Shown piece by piece: positions 1 through 64,000 of a stretch of DNA of 64,000 nucleotides. The notes below the pieces were generated by a model. It saw only the letters and a program-made list of their open reading frames with translations, was not told the DNA's origin and made no database searches. Both the position numbers and the translations under genes were made by a program. The DNA comes from Chrysoperla carnea (lineage: Eukaryota; Arthropoda; Insecta; Neuroptera; Chrysopidae). Position 1 is the first letter of the stretch. Each line of letters begins with the position of its first letter. Where the stretch lies: assembly GCF_905475395.1 (NCBI RefSeq), contig NC_058341.1:65603501-65667500 (forward strand), in the 5' to 3' direction.

Positions 1-153
1 CTTGTTCAGACACCGCAGCTTGCTCCAATTCAACAGCCTGAACTAAATCTACCAGCTGCACCTGCCTTCACTGACTCAGAAATTGAACCGCGTCGTTCGG
101 GCCGAAAGCGAAAGATACCGGCTCACCTAAGTCAATATATCGTAAATAAATAA
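1..153 (+). CDS. C-terminal end of a gypsy-type retrotransposon polyprotein (partial)
   Basis: An open frame runs in from the window edge and ends at TAA 151-153, giving 50 residues. It is proline and glutamine rich and finishes with a basic tail (RRSGRKRKIP) followed by HLSQYI. This kind of tail closes the integrase end of many Ty3/gypsy polyproteins. A purine-rich stretch (gcgtgggagaaac) follows at once, then a TG-starting LTR-like sequence, which is the expected order of pol end, polypurine tract and 3' LTR. No catalytic domain lies inside the window, so the family call rests on the tail and the context. Confidence 0.5.
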   Translation, partial: LVQTPQLAPIQQPELNLPAAPAFTDSEIEPRRSGRKRKIPAHLSQYIVNK

Positions 154-166
154 GCGTGGGAGAAAC

Positions 167-378
167 TGTAGTAACCACGTGAGATTGCGCAGTAAGAAGC
201 TATCCTTTTCTAAAATATTTTTGTATATAACGTTCAGTTAGTAGTTGAGTAGTAGTGGTCAGTATGTGTAAGGAGTTGTTGTAACATGTTAAGGCGATTT
301 TATTTTGTTTAAATAAATTGTTAAGAAGTAATCAATTATTCACGTGTTTATCAATTATCAAGATCAAGATTAAAAACA
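167..378 (+). repeat. Probable 3' LTR of the gypsy-type element
   Basis: It begins with TGTAGTAACC directly after the polypurine-like stretch and carries an AATAAA near 313. The right end is not certain: it could be near 360 or 378. The matching 5' LTR is outside the window, so the boundaries cannot be confirmed. Confidence 0.45.
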
Positions 379-411
379 AGTACCGGGAGATAAAAAATTT
401 TGAATTATAAA

Positions 412-468
412 CTGAGAGATTATAAGATTTTGAAAAAGTAGAGGCAATGCCGTCCGTTTGTTCGTTGA
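412..468. repeat. Left inverted terminal copy of the Penelope 3' end
   Basis: Reverse complement of 2471-2527 with one indel in an A/T run. It is antisense to the endonuclease C-terminus. Confidence 0.85.
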
Positions 469-2160
469 TCAAATTTTTTGTACCATTTTATCACGACCAA
501 GTAAGGACAAAAGTCAGTGAAACAATACACACAATATTTTTGAAACAACATGCTAAATTGAAGAAATTGTGTTCGGTTGAGATAAACACTCCACAGATTA
601 TTACGCCTCAGTTTCAATTTGAGAAACGTACCATCAATCTAAGTAATACTGAATTTAACAATGCAGAACTCCAGTTGTTAGACCAAGGATTAAAATATGC
701 ACTACCAACCAATCCAAAATACCAAAAAGAAATTTTAATAGCCGACGTAGAAGTTGCTCTCAGAAATAATAACTGTAATCTTACAAAAGAACTTATAAAG
801 AAGACCAATCAATCAAATTTAAAAACTAATAAAAGTGATTTTAGGGTTATCAAAGTTATTACAACATTAACAAAAAAGTTAAAGACAACAACCATATTAT
901 CACTCAAGCCGATAAAGGTAGTGAAAACAACCATCATCATGAAAAAACAAGATTACATAAACAAAGTGGGAGATTTTATACAAAAAGAAAAAATTCAACG
1001 CATGAGGACCAATCCTACGGATAAGTTTCAACAGCAAATAAGAAACTGTATAAAAACTGGTACTTCCATTTTTAACAATAATGACAAATATCAGTTAACA
1101 GAAATGAATTCAAGAGCACCCAGACTCTATGGTCTAATAAAGAATCATAAAGAAAATAAGCCAATCAGACCTGTCGTCTCATACATGGGTTGTCCCTCCA
1201 GAAAAATTTCTAAGAAACTGGATCAAATAATTAAAGACCATTCCGACTGTAAAGAATTCATTCGACCTAACACAGAAGCTAGCCAATATCAACATGCGTC
1301 AGGGATACAAATTGGTATCGCTAGATATCTCCAATATGTTTGGAAACATTCCCTGTGAAGAGTGTATTAGGCTAGTGCAAGACATCCTAGAGAAGAAAGG
1401 CACCAACCCATTGATCATTGATGATGTTGTCAATACCTTACCTACCATCCTCAAACAAAACTATTTCGAATTCAACCAGAAAATATACAAGCAAACCTCT
1501 GGTCTAGCCATGGACAGCCCACTAAGCCCCCTCTTGGCTGAAACTTATATGGCTGTGTTTGAAAATAATATTTAAAAAAATGATCAAACCAAAAACATAA
1601 AGTTCTGGTACCGGTTCGTTGACGATATTCTCATATGCTTTGATGGATCAGATCGACAACTTTCTTCTTTAGTTGAGTGGTTGAATGCAATCAACCCTAA
1701 AATTCAGTTTACAATGGACGAGGAACGTGATAATAAAATTAATTTTTTGGACTTAACAATCATTAAGTCATGAAATGGCTTGGAATTCGATATTTATAGA
1801 AAACCCACGTACTGCGATGGAACTATTCCAAAAGATTCCCTTCACCATAATAGCCAGAAATTATCAGCGTATAATTCAATGATACATAGGGCTATAACCA
1901 TACCACTTTCCCCTAATAGATTTAAAAACGAAATAAACACTATCAAGAGTATCGCTGTTAATAATGGCTTCGATCTTAATATGGTGGATAGGTTATTAAT
2001 AAAAAAACAGAAAAAGTTAGCTTTAAAAGCCGCCTATCCCAACACTTTAGAGCCAAGCCATCCTTTTAAAGTTGTCACGTACCTTGGACCATTGTCAGAC
2101 AGAATTGGAAATATTTTACAAAAAAATTCAAGCCCCATACCCAACTCAGCAACTGCCTAA
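447..2160 (+). pseudogene. Penelope-type reverse transcriptase (broken)
   Basis: The first open stretch (447-1358) contains RLYGLIKNHKENKPIRPVVS, the Penelope form of the YGLPKIHK motif. A frameshift near 1300-1350 moves to the frame starting at 1294, which contains GLAMDSPLSPLLAETYM. That same frame meets TAA at 1573-1575, then carries the catalytic RFVDDIL motif near 1612-1632, another stop (TGA) at 1771-1773, and then the conserved FDIYRKPTY region (from 1780) up to TAA 2160. The apparent start at 447 lies inside the inverted repeat and is not a natural N-terminus. The protein is cytoplasmic/nuclear RT of a mobile element and cannot be made intact from this copy. Confidence 0.85.
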
Positions 2161-2520
2161 TTAACTCCAAAACAAAATTGGAAAACCTATCAAAATCTGG
2201 AGTGTATAAGCTCTCATGTCCGGATTGCGATAGTATATACATCGGCCAAACTGGACGTAGTTTCCAAATCAGAAGGAATGATCACCTAAGAGGAATGATC
2301 CTTCAGAAAAAACAAGAACGAGGAGTCGGAATTCGCTAACCAGCTTATCGAACAGGGTCATAGTTTCCCAACTACAGTTGAGATTTTACACGTAGCATCG
2401 ATGGGTTACAGATTGGATGTTCTGGAAGCCATGGAAATATACAAAAATAAAAATGGTACAAAGAATTTGGTCAACGAACAAACGGACGGCATTGCCTCTA
2501 CTTTTTTCAAAATCTTATAA
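2161..2520 (+). pseudogene. GIY-YIG endonuclease domain of the Penelope-like element
   Basis: In the frame after the RT stop, GVYKL near 2200 and SIYIGQTGRSF near 2230 form the GIY-YIG pair, with the following basic RRNDH. A frameshift near 2310-2330 is needed to reach the downstream SEFANQLIEQGHSF and the LEAMEIYK region, which ends at TAA 2518-2520 inside the terminal repeat. GIY-YIG domains in Penelope elements nick target DNA for priming. The catalytic half is readable but the copy is broken. Confidence 0.8.
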
Positions 2521-2527
2521 TCTCTCA
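2471..2527. repeat. Right terminal copy (native 3' end) of the Penelope-like element
   Basis: Contains the last codons and stop of the endonuclease and pairs with 412-468. Confidence 0.85.
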
Positions 2528-2664
2528 GTATATCATTCAAAAAATTTTTTTTAATTTTTTTTGTTTTTTTTGGCTTGGTTTTCGAGATAATGAAGTCTAA
2601 AAAATGAAATTTTTATGTCATTAAATTCGCCATTTTTGTAATTTAATTCATAATCATTGTGATC

Positions 2665-2995
2665 GACCCCATTAAAGGCATGGCCAACCCTGTAGATCAG
2701 TGAATGAACGCAATCACAGGGTGAATGGAAGGGCTAAAATACGCAGACCTGTGCTAACACGATCCCATTAAAGGCATGGCCAACCCTGTAGATCAGTGAA
2801 TGAACGCAATCACAGGGTAAACGCAAGGGCTAAAAACCCGCAGACCTGTGCTAACACGACCCCATTAAAGGCATGGCCAACCTGTAGATCAGTGAATGAA
2901 CGCAATCACAGGGTAAACGCAAAGGCTAAAAACCCGCAGACCTGTTAGGCTAACACGACCCCATTAAAGGCATGGCCAACCTGTAGATCAGTGAA
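2665..2995. repeat. Minisatellite, 96-99 bp unit, about 3.4 copies
   Basis: Units start with GACCCCATTAAAGGCATGGC (one with GAT) at 2665, 2761, 2858 and 2957, so periods are 96, 97 and 99 bp. Copies differ by a few bases and small indels. A diverged single unit in the opposite orientation lies at about 48555-48640. No coding sense is seen. Confidence 0.9.
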
Positions 2996-3177
2996 GAAAA
3001 AAAAATTAACGACAAAATTGTAATATTACAATTTAAAATCAACTAATGTGTAATTTTTAAATCAACTAAAGTGGGTAGTATAGTGTTATAATTGAAAATC
3101 GAAAATATTAGTTCAAAATCGACATATTAAAAAAAATTATAGGTAGGTTTTTCAGAATTATTTCAAAGTATTAGCTT

Positions 3178-3185
3178 TAAATTTT
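3178..3185. repeat. Target duplication of the giant MULE (left copy)
   Basis: TAAATTTT, identical to 28714-28721. AT-rich, so chance matching is possible, but it abuts the TIR ends exactly. Confidence 0.75.
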
Positions 3186-3590
3186 ATGTAACTGAAGTTT
3201 CAACTAGTTATTAACTGAAAATTATTTTAAAAAAAATTTAGGCCGCCGTCAACCGATTTTATCAAAAAATGATTCTTTATAATGTATTGAATAAAAAAGT
3301 ATTAGGTCATTTTCCAATTCAAGGGACCAAACACCCCCCCCCCAGGGCACTTTGAAAATTTTTTACATATATATAACTGAATAATGGTCGCCGCCGTCCA
3401 CCGATTTTATCAAAAAATGATTCTTTATAATGTACTGAATAAAAAAGTATTAGGTCATTTTCTAATTCAAGGGACCAAACCCCCCCCCCCCCCCCCAGAG
3501 CACTTTGAAATTTTTTTACATATACATAACTGAATAATGGTCGCCGCCGTCCACCGATTTTATCAAAAATTTAAAGCTAATTATTCCGGA
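3186..3590. repeat. Left TIR of the giant MULE, with tandem ~150 bp units
   Basis: Units starting CCGCCGTC at 3243, 3391 and 3544 give periods of 148 and 153 bp. Each full unit contains a C homopolymer of variable length (about 10 and 18 C). The outer part matches the reverse complement of 28640-28713. Confidence 0.85.
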
Positions 3591-4053
3591 TTGTATGTAT
3601 TTTTCTCTCCCTTATTTTACATATTATAGACACTTTTATCCGCACTGAAGTTAATTGGACAATATATCTAACAAACTGTCATTAGAATATTGTCATATAC
3701 AGTAGAACGCCTTTTTTTCCTCAATTTTTTTTTAAACCTTTCGGTAACTATGGGTCATTAAAGTCGACTTCCCGAAAATCAGCCGTATTAACTCAAAATC
3801 GGTTTATTACAAACAGAAAAAAAAATAAGTTTACTGATTTTGCATTTATTCACTGTACTAATAATTTTTGATCAAATATAAAAATCCACATTTATGCGCA
3901 GGAGGTCTATATTTAAAAAATTTTGAAAAATAAAAATTAGTTTAAGCATTTGATGTTAATAGCTTGAGTAATAACATTGCGCTTGTATTTTATCGCTAAT
4001 TTTATATTACGTTTTTTCTAAAAATTTTTTTTAGTAGTTAGTAGTTTAAGTAG
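3591..4053. other. 5' non-coding part of the giant MULE
   Basis: AT-rich, no convincing open frame. It presumably holds the promoter region of the MULE gene whose first exon follows the hAT insertion. No specific promoter element is clear. Confidence 0.4.
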
Positions 4054-4061
4054 TAAATTTC
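4054..4061. repeat. Target duplication of the hAT element (left copy)
   Basis: GTAAATTT, identical to 7160-7167. Confidence 0.9.
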
Positions 4062-6732
4062 AGGTTTCGAGGATATATATCAATGGATATATATCATGAT
4101 ATATATCCGATATATATCACATGAATTTTTATGATATATATCAATATAAAAATGATGAAAAAAAATTTTATGTTAATTAGTTATTTTTGGCGTTTGTTAC
4201 TGTATTTCTACTTCCTAAAGTTAGATGGCATTGTAGTTGAGTTAAAACATACTAAGTTTTAAATCTAATCGTGTCATGTGAGAAAAAGTTCGTTATTAAA
4301 GAGTAAGTTTTTTTGTATTTATTCTATTATTTTTTACAACGACAGTAATTGACAAAGTGCAGAAACGATTTTACTTCATTATTGAGTATTTAAGAAGCAT
4401 TAAATAAATAACTTTTGTGTTTATAGAATATAACTGTTTCTTAAATGATGAAATTTTTTTTTAGGTTATGTCTTAAGTTTAAAATTAAGACATAACCTAA
4501 AGTTTTAACAAAAAAACGTTATCAAAGAGCCATGCTATGAAGTTTTTATTCGAGATTGATAGATTTTACGTAAAAATTTTGGGCTGATAAATGAATGTTG
4601 AATTTGCTTGTTAATATAGGTGCTTATTTGATTCGTAATAGAGAATAGGTGTCTCTATGCTAAATATTGTATACGAATTTAGTATTAAAAAGTAGAGTAG
4701 TTTCAAATTTTTCATTCATTTTTCTTCAATCATTTTTCCTCGAGGTAATTTAATATAAAATATTAAAAACATTACAGAAGTAATGATACAACTTTTGTCA
4801 TTTTTTGTCGAATGTTCTTTAGTTAATTTTTTTTTCTTCAAATTTATTTTGGCTTTAATAGGAATATACAAATCATGCCAAAGCCTCTAAATCCAGTCTG
4901 GGCTGACTTTCAGCTTATAGCAAAGCCTAATAACACGGGCAAGTGGGCGAAATGTAAACATTGCGCCAAAGAACTGCAGGGCATTCCCGAGCGTATGGTG
5001 AAACATCAAAATACCTGTTTACGAGCAGGCAGCTCTAACCCCACCACACATTATAATTCAAAGAGTACGTCCAGAACACGTCCTGCTGATACAAGTTCTA
5101 TTTTTGAATTTGAATCAAAAAAAAAAAAGAAAACAACCTCAACTTCAACAATTGACGATAAAGTAATACGTACTTCTACAGCTTTATCAAAAGAACTTGA
5201 TTCTAAAATTGCAACATTTTTTTATGCAACAAATACACCATTCAATCATGCAGATCATTCACTATTTAAGGAAATGATCACAGCTCTGAGCCCAGGATAC
5301 AAACCACGGTCCGCATTCCAGTTAGCTGGACCACTACTCAATCAAACACACGCATCTGTTGTAGAGAAGGATAAAGAATGTTTACGCGGCAAAACCGTTT
5401 CTATGTCCTTAGATGGCTGGTCAAATATACTCAACGAACCAATTGTTTGTTGAAATATTACAACAAGTGAAGGAGATTCCGTTCTCGTCCATACTGTCGA
5501 TACGTCTGGCAATTCGCATTCTGCCGAATATTTGACAACTGTTGCTAAGCAGTCAATAAAAAAGACTGAAGAAGATACTGGAAATGTAACTAAAATGCGA
5601 CGTGAGTTGGAAATGCAAGAAGGCATTGACATTATCCAATATGAATGTAGTGCACACTTGTTAAATCTACTTGCTGAAGACGTAGAAGTGAAGGGCGTCA
5701 CTAAACACATCATAAAAGTCGTCAAATATTTCAGAAATAAGCATTTGCCAGCAGCGTGGTATAAAGAAGCAAAAGGCAAAAAATTGATCATGCCTATTGT
5801 CGTACGCTGGAACTCTATTCGGGATACAGTTCGATCATTCGTCGAAAATCGCGGAATTCTAGTGCAGATTTGCCAGAATCATAGAGATGCAATTGATAGT
5901 GACATTTACCGAATTGTCAACGACATTCAAATTGCTAACAATTCATTGGATTTGCTGGCAAGACTGGATCCAATCGCAAAAGCTTTAGATCGTTCCCAAC
6001 GAGATGGTACCACAATTTCTGTAGCTGTTGAAATTTGGAGCAATTTAGAGAAAGATTTATCAAGTCAACCGATTCAAGTGAAATCGGCTTTCAACAAAAG
6101 GCGCGATATGGCGTTAGGTGCCCCACATTATTTGGCAAATATACTCGATCAACGATTTGCAGGCAAAAACTTGTCCCCTGAACAACGAAACACAGCATTT
6201 TCTGAATTGGACATAATCTTTATGCCAATGGTTACATCGATAATGACCCAATCATTAATTTTTCCGCAATATCTTTTCGGGTCTCAGTTCCAAACAACCC
6301 CACCGCTGGATTGGTGGAAGCTCCTAGACTTGAACACCAGAAATGTTCAATGGGAGCAATGGGAACAGAAAAAAAGATTCTTGAATATGTGTGAGCAACT
6401 CTTAACTGCCGTTGCTTCAACAGCGGGTCTTGAAAGAATTTTTTCAAGTTTTGGTCTGGTGCAGTCGAAGCTGAGAAACCGTTTGGGAATTGACAAAGCT
6501 AATAAATTGGTGTACTTGCTTAAACGCCTCAACAAGTCTTCAGCAACGAAAAGGAACTTAGATTGGATATCGGATCCTAAACAACATGATGATGTTACTC
6601 AACTTGCAGCTGATATAGAGAATGGTATGATTCAAAATGTCGTTGATGTCCTATCCAGTCCAGATTCAGAATCGGAAGATGACCTACCTTTATCTTCCTT
6701 GCAGGCAAACCCAGCAAAATTATGAATACAAC

Positions 6733-6763
<31 letters not shown>

Positions 6764-7159
6764 TTTTTTTAATTTGATAATTAACAGTTTATTCGGAATG
6801 ACTGATGACTGATTTCATAGTTAAAAGACTGATTATACTCTAGAGTTATTATTTGTAATGTTTATTGATTTGTTACCTAAGTGTAGGTATTGACTGATTA
6901 GAATTTATAAAATTGTTTTATGTGTTAGAGTTGATTTTTATTTATAAAATTTTATGATTTTTGTTGATTTTGAGTGATATAGAAGAATATTTTCTTTTGG
7001 TTTCATGTGTCTAATTTTAAGTACCTTAATAAATACAACATTTAAAACATTTTATTTATTTTTTTTTTTTAAATCAAAATTTTGAATATATATCGGATAT
7101 ATATCAAAATATCCGATATTTTGATATTTTTAATAAATATCGGATATTTTCGAACCCTG
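4062..7159 (+). mobile_element. hAT transposon inserted in the giant MULE
   Basis: TIRs are CAGGTTTCGAGGATAT at the left and, as reverse complement, CAGGGTTCGAAAATAT at the right. They are flanked by a perfect 8 bp duplication GTAAATTT (4054-4061 and 7160-7167), the length expected for hAT. Both ends carry dense palindromic GATATATATCCGATATATATC-type motifs just inside the TIRs, likely transposase-binding clusters. One broken transposase gene lies inside. Confidence 0.92.
4875..6725 (+). pseudogene. hAT transposase with BED zinc finger (one in-frame stop, internal deletion)
   Basis: ATG 4875 opens a BED-type finger: W near residue 9, CKHC near residues 28-31, and a HQNTC pair near 45-49. The frame meets TGA at 5451-5453 and continues unbroken in the same frame to TAA 6723-6725. 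The C-terminus has the hAT dimerisation block (ASTAGLERIFSSFGLVQSKLRNRL). The catalytic core is shortened: just after AKQSIKKTEE the usual stretch with the second aspartate (the DNA..N motif of hAT enzymes) is missing and the frame jumps to NVTKMRRELE. This copy should be inactive for two independent reasons. The (TTTTG)n run at about 6733-6760 is in its 3' UTR. Confidence 0.88.
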
Positions 7160-7176
7160 GTAAATTTACAATTAAA

Positions 7177-7281
7177 ATGAAATTAGACATCAATAAAATT
7201 GGTGAAATTATAGCTGCACATATTAAAAGCTTTGATAATGTTTGTTTCAATTCAAAAGAGAAGGGTTCATTATGTTATTAT
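7177..7281 (+). CDS. Probable first coding exon of the giant MULE gene
   Basis: ATG 7177 opens 35 codons ending at a consensus donor (TAT|GTAAGT, donor at 7282). The peptide starts MKLDINKIGEII and ends KEKGSLCYY. The hAT target site is only 10 bp upstream of the ATG, so the hAT sits in the 5' leader. The next firm exon of the same gene begins at 24029, beyond the Academ-like and copia insertions. A candidate acceptor at 19290 (TTTCAG) could give a short middle exon, into which copia then inserted. No domain is recognised in this exon. Confidence 0.5.
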
Positions 7282-7522
7282 GTAAGTTTTTTATTTATGT
7301 AATACCTAAATTTATAAATATATGTAATACCTTATACTTAAATGACAAAAATGAAATTTTCATGTTGCAAAAAACTATCATTTTCTCATAGATGCTGCTG
7401 TAAGGCATAAAAAATAAACTACTTAAAATGTTATTTCGTAAATTTATGAAATTTTAAATTGAAAAAATTTGCATTGTTTTAGATTTATGACATGTGCAGT
7501 AGCCAGTTAAACAATTAGTCCA
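7282..7522. other. Intron sequence of the giant MULE gene
   Basis: Begins with GTAAGT. AT-rich, no convincing coding capacity; a possible acceptor (TTTTAG) lies near 7482. Interrupted by the Academ-like insertion. Confidence 0.4.
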
Positions 7523-7972
7523 GGAGCCGGTAACACTGAAAGTCCCGTCATAGCGGAATCAAAAAATGTTTATTTAAATAAATAGAAAGTAAGTATAGGA
7601 ATAAATTAAGCTCGGTATGCGTAGATTCCTATTGCCGAAACGATGTGAAAAAAAAAATTATTTAAAAAATGGAAAAATGTTTTACCGTCATCGCGGATAT
7701 TAATTTTTTTTTATGCATTCGACAGTAAATTTTATTAGCTTTTAGAAAAAAATCACGCAAACCACTTTTTCTTGCCGGAAGAGTCTGGCATACCTATTTG
7801 AAGTGTGTGATGAGGGCTAAAATTTCTCCATCATGCCGGAAACTTTTTTTTTTTATTTTATTCATTTTTATGTAATTTTTAAAAATAGCTTGGTATGCGC
7901 GCTCAAAAACTGCCGGAAAAATCCCGCATACCATCTTGAAGTGCATAAACTATATTAGCATCTACTCCAAAA
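7523..7972. repeat. Left TIR of the Academ-like element
   Basis: About 450 bp, close reverse complement of 18541-18990, with small differences such as CCCGTCATAGC versus CCCGCCATAGC. Pairing may extend outward weakly to TTAG at 7516. Confidence 0.9.
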
Positions 7973-8442
7973 TTTTTTATATAGACTTTTTGTCGAATTA
8001 CCGTTGTTACTTAATTATTATGATCTCGTATATTACATCAATAATAATTATGTTTCTTGTAAAATTATTCTTGTTGATGAATGTTTTTTTACATACATAA
8101 TATAGTTTAGTACAGGAGAATAGACTATATAGTCTCCATGGTTTCTATCTATATTGTTAGGCCCTGGACAGCGTTATCCTTAAAAACGTGGTTCTATATT
8201 ATCACACTAAATCATTCATATTAAGTAATCATTTTTATTAATAACCTAATTTTAAATATTGTAATATCGTAATAATTGAATTGAGGTCTAATTTATATTA
8301 GCAGAATGGTTCTAATTATATTTACTTGTCAGCAAAATTAACATTTAATATTTTAATTTATACGTCAAAATATTTAATATTTTGACCTACAAATTTTGTA
8401 TTTAAAGACATTGGAAATTAATTAGAATCATACAGTGATTAT

Positions 8443-10042
8443 TAGATCACTTGTGTGATATGTATGAGCGCAGGTGGCACATTTGTGCCACCGATGATGA
8501 TATTTCCGCGAAAACGGGATAATCCACTACTGATGAAAGGTGCTCCACCTGGTGCCATTCACGCTTGTCATCCCTCAGGATGGATACAACTTGAACTATT
8601 TACTCAATGGTTCGAGCACTTTTTACAGCATGTGAAACCAACTGCTACATCGCCAGTTCTCCTGATTTTAGACGGGCATGCCAGTCACACCCGAAATATC
8701 AAAGTAGTGGATTTAGCCAGAGAAAACCACGTTCGCTTGCTGAGTCTACCCCCTCACTCAAGTCACAAAATGCAGCCACTTGATAAAACATTTATGGGTC
8801 CATTAAAAAAGTATTTGACTGAAGAAATTCGTAAAAGACTACGAATGCAAGCTCGAGCAATAACACATTACGACATCGCAGAATTATTTGGTCAAGCCTA
8901 CATAAGAGCTCAGCGTGCAGAATTGGCCATTAACGGCTTCCGTGCAACTGGAATATATCCCGTGAACAGGAATGTATTTCAAGATCATGACTTCATTGAC
9001 GAAGACCTTCCAGAGGTAGAAGAAACTTTTGATGATCCAGTGCGCGATTTAATGACACCAGTCAATGATGATTCCGATAACTGTTTGCCTGAGCCAAGAA
9101 CTGTTGTAACTCCGAGTCCTCAATCTGTGAATGTACCGCCATCACCCCAGAGTGTTGATGGACATCACCAAGCTAACCCGCAAACCGAAATGCCGACGAC
9201 GACCATCGATGATGCTATAGCTGGTCCCTCAACATCATCTAGAACATTTTTGTCGCCAAAAGTGTTGCAGCCTATACCGCGTTTGAAGAAGACAGTCAGC
9301 AATAGAGGAAGAAAAACCACCAGGCCTACGATTTTGACATCTTCACCTTATAAACAAGATTTAGAAACGTCGATACAAAGGAGCACAAAAAAGAAACAAA
9401 AGAAAACGCCAAAGAAAACAGCACAAAAGAAAAGAAAAATCGCAAAAGATAAAAAATCATCGTCTGAAAGTTCTGATAAGAGTGATTTTTCAGTCAATGA
9501 TAGTACCGATGAAAGTCCAGATCGTTCCCAAAATCAAAATGGTAGATGTTTGTATTGTAATGGGCTTTTTTCAGAAGATGTTCATGGAGAGAAATGGATC
9601 CAATGTGCATCTTGTAGGGAATGGGCTCATGAAGATTGTGCTGGCGTAGAAGATATGGTTGATTTCTTCGTGTGCGAATTGTGTACCAATGACTAGTTTA
9701 ACCCTAATAGTTTACTGATTCAGTTTTAGGTGACAGGGCTAGTTTCTTTGATTAATTTTGAACCCAATTAACTGTGGTCCATATTTGAAACCATGTGGTC
9801 CATATTTTGTACACTATTTGCAAATTTCCATTTATGATAAATTTTAGAAAATGTTGATTATTTCTAAGATGTCAAGGTTTCTTCAGAATTTTATTAATCG
9901 TTTTTGATACCAACTAATTATCGAACTGTTCAAAATATATAAGGCTGATTAAACTTTAAAACACTGAGTTTTATTTGACAAAACCCTTATGGTGGTTCAT
10001 AATTGCCGCACTTACTCTACAACTTGAACGTCAACTTGATTA
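8443..10042 (+). mobile_element. 5'-truncated pogo/jerky-type element inside the LTR
   Basis: The insert is bounded by a 12 bp direct repeat TACAGTGATTAT (8431-8442 and 10043-10054). The related LTR at 38003-38013 has a single, uninterrupted version (TACAGTATTAT), which supports this being an insertion point. The insert begins inside the transposase catalytic domain and no terminal inverted repeats are evident. Confidence 0.55.
8455..9696 (+). pseudogene. Pogo/jerky-like DDE transposase with C-terminal PHD-type finger (N-terminal part missing)
   Basis: The frame runs 413 codons to TAG 9694-9696 and has no true start: the first codon in the open stretch is GTG, and homologous proteins have an HTH domain and the first catalytic aspartate upstream. 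What remains includes [12 protein letters not shown] near residue 71 (second catalytic aspartate) and the family hallmark [18 protein letters not shown] near residue 104. A proline/serine-rich linker and a lysine-rich basic stretch follow (about residues 290-340). A Cys/His cluster of PHD type closes the protein (CLYC, CASC, HEDC, CELC; about residues 366-411). It cannot be catalytic without the first aspartate. Confidence 0.85.
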
Positions 10043-10465
10043 TACAGTGATTATACATACAACTTAGAGTTTAAACGTTAATAACATCGATACAAATTAT
10101 AAATACTTAGTAACAACATACTGTGATCAATAAAGTGATATTAAATAAATTACAAAAAGTCATTTTCATTCTACAAAGGATTCATAAGGTCTCTCCTTTC
10201 TAAATACAAAGACCTTTGGTGGCAGCATCACTCTCTGGACCAACCCAGGTACACAACAATATATTTATTACTTTTCTCTAGTTCAGGTAGGGTAGTCTTT
10301 GGGCATTTTAGAAGGTACAAGCTATTCTGCCCCATCAGTTTGCTTCACCTTTAAGTGTCGAATGTTTCGTCATTTCGTTTTCTATTTTGGATAGAAGTGT
10401 TGCATCTTTATATTTTTGAATATTATCAACTCATATGGTTTTTTTTTTGTACTGTGTCGTATTGA

Positions 10466-10549
10466 CAATTAATTCAGTGTGTTGTAGTTTGTGGTGAAAC
10501 ATTTATATATTTGTATCAAATTTTACTATTTTCTTATTGTAATTGCAAA
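10466..10549 (+). promoter_or_regulatory. Candidate initiator and 5' UTR of the Academ-like gene
   Basis: A TTCAGTGTG sequence at 10472-10480 fits the arthropod initiator (TCAGT). It lies about 75 bp upstream of the ATG at 10550. No TATA box at a fitting distance is obvious. This is weak, position-based evidence. Confidence 0.3.
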
Positions 10550-10792
10550 ATGAAGTGTTTTATTTGCGATACATCTACTAAGGAGAAGATTACTCTGTTC
10601 TCCTCGAAAGAAGAATCTTTCAAAAAATGTCAAAGTGTGCTACGCTTCAGACGAATGAAGAACTTAAAATATGCGGATTTAAGTTTAAATTTGAATGATT
10701 TGAATAACAACGGCTATCATCTCTCGTGCTACAGGAAATTTACGCCTATACCAGTGAATTATAGAGAAGAATACGCCTTGTGAATACAAGCT
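10550..10792 (+). CDS. Exon 1 of the Academ-like protein: N-terminal Cys/His motif
   Basis: ATG 10550 starts MKCFICDTSTKEK and ends with a NGYHLSCYRKF motif, so there is a C-x2-C ... H-x3-C set of possible zinc ligands. The frame meets TGA at 10781-10783 just before a good donor (CT|GTAAGT at 10793). If that TGA were CGA, the exon would join exon 2 in phase 0, so I read it as a recent nonsense change. A weaker alternative donor just before the TGA cannot be excluded. The product would be nuclear and DNA-binding by analogy. Confidence 0.6.
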
Positions 10793-11553
10793 GTAAGTAG
10801 AAAATATTTTTTATAGTTCAATTGATGTTCAATGTTCAATAATAGTGCATGTATAACTGAATTAACATTTTTTTAAATGAATTCTTGTCAACAACTAATG
10901 TATTTTAGAGAGTTTATTATATCTGAATTTTAAAAAAAAAGCTAGCATCGCGATTCTTACTCAGGTAACTGAATTCTCAAAATTGCTCCTGTAGAGAATT
11001 TTCAAGTCAGGCAGAATACGACATTCCTTTGTACCTTTACTTAACAATAGGGCTAAGAGGGTCGTCTCGACCGGGCCGTGACGTGCAACATACCTGGAAA
11101 GAGTCCTTTCTTACGGTACCTATAAAAACAATTGTTTAAAAGAAGCATGAGGACTAACTCTGAAATCTAAAAGTGACTATTTACCTTCAGTTTCCGCATA
11201 TTTAAAGCAACGAAAATTTGTATTATATAAAATGTAGTTTCTAAACTTGTTTCCCAGGATCAAATACTATTTTTGAAAAAATTTATCTTACAATAATTAT
11301 TAAACAGTTTATTTTTAAAAGAAATATCAATTTTTCGAAAAAAAATTATTTAAAACTCTTTACATGTACAGCTAGAAATTTTTCGTATAACAATCATTCT
11401 TGCAAGAATAATAAATTCAACCAAAAAATGAATACGAATATTAAAAGATATTGAAATAAAAAAGATTGTAGAAACAAAAGAAAACCAGAACACTTCATAG
11501 AATGATTATATTCAGCATACTATATAAAATACGCATTTTTTCATACATTACAG

Positions 11554-11652
11554 AGTGAAAATCTTGCTCCGGTAACTGATATTGCTGAAGATATTGCAGG
11601 TGATAACGACGGCGACTCTTCTAATTTGGAACGAGAAGGGGTTCGTGATAAG
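11554..11652 (+). CDS. Exon 2 of the Academ-like protein
   Basis: Acceptor CATTACAG ends at 11553. The 33 codons begin SENLAPVTDIAEDIAG and end VRDK before donor GTTAGA. Phase 0 at both ends matches exons 1 and 3. The peptide is acidic and probably unstructured. Confidence 0.5.
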
Positions 11653-11798
11653 GTTAGAAAATTTTTTATAGACGTTTCACATATAATGACGCGATTGAAA
11701 TAATTTCAATAATTATTCTCTCTGATTTTAATACTCTCTACATCATAAAAAAACGTAATTTCATATAAAAACATATAATTCTATATGATTATTTATAG

Positions 11799-12105
11799 AA
11801 TCAACCGAGTACTTCACATGATGATCCTCCAGCAGAACCAATGGAAGTTTCAGATGATCAAGAGGAAAACAATATAATTGAACAGAGCAGTGATAATACA
11901 ATAAAGAAAATTTGTATTTTTTGCGGATGCTGGGAGAAGAGAAAAAAGAAACGTCGGGAATACCCAGTTAAAGATAACAACAATTTGGTCCAAAAAATCA
12001 GAGATATGTTGCTTGTCCTAAATGATGAAAATATTGAGCAGAGAATATGTGAATCATCATGTATCTACTATCACAGTGCATGTAGACATAGTTTCGAAAT
12101 GAAAT
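11799..12105 (+). CDS. Exon 3, left part, of the Academ-like protein: second Cys/His motif
   Basis: Acceptor TTTATAG ends at 11798. The frame gives NQPSTSHDDPPAEPMEV and then a CIFCG ... CESSCIYYHSACRHSF motif, a second version of the motif in exon 1. The exon is cut at 12105 by the Sola-like insertion and resumes at 14483 in the same frame. Read past the junction, the frame would stop at 12105-12107 inside the transposon. Confidence 0.65.
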
Positions 12106-14478
12106 GAAGAGTACAGGTGCAAAACTAGGAATGTCACCAAAAATCCAAAAGTTCTTTTATGGTGGCAACATTCTCGTTTTCCCGCGTATTTTTGAATAGC
12201 ACTTTACAAAAAGTGTAAAAACTAACATTGTCAGATGTATTAATAAGAATTCTAAACTGCGTACAGGAACATAACGTGGAAGGTCCACAGTGTAACGGAA
12301 CGTAACAAGGAATGTCCAACTGTCAAAATGTTTTATGTCAACTTTGAGGTTATCTCGAGTGTTTACGTTTGGAGCTGCTGCTTGTGTTACAAAAACTTAT
12401 TAGTTTTTTTAATTTAAATACTGTAAAATGAGTACTAGTGAGGAAGAAATCAATAACAATATCGTGCGTAACACGAAAAAGCGGAAGAAAACAGGAAGAA
12501 TGCGTGAAGTTATGAAGAAAATGAGAGTTTCTACGCACGAAGCAGGGGATGATTGCAAGTGTAAAAGATTAAAATGTTTTGATAGAATAACACCAGAGCA
12601 ACGTTCTAAATTACTTAGAGACTTCAACAGCATGAAGTGTACTGATGAACAAAATATTTACTTATGCGGCTTGATTAATGTGTGTTCAATAAAAAGGCGA
12701 CGAAGTAGAAAAGCAGATGAAATGGATGCTAATTTCCATCAAACCCATTTCACTTACAAAGTGAGAGTGATGGAAAATGAAGAAACGAAAGAAGAACCTG
12801 TATGCTACAAGGCATTTATATCCATCTTTGGTATTAGTAAAGGAAAACTTGAACATCTTCAAAAGTCATTAAAAATTTCAGGAACTGCACCAAGTGACAA
12901 GAGAGGCAAATCAAGTTCAAATAAAAGATTGGACAGCAGTGTTAGAGATTTGATATGTAATCATATAAAATCCTTCAAGGGACGGCTAAGTCATTACAGT
13001 TTGAATGATACAAAAAAAGAATATCTACCTGAGGACCTTAACATTAAGAAAATGTATAAGTTATACTTGGAGGCATATGAGTCAAAAAATCATGTTTCTT
13101 ATGAAACTTACAGAACCATCTTTAACACAGAGTTTAATATTTCATTCGGCTATCCGAGAACTGATACCTGCAGTGCTTGTGATGAATTTACAATAAAAGC
13201 AAAGGCATTGAAAGCTGAAGAAAATGTTGAGGAACTGAATCGGTTAACTGTTCTGAATAATCTGCATAAGAAAAAGGCTCAAACATTTTATGATCGTAAG
13301 AAGAATGCAAGAATTAAGAGCAAAACAAATGTGGAATTTCAGGCAATTGCCATGGACTACCAAAAAAACGTGTCATTGCCAAACATTACAACAAATGATG
13401 TTTATTACAAGCGGCAATTATCAATGTATTCTTTTAACATCCATGCATTAGGTGATGCAAGCTCTTATTTTTATACATATCCAGAAACATGTGGACGAAA
13501 GGGTTCAGATGAAGTAGTTTCATTTCTACTTCATTATATAACACACTACATGGATAATCGTGTGAAGCATTTAGAAATATTTTGCGACTCCGCAGGCGGC
13601 CAAAATAAGAATTACACTGTAATAAGATTTATCCATTTCGTTGTTCATAGAATGAAACTTTTGGATTCAATCAAAATAACATATCCAATACGAGGACATT
13701 CTTACTTAGAGTGTGATAAAAATATGGGCCTAATTAATTTAAAAGCTCACATGGAAGTGCCATATCAATGGTATGATTTGCTGAGAGCTAGTCGCCAAAG
13801 ACCCAAACCATTCGAGGTGATTGAGGTAGGAATAGGTGAACACATCAGAAAATTTACAGATTTTTTTCAAAACCAGTACTTGAAAAAGTGCTCGTTTCCA
13901 GTCCAATCCCAAAGAGAATTAATGTGTGTACGAGAACACCCTAGAGTTATTTTACACAGAAGTAACTATAATGGTATATGGGAGAAATCACCTATTGTGG
14001 CAAAAAAGGGGGCAGGACCAGATACTTCAAATGAATTTGAATTGCCAGAATTTGCTTACCAAAAGTTTTTGCCAATTAGTGCAGAAAAGTATAAGGACTT
14101 ATCAGATTTAAAAAGATTTTGTTCAGCAGGGGCCCAAGCATACTTTGAAAGCATTCCACATGTCTAACAGTAGTACATTTAGTTAAACTTAACAAGGAAT
14201 GGACATTCCTTGTATGTATGGGAAGCTCTGGACATTCCCAGTTTTATCAAATTACAAAGGTGACCTACTTATATTTTTCTTAATTTTTAGATTTTTTGAT
14301 TTTCAAAAAAGTATGAATATTAGCATAAAATAAAACTTTAAAATGTAAACTTAAGTTCCTATAAGAGATTCATAAATATTAGTAGTACCTAAGAAAAATG
14401 TAGACTTTTAAAAATAAAAATGTTAATTACACATTTCTTTGTTTTTGTGACATTTCTTGTTTTGCCCCTGTACCCTTC
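12106..14478 (+). mobile_element. Sola-like DNA transposon inserted in the Academ-like coding exon
   Basis: TIRs of about 32 bp start GAAGAGTACAGGTGCAAAAC at the left and GAAGGGTACAGGGGCAAAAC as reverse complement at the right, with 4 mismatches seen. The flanks are a perfect 4 bp duplication AAAT (12102-12105 and 14479-14482). Four-base duplications are typical of the Sola superfamily. Removing the element and one AAAT rejoins the host reading frame exactly. AGGAATGTCC-type motifs recur just inside both ends (12127, 12309, 14192, 14233), one as a palindrome, and may be transposase-binding sites. Confidence 0.8.
12428..14167 (+). CDS. Intact Sola-like transposase (579 aa)
   Basis: ATG 12428 to TAA 14165-14167 with no break. 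The N-terminus is lysine-rich, with CKCKRLKC near residues 42-49. A CSACDEF motif near residue 248 and the motif EIFCDSAGGQNKNYTVIRF near residue 388 are the clearest signatures. D(x)C/A-GGQNKN-type motifs with a following aromatic stretch are typical of Sola-type and related insect transposases, where the aspartate is thought to be catalytic. The 4 bp duplication agrees with this. I am sure it is a transposase of this element and less sure of the exact superfamily. It is the only intact DNA-transposon transposase in the window. Confidence 0.7.
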   Translation: MSTSEEEINNNIVRNTKKRKKTGRMREVMKKMRVSTHEAGDDCKCKRLKCFDRITPEQRSKLLRDFNSMKCTDEQNIYLCGLINVCSIKRRRSRKADEMDANFHQTHFTYKVRVMENEETKEEPVCYKAFISIFGISKGKLEHLQKSLKISGTAPSDKRGKSSSNKRLDSSVRDLICNHIKSFKGRLSHYSLNDTKKEYLPEDLNIKKMYKLYLEAYESKNHVSYETYRTIFNTEFNISFGYPRTDTCSACDEFTIKAKALKAEENVEELNRLTVLNNLHKKKAQTFYDRKKNARIKSKTNVEFQAIAMDYQKNVSLPNITTNDVYYKRQLSMYSFNIHALGDASSYFYTYPETCGRKGSDEVVSFLLHYITHYMDNRVKHLEIFCDSAGGQNKNYTVIRFIHFVVHRMKLLDSIKITYPIRGHSYLECDKNMGLINLKAHMEVPYQWYDLLRASRQRPKPFEVIEVGIGEHIRKFTDFFQNQYLKKCSFPVQSQRELMCVREHPRVILHRSNYNGIWEKSPIVAKKGAGPDTSNEFELPEFAYQKFLPISAEKYKDLSDLKRFCSAGAQAYFESIPHV

Positions 14479-14482
14479 AAAT

Positions 14483-17400
14483 ATAAAAGAGCAATAGCAG
14501 AACAAAATGAAGAAGATTCTGAATCTCAATTGTGGCCTGAAAAACGTCAAATTCATCATCAAGCATTCCAGATATTAGAAGAGTTTTTAAAGGAGGAAAT
14601 TTTAGAAAAACAGAACATCTTCTTATATGCTGATGTCTTCAAGCGGTATATAGCTTCATTAAATGAATTAGCTGCAGAACGTGAAATAATTTGTGATTTT
14701 GAGAATTATCGAATGGAGCATTTGCAAGCTAAAATTTTACATAAATATGATGATGTTTTAGCTATTGAAACAACCAAGGAGCATAGCTACAGAAAAATTA
14801 TTTATAAAAAAAACATAAGATTGGATCATGACTTGGCAGAAAAAATAATTTCTACATCATCAGAAAAATATAAACTACGCGATATTGCTTACTCTCTTCG
14901 TCATGATATATTAAACGTAAAAACTAAAAAACCACGAAAAATAGGTTCGGCATATATCACAAAAGGAGATTGTGATATTCCGGATTCATTGCAGTCCTTC
15001 ATTTATCATTTAATAAAAGGCCCAAATTTACGCAGAAAACTATCGGATGAAGATACCACAAGAATAGAATCAATATGCAGTGATTTGATTTATATAGTGA
15101 ATAAAGGAAGAATAAAGCCCGTAAAGCATATAATGTTAGGATCATCATTAAAATCATTAACTGGAAGTAAAAAAATTTTGACATTTTTAAATAAATACGG
15201 TCATTGTGTGTCATATTCTGTAGCTGAGGAATTAGAAACAGAAATGACATATACTGCATATGAAGAAAATAGTATAATTCCAGCAGGCATCATCAGAGAT
15301 CAAGATTTATGTACCCACGTCGCATTCGACAATTATGATCGTTTTGTCGATACAATAAATGGCAAAGAAACTCTTCATGATACTGTTGGCATTATCTATC
15401 AATTTAAAGCTGACAATCATGAAGAAACCATTGATAATGATGAATCACCAGACAATAGTACATCCGTATCAAGATCAAATAAAAGACGTAAATTTGATGT
15501 TATTCCTCGCGATATAGCTACATATCCAAAAACACCGAGAGCTGCTACATGTCTCCATCCGTACGAATATTTAGAAAATATTTCAGCAGAAAATTATATT
15601 TTTAAACAGGATGCAATTCTTAGAGACATTATTTGGGCAATTTCAGTTACATTTATACCACAAACTCCAATGTGGGTTGGTTTCAATAGTCAAACTTTAA
15701 TAGATAATAGTGAGCTACAAATAGTTGACTATTTACCACAAATCAATACATCTCCAACATCTTATAATACAGTTCTGCAAACTTTGAAAAAAACACAAGA
15801 AATTGCCAAGCAGTGTGAACAAGAAAACATAATAGTTACGTATGATTTAGCCATTGCAAGGATGGCAATGAAAATTCAAATCACCGAAAGTCCCACTTAT
15901 GACAACATTTTTATCAACATGGGGGCTTTTGACATACAAATGGCATTTTTTAAGGCTCTTGGTAAATACATCGATTCTTGTGGTATTGAGGTTGTACTTG
16001 GAGAATGTGAAATTCTTGCTTCTAGTTCAGTAAACGGGTTTATAAATGCCAAACACTTCAATCGATGTAAAAGAATTCATCCCATTATTGCTGGTGTAAT
16101 GCAATCATTACATTTTGAGCAATTTATAAATGAAAATGAAGATTTACTGGATGATTCATTTGTTCCCGATTTAATAAACATTCAAATGGCTCCGACAGAA
16201 TCGAACACCGATATAATTTTACCCATTGCATTAAAAGAATTACTAGGGAAATATCAAATCTTTATTAAATCAACGTTAAAAGGTAAACATGGAAAAACTG
16301 CTCAATTTTATCTACAGTACGTAGAATTCATGAATATATATTTTCGATTTTCGAGAAGTATTCGGACTAGCAATTTTAATCTTTATATCGAGTCTCTTTC
16401 TGAAATGGCTGACTTATTCTTCATTTTTAATCAGCAAAACTATGCTAGATGGATCCTCATGTACCATAAAAATTTAATAGATATGAGAGATAACAATAAT
16501 CCGCTATTTCAACATTTTTTACAAGGTGCTTTTGGGATTAAACGAACGAATAAAAATATAGCCAGAGTTCCTATTGATCTCACATTAGAACAAACTGTTA
16601 ATGCAGATGCAGCCAACACATTGACTGGAATTACTCATTTTACAAATTCTATCTCGGCCAGACAGCGTTGGGCCTTGAGTCACACATTAAGAACAAAAAT
16701 AATTACCAAGCTTTTAGAGTCTATACAGTATATAGAACAAGACGACATTAATCGTGAACTGGAACAAAATAGAATAATCAAGGATCGCAAGGCGTTCACT
16801 GATTTATCAGATAGTATCGAAAAATGTATGACTCCTTTCAGCTCAGAAATAGATCGAGACAATTTATTTCATATAGCAACGGGTAAAGCAGTATCCAATG
16901 AAACCAGTGAATTTTTGTTAAATGCTAAAGTGAAAGGTATGCAACAAAAACGCAAATTTATAGAAGAATGTGCAGTTGACGAGAATAGATTTGAAAGACC
17001 TATTAAAAAAAATAAAATATTAAATTTTGCAAGTGAATTTTGTAAAAAATCTAGCAAGATTAACTGTGGGAAATAAAGTACGATCCGAACAGAAAGAGAT
17101 ATTTTTGGACGATTGTTGGGGATTTCACTGAAGAAGAAAATAGATATGGAAACGTGTTTTAAATATCCATTGTCTCCATCACCACCAGCATTGACTTATA
17201 CGACAAGAGAAATGTTTAAGACCGATAAATCTGCATTAGCGAAAAAATTAACTTCTTCAATAAAATCCTCAATACCAGATCACATAGACATTGAGATTAT
17301 TGATGGTTTCTATTTATTACACAATTTAGGACCATCTATGCCTCAAGCATTTGGTAAGATAGGAGAATACATACTCAAAAAAATATGTAATACCACAGCG

Positions 17401-17640
17401 TCAGAAATACATCTAATTTTTGATAGATATTTTTCACCCTCGATTAAAGATTCAGAAAGATTAACACGAAAAGAAAATGACATACCATTTGCAATCGCAG
17501 GACCTCCACAGAGTAGACCAACTGATTTCAATAAACGTTTAAGTAACCCTAAATTTAAAGAATCAATAGTACAATTTTTACATAAGCATTGGAAAGAGGA
17601 TTCATTCAGCTCCATTCTCAATGAAAAAAAATTTTTTTAA
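14483..17640 (+). pseudogene. Exon 3, right part: central region of the Academ-like protein (one in-frame stop)
   Basis: After the AAAT duplication the host frame resumes and runs open to TAA 17074-17076. It then continues in the same frame (RDIFGRLLGISLKKKIDMET onward) to TAA 17638-17640. Conserved blocks include SSLKSLTGSKKILTFLNKYG, the FDNYDRFVDTINGKETLHDT stretch near 15340, MWVGFNS near 15670, VTYDLAIARMAMKIQ near 15835 and NAKHFNRCKRIHPIIAGV near 16050. These recur in large Academ-type proteins of insects and cnidarians. The aspartate in YDLAIA and later acidic residues may belong to an RNase-H-like core, but I cannot assign a DDE triad by eye. Only the stop at 17074 interrupts about 1,050 codons. 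Confidence 0.7.
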
Positions 17641-18053
17641 CAGTTGAAGACCAATGCTTCGTTTACACTAATGTCAATGGAGCTGTCTCGCGGACATTAA
17701 TCGAGGATTATGCATGTTATCACGAAGAAGCTGATACGAGAATTTTCTTCCACTTGAAAAAATGTTTACCTCACCAAAAAATTCTCATTAAATCTGTAGA
17801 TACTGACGTGTTAATCATTTGTCTCGGAAATATTCACAAATTCGAAAACCAAAAAATATGGATAACAAATAAATTAGGTAAAGAAATTAATTATATAAGT
17901 TGTACAGATCTTGCACGAGAATTAGGTCCATCACTTTGTCGAGCTCTTCCGGGCTTCCATGACTTCACAGGTTCTGATTATACAGCAGAAATTTTTTGCA
18001 AGCACCAGTCACAAAGAACAATTTTACAAAGATCTTATAAATTTCAATTCTAG
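17637..18053 (+). pseudogene. FEN1/XPG-like nuclease signature of the Academ-like protein (frame-shifted part 1)
   Basis: A single-base shift in the A8T7 tract at 17624-17638 leads into this frame. It contains YHEEADTRIFFH (near 17726), SVDTDVLIICLG (near 17797) and GFHDFTGSDYTAEIF (near 17953). The spacing and residues mirror the acidic motifs of FEN1/XPG 5' nucleases (EAEA, DxD, GSDY). Related transposon proteins usually read TGCD or TGSD at the last motif. A second slip in the T6 run near 17992 moves to the next frame, so the tail of this ORF after about 17995 is not native. Confidence 0.65.
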
Positions 18054-18345
18054 CATTATTCCTCCATGCTGGAAAACTCTGTCACAAAAAGTTTTACGCA
18101 CCATATTTATAAATGCAATGTGGCAAAATGCCACTGAGCCAATTTGTATTTTATTCGAACCAACAGAATGTGGATGGCAACTAAATCAAGAAAATAAGTT
18201 GGAACCATTGTGGTATAAAGGCCCAGCAGCACCTTCAAAAGTTGAAGAAATTCTTAGTAGCCAATTAAATGAAGAAGAAAGTGAAGAATCAGAAAATGAA
18301 AACCGTTATGATATAGATGAAATTGATTTCGATGATTATCAATAA
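17959..18345 (+). pseudogene. C-terminus of the Academ-like protein (frame-shifted part 2)
   Basis: From about 17993 the native frame continues FFASTSHKEQFYKDL and passes through CWKTLSQKVLRTIFINAMWQ. It then has ECGWQLNQENKLEPLWYKGPAAP and ends in an acidic tail at TAA 18343-18345. The CGW...P.W..PAAP block matches the EEWGW...PAPEKLL block of the second copy at 40501-41115, showing that both belong to one family. Here the tail is acidic, whereas the second copy has a cysteine cluster. AATAAA motifs follow at about 18342 and 18363. Confidence 0.65.
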
Positions 18346-18540
18346 ATATACTAAGTTTGAGAATAAACTCCTGTCAATTATTTCAATATTATTTTATTGT
18401 TTCACTTATCGAAAATAAAAATTCTCCTATTATTCCTTAAATCATATTAATCCTCATATTCTTTTAAATCTAAACAGAGAAAAAGAATCTTATTCGACAA
18501 AAAGCATTTACTCCAAAATAAATGTATTGAACATCGTACA

Positions 18541-18990
18541 TTTTGGAGTAGATGCTGTGATATAGTTTATGCACTTCAAGATGGTATGCGGGATTTTTCC
18601 GGCAGTTTTTGAGCGCACATACCAAGCTATTTTTAAAAATTACATAAAAATGAATAAAAAAAAAAAAAAGTTTCCGGCATGATGGAGAAATTTTAGCCCT
18701 CATCACACACTTCAAATTGGTATGCCAGACTCTTCCGGCAAGAAAAAGTGGTTTGCGTGATTTTTTTCTAAAAGCTAATAAAATTTACTGTCGAATGCAT
18801 AAAAAAAATTAATATCCGCGATGACGGTAAAACATTTTTCCATTTTTTAAATAATTTTTTTTTTTCACATCGTTTCGGCAATAGGAATCCACGCATACCG
18901 AGCTTAATTTATTCCTATACTTACGTTCTATTTATTTAAATAAATATTTTTTGGTTCCGCTATGGCGGGACTTTCAGTGTTACCGGCTCC
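18541..18990. repeat. Right TIR of the Academ-like element
   Basis: Pairs with 7523-7972; ends ...GTGTTACCGGCTCC. Confidence 0.9.
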
Positions 18991-19327
18991 CCGCCTAAAT
19001 TTATTAATGGTAATCTAGTTGCTATTTTTTTTAAACAATTTTTGTTTTAAAACAAGTCGATTATAATAAGACATATGGGAAAAAATATTTAAAATTGTTT
19101 TCGGAAAAATAAAATATGAACCTTTCGAATAAATTTATATATTTATCAAAATGGATAGAAATTTTCGAATAATTTTTTATATTTGGGATAAAATATATGA
19201 AATACAGGAATGAAATTATATATTCAGATGCAGAAATACATATTATAAAAGTAGGAATAATTTTTTGATTATTAAAAATTTTCATTTCAGCATGCTGTTA
19301 CGAAGCTCTTTGTTATAAAAAATGTTT
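18991..19327. other. Intron-like part of the giant MULE between the Academ-like and copia insertions
   Basis: AT-rich and non-coding apart from a possible exon start after TTTCATTTCAG (ends 19290). The bases after it run into the copia target site GATAT. Confidence 0.35.
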
Positions 19328-19332
19328 GATAT

Positions 19333-19551
19333 TGTTAGATATTAAAATTGAAATACGCGCCTCTTATAATTTTATGTAAACAATGTATACCTAGATGGCA
19401 CATATGTAAACATTAGAATATAGGAAGTAGAGTTTCAACATGTGTGTAAAAGGTGACTGAAATGAATAAAACTAAATTGATTGTAATCGATCTTTTTTTA
19501 TTATATTAAATCATTCAACAAATTTATCTTTCAATAAACATAAATTTATCA
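19333..19551 (+). repeat. 5' LTR of copia
   Basis: TGTTAGAT...TTATCA, 219 bp, same as the 3' copy by eye. Contains an AATAAA near 19533. Confidence 0.95.
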
Positions 19552-19725
19552 GGTTATGGGCCCAGATTTTCTCTGGGTAGTGCGCGATGTTAAAAATAAA
19601 TTAATAAAAATAAAAACTGAAAACAGTCTAACAATAAAATTAGTGAGGTTACGTATATTGGAACAGCGTGGAAAATTCTATGTACTTTTTGGAGGGAAAA
19701 CGTGTTGATTAAATTACAATTTAAG

Positions 19726-22700
19726 ATGGCTGTTAATAATATAGTAGTGCCTATTTTGGAGGCAAATAACTACAATAATTGGGAATTTCGAATGAAACTA
19801 ATTTTGCAAAGAGAAAACTGCAGCAAAGCATTAGAAGATCCACCAGAAGAAACAGCAACTAATGAAGTGAAGTTGTCCTTCTCGAAAGCGGATATTAAAG
19901 CTCAATCATTAATTGTACAAGGGGTGTCAGACAAACATTTGGATATAATTAAAGACTGCACAAGTGCAAAATCGCAATTCGAAAGTTTAAAAAATGTGTT
20001 TGTGAGAACAAGCTCGTTCACAAAATTATCTCTGTGGATGAAGTTAATTAACCTTAAACATGATGTGAATGAAGGGTTAGAAGACCATTTCTTCAAATTT
20101 GAAACTATAATTCGCGAACTTAAAGATCAAGGATCAAACATCAATGATAGTGATCAAGTATGTCATTTTCTTCTCTCTTTACCTTCTAAATACGATATAG
20201 TCGTCACAGCCATCGAAACTATTAAAGATGTTAAGATGGATTTCGTGAAATCAAGGTTACTGGATGAAGAGTTGAAAATAAGTTCCAAAGACAGTATTGA
20301 AAATGAAACGGTGTTCAAAGCTAGTACAAATAAAGGATGTTTCACATGTGGTAGTACATTGCATATACAAGTATATTGTCCAAAAAGAAAAGTCCCACCA
20401 CATAGAGAAGGAAATAAAAACTTTCAACAAAATAATAGAGGTTGGAATACAAATTATAAAAATTACCAAAATGAAAGCTATCAAAATAAAAGGGATAATT
20501 ATCGTGAAAGTAAACAAGCAGCTAATACAGCTGAAGATACCTATGTAAATTTATACGCAGCAAATGTTTGTAATGAAAAAACCGGAAAAATAGTTTTTGT
20601 GTTGGATTCTGGAGCAAGCAATCATTTTGTTCAAGATTGTTTGGAACCTGTTATGCATGACGTTGAAAAATTGACACACTTTGTCGAAATTTGTACTGCG
20701 AATGGTCAAGTCATGAGAACAAATAAACAAGGAGTATTGAAAGCGGAATGTCAAGGTCGAAAAATAAATATTAAAGCACTTATCGTTCCAGAAATCAAAC
20801 ATAATCTTATATCAGCGTCAAAAATGACAGACAATGGTCATAAAATAATAGTCGAACAAGAAAAAACGATAATAACTAGTAACAATTTTAATTTAGAATG
20901 TGAAAAGGAAAATGGTTTATTCGTTCTAAAATTAGACGAAATAATAAAGAAAACAGAAAACTGTCAGGTAATGGTTAAAAATTTGTGGCATAAACGATTA
21001 GGACATGCAAGTAAAGAAGCTATTGCAAAGTTGGGATTAAAAATGTCAGATACAATTTGTTCATCGTGTGTAGAAGGAAAAGCTACTAGATATCCTTTTA
21101 AAAGAAATGAACAAAAAGCAAAAACTATTGGAGAGCTTGTACACAGCGATATATGTGGACCAATAAATCCAGGGACGTATGACGAAGGTAAATATTTTCA
21201 AGTCATCTTGGATGATTGCAGTCACTTTGTAGTTGTGAAAATATTAAAATTCAAAAATGAAGCTGAAAAAAATATAAAAGAATATGTAAATGAAATGGAA
21301 AGACAATTTGACATACGAGTAAAAAGGTTTAGGTTTGATAATGGGGGAGAATTCTCATCGGAAAATTTCAAGAATTTTTGTAGACAAAAAGGAATTAGAT
21401 TAGAATATACGATGGCGTATAGTCCTCAACAAAATGGAAAATCAGAACGTATGAATAGGACCCTACTGAATATGATTCGAACAAAAATAGCAGACTCAGG
21501 TATACCAAAAACTCTGTGGGGAGAAGCACTAAAGTGCTCAGTGTACGAGTTGAACAGAACACCAACAACTGGATTAGAATCAAATCAAACTCCTTCGACA
21601 ATGTGGCATGGACGAAATGATATAAGTAAACTGAAAATATTTGGATGTAGAAGTTGGTTCACAATAATGCCAAAAGGTAGCAAACTTGAACCCAAGGCCA
21701 AGAAGGCAGTTATGGTTGGTTATTGCGGTGGAGGGTATCGATTATGGTTACCAGATGAAAATAAGATCATCAAGTCGAGAGATGTACGGTTTGATGAAAA
21801 TATAATGGAGTATAAATTTAAAAATAATGAAGAAAAGAGATATCTGCGAGCCGAAGTAGACGTGGATCAAGAAGAAGAAACCGAAATAAATACAAAGAAG
21901 ATTGAAACAGACGAAGAAAATGAAGAAAATAAAAATCATGAAGAAAGTGAAGAAGAAGATGTCGTGTCAGCCAATACAAGAACAAAATCTGGGCGAAGTA
22001 TTACAAGACCGAAAAATTTATCCGACTATGAAATATATGAAGCATATTGTTTATTGTCAAGTTCAAGTGAAGAACCGAAAACGTACAAAGAAGCAGCAAA
22101 ATCACCAGAATGGCAACAAGCGATAGAACGTGAATTAGAATCTCACAAGAAACTGGAAACATGGTCATTAGCCGAACTTCCAGAAGATAAAATAGCTATT
22201 GATACACGATGGATTTTTAAAATCAAAGAAGGTGGTCAGAAGAAAGCCCGATTAGTAGCAAAAGGCTTTCAAGTGCCCAAAGAAGACGAAGAGTTTAGTT
22301 ATTCACCAGTTTGTAGACTTTCAACTATCAGAATTTTGTTATCAATAACAATTCAAAGAAATTGGACACTAAGTCAAATAGACGTTCCAACAGCATTTCT
22401 TAATGGAATATTGGAAAATGACGTGTACATAAAAACACCCGAAGGTTTAAATTGTCAATCTCAAGTGTTGAAATTGAATAGAGCCTTGTATGGTTTAAGA
22501 AATGCACCAAAATGCTGGAATATTAAATTCAATGAAGTTATGACGAAACTTAAGTTTAATCGTTCAGAGTATGATTATTGCCTATATAAAAACAATGATG
22601 TGTATTTGATATTGTTTGTTGACGATGCGCTAATTACAGGACCAAAAGAGAAAGTTGAAAAGTTGGTGAAAGATTTATACATTGAATTCAATGTTAAAAA

Positions 22701-23538
22701 CATAAAAGAAGTAAAAATGTTCTTAGGAATGGAAATCCATAAAACAACGAATGAAATCAAGATAACTCAACATAAAATGACTTTGCGATTACTAAATGAA
22801 TTCAATATGATGGAATGTCGTTCTGTTGAAACACCAATGGAACAAAATTTTCAGATAGATGAAACACAACAGGTTTTGGTAAACATTCCTTACAGAAGAT
22901 TGGTGTGTAGTTTGATGTATCTTGCAGTCGTCAGTAGACCGGATATAACTTTCAGTGTATCAGTGTTAAGTCGATACCTTGATAAACCTACGATGCAACT
23001 TTGGAAAGCTGCAAAACGAATCCTAAGATACCTAAGTGCAACAATGGATTATGGAATCAAATTCGAAAAAGGAAAAAGTGGTTTAGAAGGAATGTGTGAT
23101 GCTGATTGGGGTGGAGATAAACAAAGCAGGAAAAGTATTAGCGGATTTGCTGGTTTTCATTCTGGAAATATTATTGCATGGCACTCAAGGAAACAAAAGT
23201 GTGTCGCACTGTCATCTATGGAAGCAGAATATGTGTCAGCAAGTATTGCAACGCAAGAATTGGTAAATTTGAAAGGTGTTTTATCCGAATTTGGTGAATC
23301 AGTTCCAATTATATTAAAAATTGACAATCTGAGTGCAATTTCTTTAGTTAAAAATTTTGAAAACTCAAAAAGAAGTAAACACATTGAAATCAAGTATCAC
23401 TTTATAAAAGATTTGTGTAATAAAAAACAGGTTGTTTTGAAATACGTGTGCTCAAAAGAAAACTGTTCAGACATTTTCACAAAAGCTCTTGGCAGAGAAA
23501 AATTTCAAAATTTTAGAAACCTTTTTGTGAGTGCTTAA
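19726..23538 (+). CDS. Copia Gag-Pol polyprotein (1270 aa)
   Basis: I take ATG 19726 (MAVNNIVVP) rather than the in-frame TTG 24 bases upstream. The order is Ty1/copia: Gag with a CCHC knuckle (CFTCGSTLHIQVYC, near residue 205) and protease (VLDSGASNHF, near 292). Integrase follows, with an HHCC region (HKRLGHAS near 422, CSSC near 446) and a core with HSDICGP, RFDNGGEF and the PQQNGKSERMNRT glutamate. Next is RT with ALYGLRNAP and the LFVDDALI active site (near 968), then RNase H (CDADWGGD, SSMEAEYVS). It stops at TAA 23536-23538. All catalytic motifs that I can check are present. The polyprotein would be cleaved by its own protease in virus-like particles. Confidence 0.96.
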   Translation: MAVNNIVVPILEANNYNNWEFRMKLILQRENCSKALEDPPEETATNEVKLSFSKADIKAQSLIVQGVSDKHLDIIKDCTSAKSQFESLKNVFVRTSSFTKLSLWMKLINLKHDVNEGLEDHFFKFETIIRELKDQGSNINDSDQVCHFLLSLPSKYDIVVTAIETIKDVKMDFVKSRLLDEELKISSKDSIENETVFKASTNKGCFTCGSTLHIQVYCPKRKVPPHREGNKNFQQNNRGWNTNYKNYQNESYQNKRDNYRESKQAANTAEDTYVNLYAANVCNEKTGKIVFVLDSGASNHFVQDCLEPVMHDVEKLTHFVEICTANGQVMRTNKQGVLKAECQGRKINIKALIVPEIKHNLISASKMTDNGHKIIVEQEKTIITSNNFNLECEKENGLFVLKLDEIIKKTENCQVMVKNLWHKRLGHASKEAIAKLGLKMSDTICSSCVEGKATRYPFKRNEQKAKTIGELVHSDICGPINPGTYDEGKYFQVILDDCSHFVVVKILKFKNEAEKNIKEYVNEMERQFDIRVKRFRFDNGGEFSSENFKNFCRQKGIRLEYTMAYSPQQNGKSERMNRTLLNMIRTKIADSGIPKTLWGEALKCSVYELNRTPTTGLESNQTPSTMWHGRNDISKLKIFGCRSWFTIMPKGSKLEPKAKKAVMVGYCGGGYRLWLPDENKIIKSRDVRFDENIMEYKFKNNEEKRYLRAEVDVDQEEETEINTKKIETDEENEENKNHEESEEEDVVSANTRTKSGRSITRPKNLSDYEIYEAYCLLSSSSEEPKTYKEAAKSPEWQQAIERELESHKKLETWSLAELPEDKIAIDTRWIFKIKEGGQKKARLVAKGFQVPKEDEEFSYSPVCRLSTIRILLSITIQRNWTLSQIDVPTAFLNGILENDVYIKTPEGLNCQSQVLKLNRALYGLRNAPKCWNIKFNEVMTKLKFNRSEYDYCLYKNNDVYLILFVDDALITGPKEKVEKLVKDLYIEFNVKNIKEVKMFLGMEIHKTTNEIKITQHKMTLRLLNEFNMMECRSVETPMEQNFQIDETQQVLVNIPYRRLVCSLMYLAVVSRPDITFSVSVLSRYLDKPTMQLWKAAKRILRYLSATMDYGIKFEKGKSGLEGMCDADWGGDKQSRKSISGFAGFHSGNIIAWHSRKQKCVALSSMEAEYVSASIATQELVNLKGVLSEFGESVPIILKIDNLSAISLVKNFENSKRSKHIEIKYHFIKDLCNKKQVVLKYVCSKENCSDIFTKALGREKFQNFRNLFVSA

Positions 23539-23657
23539 ATTATATTAATTGAAATGTGTACTTTTTTATTTTTTTTATAATTGAAATTTTTTTTATTTTG
23601 TTTTACAATTGAAATGTATACTTTATTTTTTTTTAATACATTTAAATTGAGGCGGTG

Positions 23658-23876
23658 TGTTAGATATTAAAATTGAAATACGCGCCTCTTATAATTTTAT
23701 GTAAACAATGTATACCTAGATGGCACATATGTAAACATTAGAATATAGGAAGTAGAGTTTCAACATGTGTGTAAAAGGTGACTGAAATGAATAAAACTAA
23801 ATTGATTGTAATCGATCTTTTTTTATTATATTAAATCATTCAACAAATTTATCTTTCAATAAACATAAATTTATCA
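23658..23876 (+). repeat. 3' LTR of copia
   Basis: 219 bp, same as the 5' copy by eye. Confidence 0.95.
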
Positions 23877-23881
23877 GATAT

Positions 23882-24028
23882 ATCACATTTGTTTACCTTT
23901 TTTTTTTCATTAATCTGATTACCTTGAATCCGTTAGAATATAATGAAAATTCAAATATGGGGGTGCTATCAATACGACTTTTTAAATAAATATTCTTGGG
24001 TAATGCTTATTGTAATATATATTGGCAG
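23882..24028. other. Intron end of the giant MULE gene
   Basis: Ends in ATATTGGCAG (24028), the acceptor of the OTU exon. Confidence 0.45.
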
Positions 24029-24988
24029 GTTGCAAAACAACGTAAAATACCCTGCAACAAGTATTTAAAAGGTCTTTTGCATTATCTATGGAATGAAGGT
24101 GATCTACGAGAAAAAGTGGAACACATTTTGCAATCAAAAATCAAAGGAGCAGATTGTAAAGTACTAAAACAATCATCAAAAAATATTCCAGACAATTTCA
24201 CCAAATCAAAGGCAAATGATTCTAAAAATTTGCAGTCAAATGTCAAGGGTGGAAACAATTTCACCGAATCAAAGGTAAATAATAAAAAAAATTATTTTGA
24301 AATAATTAAGATCAATCCCGATGGTAATTGTTTATTCCGCACTCTGTCGTGCGTTATGTACGATTCCCAAAATAAGTATACATTAGTACGACAAAAAATT
24401 GTAGATTATGCAATAAACAATTTTGATAATGAAAAAGATACCTTTAATGCCAGTTGTGTAGAACGTCAATATAAAGATGCCAAAGATTACGAATTAGTTA
24501 TGGGTGTAGATAAAACTTTCGGAACTGATTTCGAACTGGGAATTTTTGCGAAAATGTATAATAAAAAAATTAATATTTGGAAATTAGATGATAAAAATAA
24601 TTTTGTTTTTTCGAGTACCATCGATGCCGAAATAATTGAAGGAGAACCGTTGAATATCTTATTTACAGGGCATGAACGAAGAGGTCACTTTGAACTTTTA
24701 AAAATCAAAAGTCAAAATAATAAGACCCTTCAAAATTTACCACAATCAAGTCAAAAATCTGTAGGTATTTACGAATTCTCTGACGATGGTCCGATAAAAC
24801 CTTATCAAGTTGAGAAAGTTCAACAATTAAAAAGAACTAATACGGAAATAGTAAATACAATAATCACTACACAACCAGTTGAAACTGAAGAAGCTTTTAG
24901 CATCTCTCGCTCTCTTCAGAATTTATTTGCCGCTTATAAGCGAGAACTGTTTAGATTCTGTTATCACTACCGATTCTTTTGCTTTTGA
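24029..24988 (+). CDS. OTU-type cysteine protease domain of the giant MULE
   Basis: The exon opens after acceptor ATTGGCAG with VAKQRKIPCNKYLKGL. After a lysine/asparagine-rich linker comes an OTU domain: the NPDGNCLFRTLSC motif near 24314-24352 supplies the catalytic aspartate and cysteine. The GHERRGHFELLKI region near 24670-24705 supplies the histidine. OTU domains remove ubiquitin chains. The frame ends at TGA 24986-24988, but a related stretch (SISRSLQN) recurs about 130 bp downstream in another frame, so the protein probably once continued into the zinc finger. OTU domains in transposons are otherwise rare. Function in transposition is unknown; protection from ubiquitin-dependent turnover is one guess. 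Confidence 0.8.
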   Translation, partial: VAKQRKIPCNKYLKGLLHYLWNEGDLREKVEHILQSKIKGADCKVLKQSSKNIPDNFTKSKANDSKNLQSNVKGGNNFTESKVNNKKNYFEIIKINPDGNCLFRTLSCVMYDSQNKYTLVRQKIVDYAINNFDNEKDTFNASCVERQYKDAKDYELVMGVDKTFGTDFELGIFAKMYNKKINIWKLDDKNNFVFSSTIDAEIIEGEPLNILFTGHERRGHFELLKIKSQNNKTLQNLPQSSQKSVGIYEFSDDGPIKPYQVEKVQQLKRTNTEIVNTIITTQPVETEEAFSISRSLQNLFAAYKRELFRFCYHYRFFCF

Positions 24989-25025
24989 AAATTTTAACCA
25001 AGTAATTGAAACTTAAGAGCCTATT

Positions 25026-25617
25026 AGCATCTCCCGCTCTCTTCAGAATTATTCGCCGGTTAGAAGCGAGAAATCTTTATCAGTTTCATTAAGTATGCAA
25101 TCTTTAAGTTCAGACGAGGATAAAAGCGTCCGATTAACATCCAAATTACATGAAAAAATTAAAACTAAAGAAAAACGCAACCTTTATAAACATGCTCTTG
25201 GATGGGTTTGGATTGTTTGATACAACAACCGCTAATATCGCTACAGGTGATTACGTAGATACGGAATTATTAAGAAATAATATTAACTCAGGGATGATAC
25301 AACTTCGTTGCCCATGCCCTTATACATATTATAGTGATTTACGCCGAAACAAATATGGCTATGTTGCGTATGCTTATTGTCGTGTAGCATCTTGCGCCGC
25401 TAGATTTCGCTTTGATATCTATGAAATTGATAATAATTACATTAAAACAGTCGTAAGTTGTACAACAAACACTTTTGAACACGATGAAGATGGTAGGATA
25501 ATTTGTAGACAAATTCGAGGTAAAAATCGTCTAAAGATGATGAAGTTACTCGAGTATCGTTCAGCTAGAAATTTGCAATTAGAAGAGAAACAGAAATGTG
25601 ACAGAGTTACTCGCTGA
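25026..25617 (+). pseudogene. Linker and zinc-binding domain of the MULE transposase
   Basis: The frame from 25026 (SISRSLQNYSPVRSEKSLS, then SLSSDEDKS) shifts near 25180-25210 into the frame of 25150-25617. That frame carries CPCPYTYYSDLRRNKYGYVAY, AYCRVASCAARFRF and a later H, forming a FLYWCH/WRKY-like zinc-binding domain as found ahead of many insect MULE transposases. It ends at TGA 25615-25617, where the next frame (EKQKCDRVTELLAESG) takes over. The SISRSLQN repeat at about 24900 and 25026 is an internal duplication. Confidence 0.65.
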
Positions 25618-27061
25618 AAGTGGACTTGGACAAAGTTGTTATAGAATAAACACTTTACACAAAATTAAATCTGAGTATAATGTTGCTCAAAGAAAAACTT
25701 TAAAATCCAATGACATTTCGGATATTATGCAATCATATATAGATGAAAGACACGAAATAGATCCGTTCATTCGACAAGTTTCATTACCTTTACGAATTAT
25801 AATGTACACTAGGAAACAATTATGTACAATAAATCAAAAAAAAAAAAAAAATATAATTCTTTATTTCGATGCTACGGGTGCTAACGCTTATATACCGGAC
25901 TTTATGAAAAGAGCAAAAATACTTTACTACTGTTTACTTCATAGAGCGACCACAGCATCAATTCCTCTAGCAAAAATGATAACAGAGCAATATAATATAA
26001 AATCGATTTCCATTTTTTTAATGGAATATAAAATGTTTGTGCGTGAAGAACTTAATTCGTGGTCTCCAGCAAAAGCGATTGTTACGGATTGGAGTTGGGC
26101 TCTCATGAATTCGGTTATGTCTGTGTGGAATGAAATTGATATAATCGGATACCTAAAAATTTGTCACGATTATTACAAGTATTCAAAACCTTTTCCGACT
26201 AGAGTAGTAATTTTATTAAGCTGCTGTGCACACACTATTCATAGAGTTAGTAGAATAATTAGTAATACCTTTTCAGAATTGGTAAACATTAAAGCATTTC
26301 TACTGGAATGTGTTGCTATATTAATTCTTTGTCGCAACCAAATTCAAATGCAAACCATGTTCCTACTAATTTTAAATATTATCCTTCGAAAGGATCAAAA
26401 TCTAATAGCAAACTATTTTAAAGAATTCAAGACAATGTTAGAAAATAACAAAACATGTTATACAGATATTAAAAAGGAATTTGAAGGTTTAAAAGAAGAA
26501 GATTCGCCATTGGAAACCGATATAGTTCCTTATCGTAAAATCGTCTCAATATATGCGAACTCAGAGTTCTATATCGAATATAGGACAATTCTAGATAAAA
26601 CAAAAAAAGAAATAGACGCGGGGCAAACAGATTTTAAAGGAACAGTTTCAAAGTATTATGCGCCTCAATTTGCGGAATACTTTACTACTAACTTTATGCC
26701 CTATTGTCCGATTTGGGGTGGACTTATGCTCGATTTAGTGGATCCACCAATATCACGGGTTTCGAATGCGTATGTCGAAGCACACAATAAATATTACAAA
26801 GAAACCATTTTAAATGGACGGCGGTTAAATAAATTAGGCGATATAGTTCGCGCACTTCGACAGTACAACGAACAATTAAATACTGTAGACGAAATAGAAA
26901 CGTCAAGATCAAAGAAAATTAACGTAAAAGAGCGTCCATTATATCCAGAAGCCGCTGCGAATCCTTTTGAAACTGAAAAGTGGGAACGAAAGAAAAAGGG
27001 TATGCAAATTACAAAAAAAAATAAAACAAAGATCTTCACACATGGATGGAAAAGTAATTAA
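25598..27061 (+). CDS. MULE transposase catalytic domain
   Basis: 487 codons to TAA 27059-27061. The three acidic positions of MULE transposases can be proposed: NIILYFDATGAN (D, near 25867), AIVTDWSWALMNSV (D, near 26084) and NAYVEAHNKYYKE (E, near 26776). A CHDYYKY...CCAHTIHR cysteine/histidine region follows the second aspartate, as in other MULEs. A run of 14 A at about 25838-25851 stays in frame. The N-terminal zinc finger and the C-terminal linker are in other frames, so the full protein is broken here. The enzyme would cut at the TIRs of the parent element. Confidence 0.8.
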   Translation: MTELLAESGLGQSCYRINTLHKIKSEYNVAQRKTLKSNDISDIMQSYIDERHEIDPFIRQVSLPLRIIMYTRKQLCTINQKKKKNIILYFDATGANAYIPDFMKRAKILYYCLLHRATTASIPLAKMITEQYNIKSISIFLMEYKMFVREELNSWSPAKAIVTDWSWALMNSVMSVWNEIDIIGYLKICHDYYKYSKPFPTRVVILLSCCAHTIHRVSRIISNTFSELVNIKAFLLECVAILILCRNQIQMQTMFLLILNIILRKDQNLIANYFKEFKTMLENNKTCYTDIKKEFEGLKEEDSPLETDIVPYRKIVSIYANSEFYIEYRTILDKTKKEIDAGQTDFKGTVSKYYAPQFAEYFTTNFMPYCPIWGGLMLDLVDPPISRVSNAYVEAHNKYYKETILNGRRLNKLGDIVRALRQYNEQLNTVDEIETSRSKKINVKERPLYPEAAANPFETEKWERKKKGMQITKKNKTKIFTHGWKSN

Positions 27062-27542
27062 AAGAATAAGCCGCAAACTCAATCCTCAGGATACAAATAG
27101 TAAAAGAGATAAAAAGATACCTCAGGAAACAAAAGAAAAAAAGAAAAATATGCGTATTAAATTGCCAAATGTAGAATCCGAAAAAGAGGAACTAGTAGAG
27201 GTATTAGCAGAAAATAAATTAGATCTGCATGTTAAGACAAATCCTGGAACAATACAGAAATTAAAAGATAAACCAGACCTGTCAGACAATAATATAAACC
27301 TTGATATAGAAGTAATTGAAAATAAAATTGCAAAACCTAATAAAAGCTCTACCGTACAGCTGTTAGATAACGGATTAATAAGACCCGACGAACCTTATAA
27401 AAAATACTATTTATCATCCACTTCGCCTTATATAAACATAAGTAGTTATACAGGGTCTCAAAAGTGTTTTATAAATAAATTTAGAAAACACCAATTGAGA
27501 ACCATGAATTACAATGTTTGGAAAGTTCGAACAGCTGGATAG
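27041..27542 (+). pseudogene. Basic linker between the MULE transposase and the Ulp1-like protease
   Basis: A shift near 27045 carries the reading into this frame (HMDGKVIKRISRKLNPQ...), which is rich in lysine, glutamate and asparagine. It has a VQLLDNGLIRPDE motif, then YLSSTSPYINISSY. It ends at TAG 27540-27542 after a further shift near 27490. No catalytic motif lies in this stretch. It could instead be the N-terminal part of a separate second protein. Confidence 0.5.
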
Positions 27543-28286
27543 ATGGCGAAATAATTGATTCATACGTGGCATGTTATATAGAAGATTGGATGAATGTAAC
27601 CTATTTCCAAACAGATATTGGGGGAACAGTTCTAGGCGATAAATGGGAATGTAGACACAACAAGGAACAGAAATCTATTATGAATATAGAAGATAATTTA
27701 AATGACATACTTTTATTACCTTATCAATTTAATGCACACTGGCGCACACTTTATTGTTTGTACAGCCGAAAAAAAAAATCGAATAATTCTGTTAGATCCT
27801 TATAAAATTACAAATGACAATACAAGAGTCATGACAGCTTTTAAGAAGTTCATTAACATTTGTGATAGCAAGTCAACTTTAAAAAAAGTACTTTACCATA
27901 AAAAAGAATGGACCAATAGGGCATGGAAAAATCGCCCATTTCAACAAGAAAATCATTTTTCGAATTGTGGCTTGTATATAATTCTATATATTATAACAAT
28001 AGCCAAAAACTCAGAAGACCCGATCAACGAAGATCAAATTTTAAATTGTCTCGATTCTATCCCTTTCGATCCTGTTAAATTTAGGGAAGAGGTAAAAGAT
28101 ACATTGTTAAGAAAGTCCGAAAATGTCCATGATAAATGTTTGCATTGCTTGCGTCAAGTCAATAAAAAAAAAGAAGTAGAATGTAACACATGCAAACGAT
28201 ACATTCAAATTGTATTCAAGGTAATGAAATGTGTTCGGAGAATGAATTCAGAGAGACTAAACCGAAAAGAAAAAGACCATCGATAG
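27498..28286 (+). pseudogene. Ulp1/SENP-type cysteine protease domain with C-terminal Cys-rich motif
   Basis: The domain starts with SWIDGEIIDSYVACYIEDW (the Ulp1 WLND.II..Y block). It has NAHWRTLYCLY (catalytic histidine, near 27735), RIILLDPYK (aspartate, near 27785) and PFQQENHFSNCGLYIILY (glutamine and cysteine, near 27940-27985). This is the full H-D-Q-C arrangement of C48 SUMO proteases. A shift in the A10 tract at 27769-27778 separates the histidine from the rest. After the domain, CLHCLRQ...CNTC suggests a RING/PHD-like zinc motif; its frame ends at TAG 28284-28286. Plant Kaonashi MULEs carry Ulp1-like proteases. Together with an OTU domain in one element this is, to me, unusual. Confidence 0.75.
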
Positions 28287-28432
28287 GCATGTTTTCAATG
28301 TGTAGGTTGTGCAAAAAGCACCATGGAAAAACTAAATCTAACAATATATTCAGGTAAAAAGTTTTTCAAATAATTCAAATAAAATTTATTGTTTCGGGAT
28401 CGATCTTATTAATTACACCTAATTTAGTAATA
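28287..28432. other. 3' non-coding part of the giant MULE
   Basis: Contains a possible alternative-frame tail with further cysteines (CRLCKKHH) up to about 28350, then AT-rich sequence leading into the right TIR. Confidence 0.35.
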
Positions 28433-28713
28433 ATTGGAAAATAACCTAATACTTTTTTATTCAGTACATTATAAAGAATCATTTTTTGATAAAATCGGTG
28501 GACGGCGGCGACCATTATTCAGTTATTTATATGTAAAAAATTTTCAAAGGGCCGGGGGGGGGGGGGTGTTTGGTCCCTTGAATTGGAAAATGACCTAATA
28601 CTTTTTTATTCAGTACATTATAAAGAATTATTTTTTGATAAAATCGGTGGACGGCGGCCTAAATTTTTTTTTTATAATTTTCAGTTAATAACTAGTTGAA
28701 ACTTCAGTTACAT
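28433..28713. repeat. Right TIR of the giant MULE
   Basis: Reverse complement of the left TIR, with about 1.6 tandem units instead of 2.1 and a G homopolymer of about 13 at 28554-28567. Ends at ...GTTACAT 28713, followed by the TAAATTTT duplication. Confidence 0.85.
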
Positions 28714-28908
28714 TAAATTTTAGTATCCATAGGAACTTGTGAAATTTAAACGATTCAACATACAAAAAATGGCCATGTATTATTTCAAATGTAGACTTTG
28801 CGAGTCGATTACTTGAAAACTGATCCGAAACTCGAAAATTTCACTCTTCATTTTCGATTTATTTTACTTTGTTTAACCATATGCAATCGTCAAATCGTGG
28901 CACCACAG

Positions 28909-29608
28909 TTATCGTACTCTCCCCAATGTTTTATCACAAATGTCACTTGAAAATGGTTGTTCACCAGTATGAGTTCGTTTATGTTGAGTCAAACTACCTT
29001 GTTGAGTAAAAGTTTTATCACAAATTTCACATGAACGGTTTTTTCCCGACGTGAGTTCGCTTATGTACAATTAAATTGCTTTGAATAGTAAATGTTTTAT
29101 TACAAATTTCACAGGAAAAAGGTTCTTCGCCAGAATGAGTCCGTTTATGTTGAACTAAATGAGTGTTTCTACTGAATGTTTTGTTACAAACTTCACATGC
29201 AAAAAATTTTACACCAAAATGAATTCTTTTATGTATAATTAACCTCTGTTTGGTAGTAAAAGTTTTATTACAAATTTCACATGCAAATACTAGTTTTCTT
29301 GTATGTAGCGACTGTGTTTCTAAAACATTTTCATCAAATTTTTCATCTTTAGTAATGAATTATGTATTTAATTGTCTTTCAAGTTTAATATTTTTATCAT
29401 TTTCTTGTTTCAAACTAGTAATACTATCACATTCACTACTGTTGTTTAATAATTCTGCCATTGCATAATTGTTTGTATCTTCTAGTATTTCAGTTTTAAT
29501 CCGCCCATTTTGTATTGTGTGAGCTGTATTTAATTGTTTTTCAAATTCAATATTTTTCTCGTTGATAAACGAAGATTTATGAATAAAATGGTCTAAATTA
29601 TTTGCCAT
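28909..29608 (-). pseudogene. Krueppel-type C2H2 zinc-finger gene, decayed
   Basis: On the minus strand ATG at 29608 starts MANNLDHFIHKSSF and an acidic N-terminal region. TAA at 29362-29360 interrupts; the same frame then continues through C2H2 fingers (CEICNKTF...[45 protein letters not shown]) with TGEKP-like linkers. A 2-base deletion near 29030 shifts the frame before the fourth finger. The last finger has lost its first cysteine (SSDICDK). It ends at TAA 28911-28909. Proteins like this are nuclear DNA-binding factors. The relative at 50250-51227 is decayed in the same way. Confidence 0.75.
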
Positions 29609-30283
29609 TTTTGAAAGTTTTTCTTATCATTTTAACAGCACCAAAGCACGTTTTCAATTTTTAATACTATTTTATATTTATCAAAAGCGTTCCTATTGAG
29701 TTTTTCAAGTACGAACGAGCAACTCCACCGATTTGTTTGTTTATTTAGTGGTAGGTCTCTATAGATGTGAGTAAGAACGTTCGCCATTTATACGAATGCC
29801 AAATAAAATATATGGTCCCTAATACTATCTTTTAGGTAAAGGTATACATTTTTTAAATTATGTAATCATTTTAAATAATTATATCACAAAAAGTACTTAT
29901 CTGCTGAAGTATATGGACTGTATACCACGTACGTGTCTAAGCAATCTATATATGGTGGGTAAAATTATTCGCCATTTTTATGCTCAAGTCAAATTGAGAA
30001 AATGTCAAAGAGGTTATACAACATAGAGGCTTAAAAGCATAGGAAACGCAATAAACATAGGATATATACATATTCTATAGCAATAAATATAATATTGTAT
30101 GGCAATAAGTAAATTATTGACCGTTAAAAAGAGACTGCCTATTATTTTGAATTATTGTATAAACACGTGCATGTCTGTGTATTTCATAGAGGTAATATAA
30201 GGCTGACCAAAACAGCTATACGCGTACTGTTTTTAGGTTTCTCTCTACACCGATCAACCGTTTGGATGGCCATATTACGGTTC
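29609..30283. other. Upstream region of the zinc-finger pseudogene
   Basis: Mostly AT-rich and without coding sense. Two similar CGCCATTT stretches occur near 29780 and 29970. No clear promoter or repeat boundary. Confidence 0.3.
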
Positions 30284-30291
30284 TATGTTAC

Positions 30292-30883
30292 CAGTGGTGG
30301 ATTTACACTAGGGGCAGTCGGGGCTAGTGCCCAGGGCGGCAAATTTTCTAGGGCGGCAAAATTTGGAAAGTGAGAAAATATTTTCAATACAATATATAAC
30401 TAATTCTTTTAAATAAACATTTTATTATTCAAGAAATATAATTTATGCATTATGTATCAAATCAAAATTTTGTATATTATAATATAGGAAATTTAAGTGA
30501 AAACTATTAAAATAGTTTAATTAATTTATTTCCATAAAGGTTTGCAAAAATAAAACTTGATATTTTTATTTTCTGGAATTGATAAATTCCAGAAATATAG
30601 TTTTTTTGAAGAATTAAAAATATTTTCAAATTATCTATGTCTTTTTGATTCTTAATTGATCAATGAATTTTCCTAAAATTGGAGAATTATCCAATAACAC
30701 TAATTAATTTAAATTTAAAAGAACAGTAATAAATAATATGTAATACATAATAAATTTTCTGCAATTAATTAGTTATCCTAATTTTTTTTAAATAAGATAT
30801 CAAAACTATTAAAATAAAATTTCAGTTATAGGGCGGCATTTTCTTCAGTGCCCCAGGGCGGCAGAAATTTAAATCCGGCCCTG
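30292..30883. mobile_element. Non-autonomous hAT-type MITE (592 bp)
   Basis: TIRs start CAGTGGTGGATTTAC at the left and CAGGGCCGGATTTAA as reverse complement at the right; GGGCGGCA blocks lie inside both ends. A perfect 8 bp duplication TATGTTAC flanks it (30284-30291 and 30884-30891). The interior is AT-rich without an open frame. The CAGGGCCGGATTTA-type end is widespread among insect hAT elements. Confidence 0.9.
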
Positions 30884-30891
30884 TATGTTAC

Positions 30892-31416
30892 TACTTCTAT
30901 CGAAAATGTTCACAAATACAAAAATTAAGCACAAGTAAAGTTAAGTTAGATATGATTAAAAATTTATGCATTTTGTCAAAATATATACCTCCTTTAGGAC
31001 TCACAATAAAAATATGCAGCTAAATTTATAAAAGAATATTTTTAATATAGCTAATTAAGTAGCTAGTTAAGGTAATAGATTGTTTGGTTAGCTTTAATAA
31101 ATCAAAACTTTTAGCAACATACCTACCTTGTTTGGTAAGCTTTAGTAAATCAAAACTTATTTTTTCGAGTGTGTGATGGGCGAAAAATAGCTCTTATCAA
31201 CCCACGTCCTTCTTGTTATTTTGTTTCTATGGTGTTAAAAATTTCTCAAGAATGGCCGAATGGAAACTAATAGCTTTTTCACGCAATGAGAAGATGGTAA
31301 ATAAAAAAGAAAAAGTTTAGCTTGCTTTCATTTTCAAAATTATGGTGCTTAATGTACTTAATAATTCATTTTTATATTAAATATATACTCATTCGCACTA
31401 GAGAAATGTCGACATC

Positions 31417-31418
<2 letters not shown>
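30892..31418. other. Intergenic AT-rich sequence
   Basis: A short imperfect duplication occurs around 31090-31160 (GCTTTAATAAATCAAAACTT and GCTTTAGTAAATCAAAACTT). Nothing else recognised. Confidence 0.4.

Positions 31419-31491
<73 letters not shown>
31419..31491. repeat. (TA)n microsatellite with short (AG)n tail
   Basis: About 35 TA units, then AAAAGAGAGAGAGAGA to about 31507. Confidence 0.95.
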
Positions 31492-31496
<5 letters not shown>

Positions 31497-31824
31497 GAGA
31501 GAGAGAGAATTAATAAGAAAAATTTGATGAAGCCTACAGTAATTTATTTTTCGCACATGTGAAATGTTTTAAATTTTTCTTATTAATTCTGAAAAACTAA
31601 ATTTCATAAAATCTCTCATTAATTCTAAAAAAGTCTTCTAGAAAGAGTCGCAATGCATTACCATTTTCTGTCATTAAATGATTGATTAATACTTTATTTG
31701 ATATTTTCAGATTTTTTCAGAGATAGTTTTACTTCACATATTCTTTTTCTGAATTTCAAACTAAATATTATGACTTACAGAACAGATTTATTTCCACAAG
31801 GGCCGCCCTAGGACCGGTTTGATA

Positions 31825-32088
31825 TGCCGCTCATTAGCTCAATTGGTTAAGGCGTAACCAATTCCGTCCGCAGTATGCTTAGGGTAGCTACCGGGTTTGA
31901 TTCCCGCCGTCGCAACAAAATTAATTTAATTAATAGTTTTGATGGGCTGGTGTAGTGCATGATACATGCATGAAGGAGGTGCACTCAGCCTCTGAAATTA
32001 AGGAGTTGATAAATGAAATTACCAGCGGAAAAGTATCACAATGGGCTCTATAGCCTAGGTGTATAGCCCAATATAACCTAATCTAACG
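31825..32088 (+). repeat. tRNA-derived SINE
   Basis: The head resembles a tRNA: A box TAGCTCAATTGGTTAAGGCG (31838-31857) and B box GGGTTTGATTCCCGC (31892-31906). The cloverleaf is not intact, so this is not a working tRNA gene. A non-tRNA body with a TGCATGAAGGAGGTGCACTCAG-like stretch follows, and the end CCTAATCTAACG is near 32088. No poly(A) tail or clear target duplication. Confidence 0.7.
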
Positions 32089-32092
32089 TAGT

Positions 32093-32240
32093 ATATATGA
32101 AATATATCAAGGTATATTAAGTTAAGTCCCAAGGCCTAAAAATATTGATGCTATGATCAAAATTTTGGTGTAGGTAGGTGTTCATAAAATCATCAAATTA
32201 ATCCTTTTCCGACTGTCTGTCTGTGAACACGATACTACAC
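32093..32240 (-). repeat. Dispersed repeat related (inverted) to 51640-51920
   Basis: The sequence from TATATCAAGGTATATTA through AATATTGATGCTATGATCAAAATTTTGGTG to GACTGTCTGTCTGTG matches the reverse complement of the repeat that follows the tandem duplication near 51.8 kb. Confidence 0.75.
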
Positions 32241-32733
32241 GATATTCACTTGTTTTTTTAAATAATCAATAGTATTTATCGGTAAAAACTAATATTGATA
32301 AAAGCTAATTGATTTATTAAAAAGTTAACATTGCGGTAAATTAAAAAGTAAATTCAATCATTAGATTATTCAATGTATTTTAATGAAAAAATTCGTATTG
32401 CCCTTGAATTGGTTCGCTTTTAAAACTTTGATGTTCCGAAATTTTTACGTCATAAAACGTCATTAATTTCCTTAGAGTACTGCGGCAGTTTACTGGTAGT
32501 CTATATCTGAACGAATTTCTGAACTATTCAGGGCTCCTACTGGAGAGTATATCAGAACGCAGCCATTATCTTTAACCTATATTTACGTTATTAAAATGAC
32601 AAAATAGAAGAGTAAGGTTGTGGTTAACAATACAAAAACAACGCATTAAATATTATATCAAAATCAAACCAATTATGAAGGCTTAATGTTATAAATTTAA
32701 TAATATTTTGTTGTAAATGAAGTAACTATTATA

Positions 32734-35700
32734 ATGTCGAGTGGAGGAACAAATGTACCAGTTTCAAAAATTATTAAAAATAAAAGCGAATTTGAAGATG
32801 AACCTAAGAAAAAATCAAGAGAAGATTGGCGCAAAGCAAAAGAATTAGACGAAGCTAGAAAAGCAGGTACCGCACCAGCAGCTGTTGATGAAGAAGGGAA
32901 GGATATCAATCCACATATTCCACAATATATATCAACAGCACCTTGGTATTACGGTACTTCTGGTCCAACATTAAAACATCAAAGACCTCAACCAGAAAAA
33001 GAAAGACAATTTTCGCATCTTGATGAATGGTACAATCGAGGTGTTGATCTGGTAAGTGTAATTTAACCATTTAGTTCAGTCTGTAGAATACACAATTGAA
33101 AATAAAAATATTGATTAGAAAATTTTAATGGCAATCTTTACCCCAATGTAATGGAGGCTTTGATAATACAAAAAATTTTCAACTTTGAAAGTCTGCATGG
33201 ACGTTTTTTGGTAGTTCAAAGCTTTCAATTAAAATTTTATTCGATCATTGTCATTACGTTTCGGCTTAATTCAGATAAGTGCAGACAATGCGGTTTGTTG
33301 TTTTCAATTTGACGTTCATAAAAATATATATAACTAAATTGTAATTCACATTTCATCCCATTTGCTCCACTTTGCCTTAGTGAAAATGTGGTTACTTTAG
33401 TTAAAATGTTATTAATGTAATCTAAGCCTCATCGAAAGTGGTTTTTGCCTAATTATACCTTGGAAAACATTAAGATAAAAACTTATTCAAACGAAATTTG
33501 TAGTTTACATAATTTTACGCATTGCATTCCCAAAGTGGACCATATGGACCCCCAGGGCCTCAAAAAAATAATTAGAGGCTTGTGAGATGTAAATGGGCGT
33601 TCACCATAGTTATTCTCATTTAAGCAGATTTCGACTTCCATTGCACTTTTCATTAATAGAAATAACTCGCACTAAAAGATAATTTTTTGCTTAATTTTTA
33701 CCTGACGACGATTTATTAATGAATTTTTCCAGTTTCCTAATTTGTCGCAATTAAACTGCCAGAAAGATGACGTTTTAACTTAAGTTCAATATTTAAATCC
33801 CTTCTTTGCAGACTTTGAAATAAGGTAATACCACAATGGATAATCAAGGTACACTTTAGAAATGTGAATCAGCTATTCTGGCTTCAAAAAGATATACCTG
33901 AAGCTTTTTCTGCATTATGGAATATAGCCAAAAAGTATATAATTACTTTCCCATCTTCGTATCTGGTGGAAAAAAATGACCTCAAATATTGACAATTATT
34001 TATCAAAGTCCATCCCTGTCACTAAAAAAACTAATTTTTACTTATTATTATTTAATTATTTATTTATACTGTGATATTAACTTCTATGGTCATTTACACA
34101 GTTTAAATGATATATTATGATTATGTGATTAATACATAAGTACTTAATTTTATTTTTAATCGAGGGAATAAAACAGTCTAACCAAGAAATTGATTCCTCG
34201 TGGGTTGATTTTTATGAGAGCCGGTGGAGTGTACTCAACAAATACATATATATGCGTACTTTCGATTTACGCCCTTGCGGTGGGACGGGAGTCCCCTACT
34301 TCGGAACACCACATTCTCTTTATTTAACATTTTTAAAAAGTATTGAATTTTATATTTTGGACAATTCTTTTTTAAAATGTTAAATAAAGAGAATGTAGAG
34401 TCCGAAAGTAAAGGACTTCCATCCCACCGTATAGAGTAAATCGATACAGCACAAGTACGTATGTATATGACTTTGTTGAGTATACTCAGACAAAAATTTT
34501 CCACTGCCTCCCACAGAAAACAACTGACGAGGAGTCGATTCCTTGGTCAAATACTTCATTTTCTACAGTATTTGGTTTCAGTCTCATTAACAAATGTATA
34601 AAAATTAAATGTTAAATTTTACATCTCACTACAGCTAGAAATCAATCAAAACACATTTGAATTTGATGAATTTTCAAAAATGCAATATTAGCTAACCAGG
34701 GGGTCCACAAAAAATTGAAAAACGGAGCAAGTGATCCACGAGACAAAAAAGTTTGAGGACCTCTGGACTCTAACTCAATAAATGGCAAAGTTATTACAGT
34801 TCGAGGTTTATCCAAAACTTTCAGTTTTTTGAAATAACGAATATTACTGTTAATTTCTTGTAAAAATTGCGAGAACAATCATTTTATAAAAAATCCATCG
34901 CAAGAAATTTTCGTTGATAACATTCTTATTCGTATTTTGTTCCAAAAAATTCCGTTTTCAAATCGGTATCAAATATAACTTTTTCTGTTAAATAATTTAA
35001 TGTAATTCAGAATATTTGTTAATCTTAAAATATAATTAAAATTTTTGTAGTTTTATATCAGAATCACCGACGCCTTGACGAAGTATGCACGACATTGAGA
35101 ACGATAGTTTCACTGTTCTACAGAATCATTTCTTCGTTGGACATTTGAGCTTACAAGTCAGTTCAGTTTGTCAGGATTATATCGTAACTTCGGTTTTATT
35201 GACTGAGAGCGATCATTTTACATTTTTCGGTCTCAAATACTCAAAGAGTGATATTCGGTAGCATCTAATGTTGTTGGCAACGCTGGATGTTGCCGGAAAC
35301 CGTATGGGTCCAACTTTTGTATACCCCCCCTCCCACAAAAACATCAAATGTCAATTTTTTGAACCTGGATCATTTCACGTAAAAAAGAGCTTTTTGACTT
35401 TTTTTTGTAGTTTTCCGTTTTCGAGATATTAGAAGTTATAGTTTGGAAAAACTCCAAAAAGACAATTTTAAAAGCTGAAAAAATTAGATTTTGAGCTTAT
35501 CATAATAAAATAATGTTCGAACATCCTTTAATGAAGTTCTGAAGAGTAATTACAGGTTACTTCATTCTACAGCCTTATTTTATTCTTTTCAATTCTAAAA
35601 ATTTGTGGGGTTTTAGATACCAAAAACCCCACATTCTACGCCCATGAATTGATAATTCTTATAAGGTTGATATGAGTTGTTTTGTATGAAAAACAGTGTT

Positions 35701-38700
35701 ACCGGACCAAATTCAATCAACAACGCGCTATCCGTTGAAAGACGATTGAAAAATTGCAACTTCAAGAGCGTATAGCGCCAAAACGGAGCAACTTTTACTG
35801 GGCAAGTTTAACCAAATCGACTTATTTTGAGCTAAACAATATGTGATAGAGCGAGTTATTTAACGAAACTTTCCGAATTCTTAATCGAGATGTCATTTAG
35901 ATAATTTATTACCAACGCTGTAACTCTGTATTAATAACTTTTGTACGTATAGGTTAATTTTTAACGATGCTTCAGTCCAAAATAACAATATAAATTTATT
36001 TCTTTTACAATTTAGTCCAAGACAGCCACAAAATATCGTAAAGGTGCTTGCGAAAATTGTGGAGCCGTAACACATAAACGTAAAGATTGCATGGAAAGAC
36101 CACGAAAAATTGGAGCCAAATTTACGGGAGCACATATAGCACCGGATGAGTTTGTCCAACCAGATTTATCTGTCAGCTATGACGGAAAACGAGATAGATG
36201 GAGTGGATACGATCCCTCTGAACATAAATCGATTATCGAAGAATTTCAAAAATTAGAAGAAGCTAAGCGTCAAATTCGTGCTGATAAATTAAGTGCAGAT
36301 GATGTTGCTGTAGAAGCGGATGAAGATAATGAGGATGAAGATAAATATGTTGATGAAGTAGACATGCCAGGTACTAAAGTCGATAGTAAACAGCGAATTA
36401 CTGTTCGTAATCTTCGAATACGTGAAGATACTGCCAAATATTTACGAAATTTGGATCCAAATTCAGCTTATTATGATCCAAAAACAAGATCGATGCGAGA
36501 TAATCCATTAGCAGGCACTGGTAAAGAATACGAGTGAGTTTTTTTAGAATTAATATTTAACACTTCAATTTAACTAGAAATTGCAAATAAAAGAAAGTAA
36601 AATTCTAACGTGCAGTAGATATTTCTGATAATATTAGTCCCTGAGCGTCATTTTTACTACTATTTAATCTCAAAATTGTTTCCATTTTAATCTATAATGG
36701 CTCATAGCTCGTTTTGCAGCTAACCAATCAAAAAATAATTTAAATAAAAGTTGCAAAGTTTGATGAAGGAACATCATGATCTGACATGAGATTGGATTTA
36801 GTTCTTCGGATTTCTTTTGAACAATTGCCTGTGTACATGACTTTGACCTACAATTATGGATAAACTTTAAGAGTATTTTCTTTCGATTAAATGCAATAAT
36901 CATATATTTTTAAATCACATTTCCTCCGAAAGCTAACGTTTTTCGAAAAAATGTTAAAAAAAAATTGTTAGTTTTTTAGATGACCGAGCTTTACTCGGTA
37001 TTTTTTGAGTTAAAAAGATATAAATTTTATGACTAATATAAGAGCTATTTAAAATGTCTCCACACAAATACCAATTTGAATGTCCCGGTAATGTACTTTA
37101 TTTTGTCACCAATAGATGTCAGGTTGAGTCATATTTTACAGTCAATATTTCAGTTTTCCCAAAACATGGATAAAAAAAATTTTTATAATGTAGTTAAAAT
37201 TCTTGTTATTTTTGGAGTCGGTGTCAGCCAAGGAAACAACTCTGACAGAACAGTTTGCTACATTAGCTTGGCAGACACCGACTCCAAAAAGAACAAGAAT
37301 TATAACTACATTATACTATCGTTATTTTTTACTTTTTAGTGCGTATTAATTTATTTTGGAAATATTTTTCTTTTGAAGTCGGTTTTCTTTTTGTTAAAAG
37401 TTTTTTTTTTTATTTTGTGATTTTTAGTGAATCTGAAGTACACTAACTAACTGAAATCCGTTGGCCTGATACTGAGTTATTTGTCCTCTTGTCGTGCATA
37501 CTTGCTGCAATTTTAAGACTTTTATAGTTTTCTCATGGATGCCGTCAAAACTAGACCAAAATGAAATGGGACCACACGGGAAGAACCAGCTTTCAAACAG
37601 ATAAAGAATCATCGGTTCACCCAGTCAAAAGTTCTGTGGTAACAAACATTAAAAAAAAAAAAAAAACAGTCGAATTGATAACCTCCTCCGTTTTTGTTTG
37701 AAGTCGGTTAAAAAGACGTTTTCAAAAAAATGAAACCTAGCTAAAATCGTTAGAACCGTTTCCGAGATTGCTGATACATATCGTTAGGCCCTGGACGGCG
37801 TTATCCTTAAAATCGCACCAGATCAATCATATTTTATTATTATTAAGTAATATATTATTTATGTAACCTAAATTAACTAATTGTAAACAAGTATTATTTT
37901 GATTATTTAGCGTCAGCAAAATTAATATTTAATTTTTACGTCACAATATTTAATATTTTGAACCTAAAAGTTTTGTATTTGAAGGCATCGCTAAATGATC
38001 AGAATTATACAGTATTATACAAACGTAAAACATCATACAGTTATTATTTGACATTAGAATTGGGATCAATTAATTACGCTTCAGTAATCCTTACTACGAT
38101 TTCAAAGTAAATAATTAATCATCAAGAAATACAATTTCAAAATAAACAACTTACTAGTATTAAACGGAATTCAGTGTTTGTGTTAATTTATCCTCAAGGA
38201 TTTTACCAATCTTTTCCTTGTAAAATAATTGAAATTGGTTGGTAGCAGCATCTTCCCTGAACCAATTTGGGTACACGACAGAATTCAAGACCCTAACCCA
38301 AAGCAGTACCGTAACAATACATTTCAATTTGGTGGCGGATTGCACAAATTAGCAAGGAGTAACATTCACTAGCTAATTCTTACTGATGATGACTACTTGG
38401 TAGTCGAAAATACGTGTTTTAAAAATACAAAAAACTGATCTAGGAAATTGGGGCAAAAAATCGAAATTTATTTCGACATATCCTAGAGTTCTCATTTATT
38501 ATCTTCGATAATATTTATATTTAGCTAGTTGCCTATATTTGTTTAAGCTGAACAGCTGTGTGAAAAATTGTATGAATTTGTTATTTTTACAGGGCCGAAT
38601 ATGGTGGAGAAAATTATGTACGTTTTTCTGGTGATACACAAAAACATGCTCAAGCTCAATTATTTGCTTGGGAAGCATATGGTAAAGGAGTAGATGTTCA

Positions 38701-41700
38701 TCTATTAGCTGAACCTACAAAATTGGAAAAATTACAACAAGAGTATGACAAAAAGAAAGAACAGTTTAAATCAAAAGTGCATGAGAGTGTACTAGAACGT
38801 TATGGTGGCGAAGAACACTTAAAAGTTCCACCAAAAACATTACTTTTAGCACAGAGCGAAGAGTATGTAGAATATTCTAGATATGGCAAGATTATTAAAG
38901 GTAAAGAGAAGAATATTATTCGATCGAAATATGAAGAAGATGTGTTTCCAAGTAATCATTCTAGCGTGTGGGGATCTTTTTGGAAAAATGGAAAATGGGG
39001 ATACAAATGTTGTCATTCGTTCATAAAGGTATGTACTCATGTTTTCAAAGAAAATGTATTTCTGTTCAAAATTTAGGCGGAAGGATTTGACATTTCAAAT
39101 CATTCGTTACAATAAAGCGATCCGTTATAATAGGTCAAGAGCCATTCCATTAATATTCGGCAAAATTTAAGCTGCGTACACACGGGGATAGAAAACTAGC
39201 GTATAGTTTTTCCTTTAGGATAGAAAAATCGCTTATCTGTTCACATGAGCTCTAGTTATCTTTGTATGAGTGTGAATGGTGGGTACTTCGAACCATTATT
39301 ATAACTTTATTTTGTTCCAAAAATTGGGGAAAACGGCCAAATAAATATATTTATATGCTAATTAACAATATCTTGAAACTAATTGATTTTATAAAAAAAA
39401 ATTTCAACCGAAACTTGTTGGAAAATTTGTTTCCTAAAAAAAATGTAGAGTGAACAATTTCGATATCTTAAGCCGTTTTCAAAACGATCAAATTTTTTTT
39501 CGTTAATTATCCAATCATTATCCTCGAATTATGTGTAAAAAGTCCTGAATTTTGTTACTGGGGGATTTTTAGGTCCTTGATTGCGAATGATAAAAAAGAT
39601 CCATAACGCACCTCATAAAAACACATAAAAACAGCGCCGGTATAAATAATTAGTGTTGTTAAGTCTATTTTTATCTAAAAAATACCTTAATAAAATGTAA
39701 ATAATTTTTCGAAACTTAATTTTTGTTTCAATCTTGCTGCTACCAAAAATTCTAATTGCAAATTCTGAATAATCGATGTTTATGAAAAGCACCTTTTTTG
39801 TAGTAAACAGTAAACTTCATCAAAATTCCATATTTTAAATCCTTTATCTCCATGGGCGTAAAAATTAGGGGCTAAAAATTAGCTATCAAAACCTCACATT
39901 TTATGCCCATGAATTGATATTACTTATAAACTTGATATGATTAATTTTTGTATGAAAAATAGTGTCACTACACCAAATTTTATCAAAATTGCGCTATTCA
40001 TTCTAAACTTATGGAAGAAAAACTATTTCAAAATTCAACTTTTATTAGGGCATGTTTAGCCGAATAGGCTTATTTTGAGCTAAGCTCTATGTAGTAGAGC
40101 GTTGTAAATACATTTCAGGGACACCTGTATATTAAAATTCAAATTTTTATTTAAAATTAGACTGTGTTAAAAAAACTATTTTCTTCATTGTCTGCTAACC
40201 TAATAATCCAGTCAAAATAAACATTTGACTTAGGAAAAATTCGCATAGAACTGAAAATTGCCAGAGACGTTAAATACATCATTATAAATGAAATATCAAA
40301 AATCCCCTTCGATCCTACTTCTGCAAAAAATTTTATTCAAGGTCAAAAGTATAAAATTAAGGTTTTTTCCATTTTTCTCGAAAACAGTAAGTATTATCGT
40401 AAAAATAGGTCGGACAAAAGTTGTAGATCATACAATTCTCTACAAAAATGGTCCAGTTACTTTTTCTTTTACGACTCACCATTCGTGAGATATCGCGGTT
40501 TTAATCTTTAGAAAATTCATATTCATCAATTATTTCTTCGTCTTCATTCTCTTCTTCTTGGAGAATTTCTGTTCGCTGTTCTAAGAAAAGGGATGCATCA
40601 ATTGTCTCTTCATTAATATCATAAATATCTTCATCTGTTGTATTTGTTTCAATATTGGAGCAAGTCTGACCCTGACAATTGATGCATACTGGCGAACAAA
40701 ATAATCCTACTTTTTGACAGCCACATTTCTTACTACAATCCGTCTTGCATTTACAAAAAATAGTATTAAGTAGTTTTTCTGGAGCAGGCGGGAGTAAAGT
40801 TTTAATTGGCTCCAAATAGTTGTCTGTTAATTTCCAACCCCATTCTTCTGGGTCCAGCTCATTGCCTAGCCACACTTGAACTTGATAATACACACGATAC
40901 AAGTGTTGAAAGGCAGAAGCAGATGTTGGAGGCAGACAAGACAACTGTACTGTTTTATTGTTCCATGCAGATTTTACAAACTTCAAATATCTATATTTGT
41001 CTATGGAATCAATTTTTTTTGGAGCACCATACATTGCAAGAAGAAAACGAATTCCATTTGTAACGATGTCGAGTGGAGAAGAGTCAATCTTTGTGAATAC
41101 TCCTAAGTTATGACTTATTTTTTTTTATTTTGACTGGATTATAACTAATCTATCTCAATTTAACGATCGATTTAGATTTAAAATCTCTAATAAATAAAAA
41201 TACCCAAACATACCTAGAAAATGATAGCGGTTTTTATTGTTCTGAATGCTATATTCACTGTTTTTGCTAGCTCGTGACTTTGATAGAAGGGGAAGAAATC
41301 TTAGCTTTATGTAGCATTATTTTCCCATATATTGTTTTGTTTAGAATGTCTGTTATCTCCATTTTTGGAAAATACGTTCTCCATTTTTGGAAACTGCGTA
41401 TAGACGCAAAGATTATTTAAAAATGAAAAATTAAAGTATAATTTCTCGTGGGTTACGAAACTTGATTCGGTAAATAATTTCTATGCAAATATTCCCCCCT
41501 ATCGAAAGTATTCGTTCTTGTTCTAAATTTTAATTAAATATAAAATCTTAAGAATTTTCATTAAATTTTTTCATTAATTTTAGAATTCATATTGTCTTGG
41601 AGAAGCTGGCAAGGAATCCAATGAATTACAAACAGAACCATCAACTAATGCATTAATTGTTGACGAAAGGGAAAAACCTACACTAGCGCATTCTTCAAAC

Positions 41701-44700
41701 TCGAGTAATGAAAATTCAAATTCTTCAGATCAAGAAACACAAACCAGTGAATCTAAACAATTATCTAAAAAGAAAAAGAAAGATAAAAAGAAAAAGAAGA
41801 AACGAGAAAAAAAGGAGAAGGATAAATTAAAAGAGGTATTATTATTATTATCATTATTCATTTTTCATTTTATTTAAATATATCCCCTTGAGAACTACAA
41901 TAAAAAATATTCAGTTAAATCAATATTAAGTAAAAATGGACGTGTTTGTCCCTAAATTTCATTTTTTAGTTAAACTTCACGTCACTGAGCAATTCTGATT
42001 GTGGATGGTTGTAGCCTTAACGGCTTTGTGTGTCACTTTGATGGTTGCATGTGGATGGTTGTAGGGATGTGAAAGATACGATGGTTGAAATAGTATATTA
42101 CACATCTAGAAAGCAAATGCTCGTCACCCTAGGCTTCGCCTTGGGCTACAATGAACATGAGATCTGAGACATTCTTTACTTTGGCTCTCTAGATGTGTAA
42201 TGAACTATTTTCGATAATATGTTCCTGTTATTCGTCTTTACTATTCTGGACTGCCCTACAATATTCCCAGATTGATCCATAATCCGAAAAGCTCTAAAAT
42301 ATATTAAACTGTTTCAAATGAATTGAAAATGTTTTGATTAGTCTAGAATATTCTGGATAGTTTTAGAAATTTTAAAAATGATCTAGAATTCAAATAATTT
42401 GAAAATATTTTGAGTAGTCTAGAATAATCTGGGTAGTTTTAGAAATTTTAAGAATAATCTAGAATTCGAAAGAGCTCAATTCGAAAAACTTGATTTTTTT
42501 CATCGCTTTCCTCCGAAAATGCTAATGTGAGACTTCAACAGATGCGTAGATCTATTATATGAGATCAACCTTTGCGCACTATCAATATAGTACAAGATCC
42601 GTGTTAAGGTCGACCTTCACCCATCTGTTTACCGAATAAAAGTATTGCGTAAAATTTTTTATGAAATGTAAAATATTAAATTATCCTTGTACTGGGTTGC
42701 CTAAAAAAATATGGTCAAGAATACTTTGAATAAAAATAACAAAACTTACAAACTTTATGTTTTGACCGATATGTCGTGAATAATCTATACCATCGTATTT
42801 GCAATAAAATTATCTTTATTTTGATATACGGGCAAATGAATTAACAGATGAACTTATTTACTATTATGTGAACGAAAAGAGACAGACTCCTCAGATGCTG
42901 TATTTTTTTGATGGCTTTTACTTTCGAATGTACCAAAATTCTTTAGATATGCAAGTCAGTGAAAAATTTCAAGAAATTTTACCCTTGGTATTTTCACCAA
43001 AAGTAATCTTGACCACATTTTTTTAGGAAACCCATTACAGGGATATTTGTTAATAATTTACATTTCATAAAAATAACTTTTATTCGGTAAGCAGATGAGT
43101 AATGGTCGACCCTAATTCGGATCTTGACCAATATACAGTGCGTTCATTTTATAAGTATCCACCCTTAATAACTCTTAACCTGATGTTATTATTGTTTTGT
43201 TGTGGAATTCATACCTTCCATCTTCTGTGTAGTCTATCTTAGGAACCAATCGATCGATTTCATTTTTTTTTCAATCATGGTTGAAGAAACAATTGCATGC
43301 CCTTTCAAATGAGGTATCACAAAGTGAGGGTGCAATTTGAAATTTCAAAGTTGGGGTGGTTGGGGGTGAATGGATGAAGCGTAGAATTTTCTAGATACCA
43401 ATTTTGGACTTTCCCGTCGATATCTAAATCGACGTATTTTCACTCAAAATAATAATCACATCAGGTCAAAAGTTATTAAGTGTGGATAACTTCCATCTTC
43501 TGTGCAATCTATTTTAAGAACCAATCGATCGATTTAAAACCTTAAATTCTCTACTAATAAAAAATGTTTACAACTCGTCGACGATGACAGTTCTAAAGAG
43601 GTGGTGCAAATCGGTTTTCATTCTAGCGTTTCTTTCAGTGGTCAGAAACTAAAAAACCATATAAAATTTTGTTAGTAACGTTTTCTATTTGCATTTGTTT
43701 CTATGAAAAAAAGGCGCTTTTAGGTCAAAAAATTACTGTACAAATGGTAATAAAGCCAATTATTTATTTTTCTAACAGTTTTTGGAAATTTCGAAACTAA
43801 GTCGATAGGCCAATTAGTTTTTCAGAATCGTGGGAACCATTAAAATCACATTTCAGGGAAAACGCGTTAAAAAATATTTTTAAATGTATATTAGATTGGT
43901 TATGTAAAAAGCTTGGGTTCGATTACCGAACTTTGTGTAATCAGTCCATTTATCTTAAATTTTAAGAATATATTATTTTAAGAGAATAATATATTCTTAA
44001 CATTTAAATTTGCAACGCATTGAAAAATTTTTCGAGAACCGAGAACATTTTTTTTTTTAGGGAAAATATTGTTTAATCATGAAACAATATTTTCCCTAAC
44101 AATTAATTGAATCATCAACAATACTTAGCTGTTGTGGACTATCCTTTATATATTATTTCTCCAACATGTGTTTTTCTGTCCATGCCCTTATCTTCCTTAT
44201 TCCGTTATCAAATTCCATGATTTACCTCTCATTTTCGCTTAGGAAAAAAACAGGCTAGACAAATAATTTAAAAAAAAAAGTATCATAAGTGGAAATAACC
44301 AGTGTAATTGACGAACATTTTTCGAATGTAACAGTTTTTGTAGATTTTCTCCTAATAATGAAGACATTTTTAAGAAGTAAAACAATAACTAAAAATATTT
44401 TAAATTATTAAAAAAAAACACTAATTTAAGCCAAATTTTTTATTTTTGTCGGCACTTTTCTACGAAATTTGTTGTTGTTTTTAGTCACGGTTGCGGAGTT
44501 CCTTACGAGTCGAGCTAATTAATTTTATTTCAAAATATATTGTAAACTTAAAATTTATTTTTAGGCTCTGGAAAAGGAGGAAGAAAGCCAAAGAACTGCT
44601 GAAAAACTATTAAAAATGGATGAGCGTAAACGACCTTATAACAGTATGTATGAAGCTAAGAAACCAACTGAAGAAGAATTAGAAGCTTACTATATGAAAC

Positions 44701-44738
44701 GAGTACGAGAAGAAGATCCTATGGCTGGTTTTTTATAA
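32734..44738 (+). CDS. Slu7: Pre-mRNA-splicing factor SLU7 (five coding exons, 565 aa)
   Basis: Coding exons are 32734-33051, 36016-36533, 38593-39028, 41584-41835 and 44565-44738 (TAA 44736-44738). All introns are GT-AG; donors are GTAAGT, GTGAGT, GTATGT and GTATTA. SLU7 is a nuclear spliceosome factor that holds exon 1 in place for the second catalytic step and helps 3' splice-site choice. Diagnostic parts are [16 protein letters not shown] in exon 1, the CCHC knuckle [14 protein letters not shown] (residues 118-131) and [10 protein letters not shown]. Further marks are [20 protein letters not shown], the [15 protein letters not shown] stretch, the WGYKCCHSF block, a lysine-rich nuclear-localisation-like run (about 484-505) and the closing KRPYNSMYE...EEDPMAGFL. 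Length is close to the human protein (586 aa). No break is seen; this is the only intact host gene in the window. Confidence 0.98.
34218..34510. repeat. Fold-back MITE in Slu7 intron 1
   Basis: Two arms pair across a centre near 34350. The clearest parts are CGGTGGGACGGGAGTCC (left) with GGACTTCCATCCCACCG (right), and CATTCTCTTTATTTAACATTTT with its reverse complement near 34375-34396. The outer pairing GTGTACTCAACAAA and TTTGTTGAGTATAC also holds. No open frame. The target duplication is not clear. Confidence 0.75.
35610..35870. repeat. Dispersed repeat, copy 1 (Slu7 intron 1)
   Basis: Shares CCCATGAATTGATAATTCTTATAA, TGTATGAAAAACAGTGTTAC and a TTATTTTGAGCTAA block in the same order with 39845-40090. 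Confidence 0.65.
37187..37312. repeat. Short hairpin MITE in Slu7 intron 2
   Basis: Arms of about 50 bp: TTTTTGGAGTCGGTGTCAGCCAAG on the left and CTTGGCAGACACCGACTCCAAAAA on the right, extended by ATAATGTAGTTA...AATTCTTGTT and its complement. The loop is about 28 bp. Confidence 0.85.
37792..38235 (+). repeat. LTR fragment in Slu7 intron 2
   Basis: Related to the LTR at 8155 (CGTTAGGCCCTGGACGGCGTTATCC) and followed by a TGGTAGCAGCATC primer-site-like sequence at 38240. No internal coding region follows; a piece of another fold-back repeat begins near 38328. Confidence 0.6.
38328..38515. repeat. Half of a palindromic element, related to 45765-46075
   Basis: From TTGGTGGCGGATTGCAC through GATGATGACTACTTGGTAGTCGAAAATACG to CTAGAGTTCTCATTTATTATCTTCGATAATA. 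It corresponds to the centre and one arm of the large palindrome at 45.8-46.1 kb; the other arm is absent. Confidence 0.8.
39845..40090. repeat. Dispersed repeat, copy 2 (Slu7 intron 3)
   Basis: Diverged relative of 35610-35870 with the same order of blocks, including ATGCCCATGAATTGAT and GCTTATTTTGAGCTAA. Confidence 0.65.
40501..41115 (-). pseudogene. C-terminal fragment of a second Academ-type protein, with cysteine cluster
   Basis: Minus-strand frame open from about 41115 to the stop near 40501. It includes [59 protein letters not shown] and [25 protein letters not shown], then a further cysteine run with C..C.GQTC, and an acidic tail. The WGW...PAPEKLL block is shared with 18060-18250, so it belongs to the same protein family. 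The cysteine cluster (CKCK.DC.KKCGC) resembles a CXC-type zinc-binding domain. The nuclease and central regions are missing, and no TIR is recognised next to it. It lies antisense in an intron and has no start, so expression is unlikely. Confidence 0.7.
42095..42210. repeat. Hairpin-ended repeat in Slu7 intron 4
   Basis: TATTACACATCTAGAAAGC at the left and GGCTCTCTAGATGTGTAATG at the right pair across about 90 bp. Confidence 0.6.
42560..43140. repeat. Fold-back element of about 560 bp in Slu7 intron 4
   Basis: The left arm (CAAGATCCGTGTTAAGGTCGAC ... ACCGAATAAAAGT ... CCTAAAAAAATATGGTCAAG) pairs with the right arm (CTTGACCACATTTTTTTAGG ... ACTTTTATTCGGTA ... GGTCGACCCTAATTCGGATC). Arms are about 150 bp with several differences; the centre has no open frame. 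Confidence 0.8.
43217..43530. repeat. Partial direct repeat
   Basis: CTTCCATCTTCTGTGTAGTCTAT...AACCAATCGATCGATTT near 43217 recurs as CTTCCATCTTCTGTGCAATCTAT...AACCAATCGATCGATTT near 43490. Confidence 0.75.
43962..44000. repeat. Short palindrome
   Basis: TTAAGAATATATTATT and its reverse complement around a 7 base loop. Confidence 0.8.
44058..44099. repeat. Short palindrome
   Basis: TTAGGGAAAATATTGTTT and its exact reverse complement around AATCATG. Confidence 0.85.
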
Positions 44739-44771
44739 ATAATTGAACTTTTGTATATTTTAAGTGTTTAT

Positions 44772-44792
44772 AATAAATTAGAATTCAATAAA
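44772..44792 (+). terminator. Polyadenylation signals of Slu7
   Basis: Two AATAAA hexamers, at 44772-44777 and 44787-44792, lie 34-54 bases after the stop codon. Confidence 0.7.
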
Positions 44793-45289
44793 TTATTATT
44801 TTAAGGACGTTCTTCGGGAAGGACTAAAAATCACGTTTTATTTGATCATCTTTAAATCGTGTATATGCATTCTCATTAATGTCCTTATTCTTAAAAGTGT
44901 TATAATATGGATTAGTTTTTTTTTTTTTTTTATTCAGGTAATTAGTCCAAGGCTAAACCGATTTTGAAGAAAAGAATTGAAGAAAAATTCTTAGCAGTAT
45001 GTGGTTGGTCGGAAAATTTAGTATAATTTATAAGTAAATGAAAAAAAAAAGGAAAAAGACTTCAAAGGAAAGAAAAGTCACGGAAGAGGAGTGGGGCTAG
45101 GGAAATAGTCGTTTTGAGGGATATTTTCGATACTAATATATATACTAGTCGGAACATCAAAAAAATAGTTAATTGTCAGATTAAGGTACAGCATAACCAG
45201 GGCATCAAGTTGAACCTCCAGTATAAAAATGTGACGCGCTCGAGTTACTACACATGCCGATTTTTTTGTTTGCAATATATGCCAATAAC

Positions 45290-46930
45290 CGGGTATTTTT
45301 TTTCTGCAATTTACTGCAGAAATTTTTTTCGTATTGGAACATATTAAGGGGTATCCTACAAGTGTAAATCCAAATTGGCGGGACGCAGGGGCGTGATTTC
45401 AGCCGCCATCTTGGAAAACACGTTTTATCTAATATCTCGTGAACCGGACATCGTACAACAAAAATGGTGGAAATCATTTTCATACAAAAAACATTTTCTA
45501 TAACTTTTATTCGAAATTCTTTTCTGTATAATGCATAGGTTTTTATTTATACCGCTCCGAACTTTTAAAATATGGTTATTGCTAAATATATTCACGGTAT
45601 ATTAAAAATGGGTATGCAAATTTATAGAACATATAATTTCCAATAAATTTCTTCCAAAACGTTTTGCCGTAATATTCGTAGTTTAAGAGCTATATGCCAA
45701 TATCCAGATATTTCGCAATTTATTGGAAATTATAAATATTATCGAAGATAATAAATGAGAACTCTAGGATATTTCCAAATAAATTTCGATTTTTGCCCCA
45801 ATTTCCTAGATCAGTTTTTTGTATTTTTAAAATACGTATTTTCGACCAGCAAGTAGTCATCATCAATAAGAATTAGCTAGTGATTACTCTTATTATGAAT
45901 GTTACTATTTGCTAATTTGGTGGCAGTCCGCCACCAAAGAGTAACATTCATAATAAGAGTAATCACTAACTAATTCTTACTGATGATGACTACTTGGTAG
46001 TCGAAAATACGTATTTTAAAAATACAAAAAACTGATCTAGGAAATTGGGGCAAAAATCGAAATTTATTTGGAAATTATATGTTCTAAAAATTTGTTTATT
46101 ACCATTTTTCATGTACCATGAACCGTTAACTATATATTTAGTAATAACCATAATAAGAAAAGTTTCCATCTTGGAAAACACGTTTTACCAAATATTTCGT
46201 AAACCCAGCATCGTACAACAAAAATTATAGGGATCGTTTTCATAGAGAACAACATTTTCTATAAATTTTATTGGAAATTTTTTTCTGTTTAATTCAAGGG
46301 GTTTTATTTATACCGCTCCATACTTTTCTTAATATGGTTAATACTAAATAAATACTTAACGGTTCATGGTACATGAAAAATGGTATTCACAAATTTTTAG
46401 AACATATAATTTCCAATAAATTTCGTTAGAGACTTTTTGTCGTAACATTCGTAGTTTAAGAGCTATAGGCCATTAACCAGGTATTTTTTTTCTACAATTT
46501 ACTGCAAAAATATGTGGTTATTGGCCTATAACTCTTAAATTACGAATATTACGGCAAAAAGTTTTGGGTGAAATTTACCGGAAATTATATGTTCTATGAA
46601 TTTACATAACCATTTTTAATATATCGTGAACCGTTAACTATGTATTTAGCAATAACCATATTAAGAAAAGTTCGGAGTGCGGTATAAATAAAAACCTATG
46701 CATTATACAGAAAAAAATTTCGAATAAAAGTTATAGAAAATGTTATTCTGTACGAAAATGATGCCTATCATTCTTGTTGTACGACGCCCGGTTCGCGAGA
46801 TATTTGATAAAACGTGTTTCCCAAGATGGCGGCTGAAGCTCACGCCTCTGCGTCGCGCAAATTTGAATTTACACTTGGAGGATACCCCTAAATATGTTCC
46901 GAGACGAAAAAAATTTCTACAGTAAATTGT
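45290..46930. repeat. Large nested palindrome, about 1.6 kb
   Basis: Outer arms 45290-45600 and about 46640-46930 are diverged reverse complements. Shared parts are ACTGCAGAAATTTTTTTCGT/CTACAGTAA, GCCGCCATCTTGG/CCAAGATGGCGGC, and AAAACCTATGCATTATACAG with its complement. Inside are further repeats of the same kind (46160-46500) and a near-perfect inner palindrome (45765-46075). It looks like repeated insertions of related fold-back elements. Open frames in it are short and unconvincing. Confidence 0.75.
45765..46075. repeat. Near-perfect inner palindrome
   Basis: Centred near 45925 (GGTGGCAGTCCGCCACC), with arms of about 150 bp running from CTGATCTAGGAAATTGGGGC to its complement. Related half-copy at 38328-38515. 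Confidence 0.9.
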
Positions 46931-47089
46931 ATTATGAAACTACTTTTTTTGCTCTGGCTATTGGGGTAATAACAAAAGTCCACCATGAGCTTCCGTCATC
47001 TCCAAATCGTCAGTCTAGGATATGGGCGGTTTTTGGGGTCCACTTAAAATCCCCTATAAAAATCTAGCGATCTCGAGTTACTTTTTTTC

Positions 47090-47235
47090 CAAGTCGCCCT
47101 GTAAGAGTCCGCAAATTTCCACGTGTGATATTCCCACCCAGACGGGGGTTCGAAAACTGTCACTTCCCGCCTGGGTGGAAATATCGCACATGGAAATTCG
47201 CGAACCCTTAGGTACAGGGCGACTTGTACATTACT
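47090..47235. repeat. Hairpin MITE
   Basis: Left arm AAGTCGCCCTGTAAGAGTCCGC...TTCCCACCCAGACGGG, right arm CCCGCCTGGGTGGAAATAT...GTACAGGGCGACTT; arms of about 60 bp, loop about 20. Confidence 0.85.
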
Positions 47236-48239
47236 TACTATCATATGACCAGTAAATCATATGGCCAGCTCTCTAAATAAAAAAATGGGTAACGAAATTA
47301 GAGAAAGTCAGAAACAAATAATTTAAGCAAATATTAGGTGTGAGTGCAGTTGTTGTAAGTAGGAATACTGTTTTGCTAGAAAAAGGGCAAATTACCGTTA
47401 GAATCTGAAATATTAAAAAATGCAATAAAATAATTTTTAAAATTGGCGTGTAACTTACAAAAACTATTCAAAGGGCATACGCAGAGAATAATCAGCACGG
47501 CAGCGTTAACAACTCAAAAGCAAAAATCATCGCCTTACAATAGACCGATTTGCTTTTGTTGTCAAAAAACTATTCAATCTAAGAAAGTTAAATATATTTT
47601 ACCTTTTTCAAGCAGCGCATTTTGACAAGGATAGAAGATATAAGATATGTCTTTACTTGATTGAAAACAGTCCGAAACTAAAAAGAATCATTTTGTAAAT
47701 GAAAACCCCTATTTAAACATTAATTAATTATTTTAAGAGAATCTTTTTTTTATTTAAATTATTGGAAATGGAATATACTGCCATCTAAATATATTTAAAA
47801 AAACTTTAGAAATGCAGTTACATTGGTGGTATTAGTAGTTTAATATGTTATCTTTGACGATAGACAGTCTATTTTTATGATTTTCACGTCTGTGGTTAAC
47901 GTCAGAACAATAAACGATACATTTTTTTTTTCCAAATGTTCAAGACACGCAGTGATGGTGTAAAATAATCAAAAAAATTAGAAAAATAAATCATTTTAAT
48001 CAAATACAAATTTATATTGCTGTATAAACCATTTTGGAGTATGTATTACAAAAAATTTATTATTAAATATATTTCTAAATAAAACTTTTACCACTATTTG
48101 AAATTTGAGAAAAAGAATTAAAATTTGATGGTTCTTCTCTAACCTCTTTGTTTATGATTGTGTTATATATATCATACAATTATTGTAACGCCGTAGCTAT
48201 TATAGTGATTATAGTTATATATTTAAAAAAGAATATCAG
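47236..48239. other. Intergenic sequence
   Basis: AT-rich, no open frame with recognisable protein sense, no repeat boundary that I can support. Confidence 0.4.
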
Positions 48240-48785
48240 GTAAAAAACCAAGTTGAAGCATTTTTTCATAGATTACGAATCTGTTGTCGGAGCTGGCTGA
48301 AGAAAAATTTTTCTTCTTCTATTAAACAGTTTTTCTTTTATTATCGAAAGTCACAAATTTTCACTGGCAATAAAAGTTGTTTTTCGTACCTAACAATAAT
48401 AAATGGATTAATTTAATTAAAATAGGTTGTTAATTTCCTCATTTAATATCAAATATATTTTGTACAAAAAATGATGTTAATCGCGAAAAATGAATATTTC
48501 AAAATTTGAGGTTATATCTATCATTAAAACATCTTTAATCTACACCATGAGTGCGCCCATTCTCTGATCAACGGGTCGGCCATGCCTTTAATGGCAACAA
48601 GTTAGTACGGGCCTGCATGTTTTTAGCTCTTTAGTTCACTCTGTGATCCACGAATTTATTTATTCATGCAAAACATTTTGTAAACATACGGTATTTTCGT
48701 CAATTAAAGAAAAACTATTAATTTTTCACCAGCTCCGAATTCGTTATCTACGTATAAAATGCTCCAATTTGGTTTTTTTCTTGGT
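48240..48785. repeat. Inverted-repeat element holding one diverged minisatellite unit
   Basis: End arms (AAAACCAAGTTGAAGCATTTTTTCATAGATTACGAAT...CGGAGCTGG at 48244 and its diverged complement near 48705-48785) flank a single unit at about 48555-48640. That unit matches the minisatellite of 2665-2995 in the opposite orientation (GGCCATGCCTTTAATGG core). Confidence 0.65.
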
Positions 48786-49289
48786 GTCTTGGGAGCATTT
48801 TTAAAAAGGTTGTTAAAGTGCAAATTTACCACGTTATAATAAAAGATTTATAATTAATTAACTGAACCGATTGCGATATCTATCTATGTTCTCAGCTGGG
48901 CAATGATACTTTGTTGAAGCCGTCAAAATAAAGCGCAATTGAAGGTTTTCAAGTAATCAAAACCTAAAGTGAAAATGTTAGATCCAATATTTTGGTTGTT
49001 TTCTTTTTTGTAAATTTAATACGTTTTCATTGAAAACAAAATAGTTTAGTTCTGGTAATACATTCCCCTTGACCAATATACAGTAATTTTGAAAGGTTAT
49101 CCAAGGTAAAACTGTGTATTTGGCGGTTTTTCAGGCTTCCTCTTCTCTATAGCCACCCCGAACTGAGGTAGAGGTTTAAACATGTGTATGTTAGTTGAGT
49201 TAGTACCTTTTCCAAAATGCTAGTACCTTATCGGGTGTCAACTTTGCAGTGCCCTTTTCTTTTACTCTAGCCGAGAAGTTCGAATTGGT

Positions 49290-49690
49290 GAAATATAGAA
49301 ATAATGATCGTAAAAATATGTGTGATAGCTCGTTGGATTCCAAATAATGTCTGAAAAAATGTGCTAGAAGCGTTTTTCAGCCTATAAAAAATTGCAAAAG
49401 TTATAAGCAATTGAAGATGAAAAAGAGATTTCGTTTTTCGCCTATATTTCATAAAATATTAATATTCAATAAATTATAAAAAAAAAAAAGAATTTCCTCT
49501 TCTTTAAGAATAGTTTTTTAAAATTTCTTAAATATTAATATTTTATGAAATATTGGCGAAAAACCAAATAACTTTTTTCTATCTTTAATTGTTTATATAT
49601 TTTGCAATTTTTTGTGTACTGAAAAACGCTTCTGGCCGATTTTTCTAGACATTATTCCGAAATAAACGGGCACACGTAATTTTACATCAC
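49290..49690. repeat. Fold-back element of about 400 bp
   Basis: Arms include AATAATGTCTGAAAAAATGTGCTAGAAGCGTTTTTCAG and, in reverse, CTGAAAAACGCTTCTGGCCGATTTTTCTAGACATTATT. The inner part ATATTTCATAAAATATTAATATT pairs with AATATTAATATTTTATGAAATAT. Confidence 0.8.
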
Positions 49691-50249
49691 GTTTTGTTAT
49701 TAAGTTAAGCCTTGTTATTAAACTAACAAAAGCATACTCAAATTACGGAAAATAAGAACATAAGTGATGGAGCTCGGTTTGTTGCTCATGAATTATTTTT
49801 TAGAGGCTATGTTGCAACTGTATTAAATGACTGTAGTGTAACGTAAGAGCTGATCACCGATTAACTTTCACGCGGTAATCGTAGGAGGACGAACCATATT
49901 TATTAGAATTTGCTTTCAAATAGTGGTTGTGTCTAAATAATAATTTTTTTAAATGAAATAATGTAATAAAAAATTAATACTAACTTTCTTCTCTAAATAG
50001 TTTCAAGAAGAAATTGTTGGCAACATAAATTCAAGATAAAAACGTGACAAGATATTACTTAAAAAGATCCTTGGATTCAAGCACCTAAGTTGAACCAATA
50101 ATTTATTCATTTTCGACCAAATTGTGATTCATCTAGAACCAATAATTAAACGAGAAGAATATAATTACGTGTCCAGCGTGTCTCAAGCTCGGTTAGTGGT
50201 TTTTTAAAATGGCAATACTACTCTCACTAAAAACTTGGTTGTTTGCGAA
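49691..50249. other. Intergenic sequence upstream of the second zinc-finger pseudogene
   Basis: No recognised coding or repeat content. Confidence 0.35.
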
Positions 50250-51227
50250 TATAGCCACTCATAATTGAAGAAAAAAAATATTGAAAACAATCTTTTAGTG
50301 GAACATGAGAAAATTAAATATGAAAAATTATACACGGAAATAATGATTAAGAACGAACCAAAGGAAGAGATCAAAGTGGAAACTTCTAAAGGAAACGTTG
50401 ATAATGATACATCATTATTATTTAAAATTGGTTGAATCAATAATTGAACTTTTATCGCACAAATCTGTAACTGGCTCGTCTTCAGTTCAGAAAGTTAAAA
50501 TTGAATCAGTCGTCAAAACTGACTTAGTAATTAAAAAAGAAAAAAAATTCCTTTTATCTTAAAAAAATGAAGAAATTAAAACTGAAAAATTACATGCAGA
50601 ATTAATAATTAAAGATGAAACTAGTGGAGAAATGGCAGAAGATTCAGAAAATACTTCTGAAGACGGACCTAGAGAAAAAATAGAACAAAACAGCTCTGTA
50701 GACAATTATAAAAAAGAGATAGATGATGACACTTCTAAAGCAAGTATTGACCAAGATAAATCAACGAAACAGTGTACTACTAAAAATAAACACGCATGTG
50801 AAGTTTCTAATAAGATATTTACTAATTTAAGTGTTCTAATAATACATAGACGAACTCATACTGGAGAAAAACTCTTCTCATGTGATATTTGTGATAAAAA
50901 ATTTACAGGCCATTCCAGTTTATTGGTCATAAAATAATTCATAGTGAAGAAAAACCTTATTCATGTGATAATTGTAATAAAAAATTTAGTCAACAAAGTC
51001 ATTTAGTTAGCCATAAAACAATTCATAGTGGAGAAAGACCCTTTTCATGTGATATTTGTGATAAAAGATTTAACGATCGTAGAAGTTTTCGTAGACATCA
51101 ACGTTTTCATATCGGAGAAAAACCGTTTCCCTGTAAAGGTTGTGATAAAACATTTATCAAGAAAAGCAGTCTCGTTGGTCTTCAAAGAAATCAAACGTTT
51201 TTAAAGCCGCTGACTTGGAATTTATGA
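50250..51227 (+). pseudogene. Second C2H2 zinc-finger gene, decayed
   Basis: An N-terminal coding-like region (NEPKEEIKVETSKG near 50350) is broken by stops. From 50632 (MAEDSENTSEDGPREK) an open frame leads into fingers: the first has a cysteine to serine change (CEVSNKIF). The second (HTGEKLFSCDICDKKF) is followed by a one-base shift near 50930. Then come CDNCNKKFSQQSHLVSHKTIH, CDICDKRFNDRRSFRRHQRFH and a last degenerate finger, ending at TGA 51225-51227. The finger sequences and acidic lead resemble those of 28909-29608, so the two are probably paralogues on either side of Slu7, in opposite orientation. Confidence 0.7.
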
Positions 51228-51484
51228 CCAAATGTATTCAATTTTTTTCTCACCCCTTCGCCCTCCTCCCCGCCTCTTTTACGTTACATAAATAGATCTT
51301 CGAAATAAACAAGTGAAAACAAAAAAGTTAATTGTTGAAATACCGTGTATAGACAGTGTTGATTACTCTGTCACATTACACACACATATAAATGATATTC
51401 CCATATAATGTATACTATATAATTTGCACGAAAAAATGTTTCAAATAAAAGTTATTTATTTTGTTATAAATGTTATAGTTATAA

Positions 51485-51795
51485 GGAACATTTTTATATT
51501 TAAATCTTTGTTCTATCTCTAACGGTTTACAAGATTTGACCTCACTTTTTACGTCCTGAGCACGCTATAAAAATTTCAACTTGATATCTTTTTTCGTTTT
51601 TGAGTTATCGTGATGACAGACGAGCAGACGACAGACAAGAACATTTTTATATTTAAATCTTTGTTCTATCTATAACGGTTTACAAGATTTGACCTCACTT
51701 TTTACGTCCTGAGCACGCTATAAAAATTTCAACTTGATATCTTTTTTCGTTTTTGAGTTATCGTGATGACAGACGAGCAGACGACAGACAGACAG
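51485..51795. repeat. Tandem duplication, about 156 bp unit, two near-identical copies
   Basis: Units from GAACATTTTTATATTTAAATC to GACGAGCAGACGACAGACA at about 51487-51641 and 51642-51795; I see one base difference (CTATCTCTAAC versus CTATCTATAAC). The second runs into (GACA)n. Confidence 0.9.
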
Positions 51796-51930
51796 ACAAC
51801 CGGAAATTAACTAATTAGGTGATTTTATGAACATCTATACCAAAATTTTGTTCATAGCATCAATATTTTAAGCATCACAAACTTGGGACTAAACTTAGTA
51901 TATCTTGGTATATTACATATATGTACATGG
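51796..51930 (+). repeat. Dispersed insect repeat following the tandem duplication
   Basis: Matches the reverse complement of 32093-32240, including AAATTTTG..CATAGCATCAATATTTTA. Confidence 0.75.
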
Positions 51931-52149
51931 TATAAAAATACCATTTTTTTTTGAAAATTTAAAACTTTTTAAGGCATGTAAGGTAGATTTTAAAGCCGCT
52001 AATATCAAATTTGCGATTAAATTGATTCAATTTTCACCTCCCCCCTCTTATTTTACTTACATAAATTATCTTTCGAAACAAAAAATATCTTTTTTTTTTT
52101 GAAAATTTAAGCCTTTTTAAGTTTTTTTAGGTTTTTAAGGAATTTTAAA

Positions 52150-53200
52150 TACCTAATGATCTGCTTGAATGCATTCCGATTCTTCTAAGTTGGCTCATTA
52201 ACTTTCATGGATAATGTACCGACAGAAGTTTAATATAGGAGTGATCCAATTAATCTATTAAATATGTTTTTTGGCAGTCTCACATTTACATTTGTCATTG
52301 AAATGTTCAGGATTCATTGGAATCTTAGCATTTTTCCGCATTTTCCATTCTTAATTGAGTAATTTGTTGTTCAATTTTCAGTCTGATTAATACAAAATAC
52401 TCCACTCTCTTCTACGTCAATATTTATTTCTAAATATTATTTTGTCTCCCAGTTCGAACTTAGTATTCAGCAATAAACTTATTTATAATTTTCTTCAGCA
52501 CATTATCATCTTTAGCTCAAATAATTTAATTGACGTATGCAAGAATGTAAATACAGGCATCACCCTTTTCTTTTATGCAATATAAACAGATATCAACTTG
52601 ATTTTTTTGAAAATCTTTCTTAATTAGCATTTCATTTAATGTATGATACGATGCTTAAACATGCAAATTGACACAAAATTTTGGTGTCCATTTGCCTCAA
52701 AGTTATAAAAGGTAGAGAGAGAAAAATAAATTCTAGAAAATACTTTCGAAAATTTTCGAGAACCAAAACAAATAGCGGTCGAAAAGCTGCCATTATTGTG
52801 TTGGTTTTTTAAAGTTTTTTTAATTCATTAAAAATAATGCAAGCACTGACATTCAACATTTTCTATACAGGGTATTTTTTCAACAATCAACTCAATTGTT
52901 TGTTTTCACTTGTTAATCTGTAACCTGCATTTTATTTTCCTGTTTGAATATATCCCACTGGCTGTTGTACATAAAATTTATTTCTTCTGAGAGTTAAAAA
53001 GCCGTTTTTATATCTGAATGTCGTAATTTCATTTTGTATTCGGACGAAATTGCAAGTAAAGTTCTTAATGTTCCACAATTTGAAAGAGGCTGCCGATCCT
53101 GGCTGCCGATCGAAACGTCTTGCTACCAGCCTTGCTTTATATTGTGCATCATTTCCTGTCTCATCTTGTTTTAGTTACAAAATCCATTTGGTGCTGGGGG
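52150..53200 (-). pseudogene. Copia-type reverse transcriptase fragment, decayed
   Basis: Minus-strand reading shows QDETGNDAQYKARLVARRF near 53150-53100, then the HSDIKTAFL-like stretch near 53000 and YVQQPVGYIQTGK near 52940. It ends with LNEMLIKKDFQKNQVDICLY and ACIYILAYV near 52640-52540, in copia RT order. Several stops and shifts; the catalytic VDD is degraded. It is much older than, and only distantly related to, the intact copia at 19.3 kb. Confidence 0.6.
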
Positions 53201-53479
53201 TGGTACTTTGTAGTTAAATTGGTCAGTTTTTCTTTTAATTGTCTTTGTAGTCCTACTTTACACTGGAAGACAAAAGTTTTTTTTCGCTTATAGCGAGACT
53301 ATCTACAAGTACATAGCCAAAAATTTCGTTGGGTTAGGAGGGCTGAGGTGATTGTTACTTGAAATTCATTCAGCAAGTTCCAAACGTGAAATTTTGAATG
53401 ATGTGTAAATTAGATGAACAAATAATTCATTATGAATATTATAACGCATCATTAAAAGAATTCACAAGGTCATACGCCG
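53201..53479. other. Sequence between copia and hAT remnants
   Basis: No recognisable feature; probably decayed transposon sequence. Confidence 0.3.
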
Positions 53480-54740
53480 ATATCAAGAATTCGTGGATGC
53501 CATGATATCAAAGACTTCGTCGGGATCCACTTTGTGGTCCCAATGTATTGAGAACATGGCAAGTGTGCCTAGTCTTTCGTCGACCATAAAGCTGCATAGG
53601 AACGTTTAAATTTTTCTCAAAGTCGAGAAAAAACTTTCGACGCTTTGTAGCAGAAGTTGTAAGATGTTTAACAGTTGAAAAATAGGCTCCATCACATTTT
53701 TCCAACACCTCCAAAATTTCGATGTCTTTTCTCAGCAAAGCAACTCGTTTACACCCAAACTTGTATTTTTCTTTAATGCAGAAAGTGATACTCGATCATC
53801 AAAATATAAAGAAAAATTTTCCAAACCTTCCGCTTTTTCGTACACGTATCCAGGAAGAAGTATTTAGAAGCTCCGTAAAATGCCGGCGTTTAGAATTAAT
53901 TATCTTATAAATTTTGAATGAGAGAGTCGTTTCATGGAATACAGGCTGAAACCCTATAGTATGCTTCAATACAATCAGTTCGATAGTTTCTACAGGTGGT
54001 TTACTTCGACGTGATTCTAAGAACTTTGAGTTGCAGTTTCTTTGAAAACGTTTTCAGCATTTTTTCGTTCAAATCGAGTGTATTCACCATCATTTCTGCA
54101 TGTTCTACAGCTGATGGCAAATCACGATATTTTTCTTCGAGAAGAACAGACAAAGGCAAAGTCAAACTAAAAAGTCAGTCACAAACAAGCAAGCCCACGA
54201 TGAATTCGCTCTTTTGAACGGCCGCAAAAAGTAAAGATGCTGTTTTCGAAATTGCCCACAAATCCAGTTTTTCCCCAAATTTTCTCCAGTCCAATGCAAA
54301 TACCTTTGAACGAAAGTCAAAATACTGTTGTGTCTTTCGATGAATCTGGTTTCACAGGAACACACCCATTTCTTCTTTTTACTCTCTGGTGCGATTTCTT
54401 GAATTGCATCTAGGAGAATTTTGCTTGCGTAAGTGTGGTTCCTGAACAAGTGTTTTCTTATTTTTGCCTGGACTCCACTGATGTGTCCGGATACATTTCA
54501 TCGTGGCCTTGGCCGGAACAGATTTCCAATTTCAGACCTATCTCACTGCATCGTTTAAGGATAACGCAAATTATCGTCAAATTTTCCCCTGACTGGTCAT
54601 AAATACTATCCGATAAAGTCTTCACGTATGATTATTTTCTGTGATTCGGCATCAAATTCGACATATCGAAGACAAATCGATAATTGTTCTGCCCCCGACA
54701 AATCCATTTTTTCATCTGTAAGTAGAGCAAAACATGCCGA
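53480..54740 (-). pseudogene. hAT-type transposase remnant (DUF4371/ZMYM1-like)
   Basis: Minus-strand pieces in several frames: DEKMDLSGAEQLSICLRYVEF and IIREDFIG near 54720-54600 (the DUF4371 start). CETRFIERHNSILTF follows near 54340, and LTTSATKRRKFF near 53660. These match the order of the ZMYM1/THAP0-like hAT family. Multiple breaks; no TIRs recognised. Confidence 0.6.
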
Positions 54741-54742
54741 AT

Positions 54743-56260
54743 TAATAATAGTAATAATAAACTTTATTGATTGTCAATTGACTAATCAAAGTAATACATT
54801 GTTAACATTATATAACTTATACGCAAGCAAATAAAAATGAAATTAAAAGCTAACACAGCACACAAAAAACATGAAACATATAAATAATAAAAATTTTAAA
54901 CTAAATGGCATATCAGAAATAATTGAATAAAATAAAATCTGGGCACAAGCACAACGAGGCAAACTGAAATTCAAAGGTATTGTGAGCGCTTGTCGAAGAT
55001 GGAGCGTAAATATTTATATACTGCTTTAAGATCTACAATATTCTTAGCATCCAAAATCAATTTTTGTTATTCAACCCGCGACTGTATAGATCGCTCCTTT
55101 CTTTCCCTACTGTCCCATAGCACTCATCTATAAGATGTTCGACGGATTCAAATCCGTTACACAGAACACAAATCCTCTCTCCGCCTCGATTTTTCTTATT
55201 TTCCAAAGAAATCCTGTTCATTCTGAAAATACCAATAGTTCTTCTTACATCATCTCTGTCTATTAAATTTGTATACATTGCTCCATAGTGATCCAATTAT
55301 GAATATAAATACAATGAAATTTTATTCAACACATCAAATAGCATTGCCTTCAGGAAGTAATCATGCACTCAATTTGGGCATGTTTTCTGATCTCCAAATA
55401 ATTATCATGAGCCACATCCGTCGCATTAAATCCTGATTCCAATAATTTGCTTTTAATTATTGCGGTTGTATCGTTTAAGCTGTTACAATTTCTCTGAATT
55501 TCTCTGTAATATTTCTCTATAAGATGTTCGACTGTTTCAATTCCGTTAGAGAGAACACAAATCCTCTCCCCGCGTCGGTTTAGCAATAGTTCTTCTTACA
55601 AAAATAGCAATCGTTCTTCTTACATCTCTGTCTGTTAAATCCAATAGCATTTCGTTAAAGAAGTACTCATGCACTGTATTTTTGACATGTTTTCTGATCT
55701 CCAAATAATTGTCATGATTCGCATTAATTCCTAATTCCAATAATTTGGTCTTAATTATTGCGGTTGTATCGTTAAATAACAATTGCTCTGCAATATTTTG
55801 TTGCTTAAATGAATTCGACAAGAGTAGTTTACAAGATGTTGCAATTTAGTACCTTCGATCGAAATTTCCCTTAACTCAACACTGTTTGGTGATGATTTTG
55901 CACCTAAAACTTTTTTATAAAAACTATGAACAAATATACCGATAGACATTTTAGATTTTTCTAGCCCCCAAATTTCTTTCCCATATAATAAGATGGGTAG
56001 TACCGTCACTTTAAACATATTTATATAATTTTTGATAGGAAATTTTCATAGCTATAAATTTTTCTACGAATCACCATCAATACTTTGTTGGCTTTCTCAA
56101 TCATTTTTCTTTGATGCAGATTCCATTTTCCGTTGCTACAAATAAAGATCCCCAAATATTGAAAGTTATCAACTACCACAATTTTGTTACCATTATACAC
56201 CCAATTTTCGTTTCTGCCCTGCTTGATATATCCCGGAGATGTTCCAATATACCAAAAGGT
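54743..56260 (-). pseudogene. LINE (non-LTR retrotransposon) 3' fragment
   Basis: Minus-strand reading from about 56250: GKWNLHQRKMIEKANKVLMVIRRKIYS, then VTVLPILLYGKEIWG near 56010-55970, and the closing GGERICVLCNGFESVEHLIDECY near 55200. This is the C-terminal part of a LINE ORF2, ending in the usual C.LC...ETVEHL...C zinc knuckle. The 3' end at about 54743 has an ATT-rich simple tail (TAATAATAGTAATAATAAA). A piece of about 310 bp is duplicated in tandem (55350-55590 and 55660-55830). The family (CR1/jockey-type) is not certain. Confidence 0.6.
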
Positions 56261-56466
56261 TTTTTTTTTTTGGTTCTTGCGTTGCAGTTTCGCTGTTACC
56301 AGTCAATGAATTATTTACACTCGACAATTGACATCGAGCGACTCTAAGTCAATAATGGATGGTTCTTCCACTTGATGTCGATAGTTTTCTTCTTGAATAA
56401 AGTTGATGATAACTTTAGTGTTCGTTGTATTTGTATTTACTTCACTTTTAATGCGTTGTTGAAAAT
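56261..56466. other. Between the LINE remnant and the envelope tail
   Basis: Possibly the 3' LTR region of the env-bearing element, but no LTR pair is available to test it. Confidence 0.25.
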
Positions 56467-57321
56467 AATAAGACCTCAGGTTCGAGTGGTTCCTAGTTCT
56501 TCCAAATCGAGTTCATCATCATGTGTATGGATGACTCTTGATCCACGTCCGCAAGAGACTAATGTCTGGCAGACTTTAATACAAGGGCTGGTGCAACTTT
56601 CTTTGCTTCTAAACATTCTTCTTAGTAATCGACAAATGCCCAGTCATTTCATTATATTTATACTGATAACTGCTATAATTATTACACCTAGTAATTTTAA
56701 TATTATAGAGATTGTATTTGATCCTTGATGCACTAAAAATTGTTCTTTTAGGTGTGCGTCCAATATTTGTTTTTGATCTTTTAATTTCTTCAATGTGATG
56801 TCCAAATTGTCGAAGTTTAGGTTATCCAAATCTATTGTTTGTAGTTTAATATTGTCAGATTCCGCTTCTTTTTCGATACACTCATCTGGGATTCCTAATG
56901 TAGGTATTACATAAGAAATGTTTAATTTTTCGACAGGCTCAAATCCTGCAGTTAATATGACCATAGGACTTATTGCTATGCAATTTGTTTTTATTTTTAA
57001 AGTCCCTATTCCATTTAATGAAATTATATCTGTTAAAATTTCATTACATTTTATCTGCATTTCCAAAGGTTCCGTAAGAACATATAGCCAAGTTTGTTTG
57101 TTTAGTTTTTCCCAAATATTTGTTTTGGCGTTGATTTTGTTAAATTGGCATTCTTTGTCAATGCCTTTTTCGAAAAATAGTAATCCTTCACATCTATTGG
57201 CGGTAGCTATGTAGAATGGTAAATTTTCCAAGTTTACATATGTAGTATTCAATTGAATTACATCTTGATTCAATTCTTTTATAAGTGTTGGGGCGATGGT
57301 CGCTGGTTTAAGAAAAACTAA
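56467..57321 (-). pseudogene. C-terminal part of an errantivirus-type envelope gene, cut off by the BEL insertion
   Basis: Minus-strand frame from the BEL junction down to a stop at 56646-56644, then a same-frame tail to about 56467. The part before the stop ends in a hydrophobic segment suitable as a transmembrane anchor, and the tail looks like a cytoplasmic domain, so the stop is probably premature. Insect errantiviruses carry baculovirus-F-like env genes that end this way. Breaks: the 6.1 kb BEL insertion at 57325/63432 and the stop at 56644. Assignment rests on architecture, so it is moderate. Confidence 0.5.
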
Positions 57322-57325
57322 AATA

Positions 57326-58168
57326 TTTCCCAACAATAAGCGAGTTTTAAGAACCTTTGAGATTAACGGACTGTATGAAAAAAAATATATATGTACTCAC
57401 CGGTTTTTTATCCAGGTTGATACTATTTGAATAATAAAAAGTTTATATTTAAAGGTTTGATAGGATAAATCTCAGGAGAAAGGAATTTGGGATAATTTAT
57501 CAAACCTTTTCGTTGAATTTCTTCACGTTTTGCTACTGTTGGTTATTGACTTTTAATTGATGCACCTTTCTTTATATGGCAAATTGAACGGGTAAACTTC
57601 CAACACGTGGGCCACTCGAGTAATATCGAATATTGCGTAAATCACCTTAATGGCGCGAAAAGTAGGAAATGCTAAGTTCACTACACTAAATCACATAATT
57701 CACTGGGAACTATCCGAATTTGGATCCAAAATTAAACTTGATTATCAAGATGAAAATCGATTAAGAAATTAAGCTTTAACACATTGTTAAATTGAAAATT
57801 AAATGCTGAACACCACGCGTTTCACCATTGAAAAAAATTGAAACTTTTGAAAAAGAGAACAGAATCACTGACTCGACTTTTAAATTATATTTTTAGATTG
57901 ATTAATTAAATCAACCGAACGAAACGATCTATTCAGATCGAAAAACGAATTAATTATATTAAAAAAAGTAAAGAGTTATGAACTCATTGGGTCGGCTCCG
58001 AAACCGACCCATTTGAAAATGGTAAACAACTTATACAGCACACAGAATACTGTAATAGGTAGGCTGTTATTGGCGGATGTTTTGACAAAGTCAGTTGGTA
58101 CCAACTCATTATTAATTAAAATCACCAAAGAAAAAAGTAAAAACACTAACTTGTGAAATGTCCCTAAC
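57326..58168 (-). repeat. 3' LTR of the BEL/Pao element
   Basis: 843 bp, one mismatch to the other LTR by eye. Confidence 0.92.
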
Positions 58169-58366
58169 ATAAGTCGCCCCCCCCAAATTCGATAGAATTT
58201 GAGCCTACCTAAACAAAAAGGGAAAAATTCATGGGACCGAACAAATTGAAAATGTCAACAATGTACATGAAAGAAGAGAAAACAAAGAATATTTGAAATC
58301 TAACGGATAAAATATTTGAATTCCAAAAAAAAATAAATAAATGGGGGAGCGAAGGATAAAATGGGA

Positions 58367-61300
58367 TTACTCGATCGACCCACGCAGTGGAAGCAGTCTG
58401 GCGACCGCCCGAGTAACTACTTGCTGATCCGCAAGTTTTAAATCGGCAACACGAGGTATACCGTCTGCAGACATGTGAAGTCTGATTATACGACCAATAG
58501 GCCAAGAAAGTGGGGGAGTTTGATCCCCTTTTACTAATACGACATCCCCAACCTCAGGGGTGGCGGCAGGCGATTTCCATTTGTTTCTTTGAATTAAAGT
58601 ATTTAAATACTCTTTCGACCAACGTTTCCAAAAACTTTGAACCAAGCGTCGCAGGTTCAGCCAACGGTCACAAACGGGCTGTTCACAAGGTGGGTAACGT
58701 TCGGGCAACGAGGTCAAGGGGGTGCCGGTAAGAAAGTGTCCAGGGGTTAAATAAGACGATGCCTCAGAAGGATCAGCAGGCAGATCGCACAGTGGGCGAC
58801 TGTTCAACACCGCTTCAATGCGGGCGAATATCGTGAAATAATCTTCAACGGAATAGAAAGATTCCTTGAACATGCGTTTGAGGAGCGATTTGGCGGATTT
58901 GACGCCAGCTTCCCACAAACCCCCGAACCAAGGTGCATATGCACAGTTGAAATGCCATTGTACATTTTTAAGAGACAAATAATCGGAGATGTTCTCGCGA
59001 TTTTCTTTTAAGAAAATAGAAATTTCATTTAAAAGGCGTGAGGCGCCAAGAAAATTCCGACCTTGATCGGAATATATGTCGGATGGAAGACTCCGACGAG
59101 CTACAAATCGATCCAGTGCTGCTAGAAAGCATTGAGTAGTGAGTTCTGAAGCGAACTCAAGATGGACACATTTTGTGGAAAAACACACAAAAATGCAGAG
59201 ATAACCTTTTGTTAAACGAGGTTTACGTGGGTTGCCGGATTTAACAATGAATGGACCGGCGAAATCGACTCCGGTATGAGAAAATGGTTTCGAGGGGGTG
59301 ACTCGAGATTCGGGTAAAGCTGCCATTTGAGGCGTGAAGGGCACAGCACGAAATCTGTAGCATGTGGGACAGTTACGGATCACTTTCCGAACGAGACCAC
59401 GAAGCCCGGGAATCCAATAAAGAGCTTGAACAGAAGCTTGGACTGCTCTGGGCCCAGAATGAAGAGAACACAAATGAGCATGAACGCATATTAATTGAGA
59501 GATGTGTGCCACTTTGGGCAACAAAATGGGGTGCTTGGAAGCTGAAGAGAGTGGGGAGCGGTTGAGGCGACCACCCACTCTAATTATGGAAGAAGAATCT
59601 AAAAACGGACTGAGCGAGCTGAGACTGCCTTTAAGAGCTTTTTGAGCGGATAACAAACGAATTTCGGAGGAATAATAATATTTTTGAGTTATATGAATGA
59701 TTTTGATTTTCGCAAAATCTAATTCAGTGACGGACAACGGACCAGAAATGGGTTCTAGATGCTGTAGTCGTGCTTTACACTGTTTGATGAAACGAAGCAT
59801 CCATGCAAATACTCGGATCAAACGCGTCCATGATGAAAAGCGAGAAAATAATTCTAACATTTGATCCGGAGTAATTAAATTGGCTGCGAGAGCCAAGGGT
59901 TTAATTTCAGGCAGCTCAGCAATATTGGAAATTGTATCCGTAAAAGGAGGGGGCCACTGACTGAGAGGCTCCGAAATTAGCGGTGGTCCGTGAAACCACA
60001 AGTCATGTTGAGTTGATTTGCAAAACTGATCAGGGGTCAGTCCGCGAGATGCGAAATCAGCAGGGTTGACAGAAGTATGAATATAAGACCAGCACATTTG
60101 TTGAGTAATTTGTTGAATGGCTACAACACGATTGGCAACGTAAACTTTGAGTAAATGTGGAGGAGTGTTGAGCCAATATAAAACGATGTGAGCATCGGAG
60201 AATAAACGTGGAGGAATTTTGAACAAATTCGGCATAGTTTGACGGACAGACGAGACGAGTTTACTAAGCAGAAGTGCTCCGCAGAGTTCCAGGCGCGGTA
60301 TGCTCAGGGTTTTTAATGGAGCTACCTTAGTTTTAGCAGCAAATAAATTTGATGTTATTGAATATCCATTATCACAACAGAGATAAAGCACAGCTGCGTA
60401 TCCAAGCTGACTCGCGTCAGAAAAACCGACCAACCATACCGACCTACTTTCTGAAGGAGCAATAAAACGGGGAATGCGAATTTGAGCTACTAGATACATG
60501 TTTTGTTGATGGAGGTCCCAAATTTGACGAATATGTGGAGGTACAGGGTCGTCCCACCCTGAGTGATCTAACCATAACTTTTGCAGAATACACTTCAAGC
60601 TAAAAGTAATAGGTGCTAAAAAACCCAAAGGATCATACACTCCTGCCACATGTGAAAGCAAAGTGCGTTTTGTCAAAACGTTTTCGAATGATTTAAATTG
60701 AAATAGAAAACTATCTGTGTTTGGGTCCCACAGCAGCCCAAGTATTTTGAACACAGTCTCCGTTTCGAACATAAATGGCGTCTCGATGTGATCTACAGGG
60801 AGATCAGCTAATATAGAAGGATCGTTACTAGTCCATTTTCGCAACTCAAAACCTCCCCTACTCATTAAAGTTTGTAATTGTGTCATTAAAGTTTTGGCTT
60901 GTTCAGGAGACGAAGCACCAGTAATGATATCATCAACGTAAGTGTTGTGCAAAAGGGCTTGAGAAGCCAAAGGATAATGATTGACTTCGTCGATAACTAA
61001 TTGTTTAAGGCACCTTTGTGCAAGAAAAGCGGAAGGAACTAATCCGTATGTTACGGTATTTAGTTCAAATTCAACGACGTCGGATTCAGTGGATGGTCGG
61101 TAAAATATATGCTGATAAATGCGATCTTCTGGACGTACCAAAATTTGTCGATACATTTGACGTATATCAGAACACAAGGCTATTGAGTTAAAACGGAATG
61201 AGTAAAGGATATCCGAGATATCGTAACACCCAAAAATACTGTTTATGGCGGAAGGGAATCCCTGAATAGTTTGAGAATCCGTACATGACAATATAGAGGG

Positions 61301-62599
61301 GAACAAATCTGCCCCTATTAAGAAATCCACGGGGGATGATTTATAAAATTGGCTATCTGCCAATTTGAGTGACGTGAAGCGACTGATGATTTCTTGAGAC
61401 AATTCAACTGAAGGTAAATTTAACGAAATAGTAGACATGACATATGCAGTTGTAGAGACTTTTATGTCAGAGTATTTTGACTTTAAGATACACGAAACCG
61501 TACCATGACAAGAGGTTTCGGTGGCGCCAATACCAGAAATTTGAGTTGAAGTGGGTTTAATAGGTAAACCCAGAGCACGACAACATGATAATGAAATAAT
61601 TGACACTTGGGAGCCAGGGTCCACAAGTGCCCGAACAGAAAGATAATTACCACTGGGGGTATTAATTAAAATTTGAGCTGTGCCCAGTAAGACCCCTTGT
61701 GGGTTTTGGGCATATGAAGTACATGACAGCGCCGGGATGTCGTTACCGGTGCTGTGAGGGGGTTGAGTGCTTAAGTTTGAGGGAGACGCATTCAAGTCCG
61801 AAACGGTGGCTTTGGTTGCCGACGTGACCGGTGATTGAAACCCAGGATGAAGGGTAGTGTGATGTTGATTAGAATCACACTTGCGACATACATTTTTAGA
61901 AGCACATTGGCTTCGAAGATGAGAACCTAAACAATTGAAACAACGAGTAAGTGATTTTAAATATTGATATTTATTCGATAATTCCATTTTTAAAAATGAA
62001 AGACAAGCTGCGAGATTATGAGGGCCTCTGCAGCGAATACATTTTGAAATCTGAGAGTTTTGTTTAAATGAAGAAATTTTATTCGTGTTGTGAGCGGTGT
62101 TTACTAAAAATGATTTGGGTTTATTTGTTCTTGGAAACGTTGAGCTACTGGTGCGAGTAGTGGGTAATTGCAACTCTAATGAGCGAAGCTGATTAGTAAC
62201 AAACGTGATTAAATCCGTGTATGACGGAATCTCCTTGTCTGAATGACGCAACTCAAATTCACGGCGCATATTAGTGTCCAGATTATTTAGTGTTAAGTTG
62301 AAAAAAATGAAATCAATTAAATCTGGTAAATTCATAGAGCGAATAGATTTTACTGCAGTTTCATGAGTGTTGAGAAATGAATTTAAATTATTTAAATTAG
62401 ACAAATGGGTTGTCTTGAACTCTAAAATTTTTTGTAAATAAAAACTGGCTATGCGCCTTTTGTTGTTGTAGCGAAAACGTAATGCTTCGTATGCTAATAA
62501 ATAGTTTTCGCTAGTTAAGGCAAACCCAGAGATCACAGCTGCCGCATCCCCTTTCAACGAGGTTTTAAGGTAACGAAATTTGCAAATGTTTCCCAACAA
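58367..62599 (-). CDS. BEL/Pao Gag-Pol polyprotein, N-terminally truncated (about 1409 aa)
   Basis: The frame is open over 4.2 kb, but it opens inside the LTR with no ATG; the first conserved block (ICKFRYLKTSLKGDAA) is normally internal in Gag. In order: Gag domain; CCHC knuckles (CIRCRGPHNLAAC, CFNCLGSHLRSQC, CRKC; about residues 188-245); aspartic protease (ALVDPGSQVSII, about 326). RT with HNTYVDDIITG comes next (about 555), then RNase H (FSDASQLGYAAVLY, about 735) and integrase. Integrase has HLCSLHSG...CPTC, VDFAGPF, SDQGRNF and FGGLWEAGVKSAK (about 1085-1265). The C-terminal domain contains GDVVLVKGDQTPP. No internal break is seen, so RT and integrase could be functional if translation were started. 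Confidence 0.93.
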   Translation of the reverse strand: MLGNICKFRYLKTSLKGDAAAVISGFALTSENYLLAYEALRFRYNNKRRIASFYLQKILEFKTTHLSNLNNLNSFLNTHETAVKSIRSMNLPDLIDFIFFNLTLNNLDTNMRREFELRHSDKEIPSYTDLITFVTNQLRSLELQLPTTRTSSSTFPRTNKPKSFLVNTAHNTNKISSFKQNSQISKCIRCRGPHNLAACLSFLKMELSNKYQYLKSLTRCFNCLGSHLRSQCASKNVCRKCDSNQHHTTLHPGFQSPVTSATKATVSDLNASPSNLSTQPPHSTGNDIPALSCTSYAQNPQGVLLGTAQILINTPSGNYLSVRALVDPGSQVSIISLSCCRALGLPIKPTSTQISGIGATETSCHGTVSCILKSKYSDIKVSTTAYVMSTISLNLPSVELSQEIISRFTSLKLADSQFYKSSPVDFLIGADLFPSILSCTDSQTIQGFPSAINSIFGCYDISDILYSFRFNSIALCSDIRQMYRQILVRPEDRIYQHIFYRPSTESDVVEFELNTVTYGLVPSAFLAQRCLKQLVIDEVNHYPLASQALLHNTYVDDIITGASSPEQAKTLMTQLQTLMSRGGFELRKWTSNDPSILADLPVDHIETPFMFETETVFKILGLLWDPNTDSFLFQFKSFENVLTKRTLLSHVAGVYDPLGFLAPITFSLKCILQKLWLDHSGWDDPVPPHIRQIWDLHQQNMYLVAQIRIPRFIAPSESRSVWLVGFSDASQLGYAAVLYLCCDNGYSITSNLFAAKTKVAPLKTLSIPRLELCGALLLSKLVSSVRQTMPNLFKIPPRLFSDAHIVLYWLNTPPHLLKVYVANRVVAIQQITQQMCWSYIHTSVNPADFASRGLTPDQFCKSTQHDLWFHGPPLISEPLSQWPPPFTDTISNIAELPEIKPLALAANLITPDQMLELFSRFSSWTRLIRVFAWMLRFIKQCKARLQHLEPISGPLSVTELDFAKIKIIHITQKYYYSSEIRLLSAQKALKGSLSSLSPFLDSSSIIRVGGRLNRSPLSSASKHPILLPKVAHISQLICVHAHLCSLHSGPRAVQASVQALYWIPGLRGLVRKVIRNCPTCYRFRAVPFTPQMAALPESRVTPSKPFSHTGVDFAGPFIVKSGNPRKPRLTKGYLCIFVCFSTKCVHLEFASELTTQCFLAALDRFVARRSLPSDIYSDQGRNFLGASRLLNEISIFLKENRENISDYLSLKNVQWHFNCAYAPWFGGLWEAGVKSAKSLLKRMFKESFYSVEDYFTIFARIEAVLNSRPLCDLPADPSEASSYLTPGHFLTGTPLTSLPERYPPCEQPVCDRWLNLRRLVQSFWKRWSKEYLNTLIQRNKWKSPAATPEVGDVVLVKGDQTPPLSWPIGRIIRLHMSADGIPRVADLKLADQQVVTRAVARLLPLRGSIE

Positions 62600-63431
62600 T
62601 AAGCGAGTTTTAAGAACCTTTGAGATTAACGGACTGTATGAAAAAAAATATATATGTACTCACCGGTTTTTTATCCAGGTTGATACTATTTGAATAATAA
62701 AAAGTTTATATTTAAAGGTTTGATAGGATAAATCTCAGGAGAAAGGAATTTGGGATAATTTATCAAACCTTTTCGTTGAATTTCTTCACGTTTTGCTACT
62801 GTTGGTTATTGACTTTTAATTGATGCACCTTTCTTTATATGGCAAATTGAACGGGTAAACTTCCAACACGTGGGCCACTCGAGTAATATCGAATATTGCG
62901 TAAATCACCTTAATGGCGCGAAAAGTAGGAAATGCTAAGTTCACTACACTAAATCACATAATTCACTGGGAACTATTCGAATTTGGATCCAAAATTAAAC
63001 TTGATTATCAAGATGAAAATCGATTAAGAAATTAAGCTTTAACACATTGTTAAATTGAAAATTAAATGCTGAACACCACGCGTTTCACCATTGAAAAAAA
63101 TTGAAACTTTTGAAAAAGAGAACAGAATCACTGACTCGACTTTTAAATTATATTTTTAGATTGATTAATTAAATCAACCGAACGAAACGATCTATTCAGA
63201 TCGAAAAACGAATTAATTATATTAAAAAAAGTAAAGAGTTATGAACTCATTGGGTCGGCTCCGAAACCGACCCATTTGAAAATGGTAAACAACTTATACA
63301 GCACACAGAATACTGTAATAGGTAGGCTGTTATTGGCGGATGTTTTGACAAAGTCAGTTGGTACCAACTCATTATTAATTAAAATCACCAAAGAAAAAAG
63401 TAAAAACACTAACTTGTGAAATGTCCCTAAC
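62589..63431 (-). repeat. 5' LTR of the BEL/Pao element
   Basis: 843 bp, in minus orientation starts (T)GTTAGGGACATTTC. Confidence 0.92.
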
Positions 63432-64000
63432 AATAAGACTATATTGGTTTGTTTCCATTTCCAATAAAAAGTAATTGTATTCAGAATCTATATATGAGAA
63501 TACGTGTTCCTTCGTAGGTATTGGTAATTTAGTTACAGTGTATAATTGGTATCTATATTGATTGCATGTTGGAATGTCTAATATACATTCAGTTTGTCAT
63601 TTTGGATGAAAGCTCTAGGCTTCAATAATTCGTAGAAATTCATGATGTTTTTGGGGCTGATCGGTAACTTGTAAGATTTTGCAATTTGGTATAATTTTTC
63701 TTTGAATTGTAACGGTGGTAAGATATTGTAGTTGACGATTCCATACTGGATAAGATTGTAGTCATTTAAGTAGTTTGAAACCATTTCATCTAAATCATCC
63801 ATTGAGTCTAATTCGTTTGTTCCAATGCTAATACTTGAATTTTTATTTGATTTATTTTCTTTGTGTTTGTGTTTAATTGGTTATTTATTTTTATCAAATT
63901 GTTGTCGAGTCGTTTTTCTGTATCTTTTAAATTTTCGGTAATGTGCTTAAAATTTTCTGTAGCGGCATCGATAATATCAGCTTGATTCTTCAAAATTATA
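63432..64000 (-). pseudogene. N-terminal side of the same envelope-like gene (runs off the window)
   Basis: Minus-strand frames at 63993-63808 and 63802-63578 encode a segment with heptad-type leucine/isoleucine spacing, as expected of an F-like fusion protein stalk, and then a globular stretch. Small frameshifts separate the pieces near 63805 and 63580. The reading reaches the BEL target site at 63432 in a frame compatible with the part beyond 57325. The N-terminus, any cleavage site and the signal peptide are outside the window or not visible. Confidence 0.5.

Follow-up and report, generated by a model that had tools for sequence, protein, structure and literature searches.

The locus considered here, in a 64,000-nucleotide stretch of the Chrysoperla carnea genome (the window), raises the question of why a DNA transposon should encode two proteases, one of the OTU and one of the Ulp1 type, together with its transposase, and whether the three belong together at all. 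The original prediction had paired them in a single transposon, which is confirmed by a domain order kept in part in other copies and by the presence of all parts in the single frame of a relative, P0002. It had also taken 24029..28286 as the extent of the element, whereas the ends lie at 3186-28713, marked by long inverted repeats with an 8-bp target duplication, TAAATTTT, outside them on the left (3178..3185) and on the right (28714..28721). The left terminal inverted repeat (3186..3569, plus strand, like all features below unless stated otherwise) begins with ATGTAACTGAAG and contains tandem units of ~148 bp, and the right one (28432..28713, minus strand) holds two ~149-bp repeat units. The inverted repeats measure about 290 bp, at a level of 95% identity between the ends, and the 8-bp duplication was present at 11 of the 11 elements checked.

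Nested insertions have enlarged the window copy from 6.4 kb to 25.5 kb, and they are missing from another copy, L047. A hAT element (4061..7159) is bounded by the 8-bp duplication GTAAATTT at 4053-4060 and 7160-7167, with a hAT dimerisation domain scoring just under the cut-off (E 0.001); an 11.5-kb element (7517..18997) has inverted repeats of ~460 bp and a 4-bp duplication, AATT; and a copia element (19333..23876) has LTRs identical over 220 bp and a 5-bp duplication, GATAT. Judging from sequence, the MULE gene may begin with a coding exon at 7177..7281, which reads MKLDINKIGEIIAAHIK... and is followed by GTAAGT; the region 24029-28286 is the 3' part of this gene. The coding frame is disrupted, and the copy is a broken one, of a Mutator-like (IS256/MuDR-type) DNA transposon in whose ancestral protein a transposase was joined to predicted OTU- and Ulp1-type proteases in one polypeptide. 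The order of domains inside the element is OTU, a Cys-rich segment, the DDE transposase, a Ulp1-type domain with H-D-Q-C, and a PHD-like finger.

The OTU call made at the outset stands: in the segment 24029..24985, PF02338 recognises the window ORF above its cut-off (E 4.7e-6, 27.6 bits against 23.3; P0002 reaches 31.4 bits) and the catalytic codons are in place (D 24320-24322, C 24329-24331, H 24686-24688). Profile and D..C..H residues place it among the OTU cysteine proteases, and the domain may act as a deubiquitinase. It is under constraint, as judged from comparisons with two diverged copies (dN/dS 0.38-0.39); against L047 the value is 0.29 (0.09-1.48). The zinc finger suggested earlier corresponds to a Cys-rich N-terminal transposase segment (25138..25614) which, from its sequence, probably binds zinc. 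The transposase domain (25583..27058) has an RNase H-like fold with a helical insertion between the second D and E, as in Mutator/MULE transposases, and its model matches the ISCth4, P-element and Hermes transposases. The proposed D-D-E set was upheld by this model, with D 25868-25870, D 26087-26089 and E 26777-26779 at the expected positions, but PF10551, the Pfam MULE profile, matched neither the window ORF nor P0002. Sub-threshold matches at the same positions of that profile were seen in L036 (0.036) and in four of the ten sister proteins scanned (P0005, P0007, P0009, P0011). The dN/dS of this domain against copy L046 was 1.39 (0.74-4.43). The 8-bp duplication, accompanied by long inverted repeats, falls within the 8-11 bp given for Mutator/MULE elements in the available text of PMC6446971.

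Beyond a charged linker (26928..27539), the Ulp1/SENP-type domain (27485..28129) extends over two frames, with a complete set of active-site codons in the window (H 27737, D 27795, Q 27942, C 27966) and the same set complete in P0002. The predicted C48 assignment was borne out in part: PF02902 was silent on the window pieces, on their X-joined form and on P0002, but recognised the relative P0001 (E 9.7e-5, 22.7 bits against a cut-off of 20.7), and a phmmer search of the PDB with P0002 returned SENP5 (E 5.8e-6) and yeast Ulp1 (E 0.01). P0001 has an Ala at the expected position of the Ulp1 cysteine. The dN/dS values of the Ulp1 pieces were 0.69 (0.45-1.12) and 0.37 (0.10-1.80) against L046, and 2.50 (0.94-4.16) against L047. 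The Cys-rich motif noted downstream is a PHD-like Cys/His finger with a tail, again in two frames (28130..28354), whose pattern is common to the window, P0001 and P0002 by alignment; Pfam PHD matches were below the cut-off in P0001 (E 0.046 and 0.95) and absent in P0002.

Copies elsewhere with the same domain order had been proposed as a check, and they were found in partial form only. L047 runs uninterrupted from OTU to mid-Ulp1, its match ending within the Ulp1 domain; L044 and L045 keep the OTU-Zn-MULE order, the former without a Ulp1 match and the latter with no match past the linker; and L046 keeps the MULE-Ulp1-PHD order without OTU, and its second terminal repeat was not found in a further 4.1 kb of sequence. 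The complete OTU-to-PHD set was seen in this genome in the window copy alone, and no intact copy was present among the matches listed (31 of 113 candidates were scored in one listing). P0002, a protein from a different source, is a single open frame of 1514 aa, colinear end to end with the read-through of the window copy (E 4e-152, about 30% identity), with the active sites of both proteases retained and OTUD5 and SENP5 as its best solved relatives. Since the copies keep a partial order and P0002 matches from end to end, OTU and Ulp1 are old, integral parts of the element. In an intact sister family of 1107 aa, a USP-like C-terminus stands in place of Ulp1, and P0007 and P0008 have USP-like Cys and His boxes there; a 1082-aa sister protein matched neither USP nor MULE in Pfam.

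We consider it reasonably probable that the window holds a degraded MULE whose ancestral OTU-zinc-DDE-Ulp1-PHD-like polypeptide used its proteases as isopeptidases, in cis or beside bound DNA. The anatomy, the order of the parts, the active-site residues, the constraint on OTU and an intact colinear relative come from the data, whereas what follows on how the protein binds DNA, what its enzymes cleave and what the element gains is inference. The transposase part would recognise the ATGTAACTGAAG ends and insert with 8-bp target duplications. OTU could strip ubiquitin, most simply off the transposase itself, which would thus be spared degradation, while Ulp1 could strip SUMO (or ubiquitin) off the transposase or off proteins of repair or silencing located at the element, and the PHD-like finger could hold the complex to chromatin. 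Together, OTU and Ulp1 may help the element to evade ubiquitin- or SUMO-based host control. The activity of transposon OTU domains had previously not been assayed, according to the available text of PMC9741609.

Several other explanations have to be weighed against this one. Gene capture is known for MULEs (PMC6431247, in part) and the window copy is itself a nest of insertions, such that OTU and Ulp1 could be passive host-gene captures in the style of Pack-MULEs, or later insertions. We regard this as very improbable: diverged copies keep the same order as far as they extend, OTU has dN/dS below 1 in two comparisons, later insertion is ruled out by L047, L044, L045 and P0002, and the colinear P0002, at its low identity, refutes capture for this lineage short of independent captures at the same places in both.

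It is also conceivable that the two proteases cleave the transposase polyprotein in the manner of viral cysteine proteases, freeing the transposase, OTU and PHD parts, with ubiquitin and SUMO not being targets. All parts do stand in one frame in P0002, and a weak match below cut-off (E 0.018) links the Ulp1 piece of the window copy to PF00770, the adenovirus endoprotease, an enzyme of viral-protein processing with the same fold as Ulp1. We nonetheless think this unlikely, as we know of no OTU domain that processes polyproteins and the closest solved structures to P0002 are OTUD5 and SENP5. The domains could instead serve chiefly to bind ubiquitin/SUMO or as structural modules, for recruitment or dimerisation, with catalysis secondary; the missing Ulp1 cysteine of P0001 and the lack of clear constraint on Ulp1 in this genome would fit. 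Such a role also seems improbable to us given the full catalytic sets of both domains in P0002 and the window, and because relatives carry another, USP-like catalytic class at the C-terminus, we prefer shared chemistry over a shared surface.

If the isopeptidase reading is extended to relatives, one can tentatively picture an animal Mutator-like clade in which removal of ubiquitin-family marks is a standing part of the transposase while the enzyme class is swapped (OTU, Ulp1 and PHD versus USP-like), such that degradation and SUMO-dependent silencing are countered on the ubiquitin and the SUMO side at once; we would put this at rather less than an even chance.

Among known systems, Ginger1 has a target duplication of about 4 bp against 8 bp here, and an integrase profile was absent among the Pfam matches of the window pieces and P0002. 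As described in the available text of PMC2836005, Ginger1 likewise combines a DDE transposase with OTU or Ulp1, with PHD in one family and two OTU-bearing families from aphid, but the transposase is Gypsy-integrase-like, Table 1 gives OTU or Ulp1 per family and never both, and the protease domains are C-terminal, whereas the present element has OTU at the N-terminus and Ulp1 at the C-terminus. The same text cites Mutator elements of plants, hydra and lancelet with MULE transposase and Ulp1, as here, and has a figure in which, by its legend, Mutator and Ginger1 transposases are aligned over Ulp1 and PHD; OTU, present in our element, goes unmentioned for them in that text.

Rehavkus, placed in MuDR by Repbase (PMC4455052, in part), resembles the window element in having a PHD finger, inverted repeats 26-400 bp long and, in Rehavkus-1_TC, 164-bp units repeated in tandem within those ends (PMC6446971 and PMC10218199, in part); the window copy has a PHD-like pattern and a ~148-bp minisatellite near its ends. 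Rehavkus duplications are, however, 9 bp long (PMC6446971, Table 1), and outright membership is therefore ruled out by the 8 bp seen in all elements checked; the comparison is by description only, and OTU and Ulp1 are unmentioned in the available text of these three sources. Spectre MULEs of arthropods share 8-bp duplications but differ in their 74-bp ends and separate zinc-finger ORF, with proteases unmentioned in the text available (PMC6446971). Zisupton/KDZ elements also make 8-bp duplications, with OTU and Ulp1 unmentioned in the available text, a likeness by description (PMC12730594). Helitrons/Helentrons unite two deubiquitinase classes, VTD and OTU, in one transposon protein (121 VTD-Helitrons also bear OTU) but use a rolling-circle Rep-helicase without DDE transposase, and Ulp1 is named 0 times in the main text (PMC9741609, in part).

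OTU and Ulp1 in one Mutator-like protein were not found in the searchable papers, although a Repbase family with both domains is conceivable; the precedents are Ginger1, with either OTU or Ulp1, and Helitrons that carry OTU beside another deubiquitinase. The element would join transposon enzymes that may undo host marks, be it DNA methylation, as with the TET/JBP enzyme in fungal KDZ and other transposons, for which escape from silencing is proposed (PMC12730594, in part), or ubiquitin, as with the Helitron VTD (PMC9741609, in part). Searches of a phage collection and of NCBIfam returned nothing useful, nor did P0002 in prokaryote genome contigs or P0001, P0002 and the OTU piece in viral contigs; an AF2 run on three aligned sequences reached a pLDDT of 38. 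The top match in a viral fold library was the bracovirus protein O92526 (E 7.3e-8), and Phantom MULEs are carried by insect viruses.

The original observation that one transposon pairs an OTU and a Ulp1-type protease with a MULE transposase is supported by P0002, a relative of 1514 aa from another source. It was the one protein retrieved (E 4e-152, 6926 candidates) with a read-through query in which the window gene pieces were translated and joined by X across frame breaks. One uninterrupted reading frame encodes P0002, whose OTU, Zn (Cys-rich), MULE, Ulp1 and PHD parts align colinearly with those of the window; the OTU and Ulp1 active sites of P0002 are both complete, and both are kept in the window as well. 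PF02338 (OTU, E 3e-7) is its sole Pfam match over the cut-off, and its PDB matches are OTUD5 (1.3e-7), SENP5 (5.8e-6) and yeast Ulp1 (0.01). The MULE frame alone as query returned one protein, P0001 (670 aa, E 1.6e-30), with the C-part of MULE, PF02902 over the cut-off and a PHD-like finger; its frame is otherwise open, with alanine at the position of the Ulp1 catalytic cysteine (about residues 545-550). A transposon with this set and order of domains exists, its age reflected in an identity of about 30% between sources.

Translated in all six frames, the window copy shows on the forward strand OTU sequence at 24029-24985, Cys-rich sequence at 25138-25614 and a long transposase-like frame at 25583-27058. 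A charged linker follows at 26928-27539, then a Ulp1-like part spread over two frames at 27485-28129, and a Cys/His finger at 28130-28354 makes up the C-terminus. The MULE part is an open frame, and codons are present for OTU D-C-H, transposase D-D-E and Ulp1 H-D-Q-C. Pfam recognised OTU above its cut-off (PF02338, E 4.7e-6); it called neither MULE nor C48 on the window pieces, nor C48 on the X-joined C-terminal part. A coding stretch of ~75 bp (SISRSLQN...) is doubled 127 bp apart inside the gene (24872-25079), likewise in L047, a copy ~7 kb upstream of the window element.

Other copies in the genome uphold the predicted domain order in parts. The order OTU, Zn segment, MULE is preserved in L044 (contig C4) and in L045 (contig C5, 0.57 Mb away), with 38% to 82% protein identity over matched stretches, and L045 retains the linker too; in the stretches fetched, Ulp1 is absent from L044 and nothing matched beyond the linker in L045. 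In L046 (contig C6, in reverse orientation; 95-97% DNA identity), MULE, Ulp1 and PHD remain and OTU is absent from the stretch fetched; terminal repeats like those of the window element lie 2 kb from the MULE match of L046. The copies are broken at differing places: the Zn-to-MULE junction is in-frame in L047, the MULE-to-linker junction in L046. Near L046 lies an 822-bp inverted repeat, 100% identical (L069 2032-2853 / 3280-4101; C6:9106000-9110100).

We estimated dN/dS (NG86) from window codons aligned to the copies through tblastn. OTU gave 0.39 (0.22-0.64) against L045, 0.38 (0.20-0.69) against L044 and 0.29 (0.09-1.48) against L047; MULE gave 0.67 (0.52-0.85), 0.36 (0.26-0.51) and 0.76 (0.24-2.68), respectively. 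Values from near copies reflect few changes: 1.39 (0.74-4.43) for MULE against L046, and for Ulp1 0.37 (0.10-1.80) and 0.69 (0.45-1.12) against L046 and 2.50 (0.94-4.16) against L047. The near copies may have split after the onset of decay. These values thus indicate that selection constrained OTU during the separation of the diverged copies; support for constraint on Ulp1 comes from P0002.

Window segments 3558-4060, 7160-7516, 18998-19332 and 23877-27803 are contiguous in L047 at 97-98% identity, which shows that the window copy, about 6.4 kb long without them, was a target of later insertions by the hAT, the 11.5-kb element and the copia. The L047 match ends at 27803, inside the Ulp1 domain, and L047 lies so near that it may have arisen by local duplication instead of inserting independently. 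The 11.5-kb element (7517-18997) has inverted repeats of ~460 bp and a 4-bp duplication, AATT; it holds a DDE_1 gene (8446-9693) with a weak PHD match (Pfam) and a DUF7869 protein (12413-14164), and its long frames at 14404-17637 gave no Pfam match over the cut-off.

The window element terminates in ATGTAACTGAAG, its inverted repeats, at 3179-3467 and 28432-28720, share 95% identity, and the 8-bp duplication TAAATTTT flanks it. Its terminal 133 bases have at least 503 matches in the same genome, many arranged as arrays of ~148-bp repeats, and 16 other facing pairs of full-length ends occur among the matches listed. We fetched the ends of the best 10 of the 16 by identity; a perfect 8-bp duplication was found in all 10 and in the window, versus 0 of 110 non-partner flank pairs. 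Because none of the 53 listed MULE matches lies inside the 16 pairs, these are apparently non-autonomous, foldback-like elements. They are about 2-16 kb long, with ~148-bp satellite arrays.

Ubiquitin or SUMO conjugates would be the likely substrates of the two proteases. Most economically, OTU could shield the transposase from ubiquitin-dependent loss; Helitron deubiquitinases have been proposed to prevent proteasomal loss (PMC9741609). Ulp1 might strip SUMO at the bound locus, where, in flies, SUMO-dependent silencing acts, for example through the Su(var)2-10 pathway (PMC7272611). The Ginger1 authors suggested that repair factors may be targets of Ulp1 and OTU during transposition (PMC2836005). 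In the papers searched, chiefly open-access ones and not Repbase reports, Ginger1 carries OTU or Ulp1, Mutator Ulp1 and Helitrons OTU, but OTU and Ulp1 in one Mutator-like protein were not found; the main text of two MULE surveys (PMC13359780, PMC6446971) has no occurrence of 'OTU', 'ULP' or 'protease'.

Other MULE-like families are intact in many same-length copies (L036:187-3507 (-), L038:553-3873 (+), L048:432-3677 (-)), the matches listed including 12 loci with 1107-1109 aa and 17 with 1082-1083 aa, and were therefore probably recently active; two 1107-aa copies, compared over their full length, are nearly identical. The C-terminus of the 1107-aa family resembles a USP deubiquitinase, with a UCH match that falls slightly short of the cut-off (E 3.9e-5); for the 1082-aa family the likeness is by eye only. 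Paired OTU domains occur in tandem units spaced 5.8 kb apart (seven listed) and in 2462-aa open frames (C3:3764748-3807377, L010 and L023; C7:188071 and C7:379696, L013); loci L009-L023 have OTU only, with MULE and Ulp1 matches absent. Downstream of the window element, a Slu7 splicing factor exon (36016-36534, PF11708 E 6e-49) marks an ordinary host gene, and a 1430-aa open frame at 58367-62659 (-) was assigned, by eye only, to a BEL/Pao-like retroelement, whose 854-bp repeat copies at 57321 and 62584 are 99.6% identical.
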